DNA of 32,879 nucleotides from Streptomyces niveiscabiei (GTDB lineage: Bacteria; Actinomycetota; Actinomycetes; Streptomycetales; Streptomycetaceae): the NCBI RefSeq assembly GCF_001419795.1, contig NZ_LIRL01000185.1:1-32879 (forward strand), read 5' to 3'. The notes beneath the pieces were generated by a model that had not been told where the DNA came from, ran no database searches, and saw nothing but the letters and a program-made list of their open reading frames with translations. Numbering within the stretch: the stretch's first letter is position 1; each line of letters begins with the position of its first letter. Shown one piece after another: positions 1-32,879 of the stretch. The position numbers and the translations under genes are program-made.

Positions 1-2
1 CC

Positions 3-944
3 TCAGTGGCAGAGCCGCACCTCATGCTCCGCGTGCCCGCTCGGCTCCAGCTGGAACGTGCAGTGCTCGACATCGAAGTGGTGCCCCAGGCACCCCTGGA
101 GGTCGTGCAGCAGCTTCTCGTGGCCGATCGCGTCGAGGGCGTCGGAGCGGACGACGATGTGCGCGGAGAGCACCGGCAGCCCCGAGGTGATCGTCCAGGC
201 GTGCAGGTCGTGGACGTCCTCGACGCCGTCCAGGGCGAGGATGTGGTCGCGCACCTCGGTCATGTCGACGTCCTTCGGCGCGGACTCCAGCAGCACGTCC
301 AGCGTCTCGCGCAGCAGCTTGACCGTCCGAGGGACGATCATCAGGCCGATCACCAGCGAGGCGACCGGGTCGGCGGCCTGCCAGCCCGTCGTCAGGATCA
401 CCGCGGCCGAGATCAGCACCGCGACCGAGCCGAGCGCGTCGGCGGCGACCTCCAGGAACGCGCCGCGCACGTTCAGGCTCTCCTTCTGGCCGCGCATCAG
501 GAGCGTGAGCGAGATCATGTTCGCGACCAGGCCGATCGCGCCGAACACGACCATGAGGCCGCCCTCGGTCGGCGCCGGGGTGAAGAACCGCTGCACCGCC
601 TCGTACAGCACGAACCCGCCGACGCCGAGCAGCAGCAGGCAGTTCGCGAGCGCCGCGAGGATCTCCGCGCGGGCGAGCCCGAACGTCCGGTGCGTACTCG
701 CCGGCCGCCCCGCGAACCGGATCGCGAGCAGCGCCATCCCGAGCCCCACGGCGTCGGTCGCCATGTGGGCCGCGTCCGCGACCAGCGCGAGCGAGTCCGC
801 GACGACCCCGCCGACGATCTCCACCACCATCACGCCCAAGGTGATCCCGAGCGCGATCCGCAGCCGCCCCTTGTACGCGGCGGCGGCCGTCCCGGTCGGC
901 GGCGCATGGCTGTGACCGTGCCCGTGATCGTGTCCAGCCCCCAT
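3..944 (-). CDS. zitB: Cation diffusion facilitator, ZitB-like zinc exporter
   Basis: A 313-aa membrane protein predicted to export Zn2+ or a related divalent metal in exchange for protons. It opens with a His-rich tail (HDHGHGHSH, residues 5-13), followed by about six membrane segments and a soluble C-terminal domain (residues ~220-313) with DVHDLHAW, typical of the CDF family. The membrane metal site shows H60/D64 in segment 2 and E165/D169 in segment 5, where classical ZitB proteins have His at the first of the segment 5 pair. The start at 944 is chosen because GGGAGGG lies about 8 nt upstream and the His-rich tail follows directly; the open frame extends to 1016 without a better site. The gene is transcribed away from the CDP-alcohol locus. 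A Zur-like palindrome lies about 73 bp upstream. From memory, Zur directly controls zitB (SCO6751) in S. coelicolor, and that gene has the same right-hand neighbours. The family is secure; metal specificity is inferred. Confidence 0.9.
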   Translation of the reverse strand: MGAGHDHGHGHSHAPPTGTAAAAYKGRLRIALGITLGVMVVEIVGGVVADSLALVADAAHMATDAVGLGMALLAIRFAGRPASTHRTFGLARAEILAALANCLLLLGVGGFVLYEAVQRFFTPAPTEGGLMVVFGAIGLVANMISLTLLMRGQKESLNVRGAFLEVAADALGSVAVLISAAVILTTGWQAADPVASLVIGLMIVPRTVKLLRETLDVLLESAPKDVDMTEVRDHILALDGVEDVHDLHAWTITSGLPVLSAHIVVRSDALDAIGHEKLLHDLQGCLGHHFDVEHCTFQLEPSGHAEHEVRLCH

Positions 945-1016
945 GAAGAATGCCCTCCCAGCGGTAGCCCGAGCCCACAGTGAACTACGGGTGGGGGGTA
1001 TCCGGCAACGCGGCAT

Positions 1017-1031
1017 TGAACACCGTTGTCA
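1017..1031. promoter_or_regulatory. Candidate Zur/Fur-type metalloregulator box
   Basis: The 15-mer TGAACACCGTTGTCA is an imperfect palindrome of the form TGA-NN-AC-N-GT-NN-TCA. It sits 73 bp upstream of the exporter start. Spacing and composition resemble actinobacterial Zur boxes, and Zur control of zitB is known in S. coelicolor. A single site found by eye is weak evidence. Confidence 0.4.
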
Positions 1032-1034
1032 TGT

Positions 1035-1069
1035 GCTCTGACCTGCGCAAATGAACCGCAGGTCAGAGC
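1035..1069. repeat. Perfect 13-bp inverted repeat in a divergent intergenic region
   Basis: The arms GCTCTGACCTGCG (1035-1047) and CGCAGGTCAGAGC (1057-1069) are exact reverse complements separated by 9 nt. Both flanking genes are transcribed away from it and no T-run follows, so it does not look like an ordinary intrinsic terminator. It may be an operator, or a hairpin in the 5' leader of one of the divergent transcripts. It lies 4 bp from the Zur-like palindrome. Confidence 0.6.
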
Positions 1070-1357
1070 CGGGACGAGGGCTTCGCGGGCCCGTGGGCAC
1101 AGAGGCTCGTGACGAAGGGATCACCGGCCGTCACCGCCCCGTCGGCACGGTTTGGCCGGAACCCCCTTGATCACCGATGATGATCTCGCCCGAGCCCGGT
1201 GTGTGCGGTCTTGAGCACGGTTGAACGGGCAGTGAACGTGAGCCTTCGGGTATCCGATAGCCTCTGCCGTCATATCGCCCGCCCGGAGTCGGGGGCCGGG
1301 CGCGGAACATTCGTCGTACGTGGCCGGGGCGCGCCGGCTCTCAGGGAGTGAGTTCGG
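1070..1357. other. Intergenic leader of the CDP-alcohol locus
   Basis: No supportable gene is seen here. It must hold the promoter of the gene starting at 1358. Three similar hexamers, TTGAGC (1211), TTGAAC (1221) and GTGAAC (1232), lie about one helical turn apart, and TAGCCT at 1258-1263 fits a loose TAnnnT -10 element, but no pair has both a good -35 and correct spacing. Confidence 0.4.
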
Positions 1358-3154
1358 TTGTCGACCGCCATCCTCACCGGCACTCCGGTCCCCGGATCGT
1401 CGATCGAGGCGGACTTGAGGTCCCTGGGGTTCGAGGTCAGGGCCGTGCGGGGCGCCGCCGAGGCGGAACGCGCGATCGCCGAGGCGCCGTGCGGGGAGCG
1501 CGTCGCGCTGGTGGACGCCCGGTTCGTGGGGCACGTGCACGCGCTGAGGCTGGCGCTGACCGACCCCCGGTTCCCCCTGTCCGCCGTACCCGGCGCCGTC
1601 GCGGCCCGCCCCGACGGCCGTACCGCCCTGGGGCGGGCGCTCGCGCGGGAGACCTCGGCGGGCGGCCGTACGGCGATAGCCGTCGGCAGCGTCGCCGACC
1701 GTGTCGTGGAGGCCCTGGACGCCGAGGGCGCGACCGTGCACCGCCCCGCGCTGGGCAGCCTCGTGGCCGCCGTCCCGCAGGACCCGCAGGCCCTGGACGA
1801 GGCGCGGCGGGCCGTCGCCGCCGTCGACGACGAGGCCGTACGCCTCAAGTCCTCCGTGAAGTCCGGCGACGGCTTCTTCACGACCTTCTTCATCAGCCCC
1901 TACTCCCGCCACCTCGCCCGCTGGTGCGCGCGGCGCGGACTGACCCCCAACCAGGTCACCACCGCCTCCCTGCTGACGGCCCTGATCGCGGCGGGCTGCG
2001 CGGCGACCGGCACGCGCGGGGGGTTCGTCGCTGCGGGCATCCTGCTGATCGTGTCGTTCGTCCTGGACTGCACGGACGGCCAGCTGGCCCGCTACGCCCT
2101 CAAGTACTCGACGCTCGGCGCCTGGCTGGACGCGACCTTCGACCGGGCCAAGGAGTACGTCTACTACGCGGGCCTCGCCCTCGGAGCGGCGCGCGGCGGC
2201 GACGACGTATGGCACCTCGCCCTGGCCGCGATGGTCCTCCAGAGCGTCCGTCACATGGTCGACTTCGCGTACCACGAGGCCGAGGACGACGTCGCGCCCC
2301 CCGCGACAGGACCCGTCAAGAAGGTCGGCCTGTCGGTGTGGGTACGCCGGATGATCATCCTGCCGATCGGTGAGCGGTGGGCGATGATCGCGGTCCTGAC
2401 GGCCGTCGCAACCCCTCGCATCACCTTCTACGCCCTGCTGATCGGCTGCGCGTTCGCCGCCGCGTACACCACGGCCGGCCGCCTCGTCCGCTCGCTCCGC
2501 CGCCGCACCCCGAACACGGACCGCTCCGCGCGGGCGCTGGCCGACATGGCGGACAACGGCGCGCTCGTCGCGGCCCTGCACCCCCTCGGCCGCCGCATCG
2601 GCGTACGCGACCACGGCACGGTCTCCCGCGTCGGCACGGTCGTCGGCGTCACGGCCCTCCTGCTGCTCGCCGCCGCCCTCACGGGACACGGCAGCCGCTG
2701 GCCCCTGATCTTCGCCGCGCTCTACGTCCTCGGCTCCGCGACCGCCACCGCCCTGCCCCTCAAGGGCAGCCTGGACTGGCTGATCGTCCCCCTCTTCCGC
2801 ACCGCCGAATACACCACCGTCCTGTTGCTCGCGGTCCACGCCGACGTGAACGGAGCGCTTCCGGCGGCTTTCGGGCTGGTGGGCGCCGTCGCCTACCATC
2901 ACTACGACACGGTGTACCGCATCCGCGGTGGCGCCGGAGCGCCGCCGGCCTGGCTGGTGCGCGCCATCGGGGGGCAGGAAGGACGGACGCTGCTCGTCTG
3001 CGTCCTCGCCGCCCTGCTCGACGGGAAGCCGCTCGCGCTCACGGCGCTCGCCGTGGCCGTCGCCCTGCTGGGGCTCGTCGAGAGCATCCGCTTCTGGGTC
3101 GCCGCACACAAGGCCGGCGCCCCTGCCGTACACGACGAAGGAGAACTCGCATGA
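1358..3154 (+). CDS. CDP-alcohol phosphotransferase, three-domain (DUF5941 type)
   Basis: A 598-aa protein. Residues ~170-390 are a membrane CDP-alcohol phosphotransferase domain with an intact signature: D237, D240, G241, A244-R245, G254, D258 and D262. Such enzymes move a phospho-alcohol from a CDP-alcohol to a second alcohol. Residues 1-165 are soluble and vaguely like a nucleotidyltransferase fold but lack its Gly-rich loop. Residues ~395-590 form a hydrophobic C-terminal region matching what I know as DUF5941. The arrangement recalls the fused cytidylyltransferase/phosphotransferase that makes di-myo-inositol phosphate in thermophiles; that comparison is only architectural. The TTG start is supported by AGGGAG 9 nt upstream and by the absence of an in-frame ATG or GTG nearby. 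It is the first gene of the locus and overlaps the next by 4 nt. The acceptor alcohol cannot be read from the sequence. Confidence 0.85.
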   Translation: MSTAILTGTPVPGSSIEADLRSLGFEVRAVRGAAEAERAIAEAPCGERVALVDARFVGHVHALRLALTDPRFPLSAVPGAVAARPDGRTALGRALARETSAGGRTAIAVGSVADRVVEALDAEGATVHRPALGSLVAAVPQDPQALDEARRAVAAVDDEAVRLKSSVKSGDGFFTTFFISPYSRHLARWCARRGLTPNQVTTASLLTALIAAGCAATGTRGGFVAAGILLIVSFVLDCTDGQLARYALKYSTLGAWLDATFDRAKEYVYYAGLALGAARGGDDVWHLALAAMVLQSVRHMVDFAYHEAEDDVAPPATGPVKKVGLSVWVRRMIILPIGERWAMIAVLTAVATPRITFYALLIGCAFAAAYTTAGRLVRSLRRRTPNTDRSARALADMADNGALVAALHPLGRRIGVRDHGTVSRVGTVVGVTALLLLAAALTGHGSRWPLIFAALYVLGSATATALPLKGSLDWLIVPLFRTAEYTTVLLLAVHADVNGALPAAFGLVGAVAYHHYDTVYRIRGGAGAPPAWLVRAIGGQEGRTLLVCVLAALLDGKPLALTALAVAVALLGLVESIRFWVAAHKAGAPAVHDEGELA

Positions 3155-3888
3155 TCGGCCTCGTGCTGGCGGCCGGCGCCGGCCGGAGACTGCGCCCCTA
3201 CACCGACACCCTGCCCAAGGCGCTGGTGCCGGTGGACGGCGAGACGACCGTCCTCGACCTGACCCTCGGCAACTTCGCCGAGATCGGCCTCACCGAGGTC
3301 GCGATCATCGTCGGGTACCGCAAGGAGGCCGTGTACGAGCGCCAGGCGGCCCTGGAGGCCAAGTACGGCCTGAAGCTCACCCTCATCGACAACGACAAGG
3401 CCGAGGAGTGGAACAACGCCTACTCCCTGTGGTGCGGCCGTGACGCCCTCAAGGGCGGGGTGATCCTCGCCAACGGCGACACCGTCCACCCGGTCTCCGT
3501 CGAGAAGACGCTGCTCGCGGCGCGCGGCGACGGCAAGAAGATCATCCTCGCCCTCGACGCGGTGAAGTCCCTCGCCGACGAGGAGATGAAGGTCGTCGCC
3601 GACCCCGAGAAGGGCGTCAGCAAGATCACCAAGCTGATGGACCCGGCCGAGGCGACCGGCGAGTACATCGGCGTCACCCTCATCGAGGGCGCCGCCGCCG
3701 AGGACCTCGCCGACGCGCTCAAGACCGTGTGGGAGACCGACCCCCAGCAGTTCTACGAGCACGGCTACCAGGAGCTGGTCAACCGCGGCTTCCAGATCGA
3801 CGTGGCGCCCATCGGTGACGTCAAGTGGGTCGAGATCGACAACCACGACGACCTGGCCAAGGGGCGGGAGATCGCATGCCAGTACTGA
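3151..3888 (+). CDS. Sugar-phosphate/phosphocholine cytidylyltransferase-like NTP transferase
   Basis: A 245-aa soluble nucleotidyltransferase. The N-terminal loop LAAGAGRRLRPYT with PK at residues 22-23 is the NTP-binding signature, EWNNAYSLW (residues 86-94) resembles the LicC-type phosphocholine cytidylyltransferase motif, D110 in ANGD is the expected metal ligand, and VEIDNHDDL near the C-terminus supplies the second acidic cluster. It probably couples CTP to a small phosphorylated alcohol. Because the next gene is a glycerol-1-phosphate dehydrogenase homologue, glycerol-1-phosphate giving CDP-glycerol is the most economical substrate, but choline- or inositol-type substrates are not excluded. 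The ATG overlaps the previous stop (ATGA) and follows GAAGGAGAA. Family assignment is firm and substrate is inferred from context. Confidence 0.85.
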   Translation: MIGLVLAAGAGRRLRPYTDTLPKALVPVDGETTVLDLTLGNFAEIGLTEVAIIVGYRKEAVYERQAALEAKYGLKLTLIDNDKAEEWNNAYSLWCGRDALKGGVILANGDTVHPVSVEKTLLAARGDGKKIILALDAVKSLADEEMKVVADPEKGVSKITKLMDPAEATGEYIGVTLIEGAAAEDLADALKTVWETDPQQFYEHGYQELVNRGFQIDVAPIGDVKWVEIDNHDDLAKGREIACQY

Positions 3889-4937
3889 CCCGGCTGATCC
3901 CGTCGCCGGTCGTCGTGGACATCCGCGCGGGTGCCCTCGACGACCTCGCCGGGGTCCTCGCCGACGAGCGCATCTCGCACTCGGGGAAGCTGGCGGTCGC
4001 CGTCAGCCCGGGGTCGGGCGCGCGCCTGAGGGAGCGGCTCCAGCCGAGCCTGCCGGGCGCGAGCTGGTACGAGGTCGGGGGCGGCACCCTCGACGACGCG
4101 ATCAGCCTCGCCGGTGCCATAAAGGCCGGCCACTACGACGCGGTCGTCGGCCTCGGCGGCGGGAAGATCATCGACTGCGCGAAGTTCGCCGCCGCCCGGG
4201 TCGGGCTGCCGCTGGTCGCGGTCGCCACCAACCTGGCGCACGACGGCCTGTGTTCGCCGGTCGCGACCCTCGACAACGACGCGGGGCGCGGCTCGTACGG
4301 CGTACCGAACCCGATCGCGGTCGTCATCGACCTCGAACTCGTCCGTGAGGCGCCCGTCCGGTTCGTGCGGTCCGGGATCGGCGACGCGATCTCCAACATC
4401 TCGGCCGTCGCGGACTGGGAGCTGTCCAACCGGGTCAACGGCGAGAAGATCGACGGCCTCGCCGCCGCCATGGCCCGTCAGGCGGGCGAGGCGGTGCTGC
4501 GCCACCCCGGTGGCGTCGGCGACGACGGGTTCCTCCAGGTCCTCGCCGAGGCGCTGGTCCTCACCGGGATCGCGATGTCCGTCTCCGGCGACTCGCGGCC
4601 CTCCTCCGGCGCCTGCCACGAGATCAACCACGCCTTCGACCTGCTGTTCCCCAAGCGTGCCGCGGCGCACGGCGAGCAGTGCGGCCTCGGTGCCGCGTTC
4701 GCCATGTACCTGCGGGGCGCGCACGAGGAGTCCGCGTACATGGCGGAGGTCCTGCGCCGCCACGGCCTGCCGGTGCTGCCGGAGGAGATCGGCTTCAGCG
4801 TGGACGAGTTCGTCCGGGCCGTCGAGTTCGCCCCGCAGACCCGCCCCGGCCGCTACACGATCCTCGAACACCTCGACCTCACGACCGACCAGATCAAGGA
4901 CGTCTACGCCGACTATGTCAAGGCCATCGGTAGCTGA
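3876..4937 (+). CDS. sn-glycerol-1-phosphate dehydrogenase-like Fe/Zn alcohol dehydrogenase
   Basis: A 353-aa cytosolic NAD(P)-dependent enzyme of the iron-containing alcohol dehydrogenase superfamily, closest by motif to the EgsA/AraM branch that reduces dihydroxyacetone phosphate to sn-glycerol-1-phosphate. The nucleotide loop GLGGGKIID is at residues 92-100. Expected metal ligands are D170 in SGIGD, H248 (with H252) in CHEINH and H265 in AHGEQ. The AHDG (121-124) and SAVADWEL (176-183) segments are typical of that branch rather than of glycerol dehydrogenases. Length fits. The ATG start overlaps the previous gene by 13 nt and has GGGGCGGGAG upstream. Bacterial glycerol-1-phosphate enzymes are uncommon because bacterial lipids use the opposite enantiomer. 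Here it sits between a cytidylyltransferase and two CDP-alcohol phosphotransferase-like genes, which suggests it supplies their phospho-alcohol. A different keto-phosphate substrate is possible. Confidence 0.85.
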   Translation: MPVLTRLIPSPVVVDIRAGALDDLAGVLADERISHSGKLAVAVSPGSGARLRERLQPSLPGASWYEVGGGTLDDAISLAGAIKAGHYDAVVGLGGGKIIDCAKFAAARVGLPLVAVATNLAHDGLCSPVATLDNDAGRGSYGVPNPIAVVIDLELVREAPVRFVRSGIGDAISNISAVADWELSNRVNGEKIDGLAAAMARQAGEAVLRHPGGVGDDGFLQVLAEALVLTGIAMSVSGDSRPSSGACHEINHAFDLLFPKRAAAHGEQCGLGAAFAMYLRGAHEESAYMAEVLRRHGLPVLPEEIGFSVDEFVRAVEFAPQTRPGRYTILEHLDLTTDQIKDVYADYVKAIGS

Positions 4938-5694
4938 ACTCCGGCCGGTAGTCCACCCCGCAGGGGTCAAGGACCGCCGCAGCGGCGAGCACTGGATGGG
5001 CCGCCTCTACATGCGCGAGGTGTCCCTCAGGGTCGACCGCTACCTGGTCAACACCCGCGTCACGCCGAACCAGTTGACGTACCTGATGACGGTCTGCGGC
5101 GTCCTGGCCGCCCCCGCCCTCCTGGTGCCCGGCATCTGGGGTGCGGTCCTCGGCGTCGTCGCGGTGCAGCTGTACCTCCTGCTGGACTGCGTGGACGGCG
5201 AGATCGCGCGCTGGCGCAAGCAGTACTCACTGGCCGGCGTCTACCTGGACCGCGTCGGCGCCTACCTGACCGACGCGGCCGTCCTCGTCGGCCTCGGCCT
5301 GCGCGCCGCCGACGTGTTCGGCACCGGGCGCATCGACTGGCTGTGGGCGTTCCTCGGGACGCTCGCCGCGCTCGGCGCGATCCTGATCAAGGCCGAGACG
5401 GACCTGGTCGGGGTGGCCCGGCACCAGAACGGGATGGCGCCGGTCAAGGAGTCGGCGTCCGAGCCGCGCTCCTCCGGGATGGCGCTGGCCCGCAAGGCCG
5501 CCGCCGCGCTCAAGTTCCACCGGCTGATCCTCGGCATCGAGGCGTCCTTGCTGATCCTGGTCCTCGCGGTCGCCGACCACTACCACGGCGACCTGTTCTG
5601 GACCCGCCTGGGCACCGCCGTCCTCGCCGGGATCGCGCTCCTCCAGACGCTCCTGCACCTGGTGTCGGTGCTGGTCTCCAGCAGGCTGAAGTGA
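4915..5694 (+). CDS. CDP-alcohol phosphotransferase-like protein lacking the fourth Asp
   Basis: A 259-aa integral membrane protein with the CDP-alcohol phosphotransferase fold. The signature starts normally with D91, D94, G95, A98-R99, G108 and D112, but the position four residues after D112, where the catalytic-base Asp belongs, is A116. The nearest acidic residue downstream is D120. Codons at 5248-5280 read through this stretch without ambiguity. Several hydrophobic segments follow to residue ~255. The ATG at 4915 overlaps the upstream gene by 23 nt and has only a weak ribosome site (AAGGA, 14 nt away), so translation is probably coupled; Met28 and Met33 are later alternatives. It may be an active enzyme with altered chemistry, a partner of the phosphotransferase at 1358, or a binding protein. 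The fold is clear; the activity is not. Confidence 0.8.
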   Translation: MSRPSVAELRPVVHPAGVKDRRSGEHWMGRLYMREVSLRVDRYLVNTRVTPNQLTYLMTVCGVLAAPALLVPGIWGAVLGVVAVQLYLLLDCVDGEIARWRKQYSLAGVYLDRVGAYLTDAAVLVGLGLRAADVFGTGRIDWLWAFLGTLAALGAILIKAETDLVGVARHQNGMAPVKESASEPRSSGMALARKAAAALKFHRLILGIEASLLILVLAVADHYHGDLFWTRLGTAVLAGIALLQTLLHLVSVLVSSRLK

Positions 5695-6584
5695 CCTCCA
5701 CCGAGGCCGGCACGAAGGTCGGCGCCGTCGTCATCACGATGGGCAACCGCCCCGAGGAACTGCGGGCGCTGCTCGACTCGGTCGCCAAGCAGGACGGCGA
5801 CCCGGTCGAGGTGGTCGTGGTCGGCAACGGCTCGCCCGTCCCCGACGTACCCGAGGGCGTGCGCACGGTCGAGCTGCCGGAGAACCTCGGCATCCCGGGC
5901 GGGCGCAACGTCGGCATCGAGGCGTTCGGGCCGAGCGGGCGGGACGTCGACATACTGCTGTTCCTCGACGACGACGGCCTGCTGCCGGAGCACGACACCG
6001 CCGAGCTGTGCCGCAGGGCGTTCGCCGAGGACGCGCGGCTCGGGATCGTCAGCTTCCGCATCGCCGACCCCGAGACGGGGGTGACGCAGCGCCGGCACGT
6101 GCCGAGGCTGCGAGCCTCCGACCCGATGCGCTCCTCGCGGGTCACGACGTTCCTCGGCGGCGCCAACGCCGTGCGAACCCAGGTGTTCGCCGAGGTCGGC
6201 GGGTTGCCCGACGCGTTCTTCTACGCCCACGAGGAGACCGACCTCGCGTGGCGGGCGCTGGACGCCGGGTGGGGGATCGACTACCGGTCCGACATGGTGC
6301 TGTTCCACCCGACGACGGCGCCCTCGCGGCACGCGGTCTACCACCGCATGGTGGCCCGCAACCGCGTGTGGCTGGCCCGCCGCAACCTGCCCGCCGTCCT
6401 CGTCCCGGTCTACCTCGGGGTGTGGCTGGCGCTGACCCTGCTCCGCCGGCCCTCCCTGTCCGCGCTGAAGGCGTGGTTCGGCGGTTTCCGGGAAGGCTGG
6501 ACCACCGACTGCGGCCCACGCCGGCCGATGCGGTGGCGTACGGTGTGGCGGCTGACCCGGCTGGGCCGTCCGCCGATCATCTGA
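5691..6584 (+). CDS. Family 2 glycosyltransferase
   Basis: A 297-aa GT-A glycosyltransferase. The nucleotide-binding strand GAVVITMGNRP (residues 11-21), ENLGIPGGRN (64-73), the metal-binding DDD (93-95) and acidic HEETD (180-184) are in the usual order; the N-terminal region resembles rhamnosyl- or galactofuranosyl-transferases acting on lipid-linked acceptors. A hydrophobic stretch at ~209-226 and a basic C-terminus suggest association with the inner face of the membrane. The GTG start overlaps the previous stop as GTGA, with only a short AGG upstream, so translational coupling is likely. Context suggests it adds a sugar to the glycerol-phosphate-containing product before export by the next two genes. 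The donor sugar cannot be determined here. Confidence 0.85.
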   Translation: MTSTEAGTKVGAVVITMGNRPEELRALLDSVAKQDGDPVEVVVVGNGSPVPDVPEGVRTVELPENLGIPGGRNVGIEAFGPSGRDVDILLFLDDDGLLPEHDTAELCRRAFAEDARLGIVSFRIADPETGVTQRRHVPRLRASDPMRSSRVTTFLGGANAVRTQVFAEVGGLPDAFFYAHEETDLAWRALDAGWGIDYRSDMVLFHPTTAPSRHAVYHRMVARNRVWLARRNLPAVLVPVYLGVWLALTLLRRPSLSALKAWFGGFREGWTTDCGPRRPMRWRTVWRLTRLGRPPII

Positions 6585-6703
6585 AAAGCTCCTCCCCGGG
6601 CCCGGACGGCAGCCGGAGACCGGCGACCGGGCCGTAAGGCCACCCTCCCCGCCTCGTGCCAGGCCCGCCCAGGCCGCGCATCCCGAGACGAAAGTTTCCG
6701 CTT

Positions 6704-7633
6704 GTGAGTGAGAGAACCCATGAAGGCGGCGTCATGACGAGTGAGCCCCCGTCACCGGACGACGGGCTCACGCCCGAGCAGCTCGCCGCGAAGTACGGGC
6801 TGGCCGTCAGCGGGGCCCGCCCGTCCCTGCGCGCGTACGTCCGCCAGCTGTGGGGCCGGCGCCACTTCATCCTGGCCTTCTCCTCGGCCAAGCTGGCCGC
6901 CCAGTACAGCCAGGCCAAGCTGGGCCAGCTCTGGCAGGTGGCGACGCCGCTGCTGAACGCGGTCGTGTACTTCCTGATCTTCGGGCTGATCCTGAACGCC
7001 GGGAAGGGCATGCCGAAGGACGTCTACATCCCGTTCCTCGTCACGGGCATCTTCGTCTTCACCTTCACGCAGAGCTCGGTCATGTCGGGCGTGCGGGCGA
7101 TCTCCGGCAACCTCGGCCTGGTGCGCGCGCTGCACTTCCCGCGCGCCTCCCTGCCGATCTCCTTCGCGCTCCAGCAGCTCCAGCAGCTGCTGTGGTCGAT
7201 GCTGGTGCTGTTCCTGGTCGTGATGGCGTTCGGCAGCTACCCGGACCTGTCCTGGGCGTTGATCGTGCCGGTGCTGGCGCTCCAGTTCCTCTTCAACACC
7301 GGCCTCGCCCTGATCTTCGCCCGGGCCGGCGCCAAGACCCCCGACCTCGCGCAGCTCATGCCGTTCGTGCTGCGCACGTGGATGTACGCGTCCGGTGTCA
7401 TGTTCTCCATCCCGGTCTACCTCGCCGAGCGTCCCGGCTGGGTCTCCACCGTGCTCCAGTGGAACCCGACGGCCGTCTACATGGACCTGATGCGTTTCGC
7501 CCTGATCGAGGACTACGGCTCGGCCAACCTGCCCGACCACGTCTGGATGGTCGCGGGCGGCTGGGCCGTCCTGTTCGCCGTCGGCGGCTTCGTGTACTTC
7601 TGGCAGGCGGAGGAGAGGTACGGCCGTGGCTGA
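6704..7633 (+). CDS. ABC-2 polysaccharide/teichoic-acid export permease (TagG-like)
   Basis: A 309-aa permease with about six membrane segments beginning near residue 80, after a cytosolic N-terminus. The RHFILAF and QYSQAKLGQLWQVATPLLN region is characteristic of TagG/Wzm-type permeases that export polyprenyl-linked wall polymers and O-antigens. The GTG at 6704 (VSERTHEGG) is chosen because related Streptomyces proteins, as I recall them, begin there; ATG at 6734, with AAGGCGG upstream, is a credible alternative. The 119-nt gap after the glycosyltransferase contains no terminator I can see, so co-transcription is likely. It overlaps the ATPase by 8 nt. Together they form one exporter whose likely cargo is the product of genes 1358-6584. 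Confidence 0.88.
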   Translation: MSERTHEGGVMTSEPPSPDDGLTPEQLAAKYGLAVSGARPSLRAYVRQLWGRRHFILAFSSAKLAAQYSQAKLGQLWQVATPLLNAVVYFLIFGLILNAGKGMPKDVYIPFLVTGIFVFTFTQSSVMSGVRAISGNLGLVRALHFPRASLPISFALQQLQQLLWSMLVLFLVVMAFGSYPDLSWALIVPVLALQFLFNTGLALIFARAGAKTPDLAQLMPFVLRTWMYASGVMFSIPVYLAERPGWVSTVLQWNPTAVYMDLMRFALIEDYGSANLPDHVWMVAGGWAVLFAVGGFVYFWQAEERYGRG

Positions 7634-8408
7634 GCAGAACCCCAGGGTGCCCACCGTCATCGCGCAGGACGTGCACATCGTGTACCGCGTCAACGGCGCC
7701 AAGGGCGGCAAGGGCAGCGCGACCGCCGCCCTCAGCCGGATCGTCAAGCGCCGCAAGGGCGGCGAGGAACGCGGCGTGCGCAAGGTCCACGCCGTACGGG
7801 GGGTGTCGTTCACCGCGTACCGGGGTGAGGCGATCGGGCTGATCGGCACCAACGGCTCGGGCAAGTCGACGCTGCTGCGGGCGATCGCCGGGCTGCTGCC
7901 GCCGGAGAGCGGCAGGGTGTACACCGACGGGCAGCCCTCGCTGCTCGGCGTCAACGCGGCCCTGATGAACGACCTGACCGGGGAGCGCAACGTCGTCCTC
8001 GGCGGGCTCGCCATGGGCATGTCCCGGGAGCAGGTCAAGGAGCGCTACCAGGAGATCGTCGACTTCTCGGGGATCAACGAGAAGGGCGACTTCATCTCGC
8101 TGCCGATGCGCACCTACTCCTCCGGGATGGCGGCGCGGCTGCGCTTCTCCATCGCCGCCGCCAAGGACCACGACGTCCTGATGATCGACGAGGCCCTCGC
8201 GACCGGCGACCGCAAGTTCCAGGTCCGCTCCGAGGAACGCATCCGGGAACTGCGCAAGCAGGCGGGCACGGTGTTCCTCGTCAGCCACAGCAACAAGTCG
8301 ATCCGCGACACCTGCGACCGGGTTCTGTGGCTGGAGCGCGGCGAGCTGCGCATGGACGGTCCGACGGACGCGGTGATCAAGGAGTACGAGAAGTTCACGG
8401 GCAAATAG
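7626..8408 (+). CDS. ABC exporter ATPase (TagH/Wzt-like)
   Basis: A 260-aa ATPase with Walker A GTNGSGKST (residues 74-82), signature YSSGMAARL (164-172), Walker B DVLMIDEA (183-190) and switch His221 in VSHSNKS. The signature and the long N-terminal extension before the P-loop place it with TagH/KpsT/Wzt exporters of wall polymers. It ends shortly after the core domain, so it lacks the C-terminal carbohydrate-recognition domain of Wzt and the long extension of Bacillus TagH; cargo selection probably relies on the permease or lipid. The GTG start overlaps the permease by 8 nt and follows GGCGGAGGAGAGG. It is the last gene of the unit, with a terminator 12 nt after its stop. Confidence 0.9.
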   Translation: MAEQNPRVPTVIAQDVHIVYRVNGAKGGKGSATAALSRIVKRRKGGEERGVRKVHAVRGVSFTAYRGEAIGLIGTNGSGKSTLLRAIAGLLPPESGRVYTDGQPSLLGVNAALMNDLTGERNVVLGGLAMGMSREQVKERYQEIVDFSGINEKGDFISLPMRTYSSGMAARLRFSIAAAKDHDVLMIDEALATGDRKFQVRSEERIRELRKQAGTVFLVSHSNKSIRDTCDRVLWLERGELRMDGPTDAVIKEYEKFTGK

Positions 8409-8420
8409 CCCGCCCGACAC

Positions 8421-8454
8421 CGGGGCCCCGCCGGAACCTTCCGGCGGGGCCCCG
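8421..8454 (+). terminator. Strong intrinsic terminator of the CDP-alcohol/export locus
   Basis: The left arm 8421-8436 (CGGGGCCCCGCCGGAA) and the right arm 8439-8454 are perfect 16-bp reverse complements with a 2-nt CC loop. It lies 12 nt after the ATPase stop. There is no poly-T tail, which is common for Streptomyces terminators. Confidence 0.8.
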
Positions 8455-8711
8455 CGTCTGCAAAAGAAATGTCAACTCGGCGGGGCGATAGGAATCTTGA
8501 CGGCAATCGGTGTGTTGTTGTGATCTGCGGGAGACCCCGACGAACCACCGTTCGCTGTACAACGTAAGCTGTAGCGGTCTCGAATCGCGGCAAGTGGGGC
8601 GATAACGTGCGCGGACGACTTCAGTGGGGACACCGCCGCGCGGGGGTCCGGGCGGCGTGTCCGAAATAGTGCGTATTGGGTCGGCAGTGTAGAACGGGAG
8701 ATGTGACGGCA
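8455..8711. other. Promoter region of the hopanoid operon
   Basis: No gene is seen. The stretch is more AT-rich than its surroundings (for example AAAAGAAATGTCAA near 8462). TTGACG at 8497-8502 is a good -35, but the -10 at 18-bp spacing (TGATCT, 8521-8526) is poor. The ribosome site GGGAG (8696-8700) precedes the ATG at 8712. This must contain the main promoter of the long downstream operon. Confidence 0.4.
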
Positions 8712-9626
8712 ATGGCTACGGATACTCCCAGCACCGACCGTGGCACCCTCGACAAGGCCGCCGACGAGAACTTCCCCGTCGCCCCCTTCTTCCTCCCCCG
8801 CGCCTGGCGTGACGACCTCATGGCGATCTACGGCTTCGCGCGCCTCGTCGACGACATCGGCGACGGCGACCTGAAACCCGAGGTGAAACGCACCCGCCTC
8901 GACGAGACCCGCGCCCTGCTCGCCCGCGTGCGCGAGGGCGACGTCGCCGAGGACGACACCGACCCCGTCGCGGTCGCCCTCACCCACGCCTCCCGCGTCT
9001 ACCCCGTCCCGCTCGGCGGGCTCGACGAGCTGATCGACGGCGTCGAGATGGACCTGCGCGGCGAGACCTACGAGACCTGGGACGACCTCAAGACGTACTG
9101 CAAGTGCGTCGCCGGAGCCATCGGACGGCTCTCCATCGGCGTCTTCGGCACCCGCCCCGGCGCGCGCGGCGTCGAGCGGGCCCCCGAGTACGCCGACACC
9201 CTCGGCCTCGCCCTCCAGCTCACCAACATCCTGCGCGACGTCCGCGAGGACGCCGAGGGCGGCCGTACCTACCTGCCCGCCGACGACCTCGCCAAGTTCG
9301 GCTGCGCGGCCGGCTTCGCCTCCCCCGTGCCCCCGCCGGGCTCCGACTTCGCGGGCCTCGTCCACTTCGAGGTACGGCGCGCCCGCGCGCTGTTCGCCGA
9401 GGGCTACCGCCTGCTGCCGATGCTGGATAGGCGCAGCGGCGCCTGCGTGGCCGCGATGGCCGGGATCTACCGGCGCCTGCTCGACCGCATCGAACGCGAT
9501 CCCGAGGCCGTCCTGCGCGGCCGGGTCTCCCTGCCCGGCCGGGAGAAGGCGTACGTCGCCGCGCGCGGCCTGTCCGGACTCGACGCCCGCACCGTCTCCC
9601 GCCAGACCGTCAGGAGGTCCTCTTGA
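8712..9626 (+). CDS. Chimeric HpnC/HpnD squalene-synthase-family prenyltransferase
   Basis: A 304-aa all-helical trans-isoprenyl diphosphate synthase. Residues 1-~45 carry the HpnC hallmark ENFPVAPFFLPRAWRDDL. From about residue 55 the protein is HpnD: YETWDDLKTYC, LALQLTNILRDVREDA with TYLP, the MLDRRSGACVAAMAGIYRRL stretch and the RGRVSLPGREKAYVA tail. The join falls in VDDIGDGDL, the first Asp-rich motif shared by both families, so length and both metal motifs (DDIGD at 47-51 and the second near 177) are preserved. In the three-enzyme route HpnD makes presqualene diphosphate, HpnC makes hydroxysqualene and HpnE reduces it; related clusters carry separate hpnC and hpnD here, and this one has a single gene. 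ATG 8712 is preferred over GTG 8703 because GGGAG would be too close to the latter. Either HpnD-like activity or both steps is possible. Confidence 0.85.
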   Translation: MATDTPSTDRGTLDKAADENFPVAPFFLPRAWRDDLMAIYGFARLVDDIGDGDLKPEVKRTRLDETRALLARVREGDVAEDDTDPVAVALTHASRVYPVPLGGLDELIDGVEMDLRGETYETWDDLKTYCKCVAGAIGRLSIGVFGTRPGARGVERAPEYADTLGLALQLTNILRDVREDAEGGRTYLPADDLAKFGCAAGFASPVPPPGSDFAGLVHFEVRRARALFAEGYRLLPMLDRRSGACVAAMAGIYRRLLDRIERDPEAVLRGRVSLPGREKAYVAARGLSGLDARTVSRQTVRRSS

Positions 9627-9718
9627 CGGACTCTTGGGCCCCGCTTGTCACCCCCGTCTCCCGGGCAACCCTCCGCGTCCGCCCGGCGTCACAGACGGCA
9701 TGGGAGGGCGCACGATGA
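9623..9718 (+). CDS. 31-aa translationally coupled small protein between the hpnD-type gene and hpnE
   Basis: A TTG-initiated frame of 31 codons. Its start overlaps the preceding stop as TTGA and its stop overlaps the hpnE ATG as ATGA. A near-perfect ribosome site, AGGAGGTCC (9612-9620), lies 2-4 nt upstream. The product is basic and soluble, with SRATLR (residues 13-18) and a C-terminal EGAR. From memory, other Streptomyces hopanoid clusters have a short Arg-rich protein at this position (DUF6380), and the SRATL...EGAR pattern resembles it. No function can be assigned. It could act as a peptide, or mainly serve to couple translation into hpnE. Confidence 0.6.
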   Translation: MTDSWAPLVTPVSRATLRVRPASQTAWEGAR

Positions 9719-11106
9719 CCGACGAGAACACCGGCCGCTCCGCCGTCGTCGTCGGCGGCGGCCTCGCCGGGGTCACCGCGGCGCTCGGCCTCGCGGACGC
9801 GGGCGTGCGGGTCACCCTCCTCGAAGGGCGGCCACGCCTCGGCGGGCTCGCGTTCTCCTTCCGGCGCGGCGAGTTGAGCGTCGACAACGGCCAGCACGTC
9901 TACCTGCGCTGCTGCACGGCCTACCGCTGGTTCCTGGAGCGCATCGGCGGCGCCGGACTCGCCCCGCTCCAGCCCCGGCTCGACGTACCGGTCGTCGACG
10001 TCGCCAGACCCGAGGGACGGCGGCTGGGCAGGCTCAGGCGTGACGCCCTGCCGGTGCCACTGCATCTCGGGCGCAGCCTCGCCACGTACCCGCATCTCTC
10101 GCTCGCCGAGCGCGCCAAGGTGGGCCGCGCCGCGCTCGCGCTGAAGGGGCTCGACCCCGCCGACCCGGCGCTGGACGAGCAGGACTTCGGCGGCTGGCTG
10201 GCCGCGCACGGCCAGTCCGCGCGGACCGTCGAGGCCCTGTGGGACCTGGTCGGGGTCGCCACCCTCAACGCGGTCGCGACAGACGCCTCGCTGGGGCTCG
10301 CCGCGATGGTGTTCAAGACCGGTCTGCTGTCCGACCCGGGCGCCGCCGACATCGGCTGGGCCCATGTCCCGCTGGGCGAACTGCACGACCGGCTGGCCCG
10401 CAAGGCGCTCGACTCCGCGGGCGTGAACATCGAGGTCCGAACACGCGTCACCTCCATCTCCCGGCAGGACAACGGCCGGTGGACCGTGGAAGTTCCCGGC
10501 CGCGCCCTCGAAACGGACGCGGTCGTTCTCGCCGTACCCCAGCGCGAGGCGTACGACCTCCTGCCGGCCGGGGCGCTCGACGCACCCGGGCGGCTCCTGG
10601 AGATCGGCACCGCGCCCATCCTGAACGTGCACGTGATCTACGACCGGCCGGTCATGAACGTGCCCTTCCTCGCCGCCCTCGGCACCCCCGTCCAGTGGGT
10701 CTTCGACCGCACCGACGCCTCCGGGCTCACCGGCGGCCAGTACCTGGCGCTGTCCCAGTCGGCCGCCCAGGACGAGATCGACGCGCCCGTGGCGGCGCTG
10801 CGCGAGCGCTACCTGCCGGAGCTGGAGAAGCTGCTGCCGAGGGCGCGCGGCGCCGCCGTACGCGACTTCTTCGTCACCCGCGAGAAGACCGCGACCTTCG
10901 CCCCCGCCCCCGGCGTCGGACGGCTGCGTCCCGGCGCCCGCACGAAAGCACCCGGCCTCTACCTGGCCGGCGCGTGGACCGCCACCGGGTGGCCCGCGAC
11001 CATGGAGAGCGCGGTCCGCAGCGGTACGAACGCGGTGGATGCCGCGCTCGGCGCGCTCGGCCGCCCACGACCCTCCCGGCTCTTCGCATCAGAGGAGGCC
11101 GCCTGA
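9715..11106 (+). CDS. hpnE: Hydroxysqualene dehydroxylase HpnE
   Basis: A 463-aa FAD-dependent amine-oxidase-type flavoprotein. The Rossmann motif VVVGGGLAG (residues 11-19) is followed by the acidic LLEG ribose-binding end and RPRLGG; the second FAD segment near the C-terminus is PGLYLAGAWTATGWPATMES. HpnE reduces hydroxysqualene to squalene in bacterial hopanoid synthesis. The start is set by GGGAGGG (9702-9708), 6 nt before the ATG, and by the ATGA overlap with the small upstream ORF. The stop overlaps an alternative start of the next gene (TGATG). Its substrate is normally made by HpnC, so its presence beside a chimeric HpnC/HpnD raises the question of where hydroxysqualene comes from. 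Family assignment is strong and supported by the cluster. Confidence 0.92.
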   Translation: MTDENTGRSAVVVGGGLAGVTAALGLADAGVRVTLLEGRPRLGGLAFSFRRGELSVDNGQHVYLRCCTAYRWFLERIGGAGLAPLQPRLDVPVVDVARPEGRRLGRLRRDALPVPLHLGRSLATYPHLSLAERAKVGRAALALKGLDPADPALDEQDFGGWLAAHGQSARTVEALWDLVGVATLNAVATDASLGLAAMVFKTGLLSDPGAADIGWAHVPLGELHDRLARKALDSAGVNIEVRTRVTSISRQDNGRWTVEVPGRALETDAVVLAVPQREAYDLLPAGALDAPGRLLEIGTAPILNVHVIYDRPVMNVPFLAALGTPVQWVFDRTDASGLTGGQYLALSQSAAQDEIDAPVAALRERYLPELEKLLPRARGAAVRDFFVTREKTATFAPAPGVGRLRPGARTKAPGLYLAGAWTATGWPATMESAVRSGTNAVDAALGALGRPRPSRLFASEEAA

Positions 11107-11204
11107 TGCTCCACCAGCACAGCACGGCAGGTTCCCGCACCTCCGGTACCGCGGCCCCCGATCACGCCGCGCACGCCGCGCACACCGCGACAAGAGGAGA
11201 AACT

Positions 11205-12281
11205 GTGCCCACTGTGCCCCCGGCCTCGCCGGCCGCCGCTCGAAGGACCGCGGTGGACGTGACCGCGCTCCTGGAGCGCGGACGCACCCTGGCCACCCCG
11301 GTGCTGCGGGCCGCCGCGAGCCGGCTCGCACCCCCCATGGACACGGTCGCGGCCTACCACTTCGGCTGGATCGACGCCCTGGGCAACCCCACCGAGGGCG
11401 ACGGCGGCAAGGCCGTACGCCCCGCGCTCGCCGTGCTGTCCGCCGAGGTCACCGGCGCCGACCCGGCCGTCGGCGTACCCGGCGCGGTCGCCGTCGAGCT
11501 GGTGCACAACTTCTCGCTCCTGCACGACGACCTGATGGACGGCGACGAGCAGCGCCGCCACCGCGACACCGTCTGGAAGGTGCACGGCCCCGCCCAGGCG
11601 ATCCTCGTCGGCGACGCCCTCTTCGCGCTCGCCTACGAGGTCCTCCTGGAGTCCGGCACCGCGGGCGCCGGCCGCGCCGCACGCCGGCTCACCGCCGCGA
11701 CCCGCGCCCTCATCGACGGGCAGGCCCAGGACATCTCCTACGAGCACCGCGACCGCGTCAGCGTCGAGGAGTGCCTGGAGATGGAGGGCAACAAGACCGG
11801 CGCCCTCCTCGCCTGCGCCTCCTCCGTCGGGGCCGTCCTCGGCGGGGCGGGCGAGAAGGACGCCGACACCCTGGAGAAGTACGGCTACCACCTGGGCCTC
11901 GCCTTCCAGGCCGTCGACGACCTCCTCGGCATCTGGGGCGACCCGGACGCGACCGGCAAGCAGACCTGGTCCGACCTGCGCCAGCGCAAGAAGTCCCTGC
12001 CCGTCGTCGCCGCGCTCGCGGCCGGCGGCAGCGCCTCGGAGCGGCTCGGCGACCTGCTCGCCGCCGACGCGAAGAGCACCGACTTCGCGAACTTCTCCGA
12101 GGAGGAGTTCGCGGCCCGCGCCGCCCTCATCGAGGAGGCGGGCGGCCGGGAGTGGACGGCCGCGGAAGCGCGCCGCCAGCACACCATCGCCATCGAAGCC
12201 CTCGGCGACGTGGACATGCCCGAGCAGGTACGGGAGAAGTTCACGGCGCTCGCCGACTTCGTCGTCGTACGAAAGAGATGA
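11205..12281 (+). CDS. Short-chain polyprenyl diphosphate synthase (FPP/GGPP type)
   Basis: A 358-aa prenyl elongase with both Asp-rich motifs: LLHDDLMDGD (DDxxD at 108-112) and AFQAVDDLLGIWGD. Phe103, five residues before the first motif, fits a short product (C15-C20). It probably supplies farnesyl diphosphate for squalene formation. GTG 11205 is chosen because AGAGGAG (11193-11199) is 5 nt upstream and the mature sequence (PTVPPAS) matches remembered homologues. An in-frame ATG at 11106 also has a strong AGAGGAGG site 7 nt upstream and overlaps the hpnE stop as TGATG; it would add a 33-residue His/Ala-rich extension. Both starts may be used. The 122-nt gap before shc shows no terminator. 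Confidence 0.88.
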   Translation: MPTVPPASPAAARRTAVDVTALLERGRTLATPVLRAAASRLAPPMDTVAAYHFGWIDALGNPTEGDGGKAVRPALAVLSAEVTGADPAVGVPGAVAVELVHNFSLLHDDLMDGDEQRRHRDTVWKVHGPAQAILVGDALFALAYEVLLESGTAGAGRAARRLTAATRALIDGQAQDISYEHRDRVSVEECLEMEGNKTGALLACASSVGAVLGGAGEKDADTLEKYGYHLGLAFQAVDDLLGIWGDPDATGKQTWSDLRQRKKSLPVVAALAAGGSASERLGDLLAADAKSTDFANFSEEEFAARAALIEEAGGREWTAAEARRQHTIAIEALGDVDMPEQVREKFTALADFVVVRKR

Positions 12282-12403
12282 TCACTATCGGTCGAATAGC
12301 CCTCGCGTAGTCGCCGGCCGGTGCCGCGAGGAGAACGGAAGCACCGGCCGACGGCGGACCCACAGCAGCACGACTTCGCACGACTGCACTGATAGGGGAA
12401 GCC

Positions 12404-14467
12404 ATGACAGCGACGACCGACGGAAGCACCGGGGCCCTGCCGCCCCGCGCTGCCGCGGCCAGCGACACCGACATCACGATCCCCGTGGCGGCCGGGGTAC
12501 AAGAAGCCGCCGAGCGCGCGATGCGCCGCGCCACCGAGCACCTGCTCGCCCACCAGGACGCGCAGGGCTGGTGGAAGGGCGACCTGGAGACCAACGTCAC
12601 CATGGACGCCGAGGACCTGCTCCTGCGGCAGTTCCTCGGCATCCGCGACGAGGAGACCACCCAGGCGTCCGCCCTCTTCGTCCGCGGCGAACAGCGCGAG
12701 GACGGCACCTGGGCCACCTTCTACGGCGGCCCTCCCGACCTCTCCGCCACGATCGAGGCGTACGTCGCCCTCCGGCTCGCCGGGGACGACCCCGAGGCCC
12801 CGCACATGGCGAAGGCGTCCGCCTGGATCCGCGACCGGGGCGGCATCGCCTCCGCCCGCGTCTTCACCCGGATCTGGCTCGCCCTGTTCGGCTGGTGGAA
12901 GTGGGAGGACCTGCCCGAACTCCCGCCGGAACTCATCTACTTCCCGCGCTGGTTCCCCCTGTCGATCTACAACTTCGGCTGCTGGGCCCGGCAGACCATC
13001 GTTCCGCTGACCGTGGTCTCCGCGAAGCGCCCGGTGCGTCCGGCGCCCTTCCCGCTGGACGAGCTGCACGCCGACCCCGCGCTGCCCAACCCGCCCAAAC
13101 CCCTGGCCCCGCTGGCGAGTTGGGACGGGCTCTTCCAGCGGCTCGACAAGGTCGTGCGCGGCTACCGGCCGTTCGCGGTGCGCCGGCTCAGGCGGTCCGC
13201 GCTGAACTCCGCCGCCCGCTGGATCGTCGAGCGGCAGGAGAACGACGGCTGCTGGGGAGGCATCCAGCCGCCCGCGGTGTACTCCGTCATCGCCCTGTAC
13301 CTGCTCGGCTACGACCTCGAACACCCCGTCATGCGCGCCGGGTTGGAGTCGCTGGACCGGTACGCCGTGTGGCGCGAGGACGGCGCCCGGATGATCGAGG
13401 CGTGCCAGTCGCCGGTGTGGGACACCTGCCTGGCCACCATCGCCCTCGCGGACGCCGGAGTGCCCGCCGATCACCCGCAGTTGGTGAAGGCCGCCGACTG
13501 GATGCTCGGCGAGCAGATCGTGCGGCCCGGCGACTGGTCCGTATCGCGGCCCCAACTGCCGCCGGGCGGCTGGGCGTTCGAGTTCCACAACGACAACTAC
13601 CCCGACATCGACGACACCGCCGAGGTCGTCCTCGCGCTGCGCCGGGTCCGCCACCACGACCCGGAGCGGGTGGAGAAGGCGATCGCGCGCGGGGTGCGGT
13701 GGAACCTCGGGATGCAGTCCCGGGACGGCGGCTGGGGCGCCTTCGACGTCGACAACACCAGCCCCTTCCCCAACCGGCTGCCGTTCTGCGACTTCGGCGA
13801 GGTCATCGACCCGCCGTCCGCCGACGTCACCGCGCACGTCGTCGAGATGCTCGCGGTCGAGGGCCTCTCCCACGACCCGCGCACCCGGCGCGGCATCGCC
13901 TGGCTGCTCGCCGAACAGGAGCCGGACGGCTCGTGGTTCGGGCGCTGGGGCGTCAACTACGTGTACGGCACCGGGTCGGTGGTCCCCGCGCTCGTCGCCG
14001 CCGGGCTGCCCGCCCAGCACCCCGCGATCCGGCGCGCGGTGACCTGGCTGGAGCACGTCCAGAACGAGGACGGCGGCTGGGGCGAGGACCTGCGCTCCTA
14101 CCAGGAGTCCACGAAGTGGGCGGGCAGCGGCGCGTCCACGGCCTCCCAGACCGGCTGGGCCCTGATGGCGCTCCTCGCGGCGGGCGAGCGCGACTCCCGG
14201 GCTGTCGAGCGGGGCATCGCCTGGCTCGCGCGGACCCAGCGGGAGGACGGCTCCTGGGACGAGCCGTACTTCACCGGCACCGGGTTCCCGTGGGACTTCT
14301 CGATCAACTACCACCTGTACCGGCAGGTGTTCCCGCTGACCGCGCTCGGGCGGTACGTCAACGGGGAGCCGGTGTTCGCCCGGACGCCGGACACGGTGCA
14401 GGGGGCCGAGAAGAGAGGGGCCGGCCAGGCGGTCTCCGCAGGTTCGTCCGACGTCAAGGCGAGCTGA
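12404..14467 (+). CDS. shc: Squalene-hopene cyclase
   Basis: A 687-aa class II triterpene cyclase that converts squalene to hopene/hopanol at the membrane. The proton-donating DXDD motif is DIDDT at residues 401-405. Repeated QW-type motifs are visible (QDAQGWW near 51, QENDGCWGG near 278, QSRDGGWGAF, EDGGWGED, REDGSWDE). Length is within the usual 630-690. The N-terminal 30 residues are low in complexity and the C-terminal ~25 are a variable tail. The ATG has AGGGGAAG about 4 nt upstream. The stop overlaps the hpnG ATG (TGATG). It is the defining enzyme of the hopanoid cluster; all expected catalytic elements that can be read are intact. Confidence 0.97.
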   Translation: MTATTDGSTGALPPRAAAASDTDITIPVAAGVQEAAERAMRRATEHLLAHQDAQGWWKGDLETNVTMDAEDLLLRQFLGIRDEETTQASALFVRGEQREDGTWATFYGGPPDLSATIEAYVALRLAGDDPEAPHMAKASAWIRDRGGIASARVFTRIWLALFGWWKWEDLPELPPELIYFPRWFPLSIYNFGCWARQTIVPLTVVSAKRPVRPAPFPLDELHADPALPNPPKPLAPLASWDGLFQRLDKVVRGYRPFAVRRLRRSALNSAARWIVERQENDGCWGGIQPPAVYSVIALYLLGYDLEHPVMRAGLESLDRYAVWREDGARMIEACQSPVWDTCLATIALADAGVPADHPQLVKAADWMLGEQIVRPGDWSVSRPQLPPGGWAFEFHNDNYPDIDDTAEVVLALRRVRHHDPERVEKAIARGVRWNLGMQSRDGGWGAFDVDNTSPFPNRLPFCDFGEVIDPPSADVTAHVVEMLAVEGLSHDPRTRRGIAWLLAEQEPDGSWFGRWGVNYVYGTGSVVPALVAAGLPAQHPAIRRAVTWLEHVQNEDGGWGEDLRSYQESTKWAGSGASTASQTGWALMALLAAGERDSRAVERGIAWLARTQREDGSWDEPYFTGTGFPWDFSINYHLYRQVFPLTALGRYVNGEPVFARTPDTVQGAEKRGAGQAVSAGSSDVKAS

Positions 14468-15108
14468 TGGGAGCCCCGTCCGGTCCGGCCCCGCTGCTGG
14501 TCGCCTGTGCGCTGGGCATCGAGCATGTCGCCCTGCGCCTGGGGGACCGCGGCGGGGCCGCCGGGCCCGTGACCGTGCTGCGCACCGGGATGGGGCCGCG
14601 GGCCGCCGAGCGGTCGGTCGGGCGGGTGCTCGCGGATCCGCTGCTTCAAGGGGCCGCCGTGCTCGCCACCGGGTTCTGCGCGGGCCTCGCACCCGGGATG
14701 CACCCCGGTGACCTGGTGGTCGCCGAGGAGACCCGGGACCCGCGCGGGAGCGTCCCGTGCGTGGACACCGAACTGCTGGTCAAGGAACTCGCCCGCACCC
14801 TGCCGGGGTGCACCGTCCACACGGGCCCCCTCGTGGGGTCCGACCACGTCGTCCGGGGCCCGGAGCGTTCCGCGCTCAGGGCCACCGGCGCGATCGCCGT
14901 GGACATGGAGTCCGCCGCGACGCTCCTGAGCGCCGTGCGCGCGGGCACACGCCCCGTTGCGGCCGTCCGGGTGGTCGTGGACGCTCCAGAACATGAACTC
15001 GTCCGGATCGGCACGCTGCGCGGTGGAATATCGGCTTTCCGCGTCCTTCGTTCCGTCCTGCCTTCTTTCTTCGAATGGCACCGTAATGTGCTGCTCCCTC
15101 GGAGGTGA
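14467..15108 (+). CDS. hpnG: Adenosylhopane nucleosidase HpnG (phosphorylase superfamily)
   Basis: A 213-aa nucleoside phosphorylase-like enzyme. In hopanoid synthesis HpnG removes adenine from adenosylhopane to give ribosylhopane. The family's base/ribose-binding VDMESAA is at residues 145-151 (M147, E148), and ATGFCAGL at 67-74 is the glycine-rich phosphate-site strand. The ATG overlaps the shc stop by one base, so translation is probably coupled; the stop TGA overlaps the GGAGG ribosome site of hpnH. Its position between shc and hpnH matches the order of the chemistry only in part (HpnH acts first), but co-occurrence is standard in hopanoid clusters. Confidence 0.88.
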   Translation: MGAPSGPAPLLVACALGIEHVALRLGDRGGAAGPVTVLRTGMGPRAAERSVGRVLADPLLQGAAVLATGFCAGLAPGMHPGDLVVAEETRDPRGSVPCVDTELLVKELARTLPGCTVHTGPLVGSDHVVRGPERSALRATGAIAVDMESAATLLSAVRAGTRPVAAVRVVVDAPEHELVRIGTLRGGISAFRVLRSVLPSFFEWHRNVLLPRR

Positions 15109-15113
15109 GCCAG

Positions 15114-16136
15114 ATGGCCATGCCGCTGCGTCAGTCCATCAAAGTCGCCACATACCTGGCCGAACAGAAGCTCCGTAAGCGGGACAAGTTCCCGCTGATC
15201 GTGGAGCTGGAACCCCTGTTCGCCTGCAACCTGAAGTGCGAGGGCTGCGGAAAGATCCAGCACCCGGCCGGTGTCCTCAAACAGCGCATGCCCGTCGCGC
15301 AGGCCGTCGGCGCGGTCCTGGAGTCGGGCGCGCCGATGGTGTCCATCGCGGGCGGCGAGCCCCTGATGCACCCTCAGATCGACGAGATCGTGCGCCAGTT
15401 GGTGGCCCGGAAGAAGTACGTCTTCCTCTGCACCAACGCCCTGCTGCTGCGCAAGAAGATCGACAAGTTCACGCCGTCGCCGTACTTCGCGTTCACCGTG
15501 CACATCGACGGCCTGCGCGAGCGGCACGACGAGTCGGTCGCGAAGGAGGGCGTGTTCGACGAGGCCGTGGAGGCGATCAAGGAGGCCAAGCGGCGCGGCT
15601 TCCGCGTCACCACCAACTCGACGTTCTTCAACACCGACACCCCGCAGACCATCATCGAGGTCCTCAACTACCTCAACGACGACCTCAAGGTCGACGAGAT
15701 GATGATCTCCCCGGCCTACGCCTACGAGAAGGCCCCCGACCAGGACCACTTCCTCGGCGTCGAGCAGACCCACGAACTGTTCCGCAAGGCGTTCTCCGGC
15801 GGCAGCCGGCGCCGCTGGCGGCTCAACCACTCCCCGCTCTTCCTGGACTTCCTGGAGGGCAAGGTCGACTTCCCGTGCACGGCGTGGGCGATCCCCAACT
15901 ACTCCCTGTTCGGCTGGCAGCGCCCCTGCTACCTGATGGCCGACGGCTACGTCCCGACGTACCGCGAACTCATCGAGAAGACCGACTGGGACAAGTACGG
16001 CCGCGGCAAGGACCCCCGCTGCGACAACTGCATGGCCCACTGCGGCTACGAACCGACCGCCGTCCTCGCCACCATGGGCTCGCTGAAGGAGTCGCTGCGG
16101 GCCATGCGCGAGACCGTCGCCGGGAACCGCGAGTGA
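15114..16136 (+). CDS. hpnH: Radical SAM adenosyl-hopene transferase HpnH
   Basis: A 340-aa radical SAM enzyme that adds a 5'-deoxyadenosyl group to hopene, giving adenosylhopane. The cluster motif is C38-x3-C42-x2-C45 (CNLKCEGC), followed by [10 protein letters not shown] for SAM binding. C-terminal cysteines (CDNCMAHC) fit the extended domain of this family. ATG 15114 is chosen over GTG 15105 because GGAGG (15101-15105) is 8 nt away and the protein then begins [15 protein letters not shown] like known HpnH proteins. The stop overlaps the ispG GTG (GTGA). Assignment is strong. Confidence 0.95.
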
Positions 16137-17290
16137 CCTCCGTCCCCCTGGGCGTCCCCGAGGTACCGGCCCGTCCGATCGCCGCGCGACGTGTCTCGCG
16201 GCGGATCGACGTCGGGCCGGTACCGGTCGGGGGCGGGGCCCCTGTGTCGGTGCAGTCGATGACGACGACGCGTACGTCGGACATCGGCGCGACGCTCCAG
16301 CAGATCGCCGAGCTCACCGCGTCCGGCTGCCAGATCGTCCGCGTCGCGTGTCCCACGCAGGACGACGCGGACGCGCTCGCCACCATCGCGCGCAAGTCGC
16401 AGATCCCGGTGATCGCGGACATCCACTTCCAGCCGAAGTACGTGTTCGCCGCGATCGAGGCCGGGTGCGCGGCCGTCCGGGTCAACCCCGGCAACATCAA
16501 GCAGTTCGACGACAAGGTCCGGGAGATCGCGCGGGCCGCCCGCGATCACGGGACGCCGGTCCGGATCGGGGTCAACGCCGGGTCCCTGGACCGGAGGCTG
16601 CTCCAGAAGTACGGGAAGGCGACGCCGGAGGCGCTCGTCGAGTCGGCGTTGTGGGAGGCGTCGCTGTTCGAGGAGCACGGCTTCCGGGACATCAAGATCT
16701 CCGTCAAGCACAACGACCCCGTCGTGATGGTCGAGGCGTACCGGCAGTTGGCCGCGCAGTGCGACTATCCCCTGCATCTGGGGGTCACCGAGGCCGGGCC
16801 CGCGTTCCAGGGGACCGTCAAGTCGGCCGTCGCGTTCGGGGCGTTGCTCTCCCAGGGCATCGGTGACACCATCCGGGTCTCGCTGTCCGCGCCGCCCGCC
16901 GAGGAGGTCAAGGTCGGCATCCAGATCCTGGAGTCGCTGAACCTGCGGCAGCGGCGGCTGGAGATCGTGTCCTGCCCGTCCTGCGGGCGCGCCCAGGTCG
17001 ACGTGTACCGGCTCGCCGACGAGGTCATGGCCGGCCTCGACGGCATGGAGGTGCCGCTCAGGGTCGCCGTCATGGGGTGCGTGGTCAACGGGCCCGGCGA
17101 GGCGCGCGAGGCCGACCTCGGGGTCGCCTCCGGGAACGGCAAGGGGCAGATCTTCGTGAAGGGCGAGGTCGTCAGGACCGTCCCCGAGTCGAAGATCGTC
17201 GAGACCCTGATCGAGGAGGCGATGAAGATCGCCGCACAGCTGGAGAAGGACGGCGTCGAAGCAGGGGAGCCCGCCGTCACCGTGAGTTGA
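16133..17290 (+). CDS. ispG: 4-hydroxy-3-methylbut-2-enyl diphosphate synthase IspG
   Basis: A 385-aa iron-sulfur enzyme of the MEP pathway converting MEcPP to HMBPP. The N-terminal TIM barrel includes [11 protein letters not shown] (40-50) and [10 protein letters not shown]; the [4Fe-4S] ligands C281, C284 and C316 and the fourth ligand E323 in NGPGEA are intact. The GTG start overlaps the hpnH stop by 4 nt. Streptomyces usually have another ispG elsewhere, so this is probably a dedicated copy boosting isoprenoid flux to hopanoids; that is inferred from context. A 26-nt gap precedes dxs. Confidence 0.95.
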
Positions 17291-17316
17291 ACCACCGTAC
17301 AGAAGGGGGACCGAGC

Positions 17317-19296
17317 GTGACCATTCTGGAGAGTGTCCGACAACCGCGCGACCTGAAAGCGCTGACCGAGCCTCAACTGCGGCTGCTGGCCGAGGAGATC
17401 AGGGAGTTCCTGGTCCACGCGGTGGCCAGGACCGGCGGCCACCTCGGCCCCAACCTGGGGGTGGTCGAGCTGACGATCGCCCTGCACCGGGTCTTCGCCT
17501 CGCCCGTCGACCGCATCCTGTGGGACACCGGCCACCAGGCGTACGTCCACAAGCTTCTGACGGGTCGTCAGGACTTCTCGAAGCTGCGCGGCAAGGGCGG
17601 CCTGTCCGGCTACCCCTCCCGCGAGGAGTCCGAGCACGACGTCATCGAGAACAGCCACGCCTCCACCGCCCTCGGCTGGGCCGACGGCCTCGCCAAGGCG
17701 CGGGACGTACAAGGGGAGAAGGGCCACGTCGTGGCCGTCATCGGGGACGGCGCACTGACCGGCGGCATGGCCTGGGAGGCGCTCAACAACATCGCCGCCG
17801 CCAAGAACCGCCCCCTGATCATCGTCGTCAACGACAACGAACGCTCCTACGCGCCCACCATCGGCGGCCTCGCCAACCACCTCGCCACCCTGCGCACCAC
17901 CGACTCCTACGAGCGCGTCCTCGCCTGGGGCAAGGACGTCCTCCAGCGCACGCCTGTCGTCGGACGGACCGTGTACGAGGCGCTGCACGGCGCGAAGAAG
18001 GGCTTCAAGGACGCGTTCGCGCCGCAGGGGCTCTTCGAGGACCTCGGCCTGAAATACGTCGGCCCCATCGACGGGCACGACATCAAGGCCGTCGAGTCCG
18101 CGCTGCGCCGCGCGAAACGCTTCCACGGTCCCGTCCTGGTCCACTGCCTCACCGAGAAGGGGCGCGGGTACGAGCCCGCCCTCGCGCACGAGGAGGACCA
18201 CTTCCACACCGTCGGCGTCATGGACCCGGAGACCTGCGAGCCCCTCGCGCCCTCGGGCGGGCCCTCCTGGACGTCGGTGTTCGGGGAGGAGATGGTCAGG
18301 ATCGGGGAGGAGCGGGACGACGTCGTGGCGATCACGGCGGCCATGCTGCACCCCGTGGGGCTCGCCGGGTTCGCGGAGCGGTTCCCCGACCGCGTGTGGG
18401 ACGTCGGTATCGCCGAGCAGCACGCGGCCGTCAGCGCGGCGGGGCTCGCCACCGGGGGGCTGCACCCCGTCGTCGCCGTCTACGCGACCTTCCTCAACCG
18501 GGCCTTCGACCAGCTCCTCATGGACGTCGCCCTGCACCGCTGCGGGGTGACGTTCGTCCTCGACCGGGCCGGGGTGACCGGGGTCGACGGGGCGTCCCAC
18601 AACGGGATGTGGGACATGTCGATCCTCCAGGTGGTGCCGGGGCTGCGGATCGCCGCGCCGCGTGACGCCGACCAACTCCGGGTGCAGCTGCGGGAGTCGG
18701 TGGCCGTCGACGACGCGCCCACGCTGATCCGGTTCCCGAAGGAGTCGGTGGGGCCCTCGGTTCCGGCGCTCGAACGGGTCGGGGACATGGACGTGTTGCG
18801 GGCGGGGGCGGACGTACTCCTCGTCGCCGTCGGGGTGATGGCGCCGGTGTGTCTCCAGGCCGCCGAGCTGCTGGCCGCGCGGGGGATCGCGTGCACGGTC
18901 GTCGATCCCCGGTGGGTCAAGCCTGTCGACCCCGAGCTGCCGGGGCTCGCCGCGCGGCACCGGCTCGTCGCCGTGGTGGAGGACAACTCGCGGTCGGGCG
19001 GGGTGGGTTCGGCGGTGGCGCTGGCCCTGGGGGATGCCGAAGTGGACGTTCCTGTACGGCGGTTCGGGATTCCGGAGCAGTTCCTCGCGCACGCGAAGCG
19101 GGGGGAGGTGCTGGCGGACATCGGGCTGACGCCGGTGGAGATCGCGGGGCGCATCGGGGCGAGCCTCGCGGTGCGGGAGGCCGAGGACGTCGTGGAGCGG
19201 GCGGACCTCGCGGGTCGGGGGGATCTTGTCGGGAGGGGCGACGCAGTCAACGACACCGACGGGCAGCCCGGCGGCGCAGTCAAGGAGAAGGAATGA
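17317..19296 (+). CDS. dxs: 1-deoxy-D-xylulose-5-phosphate synthase Dxs
   Basis: A 659-aa thiamine-diphosphate enzyme that condenses pyruvate and glyceraldehyde-3-phosphate, the entry step of the MEP pathway. [15 protein letters not shown] contains the catalytic His region, [16 protein letters not shown] is the ThDP/Mg motif, DVGIAEQHA holds the catalytic Glu of the pyrimidine domain, and the transketolase C-terminal domain follows. The last ~40 residues are an Asp/Gly/Glu-rich tail beyond the usual end (usual length ~620-640). The GTG start has AAGGGGGA 6 nt upstream. The stop overlaps the aminotransferase ATG (ATGA). As with ispG, this is likely a second, cluster-dedicated copy. Confidence 0.95.
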
Positions 19297-20678
19297 GCAC
19301 GGAGTTCGACCTCGGCGCCCTCCTCGCCGCGCGCGGCGCGGAGCGCTACGAGCTGCACGGCAAGTACCTCAACCCCCAACTGCCGCGCATGCTGCACACC
19401 ATCGGCTTCGACAAGGTCTACGACCGTGCCGAGGGCGCCCACTTCTGGGACGCCGACGGCAACGACCACCTGGACATGCTCGCCGGGTTCGGAGTCATGG
19501 CCCTCGGCCGCCACCACCCCGTCGTCCGCAAGGCCCTGCACGACGTCCTCGACCTCGGCCTCGCCGACCTCACGCGCTTCGACTGCCAGCCCCTGCCCGG
19601 ACTGCTCGCGGAACGGCTCCTCGCGCACAGCCCGCACCTGGACCGCGTGTTCTTCGGCAACAGCGGCACCGAGGCGGTCGAGACGGCGCTGAAGTTCGCG
19701 CGGTACGCGACCGGGAAGCCGCGCGTCCTGTACTGCGAGCACGCCTTCCACGGCCTCACCACCGGCGCCCTCTCGGTCAACGGCGAGGACGGCTTCCGCG
19801 ACGGGTTCGCGCCGCTGCTGCCCGACACGGCCGTACCGCTCGGCGATCTCGACGCGCTGGCACGGGAGTTGAGGAAGGGCGACGTCGCCGCGCTGATCGT
19901 CGAACCGATCCAGGGCAAGGGCGTGCACGAGGCGCCGCCCGGGTATCTGCGGGGCGCGCAGGAGCTGTTGCGCCGCCACAAGGCGCTGCTCATCGCCGAC
20001 GAGGTGCAGACCGGGCTCGGGCGGACCGGGGACTTCTACGCCTACCAGCACGAGGACGGGGTCGAGCCGGACCTCGTCTGCGTCGCCAAGGCGCTGTCCG
20101 GCGGGTACGTGCCCGTGGGGGCGACGCTCGGGAAGGACTGGATCTTCAAGAAGGTCTACTCGTCGATGGACCGCGTCCTCGTGCACTCCGCGAGCTTCGG
20201 GTCCAACGCGCAGGCCATGGCCGTCGGGCTCGCCGTGCTCAGCGTGATGGAGAACGAGCAGACCGTCGCCCACGTCCGGCGGGTCGGGGAACTGCTGAAG
20301 TCGCGGCTCGCGGCGCTGGTCGGGAAGTACGAGCTGCTCGCCGACGTGCGCGGGCGCGGGCTGATGATCGGCATCGAGTTCGGGAAGCCGTCCTCGCTGA
20401 AGCTGCGCAGCCGCTGGGCGATGCTCCAGGCCGCCCGCAAGGGGCTGTTCGCGCAGATGGTCGTCGTCCCGCTGCTCCAGCGCCACCGCATCCTCACGCA
20501 GGTGTCCGGGGACCATCTGGAGGTCATCAAGCTGATCCCGCCGCTCGTCGTCGACGAGGCGGACATCGAGCGGTTCGTGGACGCGTTCACCGAGGTGATG
20601 GACGACGCGCACAGCGGGGGCGGGCTGATGTGGGACTTCGGGAAGACGCTGATCAAGCAGGCGGTGGCGAACCGGTAG
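19293..20678 (+). CDS. Class III aminotransferase, HpnO-like
   Basis: A 461-aa fold-type I PLP enzyme. The PLP-binding lysine is K266 in [11 protein letters not shown], the cofactor Asp is D236 in IADEVQTG, and GNSGTEAVE (122-130) binds the phosphate. In hopanoid pathways HpnO converts ribosylhopane to aminobacteriohopanetriol, and this gene ends the cluster directly after dxs with a 4-nt overlap and AAGGAGAAGG upstream. The N-terminal ~45 residues ([26 protein letters not shown]) are longer than in ornithine aminotransferases and fit the HpnO-type branch. The aminotransferase class is certain; HpnO function rests on context. Confidence 0.88.
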
Positions 20679-20687
20679 CCGGGCTTT

Positions 20688-20722
20688 TTGCCTGTGGGGC
20701 AAGAAATTTGCCCCACAGGCAA
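20688..20722. promoter_or_regulatory. Candidate operator: four phased TTGCC/GGCAA half-sites
   Basis: A perfect 15-bp inverted repeat (20688-20702 and 20708-20722) with a 5-nt centre. Each arm is itself TTGCC-N5-GGCAA, so half-sites start at 20688, 20698, 20708 and 20718, exactly 10 bp apart. It ends 20 bp before the XRE-cupin start and has no T-run on either strand, so autoregulation by that protein is more likely than termination. It could also attenuate read-through from the hopanoid operon. Confidence 0.7.
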
Positions 20723-20742
20723 GCTCGCGGCTGAATGGAGGC

Positions 20743-21354
20743 ATGAGCACTCCGGACGCCGAGCCGACCACGGCCCTCCCGGCGATGGCCCCGCACCTGC
20801 GGGCCCTGCGCCGCCGCGCCTCCCTCACGCTGGAGGCCGCCGCGCGGTCCGCCGGACTGTCGCCCGCCCACCTCTCCCGGCTGGAGACCGGCCGGCGCCA
20901 GCCCTCACTGCCGATGCTGCTCGCGCTCGCCCGGGTCTACGGTACGACGGTCTCCGAACTCCTCGGCGAGACGTCCGCCGCGCGGGACGCGGTCGTGCGC
21001 GCCGGGGACATGGAGCCCACCGAGGCGGGCGGCTGGACGTACGTCCAGGCCGGAGCCGCCGGGCGCGGGATGCAGGCCCTGCGGGTGCGGGTGCCGCACG
21101 GCGCGCAGGGTGACATCGTGCGCGTGCACCCCGGCGAGGAGTGGCTGTACGTCCTCACGGGGCGCCTGCGCCTGACCCTCGGCGACTCCACGCACCTCCT
21201 CGACCCCGGGGACAGCGCGCACTTCGACTCGCTGACCCCGCACCGCATCGCCGCGCGCGACGCGTCCGGCGTCGACCTCCTCTTCGTCCACACCCTGTTG
21301 CAGAGCCCCACGGCCACGCTGTGCCTGGGGACCGACCCCGGAGGCATGCCATGA
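20743..21354 (+). CDS. XRE-family regulator with C-terminal cupin domain
   Basis: A 203-aa DNA-binding protein. Residues ~15-75 form an XRE helix-turn-helix (LTLEAAARSAGLSPAHLSRLETGRRQPS is the helical core); residues ~105-185 form a small cupin (HPGEEWLYVLTGRLRL, then GDSAHFDSLTPHRI). Such proteins usually repress or activate a neighbouring gene in response to a small ligand. The ATG follows TGGAGGC. Directly upstream is the phased palindrome, likely its own operator. The stop overlaps the next small gene (ATGA). It lies after the hopanoid operon in the same direction, but whether it controls hopanoid genes is unknown; no copy of its palindrome was seen at 8455-8711. Confidence 0.9.
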   Translation: MSTPDAEPTTALPAMAPHLRALRRRASLTLEAAARSAGLSPAHLSRLETGRRQPSLPMLLALARVYGTTVSELLGETSAARDAVVRAGDMEPTEAGGWTYVQAGAAGRGMQALRVRVPHGAQGDIVRVHPGEEWLYVLTGRLRLTLGDSTHLLDPGDSAHFDSLTPHRIAARDASGVDLLFVHTLLQSPTATLCLGTDPGGMP

Positions 21355-21476
21355 GCGACAACCGTGAGGAAGGCTTCCCGCGCGCGCTGTGGATCAGGCT
21401 GCTGATCTACGTTGTCGGCGGCCACGTCCTGGCGCTGTTCATCTGGTTCCTGTTCGAGGCGGGCTCACGGCAGTAG
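21351..21476 (+). CDS. 41-aa single-pass membrane protein (DUF6126-like)
   Basis: A small protein with one hydrophobic segment (residues ~13-35, WIRLLIYVVGGHVLALFIWF) flanked by a charged N-terminus and a short polar tail. ATGA overlap with the XRE-cupin stop and GGAGG 6 nt upstream support translation. From memory it matches DUF6126, which pairs with XRE-cupin regulators in Streptomyces. It may anchor or sense for the regulator; function is unknown. Confidence 0.8.
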   Translation: MSDNREEGFPRALWIRLLIYVVGGHVLALFIWFLFEAGSRQ

Positions 21477-21485
21477 GGCGGGGGG

Positions 21486-22286
21486 TTACTCCAGGAAGCG
21501 GTCCTTGAGGCGCGCCCGCAGCTCCGGCGTGACCCCGAGGCCCTGCTCCAGATACGCGTCCACCGACCCCCAGGTCTCGTCGATCGTGTCGAAGGCCGCC
21601 TGGAGGTACTCGATGCGGGCCTCGAACAGGGGGCTGAGGAGTTCGGTGATCTCGGGGTCGCGCGCGGGGGGCGTGGAGCCGTCCGTCCGGCGCAGCCGGT
21701 AGCGGCGGTGGGTCGCGTTGGACTCCAGGTAGTCCGCGACGATCGCCTCGCGCTCGACGTCCAGCGCGAGGAGCGTCACCACGATGGACAGGCCCGCACG
21801 GTCCTTGCCTGCGGCGCAGTGCATCAGCGCGGGCGTGCTGTCGTCGGCGAGGGCGGCCAGCACCTGCGTGTGCTCGGGCGTGCGCCCCTTGATGATCGCC
21901 CGGTACGAGGTGATCATCCGCCCCGCGGCCCTGCCCCCGCCGAGGAGCTCGCGCAGCTGCTCGATCTTCCCGTCGCGGACCATCGCCCAGAACTCCGCGC
22001 CGTCCGCCGGGTCCGACAGCGGGAGGTTCACGTTCCGCGTGCCCGGCAGCTCGACGTCCGGGCCCTCCAGCTTCTGGTCCGCCGCGTTGCGGAAGTCGAA
22101 GATCGTGTGCAGCCCCAGGGAGGCCAGGAACGCGGCGTCCTCCTCGGTCGCGTGCGCCAGGTGGCCGCTGCGGAACAGCACGCCCCGGCGCACCCGGCGC
22201 CCGTCGGTCGTCGGCAGGCCTCCGACGTCACGGAAGTTGCGCACGCCTGCCAGCTCGGGTTCGGTCGAGGGGATCTGCTGCGTCAC
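21486..22286 (-). CDS. Tyrosine/serine protein phosphatase (Y_phosphatase3 type)
   Basis: A 266-aa cytosolic phosphatase. The P-loop HCAAGKDRAG gives nucleophile C157 and R163. The N-terminal GVRNFRDVGGLPTTDG and VLFRSGHL segments are typical of the Y_phosphatase3 family (PtpB-like, acting on phosphotyrosine, phosphoserine or phosphoinositides). GTG 22286 is chosen because GGGAGGGAG lies about 5 nt upstream on the coding strand; the frame continues to 22541 without a better start. It converges with the small membrane gene ending 9 nt away and diverges from the alpha-galactosidase. The substrate is unknown. Confidence 0.9.
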   Translation of the reverse strand: MTQQIPSTEPELAGVRNFRDVGGLPTTDGRRVRRGVLFRSGHLAHATEEDAAFLASLGLHTIFDFRNAADQKLEGPDVELPGTRNVNLPLSDPADGAEFWAMVRDGKIEQLRELLGGGRAAGRMITSYRAIIKGRTPEHTQVLAALADDSTPALMHCAAGKDRAGLSIVVTLLALDVEREAIVADYLESNATHRRYRLRRTDGSTPPARDPEITELLSPLFEARIEYLQAAFDTIDETWGSVDAYLEQGLGVTPELRARLKDRFLE

Positions 22287-22440
22287 GGGGTCTCCCTCCC
22301 AGTGGGTCCCGGCCCGGCGCGGCTCAGGAAAATGGCCGGTGGGACACGCTGTCGACCATACGACACGGGGAAGACACCCCAGGAGTTTTCCACAGGCGTT
22401 GCAGGGGGCCCCGGGAACCCCCGATGATGTTGCCGTCTGG

Positions 22441-22460
22441 TCGTACGTGTTCGTATGTGT
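22441..22460. promoter_or_regulatory. Possible operator: tandem decamer before the alpha-galactosidase
   Basis: TCGTACGTGT is followed at once by TCGTATGTGT, one mismatch in ten, within an AT-rich patch 32-51 bp upstream of the alpha-galactosidase start. Tandem sites of this kind are used by DeoR-type sugar repressors in Streptomyces. No regulator gene is adjacent. Confidence 0.25.
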
Positions 22461-22491
22461 TTTAACTGATTTTCGATCGTGTGAGGGTCTG

Positions 22492-24564
22492 ATGCTGGAA
22501 ACCGCTGAGAACGGGCGTACGTGGCTCCTGTCGGGCCCCACGAGCAGTTACGCCCTGCACCTCACCGAACGCGGCGAGCTGCTGCACCTGCACTGGGGAC
22601 CGGCGATCACCCTCGCCGACGCCGAGGCGCTGGCGGCCGTCCCGCTGTCGCACGGCTCGTCCTTCGAGTCCGCGCTGGACGGTCGCGAGGAGTACCCCGT
22701 CGAGGGCGGCCCCCGCTTCACCCGCCCCGCGCTCTCCGTGCGTACGCCCGCGCGCCGGGGCACCGAGTGGACGTTCGACGCGTATGAGGCGGTCGGCGAT
22801 GAACTCCGGATCGCGTTCCGCGACGGCGGGCTGACCGTCGCGCTGCACTACCGGATGCGCGGGGACGTCGTCGAGCGCTGGGCCGTCCTCGGCAACGACG
22901 GTGACGAACCCCTGGAGCTGCTGCGCGCCGACTCCGCGACCTGGACCCTCCCGCACCGCGAGGGCTGGCGCCTCTCCCAGCTCCACGGCCGCTGGGCGGC
23001 GGAGTCCCGCCTCACGCGCGCGCAGCTCACCTACGGCGAGAAGATCATCGGCAGCCGCCGGGGCCACACCGGTCACCCGCACCTGCCCTGGGTCGCCCTC
23101 GACACCGACGCCACCGAGGAGAGCGGCGAGGTCTTCACCACCGCCCTCGGCTGGTCCGGCTCCTGGCGGATCGCCGTCGCGCAGCTCCCCGACGCGCGCG
23201 TACAGATCACCGGCGGCGCCGGGCACGACGACTCCGGCCTGCTCCTCCTCGCCGACGGCGACTCCTTCACGACGCCCGTCTTCGCGGCCCTGTGGTCCGA
23301 CGGAGGCTTCGGCGGCGCCAGCCGCGCCTGGCACGCCTACCAGCGCGAGCACGTGATCCCGGACGCGGACCAGGACCGCCCGGTGCTGTTCAACTCCTGG
23401 GAGGCGACCACCTTCGACATCTCCGAGGAGCAGCAGCTCGTCCTCGCGCGCAAGGCCGCCGACATCGGGGTCGAGCTGTTCGTCGTCGACGACGGCTGGT
23501 TCGGCAAGCGCGTCAGCGACCGCGCGGGCCTCGGTGACTGGACGCCCAACCCCGACCGCTTCCCCCAGGGCCTCAAGCCGCTCGCCGACCAGGTGCGCGG
23601 GCTCGGCATGCAGTTCGGCATCTGGGTCGAGCCCGAGATGGTCAACCCGGACAGCGACCTCTACCGCGCGCACCCCGACTGGGTGCAGTTCCAGGAGGGC
23701 CGCACCCGCAGCGAGTTCCGCAACCAGCTGATGCTGAACCTCGCGCGCGAGGACGTCCAGGAGTACCTCTGGGAGCAGCTCGACACCCTGCTGTCCAGCG
23801 CCCCCATCGACTACGTGAAGTGGGACTTCAACCGCTGCTTCACCGACGCCGGCTGGCCCGGCGACCCCTACCCGCAGCGCCTGTGGGTCGACCACGTGCG
23901 CGCGCTGTACCGGCTCCTGGACCGGCTGCGCGCGGCCCACCCCGGCGTCGCCTTCGAGTCCTGCTCGGGCGGCGGCGGCCGGATCGACCTCGGCATCCTC
24001 AGCCGCACCGACCAGGTGTGGACCTCCGACAACACCGACCCGCTGGACCGGCTCGCCATCCAGCACGGCTTCAGCCAGATCCACCCCGCGCGCGTGATGG
24101 CCGCCTGGGTCACCGACAGCCCCAACACCCAGCTCAACAACCGGGTCAGCTCGCTGAAGTTCCGGTTCGTCAGCTCCTTCGCCGGGGTGCTCGGCGTCGG
24201 CGGCGACCTCTCGGAGTGGACCGACGCGGAACTCGCCGAGGCGCGCGAGTGGGTGGAGCTCTACAAGAAGATCCGGCCCGTCGTCCAGCAGGGCGACCTG
24301 TACCGGCTGCGCGCCCCCGAGGGCGGTCTCAGCGCCGTGCAGTACGTGCGCGGGGACGACACCGTCGTCCTGGCCTGGCTCCAGGCGCAGCACTACGGGG
24401 AGACCGTACCGGCGGTGCGGCTGCGCGGACTTGACGCGACGGCGTCGTACGAATGCCTCGAAACCGGTGAAATCCACCGAGGTGCGGTCCTTTTGCACCA
24501 CGGGCTGCGGACCGGGCTGAGCGGCGACCTCGATGCGGCGGTATTCCGGCTGCGCCGTATCTGA
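22492..24564 (+). CDS. GH36 alpha-galactosidase
   Basis: A 690-aa glycoside hydrolase of family 36 that releases terminal alpha-galactose from oligosaccharides. A beta-sandwich N-terminus (to ~300) is followed by the catalytic barrel: FVVDDGWFGKR (330-340), GIWVEPEMVNPDSDLYR, the nucleophile D445 in KWDFNR, SCSGGGGRIDLG, and the likely acid/base D513 in TSDNTDP. A C-terminal beta-sheet domain ends the protein. There is no signal peptide, so it acts on imported oligosaccharides. The ATG has GAGGG 4 nt upstream. It stands alone, divergent from the phosphatase with 205 bp between them. Confidence 0.95.
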   Translation: MLETAENGRTWLLSGPTSSYALHLTERGELLHLHWGPAITLADAEALAAVPLSHGSSFESALDGREEYPVEGGPRFTRPALSVRTPARRGTEWTFDAYEAVGDELRIAFRDGGLTVALHYRMRGDVVERWAVLGNDGDEPLELLRADSATWTLPHREGWRLSQLHGRWAAESRLTRAQLTYGEKIIGSRRGHTGHPHLPWVALDTDATEESGEVFTTALGWSGSWRIAVAQLPDARVQITGGAGHDDSGLLLLADGDSFTTPVFAALWSDGGFGGASRAWHAYQREHVIPDADQDRPVLFNSWEATTFDISEEQQLVLARKAADIGVELFVVDDGWFGKRVSDRAGLGDWTPNPDRFPQGLKPLADQVRGLGMQFGIWVEPEMVNPDSDLYRAHPDWVQFQEGRTRSEFRNQLMLNLAREDVQEYLWEQLDTLLSSAPIDYVKWDFNRCFTDAGWPGDPYPQRLWVDHVRALYRLLDRLRAAHPGVAFESCSGGGGRIDLGILSRTDQVWTSDNTDPLDRLAIQHGFSQIHPARVMAAWVTDSPNTQLNNRVSSLKFRFVSSFAGVLGVGGDLSEWTDAELAEAREWVELYKKIRPVVQQGDLYRLRAPEGGLSAVQYVRGDDTVVLAWLQAQHYGETVPAVRLRGLDATASYECLETGEIHRGAVLLHHGLRTGLSGDLDAAVFRLRRI

Positions 24565-24814
24565 GGTTTCTGTCCGAATTGGGAAACCTGTGAATCGGTC
24601 GCGTGAGCAGGGTCATATTTCTGGCCCTGCGGCACGCGTCATGTGCACGTAATAGGCCGGGTTTTCAAGGGGATTCAGGGGTTCGGACGGGTTTTCAGCG
24701 GTGTGCGGGGACGGCCGAAACGCGCCGTGAATCGACAGGAAAAAGATTCATATACAACTTCTGCTTGTCCCCGTGCGTCCGCGTCGCCTACGTTCATCAC
24801 CAATCCGGGCGGAC
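24565..24814. other. Intergenic region before the riboswitch
   Basis: No gene is seen. A weak 7-bp stem (24564-24570 with 24583-24589) follows the alpha-galactosidase stop. GGGTTTTCA occurs twice, near 24659 and 24689. The AT-rich GATTCATATACAACTT (24745-24760) is the likeliest promoter core for the riboswitch transcript, but no convincing -35 accompanies it. Confidence 0.35.
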
Positions 24815-24987
24815 GCCGAATCCTGCCGCAGTCCGGAGCCGAACACATCCACCAGCGAAACGGCAGGAGCGGGGGACCCACAGGCAGTTCCGCCTGGTCC
24901 GGTCTTCCGGAGCAGGCTTGGGGTAAAGCCGTGCCTCGGCACGGCCGGACATCTCCTGTCCGCACCCGACAGCTCACCTCGCAGGCG
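24815..24987 (+). promoter_or_regulatory. ydaO-yuaA type c-di-AMP riboswitch
   Basis: Conserved ydaO blocks appear in order: GCAGTCCGGAGCCGAA (24828-24843), GGAGCGGGGGACCCA (24866-24880), CTTGGGGTAAAGCC (24917-24930), a GCCGTGCC/GGCACGGC hairpin, then CCGGACATCTCCTGTCCG and ACCCGACAGCTCACCTCGCAGGCG. The ribosome site AGGAGAGGAA follows at once. Bacillus and Streptomyces use this element to turn off cell-wall hydrolases when c-di-AMP is high. Ends are approximate. Confidence 0.88.
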
Positions 24988-25002
24988 CAGGAGAGGAATT
25001 CC

Positions 25003-25998
25003 ATGCCCGCCAGGGGTAAGCACCGCCGCCCGAAGCCGCCTCGTTTCTCCCGGTCGCTCGCCGTGGCCGGAACGGGTGGCGCGGCGCTCGCACTTCCGCT
25101 CATCGGGGCCGCCGGGGCACACGCCCAGACGGCGTCCTCCGCGGGCGCCTCCACCGCCGCCTCCGTGGCGCCGGTCTCCGGGAAGACCGTCCAGGCGGTC
25201 CCGGTCGCGCGCACGGCCTCGGCGACCACGCAGGCCGCCACCCGCAAGACGGCCACCTACACCGTCCGCTCCGGCGACTACCTCTCGAAGATCGCCGAGG
25301 AGCAGAACGTCCGCGGCGGCTGGCAGCGGCTGTACGAGGACAACCGGGACGCCGTCGGCTCCGACCCGTCGCTGATCCACCCCGGGCTGCGGCTGTCGCT
25401 CGGCGCGAAGGCGGCGCGGGCGGAGAGCTCCTCCGGCTCGTCGTCGTCCTCGTCCTCGTCGTCGCGTCCGTCCTCCAACGACCGGCAGTCGGCACGGTCG
25501 TCGCAGGGCTCCTCGGACTCCAAGGCTTCCTCGAGGGGTTCTTCTTCGCAGGGCTCCTCGAAGGCCACCACCGAGAGCGCCTCGTCCTCCTCCGGCTTCT
25601 CGCTCCCCGTGCGGGGCGCGGTCGTCGGCACGGGCTACCGGGTCTCCGGCAGCATGTGGTCCAGCGGCTACCACACGGGCGTCGACTTCGTCGTCCCGAG
25701 CGGTACGACCCTGCGGGCGGTCGGCGCCGGTACCGTCGTCGCGGCCGGCTGGGGCGGGGCGTACGGCAACCAGGTCGTCATCAAGCTCGCGGACGGCTAC
25801 TACGCGCAGTACGCGCACCTCTCGGCGCTCAACGTGTCGGTCGGCCAGACCGTCGGCGCGGGCCAGCAGATCGGCTACTCCGGCGCCACGGGCAACGTGA
25901 CCGGAGCGCACCTGCACTTCGAGATACGCACGACCCCGGACTACGGCTCGGACATCGACCCGCTCGCGTACCTCCGCTCGCACGGCGTCTCCGTCTGA
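25003..25998 (+). CDS. Secreted LysM-M23 peptidoglycan endopeptidase
   Basis: A 331-aa exported protein. A Tat/Sec-like leader with many basic residues (KHRRPKPPRFSRSLAVAG) and a hydrophobic core ends near AHA-Q (residues 39-42). LysM is at ~85-134 (TYTVRSGDYLSKIAEE). A very Ser-rich linker spans 140-198. The M23 domain follows, with zinc ligands H224 and D228 in HTGVDF and H305 in HLHFE (H303 catalytic). It cleaves peptide crosslinks in the wall. The ATG has AGGAGAGGAA upstream. Expression should be governed by the riboswitch directly before it, as in rpf/swl-type Streptomyces hydrolases. Confidence 0.95.
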   Translation: MPARGKHRRPKPPRFSRSLAVAGTGGAALALPLIGAAGAHAQTASSAGASTAASVAPVSGKTVQAVPVARTASATTQAATRKTATYTVRSGDYLSKIAEEQNVRGGWQRLYEDNRDAVGSDPSLIHPGLRLSLGAKAARAESSSGSSSSSSSSSRPSSNDRQSARSSQGSSDSKASSRGSSSQGSSKATTESASSSSGFSLPVRGAVVGTGYRVSGSMWSSGYHTGVDFVVPSGTTLRAVGAGTVVAAGWGGAYGNQVVIKLADGYYAQYAHLSALNVSVGQTVGAGQQIGYSGATGNVTGAHLHFEIRTTPDYGSDIDPLAYLRSHGVSV

Positions 25999-26013
25999 CA
26001 CCAGCCTCGTCTG

Positions 26014-26050
26014 CGAAGGCCGGACCCCTGATCCCCGGGTCCGGCCTTCG
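26014..26050 (+). terminator. Intrinsic terminator after the M23 peptidase
   Basis: A perfect 14-bp stem, CGAAGGCCGGACCC (26014-26027) with its reverse complement at 26037-26050, and a 9-nt loop. It lies 16 nt after the stop codon. Confidence 0.85.
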
Positions 26051-26190
26051 GGCGTTCCGGAGCCCTGGGACCTGTCGGTTCCTGCGCGATCATGATCGTT
26101 TTGTTGCGGTCGTGTGGCATCCGTCGACAGCCGGGAGAGCGCGGAGACACAGTGATCTCCGTCCCTAGCCAGCGCTTTCCTGGAGGTCCC

Positions 26191-28911
26191 GTGTCCGGCG
26201 TCCACCGACGTACCGTCATCAAGGGCGCCGCGGTCGCGGCAGCCGCCACCTCGTTCTCCTGGGCCCTGTCCCGCCCCGCCGCGGCAGCCGCCGACGCCCG
26301 CACCGAACTGCGCTGGCTGGAGGGCACCCCCGACGCCCACGCCGGCACCACCTGGGGCGTCCCCTGGGCGCGCGGAACGCACAGACCCGGACAGCCCCTG
26401 AGGCTGACGACCGCGGACGGCACCGACGTCCCCGTCCAGTCCTGGCCCACCGCCTACTGGCCCGACGGCTCGGTCAAGTGGACGGCCCACGCGATCGCCC
26501 CCGACGCCCCCCGAGCCGACCGGTACCTCCTCGGCGCGGGCACCCCGGCCGCACCGGAACACCGGGTGACGGTCCGGCGGGCGAAGGGCGGCGTCGAGGT
26601 CTCGACCGGTGTCCTGACGGCCCGCTTCGCGCAGAAGGGCGCCGACACCGTCGTCCGGAGCCTGCTGCGCGGCGGGGTCGAGGTCGCGCGGGACGGGCGG
26701 CTGGTCGCGCTGCGGCAGGGGAGTGTGCGGGACGGGGCCGGGGTGGAGGCGTTCGCCGGGCGGGTGGAGAAGGTGGAGGTCGAGCAGGACGGGCCGGTGC
26801 GGGCCGTCGTCCGGGTCGAGGGGCGGCACCGGCACGGCGGGCGCGGCTGGCTGCCGTTCGTGCTGCGGTTCGCGTTCTCGGCGGGCGCGGAGTCGTTCCG
26901 GCTCGTGCACACCTTCGTCTGGGACGGCGACCAGGAACCCGGCCGCGACCGGGGCGACTTCCTGCGCGGACTCGGCGTGCGCTTCACGGTCCCGCTGCGC
27001 GACCGGGCGTACGACCGGCACATCCGCTTCGCCGACTCCGGCGGCGGCCTGTTCGCCGAGGCCGTCCAGGGCGTCACCGGCCTGCGCCGCGACCCCGGGG
27101 CGGCGGTCCGGGCCGCGCAGGTCGCCGGGGAGAGGCTCCCCGACCTCGCGACCTGGGACCCGCGCGTCTCCGGCCGCCTCGCCTACATCCCCGAGTGGGG
27201 CGACTACACGCTCTCCCAACTCACCGCCGACGGCTACCAGATCCGCAAGCGCACCAAGCCCGGCCACGGCTGGATCCCGGCCGCAGCAGGCCAACGGGCC
27301 GGTGGCTTCGGGTACATCGGCGGCGCGAGCGGCGGACTCGCCTTCGGCGTACGGGACTTCTGGCAGCGCCACCCCACCCAGCTCGACGTACGCGGCGCCG
27401 CTTCGAGCGCCGCGGAGGTCACCCTCTGGCTCTACTCCCCGGAGGCCCAGCCGCTCGATCTGCGCTTCTACCACGACGGGTTGGGCCAGGACACCTACGA
27501 CGAGCAGTCGGACGGCGGCCTGGAGATCACGTACGAGGACTACGAGCCGGGCTTCGGCACGCCGTACGGCATCGCGCGGACCAGTGAACTCACCTTCTGG
27601 GCCGTGGAGAAGACACCGGACGCCTTGAGGCTCGCCGCTTTCGCGAGGGCGGTCGCCACCCCGCCCCAGCTCGCCGCCACCCCCGAACGCCTGCACGCCG
27701 CCGGGGTGTTCGGCGACTGGGCCCCCGTCGACCGGTCGACCAAGGCCCGTACGGTGATCGAGGACCACCTCGACGACCTGTTCGCCTACTACCGCGACCA
27801 GCGCGAGGAGCGCCGCTGGTACGGGTTCCTCGACTACGGCGACGTCCAGCACACCTACGACACCGACCGGCACGTCTGGCGCTACGACGTCGGCGGATTC
27901 GCCTGGGACAACTCGGAGTTGGGCACCGACCTCTGGCTCTGGTACCACTTCCTGCGCACCGGCTCCGCCGAGGTGTTCCGGTTCGCGGAGGCCATGACGC
28001 GGCACACCGGCGAGGTCGACGTCTACCACCTCGGCACGTGGGCGGGGCTCGGCACCCGGCACGGCGTCCAGCACTACGCGGACAGCGCGAAGCAGGTGCG
28101 GATCTCGACGGCCGCCAACCGGCGCTTCTTCTACTACCTCACCGGCGACGAGCGCACCGGCGACCTGTTGCGCGAACTCGCCGACGTGGAGCTGACGTTC
28201 CTCGCCGTCGACCCGCAGCGCAAGGTCCGCACCGACGGCTACACCCCCGGCGGCCGGCACGCCCTCTCGGTCGGCTTCGGCACCGACTGGGGCGGCATCT
28301 CGGCGGCCTGGCTCACCGAGTGGGAGCGGCACGGACCGCGCGCGGAACAGGCCCGCACGAAACTGGTCAACTCCCTGCGGACGATAGCCGCCCAGCCCAA
28401 CGGCTTCTTCACCGGCGCCGGTCTGCTGGACGCCGACACCGGCCGGTTCGCGCTCACGACGAGCACGGCGGTGAACGTCTCGCACCTCAGCGCCGTGTTC
28501 GGGCTCGTGGAGACCACCAGCGAGATCGTCGCCCTCCTCGGCGACCAGGAACCGGAGTTCCGCACGGCCTGGCTGAACTACGCCCGCCACTACAACGGGA
28601 CCGACGCCCAGAAGCGCCAACTCACCGGCTCCACCTGGAAGTCGGCGCTCCCCGCAGCCCACTCCCGCATCACCGCGTACGCCGCCCGCCACCAGCACGA
28701 CCCCGCGCTCGCGAGCCGCGCGTGGAAGGAGTTCTTCACCGGCGCCGACACCTACTTCCCGTCGAACGACTGGCACCGCGTCACCGTCCCCACGCCCCAC
28801 GTCCTGCGCACCACCCGGGAGATCCCCTGGGTCTCCACCAACTCCTCGGCGCAGTGGGCGCTCGCGGCGATCCAGAACCTGGCCCTGATCGGAGATGAGA
28901 TCCCCTCGTGA
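26191..28911 (+). CDS. Tat-exported PcRGLX/YetA-like protein, probable exo-rhamnogalacturonan lyase (PL26 type)
   Basis: A 906-aa secreted protein. The Tat leader HRRTVIKGAAVAAAATSF ends near PAAAAADA (residue ~35). The N-terminal module with VPWARGTH and PVQSWPTAYWPDGSVKWTAHA is what I recognise as the RIFT-barrel domain of PcRGLX/YetA proteins (exo-rhamnogalacturonan lyases, family PL26); a central beta-rich part and a C-terminal alpha-toroid-like region (~530-900) follow. GTG 26191 has GGAGG only 3-4 nt upstream but places the twin Arg at residues 6-7; an upstream GTG at 26152 would bury it. It heads a three-gene operon with an SGNH esterase (4-nt overlap) and a DUF1961 protein. Bacillus yes/yet genes hold the same families, which supports pectin-type substrates. 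Specificity is inferred. Confidence 0.8.
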   Translation: MSGVHRRTVIKGAAVAAAATSFSWALSRPAAAAADARTELRWLEGTPDAHAGTTWGVPWARGTHRPGQPLRLTTADGTDVPVQSWPTAYWPDGSVKWTAHAIAPDAPRADRYLLGAGTPAAPEHRVTVRRAKGGVEVSTGVLTARFAQKGADTVVRSLLRGGVEVARDGRLVALRQGSVRDGAGVEAFAGRVEKVEVEQDGPVRAVVRVEGRHRHGGRGWLPFVLRFAFSAGAESFRLVHTFVWDGDQEPGRDRGDFLRGLGVRFTVPLRDRAYDRHIRFADSGGGLFAEAVQGVTGLRRDPGAAVRAAQVAGERLPDLATWDPRVSGRLAYIPEWGDYTLSQLTADGYQIRKRTKPGHGWIPAAAGQRAGGFGYIGGASGGLAFGVRDFWQRHPTQLDVRGAASSAAEVTLWLYSPEAQPLDLRFYHDGLGQDTYDEQSDGGLEITYEDYEPGFGTPYGIARTSELTFWAVEKTPDALRLAAFARAVATPPQLAATPERLHAAGVFGDWAPVDRSTKARTVIEDHLDDLFAYYRDQREERRWYGFLDYGDVQHTYDTDRHVWRYDVGGFAWDNSELGTDLWLWYHFLRTGSAEVFRFAEAMTRHTGEVDVYHLGTWAGLGTRHGVQHYADSAKQVRISTAANRRFFYYLTGDERTGDLLRELADVELTFLAVDPQRKVRTDGYTPGGRHALSVGFGTDWGGISAAWLTEWERHGPRAEQARTKLVNSLRTIAAQPNGFFTGAGLLDADTGRFALTTSTAVNVSHLSAVFGLVETTSEIVALLGDQEPEFRTAWLNYARHYNGTDAQKRQLTGSTWKSALPAAHSRITAYAARHQHDPALASRAWKEFFTGADTYFPSNDWHRVTVPTPHVLRTTREIPWVSTNSSAQWALAAIQNLALIGDEIPS

Positions 28912-29951
28912 AACGCCTCCTGATACCGGCGCTCGGCCTCGCCTTCCTCGCCCCGCAGCCCGCCCACGCGGCGGGCCCGGACACCGTCCGCCCCGACGAC
29001 CGCCGCCTCGCCTACGAGGGCCACTGGAGCCGGAGCACCGAGGCCGCCGTCACCGTCAACTCCGGTTCCCGGCTGCGTTTCTCGTTCACCGGGAACACCG
29101 TCCACGCCCTCTTCGACGTCACCTCGGTCACGGTTCCCGCGCAGGTGTACGTCTCCGTCGACGGCGGACCCAAGCAGCGGTACGCCGTCGACCGCGCCGA
29201 CATCGAGATCACCGCGAAGGGGCGCGGACCGCACACCGCCGTCCTGTCCGTGAAGGATGTGTTCTCGCGGGTGAACCGGTGGGTGCCGCCGCTCCAGACG
29301 GGGGTGACGCTCACCGGGCTCAAGGGGCGGGTGATTCCCCAACGCGCGGAACACAAGCGGCAGTTCGCGTTCTACGGCGACTCCATCACGCAGGGCGTCA
29401 ACGCCCTGTGCGGCGACAACAGCACCTCCGACTGCGCCGACGGCACCGCCGCCTACCCGACGCTCGTCGCCGACGCGCTGCACGCCTCGCTGACCCAGGT
29501 CGGGTTCGGGCGACAGGGCGTGCTCCTCACCGGGAACGGGGGAGTGCCGGACGCGAGGGCCGCGTACGGGTGGAACTACGCGGGCTCACCGGCGAGTTCG
29601 GACCGCGGGGCCGACGTCGTCGTCGTGAACCAGGGGGCGAACGACGCGGCGTACGGGGCCGAGGAGTTCACCGCCGCCTACCGCGCCTACCTCGCGCGGC
29701 TGCGCCAAGCCGCCCCGCACGCACGGATCCTGGCGCTGCGGCCCCTCAACGGGACGCACGCGGCGGACGTTTCGGCGGCCGTCACCCAACTCGGCGACCC
29801 GCGCACCGAGTTCGTGGACACCACCGGCTGGATCTCCACGGAAGATCTGAACGACGCGGTCCACCCGAACGTCCGGGGCCACCGTAAGGTGGCGGACCGG
29901 TTGATCACTTTGCTGACCGAAGGAGCGCACCGACATGACGACCACGCGTAG
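28908..29951 (+). CDS. Secreted SGNH/GDSL esterase with CE2-like N-terminal domain
   Basis: A 347-aa exported esterase. A Sec-type signal peptide (KRLLIPALGLAFLAPQPAHA, residues 2-21) is followed by a beta-sandwich domain (~30-145), then the SGNH hydrolase: nucleophile S159 in YGDSITQG, oxyanion N245 in GANDAAYG, and D316/H319 in DAVHPN. The layout resembles carbohydrate esterase family 2 acetyl-esterases. The GTG overlaps the upstream stop by 4 nt. In context it probably deacetylates the polysaccharide attacked by the upstream lyase-like protein, as RG acetylesterases do. Confidence 0.85.
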   Translation: MKRLLIPALGLAFLAPQPAHAAGPDTVRPDDRRLAYEGHWSRSTEAAVTVNSGSRLRFSFTGNTVHALFDVTSVTVPAQVYVSVDGGPKQRYAVDRADIEITAKGRGPHTAVLSVKDVFSRVNRWVPPLQTGVTLTGLKGRVIPQRAEHKRQFAFYGDSITQGVNALCGDNSTSDCADGTAAYPTLVADALHASLTQVGFGRQGVLLTGNGGVPDARAAYGWNYAGSPASSDRGADVVVVNQGANDAAYGAEEFTAAYRAYLARLRQAAPHARILALRPLNGTHAADVSAAVTQLGDPRTEFVDTTGWISTEDLNDAVHPNVRGHRKVADRLITLLTEGAHRHDDHA

Positions 29952-30642
29952 AGCGTTCGGCGCCCTCGCGGCGGGAGCCGCCCTCGCCGCCGTCGCCCCC
30001 GCGGCGCGAGCCGCCGCCGCACCCCGCCGACGGCTCCTCGCCCACGACGACTTCTGCCACGGGCTGCGGAACTGGGCCGTGGAGTTGGAGAAGGGCGGCA
30101 CGGTCACGGCCTCGCGGGGCGTCCTCGACGTGGACGTGCCCGCCGGGGCGACCATCTGGTTCCGCCGGCCCCTCACGGGGCCGTACGTCATCGAATACAC
30201 CGCCACCCCCGTTTCCGCCGGTGGCGTCAACGACCGGGTCTCCGACCTCAACAACTTCTGGAACGCCGTCGACGTGCGCTCGCCGGACGACCTCTTCGCG
30301 ACCGCTCGCGGGGGCGCGCTCGCGGAGTACGACTACCTCAAGACCTATTACTCCGGGTACGGCGCGAACTACAACACGACGACCCGGCTGCGGCGGTACG
30401 TCGGGGAGGCGGGGGTGCGCCCGCTGATCTACGACTACACCGAGCCGCTGCTCGTCGCGAACGAGCCGAACCGGGTGCGGATCGTCTCCGACGGGTCCAC
30501 GGTCCAGTGGTGGGACAACGGGCGGCTCGTCTTCGACTACACCGACCCCGAGCCGTACACGGGCGGGCATTTCGCCTTCCGGACCACCTGGAGCCATTTC
30601 CGGATCGAGAGGTTCCGGGTGTGGGGCGTATTCCCGGATTGA
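29935..30642 (+). CDS. Tat-exported DUF1961 (YesU-like) protein
   Basis: A 235-aa secreted protein of concanavalin-type beta-sandwich appearance. A Tat leader (TTTRRAFGALAAGAALAAV) ends near residue 30. The body shows DDFCHGLRNWAVELEKGG, LNNFWNAVDVRSPDD, KTYYSGYGANYNTTTRLRRY and the HFAFRTTWSHFRIERFRVW end that I associate with DUF1961; YesU of the Bacillus rhamnogalacturonan operon belongs to it. The ATG overlaps the esterase gene by 17 nt with AAGGAGCG upstream. It may bind or cleave carbohydrate; no activity is established here. No clear terminator follows. Confidence 0.82.
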   Translation: MTTTRRAFGALAAGAALAAVAPAARAAAAPRRRLLAHDDFCHGLRNWAVELEKGGTVTASRGVLDVDVPAGATIWFRRPLTGPYVIEYTATPVSAGGVNDRVSDLNNFWNAVDVRSPDDLFATARGGALAEYDYLKTYYSGYGANYNTTTRLRRYVGEAGVRPLIYDYTEPLLVANEPNRVRIVSDGSTVQWWDNGRLVFDYTDPEPYTGGHFAFRTTWSHFRIERFRVWGVFPD

Positions 30643-30721
30643 GTAACTCTTTAGAAGTGGCTTATCTCACCACCCGTCAACCCTTTATTACGGTCGCGTA
30701 GGTCACATTCGAAGGTGAATC

Positions 30722-30754
30722 ATGGGCTGTTGTGGCAGACGATTCGAAGAGTGA
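30722..30754 (+). CDS. Possible 10-aa leader peptide MGCCGRRFEE
   Basis: ATG with GAAGGTGA (30711-30718) at the right distance, then ten codons including adjacent TGT TGT cysteines and a TGA. It overlaps, out of frame, the annotated GTG start of the hydrolase gene, whose own spacing to that ribosome site (about 14-16 nt) is too long. The hydrolase's internal ATG 30768 lies 13 nt after the leader stop, suitable for reinitiation. Cys-rich leaders regulate downstream genes in some actinobacteria. No comparative evidence is available. Confidence 0.35.
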   Translation: MGCCGRRFEE

Positions 30755-31553
30755 CAGCAAGACAGTGATGATCGGGTCGTACGTGGCGGTGGGGGACAGC
30801 TTCACCGAAGGTGTCGGCGACCCCGGCCCCGACGGGGCGTTCGTCGGCTGGGCCGACCGGTTCGCGGTACTCCTCGCGGACCGGCGTGCCGAGGGCGACT
30901 TCGCGTACGCGAACCTCGCGGTGCGCGGGAAGCTGCTCGACCAGGTCGTCGCCGACCAGCTTCCCCAGGCCGTCGCGATGGCCCCCGACCTCGTGTCCCT
31001 GTGCGCGGGCGGCAACGACATCCTGCGGCCCGGCACCGACCCCGACGAGGTCGCCGAACGGTTCGAGCTCGCCGTCGCGCAGCTCGCGTCCGTGGCCGGG
31101 ACGGTCATGGTGACGACCGGGTTCGACACCCGGCAGATGCCGGTCCTCAAACACCTGCGCGGGAAGATCGCGACGTACAACGGACACGTCCGCGCCATCG
31201 CCGACCGGTACGGCTGTCCCGTCCTCGACCTGTGGTCCCTGCGCTCCATCCAGGACCGGCGGGCCTGGGACGACGACCGACTCCACCTGTCCCCCGAGGG
31301 GCACACACGCGTCGCGCTCCGGGCGGGGCAGGCGCTGGGCCTCGACATCCCGGCGGACCCCGAGCAGCCGTGGCCCGCGCTTCCGCCGCGCGGCACGCTC
31401 GACGTCCGGCGCGACGACGTGCACTGGGCGCGCGAGTACCTCGTGCCGTGGATCGGGCGCCGACTGCGCGGCGAGTCCTCCGGGGACCATGTGACGGCGA
31501 AGGGCACGTTGTCGCCGGACGACATCAAGATGCGGATCTCGGCGGTGGCCTGA
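30732..31553 (+). CDS. Cytoplasmic SGNH/GDSL hydrolase
   Basis: A 273-aa hydrolase without a signal peptide. SGNH blocks: S23 in VGDSFTEG, G65-66 region LAVRGKLLD, N95 in AGGNDIL and D182/H185 in DDRLHLSPEGH. The C-terminal ~60 residues (DVRRDDVHWAREYLVPWIGRRL) are typical of a Streptomyces branch of unknown substrate. The start is uncertain: GTG 30732 gives an N-terminus (ADDSKSDSK) like homologues I recall, but its ribosome site is distant; ATG 30768, just before GSYVAVGDS, is the alternative. It stands apart from the preceding operon by ~90 bp. Confidence 0.85.
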   Translation: MADDSKSDSKTVMIGSYVAVGDSFTEGVGDPGPDGAFVGWADRFAVLLADRRAEGDFAYANLAVRGKLLDQVVADQLPQAVAMAPDLVSLCAGGNDILRPGTDPDEVAERFELAVAQLASVAGTVMVTTGFDTRQMPVLKHLRGKIATYNGHVRAIADRYGCPVLDLWSLRSIQDRRAWDDDRLHLSPEGHTRVALRAGQALGLDIPADPEQPWPALPPRGTLDVRRDDVHWAREYLVPWIGRRLRGESSGDHVTAKGTLSPDDIKMRISAVA

Positions 31554-31634
31554 GGCGAGGCGCTGCGCGGCTCGGCGCGGGAAGTCCGGCTGGGGTGCTT
31601 CGACGCCCCCGGCGCCTCGGCGGTGGCCTGAGGC
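31538..31634. repeat. 19-bp exact direct repeat around the SGNH gene stop
   Basis: CTCGGCGGTGGCCTGAGGC occurs at 31538-31556, spanning the last codons and stop of the hydrolase, and again at 31616-31634. The copies are 78 bp apart start to start. It looks like a short local duplication of the gene's 3' end. Confidence 0.75.
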
Positions 31635-31934
31635 CCGGGGCGGCGCGGCTTCCGTTCTAGCGGTCGGCGTGCGGGCCTGCGGCGGCCGGGTACGGGGCGG
31701 TGCCGGTGCGGTCCGGGTTCCGTGGGCCGGTGCGGCGCGGTGATCCGGGCCGGACGGCCGGGGGCCTGCGGCGCGGTGTCGTGTGCTTGTCACGAGGGCT
31801 CGGCCAGTGAGGTGATCGTACGGGAGTGGTGCGGGTGGGGGTCCCGGTGCGGGTGCTGGGATGGCCGGACGCCGGTTCCGGGGGGTTCCCCGGCGGCGGA
31901 CCGACGTCCCCGACCGTGTGAAGGACCCGCCCGC
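31554..31934. other. G-rich intergenic region before the SIMPL gene
   Basis: No gene is supported. Base composition is G-rich with many GGTGCGG/CGGTGCGG words, unlike the coding strands on either side. It contains the second copy of the 19-bp repeat. GTGAAGGAC (31918-31926) is the ribosome site for 31935. No clear promoter or terminator was recognised. Confidence 0.4.
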
Positions 31935-32699
31935 ATGCCCCGTACCCGTACGTCCCGTGTCACCGCCGCGCTCGCCGTGACCCTCCTCTCGCTGGGCCTG
32001 TCCGCGCCCGGTGCCGCCGCGCTGGACGGGGGGCACGCGTCCGCGCCCGTCGCCGAGCGGGCCGCGTCCGCGCCGACCACGGTCACCGTGACCGGGGACG
32101 GCAGCGCCAGCGCCGACCCCGATCTCGCGGTGCTGGGCGTCGGCGTCGAGGCGACCGCCAAGACCGCGAAGGCGGCGATGGCCGCGCAGAACAAGGCGGC
32201 CGACGCGCTGCTGAAGGCGGTGCGGGGGCAGGGGGTGGCCGACAAGGACATCCACACCGACGGCGTCTCCCTCAGCCCCGTCTACGACTACACCGACGGC
32301 ACCTCCGTGCTCACCGGGTACCGGGCCGCCCAGTCCTTCACGGTCAAGGTCCGCGCCATCGACCGCACCGGCACCGTCCTCCAGGCCGTCACCGACGCCA
32401 CCGGCGACGCGGGCCGCGTCAACTCCGTCGTCTTCGACCTGGCGAACCGCGAACCCCTCCAACGCGCCGCCCGCAAGGCCGCGTTCACGGACGCCCGCGC
32501 CAAGGCCGAGCAGTACGCCGCGCTGAGCGGTCGCCGCCTCGGCCGCCTGGTCACCTTGAGCGAGGGCAGCACGGGCTACGCCACCCCGGCCCCGCCGATG
32601 GCCGCGGACATGCCCGCCGGCGGCGCCGGGGCGGTACCGCTCGCGCCGGGCGAGATCAAGGCGACGTCTTCGGTGACGGTGGTGTACGAGCTGGACTGA
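31935..32699 (+). CDS. Exported SIMPL-domain (DUF541) protein
   Basis: A 254-aa protein with a signal peptide (RTRTSRVTAALAVTLLSLGLSAPGAAA, ~3-29) and one SIMPL/DUF541 domain from TTVTVTGDGSASADPDLAVLGVGVE (48-72) to the end (SSVTVVYEL). The ARAKAEQYAALSGRRLGRLVTLSEG block is diagnostic for the family. Members are periplasmic or surface proteins, some involved in oxidative-stress protection; the exact role is unknown. The ATG follows GTGAAGGAC. A terminator hairpin lies 17 nt after the stop. Confidence 0.88.
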   Translation: MPRTRTSRVTAALAVTLLSLGLSAPGAAALDGGHASAPVAERAASAPTTVTVTGDGSASADPDLAVLGVGVEATAKTAKAAMAAQNKAADALLKAVRGQGVADKDIHTDGVSLSPVYDYTDGTSVLTGYRAAQSFTVKVRAIDRTGTVLQAVTDATGDAGRVNSVVFDLANREPLQRAARKAAFTDARAKAEQYAALSGRRLGRLVTLSEGSTGYATPAPPMAADMPAGGAGAVPLAPGEIKATSSVTVVYELD

Positions 32700-32716
32700 G
32701 CGCAGGCGCACGCACG

Positions 32717-32752
32717 CGCAGGCCGTCCGGGCTGGGGCTCGGGCGGCCTGCG
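32717..32752 (+). terminator. Intrinsic terminator after the SIMPL gene
   Basis: A 13-bp stem, CGCAGGCCGTCCG (32717-32729) with CGGGCGGCCTGCG (32740-32752), all pairs Watson-Crick except one G-U, and a 10-nt loop. GTGTTTCG follows. Confidence 0.75.
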
Positions 32753-32778
32753 GTGTTTCGGGGCGGGGGTTTGGGGCC

Positions 32779-32879
32779 CGGCGTGGCGCGATCAAGTCGG
32801 TTCCGGGGCGGAGTACGCAGGGCCCGAGCCGCGCTGCCCCGGCGTTGCGCGATCAGGTCGGTTCCGGGGCGGAGTACGC
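32779..32879. repeat. 40-bp near-perfect direct repeat at the right edge
   Basis: Copies at 32779-32818 and 32840-32879 differ at two positions (CGGCGTG/TGCGCGATCAA/GGTCGG..., ending GGGGCGGAGTACGC), with a 61-bp period. The second copy ends exactly at the window border, so the array may continue beyond it. No coding frame is supported. Confidence 0.8.

Follow-up and report, generated by a model that had tools for sequence, protein, structure and literature searches.

HpnD converts two molecules of FPP to presqualene diphosphate, HpnC then forms hydroxysqualene, and HpnE reduces this to squalene (Pan et al. 2015, as related in passages of PMC5462960). The passages of the same paper describe full-length HpnCD fusions in Acidobacteria subdivision 2, Actinopolyspora, Blastococcus, and Rhodospirillum, and those of a review describe the dehydrosqualene synthase CrtM and squalene synthase as carrying out two half-reactions in one protein (PMC7839719). 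Literature searches at the level of titles and passages brought up no report of a natural HpnC/HpnD chimera. The window analysed here is a stretch of 32,879 nucleotides of Streptomyces niveiscabiei, located within a contig of 33,315 bases (C553) of a draft genome (G000) of 9.55 Mb that is distributed over 1,456 contigs and is 97.38% complete by marker score. At positions 8712-9626 of its plus strand we found a gene of 304 amino acids with an HpnC N-terminus and an HpnD body, as judged by its open reading frame, profile scores, and family-separating residues; translation could alternatively begin at an in-frame GTG at 8703. Like the HpnCD fusions, it carries hpnC and hpnD sequence in one frame in the order C-D, but the fusions, as the passages of PMC5462960 present them, are about double its size and keep both enzymes, whereas the chimera has the length of one gene, a single SQS/PSY domain, and most of HpnC missing. 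Its AlphaFold model had the usual squalene-synthase fold (mean pLDDT 82.8) and came closest to a CrtM-like structure (8is8, Z 29.6), with S. aureus CrtM (2zco) at Z 27.7 and HpnC (4hd1) at Z 26.6. The likeness to CrtM and squalene synthase lies in this fold; in sequence the chimera belongs with the bacterial one-step enzymes, and nothing pointed to the second half-reaction. The pLDDT was 54 at residues 11-20 and 63 at residues 21-30, and these low values need not stem from the swap; 8 of the 30 alignment rows were HpnC.

The two parts of the protein were compared with both families by profile scores. The first 53 codons scored 54.3 bits against HpnC and 25.6 bits against HpnD, and the sequence from 8856 onward scored 252.8 bits against HpnD and 121.6 bits against HpnC. 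As a whole, the chimera reached 287.5 bits with the NCBIfam profile of HpnD (TIGR03465), above the curated cut-off of 278.6, and 184 bits with that of HpnC (TIGR03464), below the curated cut-off of 250.45, so that automated annotation would name it plain HpnD, as the original prediction had anticipated. An alignment with 122 HpnD and 124 HpnC proteins of relatives contained 102 separating positions, defined by at least 90% uniformity within each family and a difference between them. At the 19 such positions in residues 13-45, the chimera was HpnC-like at 18, HpnD-like at none, and neither at one, and past residue 45 it had no HpnC-specific residue: at the 83 positions in residues 59-302, it was HpnD-like at 81, HpnC-like at none, and neither at two. 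There is thus a single clean switch from HpnC to HpnD between residues 45 and 59. This pattern is far beyond chance, and it is confirmed for the assembled sequence, not for the DNA of the cell. An odd HpnD N-terminus as the sole explanation was ruled out by the profile scores and the separating residues together. The claim that 8712-9626 encodes a 304-residue HpnC-HpnD chimera was therefore borne out, the N-terminus fitting HpnC better than HpnD when aligned with both.

The position of the join was narrowed by DNA alignment with relatives. The hpnC-derived part (8712-8845, plus strand, residues 1-45) ends with the last hpnC-specific base at 8845. The sequence first departs from hpnC with a Lys codon at 8874, where 129 of 133 hpnC genes encode Ala; the earliest base typical of hpnD alone is 8881, within the hpnD-derived part (8874-9626, plus strand). 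Given one switch, the last hpnC-specific base and the first departure place the join most likely within the 28 nt between them, at 8846-8873 of the plus strand, a stretch encoding VDDIGDGDL at the common DDIGDG motif that fits both genes; the original prediction, which had put it in DDIGDG at 8844-8873, was nearly exact. The genes of the relatives lie with hpnC directly upstream of hpnD, and the distance from one DDIGDG motif to the other was 920-968 nt over 104 loci, being 923 nt in 78 of them. This count came from a first pattern that found both motifs in 104 of 145 loci (the remaining 41, without one or both motifs by this pattern, include the window's own locus and unrelated loci), and with a broader pattern 133 of 136 loci yielded both genes. 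Since the distance is mostly 923 nt, one loss of about 0.92 kb gives the observed gene, in agreement with the proposed loss of about one gene length. In 66 of 133 relatives, hpnC and hpnD were identical over 21 nt or more at the motif, the longest such run being 27 nt, and up to 28 nt of identity is possible at the join in this strain.

Downstream of the chimera on the plus strand lie hpnE, encoding an intact hydroxysqualene dehydroxylase (9715-11106; 459.7 bits, cut-off 283), a polyprenyl diphosphate synthase gene with an intact frame and an uncertain start (11106-12281), an intact squalene-hopene cyclase gene (12404-14467; 785.7 bits, cut-off 431), an hpnG-like phosphorylase gene (14467-15108; 81.1 bits, below the cut-off of 187), the adenosyl-hopene transferase gene hpnH (15105-16136; 538.8 bits, cut-off 225), and ispG, with an uncertain start (16133-17290; 537.3 bits, cut-off 345). 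With HpnE, the cyclase, HpnH, and IspG above their cut-offs and HpnG below, there was no clear decay downstream, and the view that the rest of the cluster is intact held for these four and less firmly for HpnG. The best NCBIfam match of the prenyl synthase was "family 2 encapsulin nanocompartment cargo protein polyprenyl transferase", with 395.9 bits and the cut-off of 450 unmet. Upstream of the hopanoid cluster, window positions 1352-8408 contain a CDP-alcohol phosphotransferase-like gene, a gene resembling glycerol-1-phosphate dehydrogenase (235 bits versus a cut-off of 413), and an ABC exporter of the teichoic-acid/galactan type; by their similarities, these genes are perhaps a surface-polymer cluster.

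A genome search for another hpnC, which had been put forward together with the original prediction, was run by profile on the contigs of the draft, and no second hpnC was found in the assembly. Besides the chimera, the HpnC matches comprised two other SQS/PSY-family genes and two matches at chance level. The two family members, on contigs C1370 and C1338, were rejected as hpnC at 66.5 and 56.5 bits versus the cut-off of 250. The gene on C1370 (L002, about 616-2271, minus strand) has its SQS/PSY-family domain fused with a second domain in one frame of 551 amino acids; from its appearance, we take the second domain to be a prenyltransferase of the undecaprenyl-diphosphate-synthase type. Among the 391 other genomes of the genus, 389 gave an HpnC match with an E-value of 1e-45 or lower, and the two without were 82% and 81% complete. 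The best match in the draft had an E-value of 1.4e-53, and that of every other genome with a match was 1.2e-70 or better. The HpnC cut-off was passed by 386 of 392 genomes, the draft included in the total. Judging by E-values, three further genomes below the cut-off are probably G145, G171, and G201; their presumed hpnC matches were split between frames in the first two and partial in the third. These sequences suggest that a small number of further genomes may also have a broken, or a mis-sequenced, hpnC. SQS/PSY-family matches split between frames were seen in G145, G171, G082, G288, and G375, some of which are genomes of one or two contigs, and represent either pseudogenes of hpnC or hpnD or sequencing errors. 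No other HpnC/HpnD chimera was present among the matches listed from the 391 other genomes, nor among the 80 loci examined, where matches begin at residue 11 or 19.

We consider it slightly more likely than not, with a probability of roughly 0.53, that the chimera is the product of a collapsed short-read assembly and that the strain has ordinary, separate hpnC and hpnD genes. According to this reading, the draft assembly would have run the first 45 codons of hpnC into the body of hpnD through the identical VDDIGDG-coding stretch, and the loop of about 0.92 kb, consisting of the rest of hpnC, the intergenic stretch, and the start of hpnD, would have been dropped in the assembly and not in the cell. 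The contig count of the draft was the fourth highest of the 392 genomes (the counts of the others being rounded). An inverted repeat of exactly 21 nt was found at 9 of 122 readable contig ends, for example at the 3' ends of L162 and L163, and in none of 20,000 stretches drawn at random from complete relatives, which suggests an assembler word length of about 21 nt. Adapter-like sequence, which we take to be Nextera-like, occurred at two contig ends (one by a stricter match), and CLC, Ray, or SPAdes are presumably possible assemblers. The shortest of 92 contigs measured 1,010 bases; the cut-off seems to have been about 1 kb, with smaller contigs apparently absent, so that a loop contig of about 0.92 kb would probably have been discarded. 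Against 800 kb from four relatives whose assemblies comprise one or a few contigs, 792 kb of the draft had fewer repeats of 21-30 nt spaced 150-500 nt apart (2 clusters versus 8) and fewer of 31 nt or more spaced 20-150 nt apart (1 cluster versus 12). The near-universality of the HpnC match in the genus was also counted in favour of collapse.

The other reading that deserves serious weight, though we rate it at somewhat below even odds, is a chromosomal deletion of about 0.92 kb between the two motif copies, which share at most 28 nt of identity, by which HpnC was lost and the path from FPP blocked. There is one clean breakpoint, sited in a direct repeat, and comparable repeats were retained elsewhere in the assembly. 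In the relevant class, repeats of 21-30 nt spaced 500-3,000 nt apart, the draft was not poorer than the relatives (8 clusters in 792 kb versus 6 in 800 kb), and repeats of 31 nt or more at this distance numbered 2 clusters versus 4. A tandem pair on contig C552, presumably of BMP lipoprotein genes, which has eight exact repeats (21-33 nt) spaced 1,246 nt apart, was kept, as was an ATPase pair on C940 that has one of 21 nt spaced 1,081 nt apart. The tandem pairs checked, that on C552 and ATPase pairs on C910, C940, and C565, were all present as pairs, repeats of at least 21 nt being confined to C552 and C940. No second collapse was found in these few places; a tandem pair at locus L304 had no clear counterpart in the draft and was hence uninformative on collapse. 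With the draft set aside, 46 of the 48 assemblies of at least 400 contigs kept a strong HpnC match, and the other two are incomplete genomes. The split or partial hpnC matches in three other genomes indicate that loss may occur, although split frames may equally be sequencing errors. Hopanoids are reportedly not essential for the growth of S. scabies, going by the title of Seipke and Loria 2009. Against the deletion, no such join was seen among the matches listed from the 391 other genomes, and its sole carrier is among the most fragmented assemblies.

Relaxed or compensating change in the HpnD part, as might follow such a deletion, was assessed by a rate test. Four residues, Y97, K131, I142, and A284, were unseen at positions that are uniform in 122 relatives, and the relatives have at most three such residues each, in this set and in a second one of 78. 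As controls, hpnE had 1-2, the prenyl synthase 1, and the first 200 residues of the cyclase 0. Among 43 further loci, several of which are pieces of one genome, K131 and I142 each occurred in 0 of 40, whereas 3 of 40 had Y97 and 1 of 43 had A284. The divergence of the HpnD part ranked 4 of 79 when set against hpnE and 2 against the cyclase, but 41 against the prenyl synthase, and the relatives had been chosen for likeness to the chimera, which biases the comparison. Because divergence was ordinary relative to the prenyl synthase, the four-residue signal is weak, and the rate test reads as ambiguous. K131 and I142 (in the region of window positions 9046-9140) sit on helix 123-145 of the structure model. 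Weighing the deletion against a collapsed assembly, we lean slightly to collapse; the confidence attached to each is a matter of judgement and not of calculation.

If the gene exists in the cell as assembled, its sequence suggests an HpnD-type enzyme, probably impaired, that would lack HpnC activity. Residue 19 of the chimera is Glu, as in 124 of 124 HpnC proteins, and is Arg in 122 of 122 HpnD proteins. It aligns opposite the Lys of the SKSF stretch in S. aureus CrtM, presumably Lys-20. A passage of the review states that Arg-15 of HpnD, the equivalent of CrtM Ser-19, helps to stabilise presqualene diphosphate formation (PMC7839719). Streptomyces HpnD has Ala at the position matching Ser-19 (122 of 122), so this finding is a guide to the region only, the residue itself being a different one. 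With an HpnD-type body and without HpnD's own first 45 residues, the chimera would probably be impaired in HpnD activity too.

The remaining readings had far less in their favour. A real bifunctional enzyme that takes FPP through presqualene diphosphate to hydroxysqualene, like the one-protein eukaryotic squalene synthase, would be compatible with the intact HpnE and hopene cyclase downstream and with the usual fold of the model. However, with no HpnC-like residue at any of the 83 separating positions from residue 59 on and the invariant Arg of HpnD exchanged for the Glu of HpnC, such an enzyme is unlikely, and the score against the squalene synthase profile TIGR01559 was 34.7 bits versus a cut-off of 286.75; this bifunctional reading, which the original prediction had entertained, thus found no residue-level support and appears highly improbable. 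A real chimera accompanied by a separate, complete hpnC in sequence that the draft does not cover, leaving a working pathway, is allowed by the incompleteness of the draft and the apparent absence of contigs below about 1 kb, but relatives carry hpnC directly before hpnD and the draft's remaining HpnC matches were of the kinds described above, and we hold out very little hope for it. It is just as hard to credit a persisting natural swap of the N-terminus in which the four unseen residues are compensating changes and FPP is taken to hydroxysqualene, feeding the intact HpnE and cyclase.

The original prediction was partly supported: the observation was right and well described, and its interpretation of the chimera as natural is unproven, since an assembly such as this one could itself give rise to the join and no second genome shows the join among the matches listed. 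On balance, a natural chimera is slightly less likely than a collapsed assembly. In the event of a collapse, the locus illustrates that adjacent paralogues with a short common motif can be joined in frame in draft genomes, and that a plain-HpnD annotation conceals the join as well as the absence of a gene. If the deletion is real, the path from FPP would halt at or before presqualene diphosphate, and hopanoids would be absent or strongly reduced. Of the 392 genomes compared within the genus, this strain's would then be the only one to have lost hpnC by fusion into hpnD, and the chimera would provide a natural test of which paralogue segment decides between making and consuming presqualene diphosphate.
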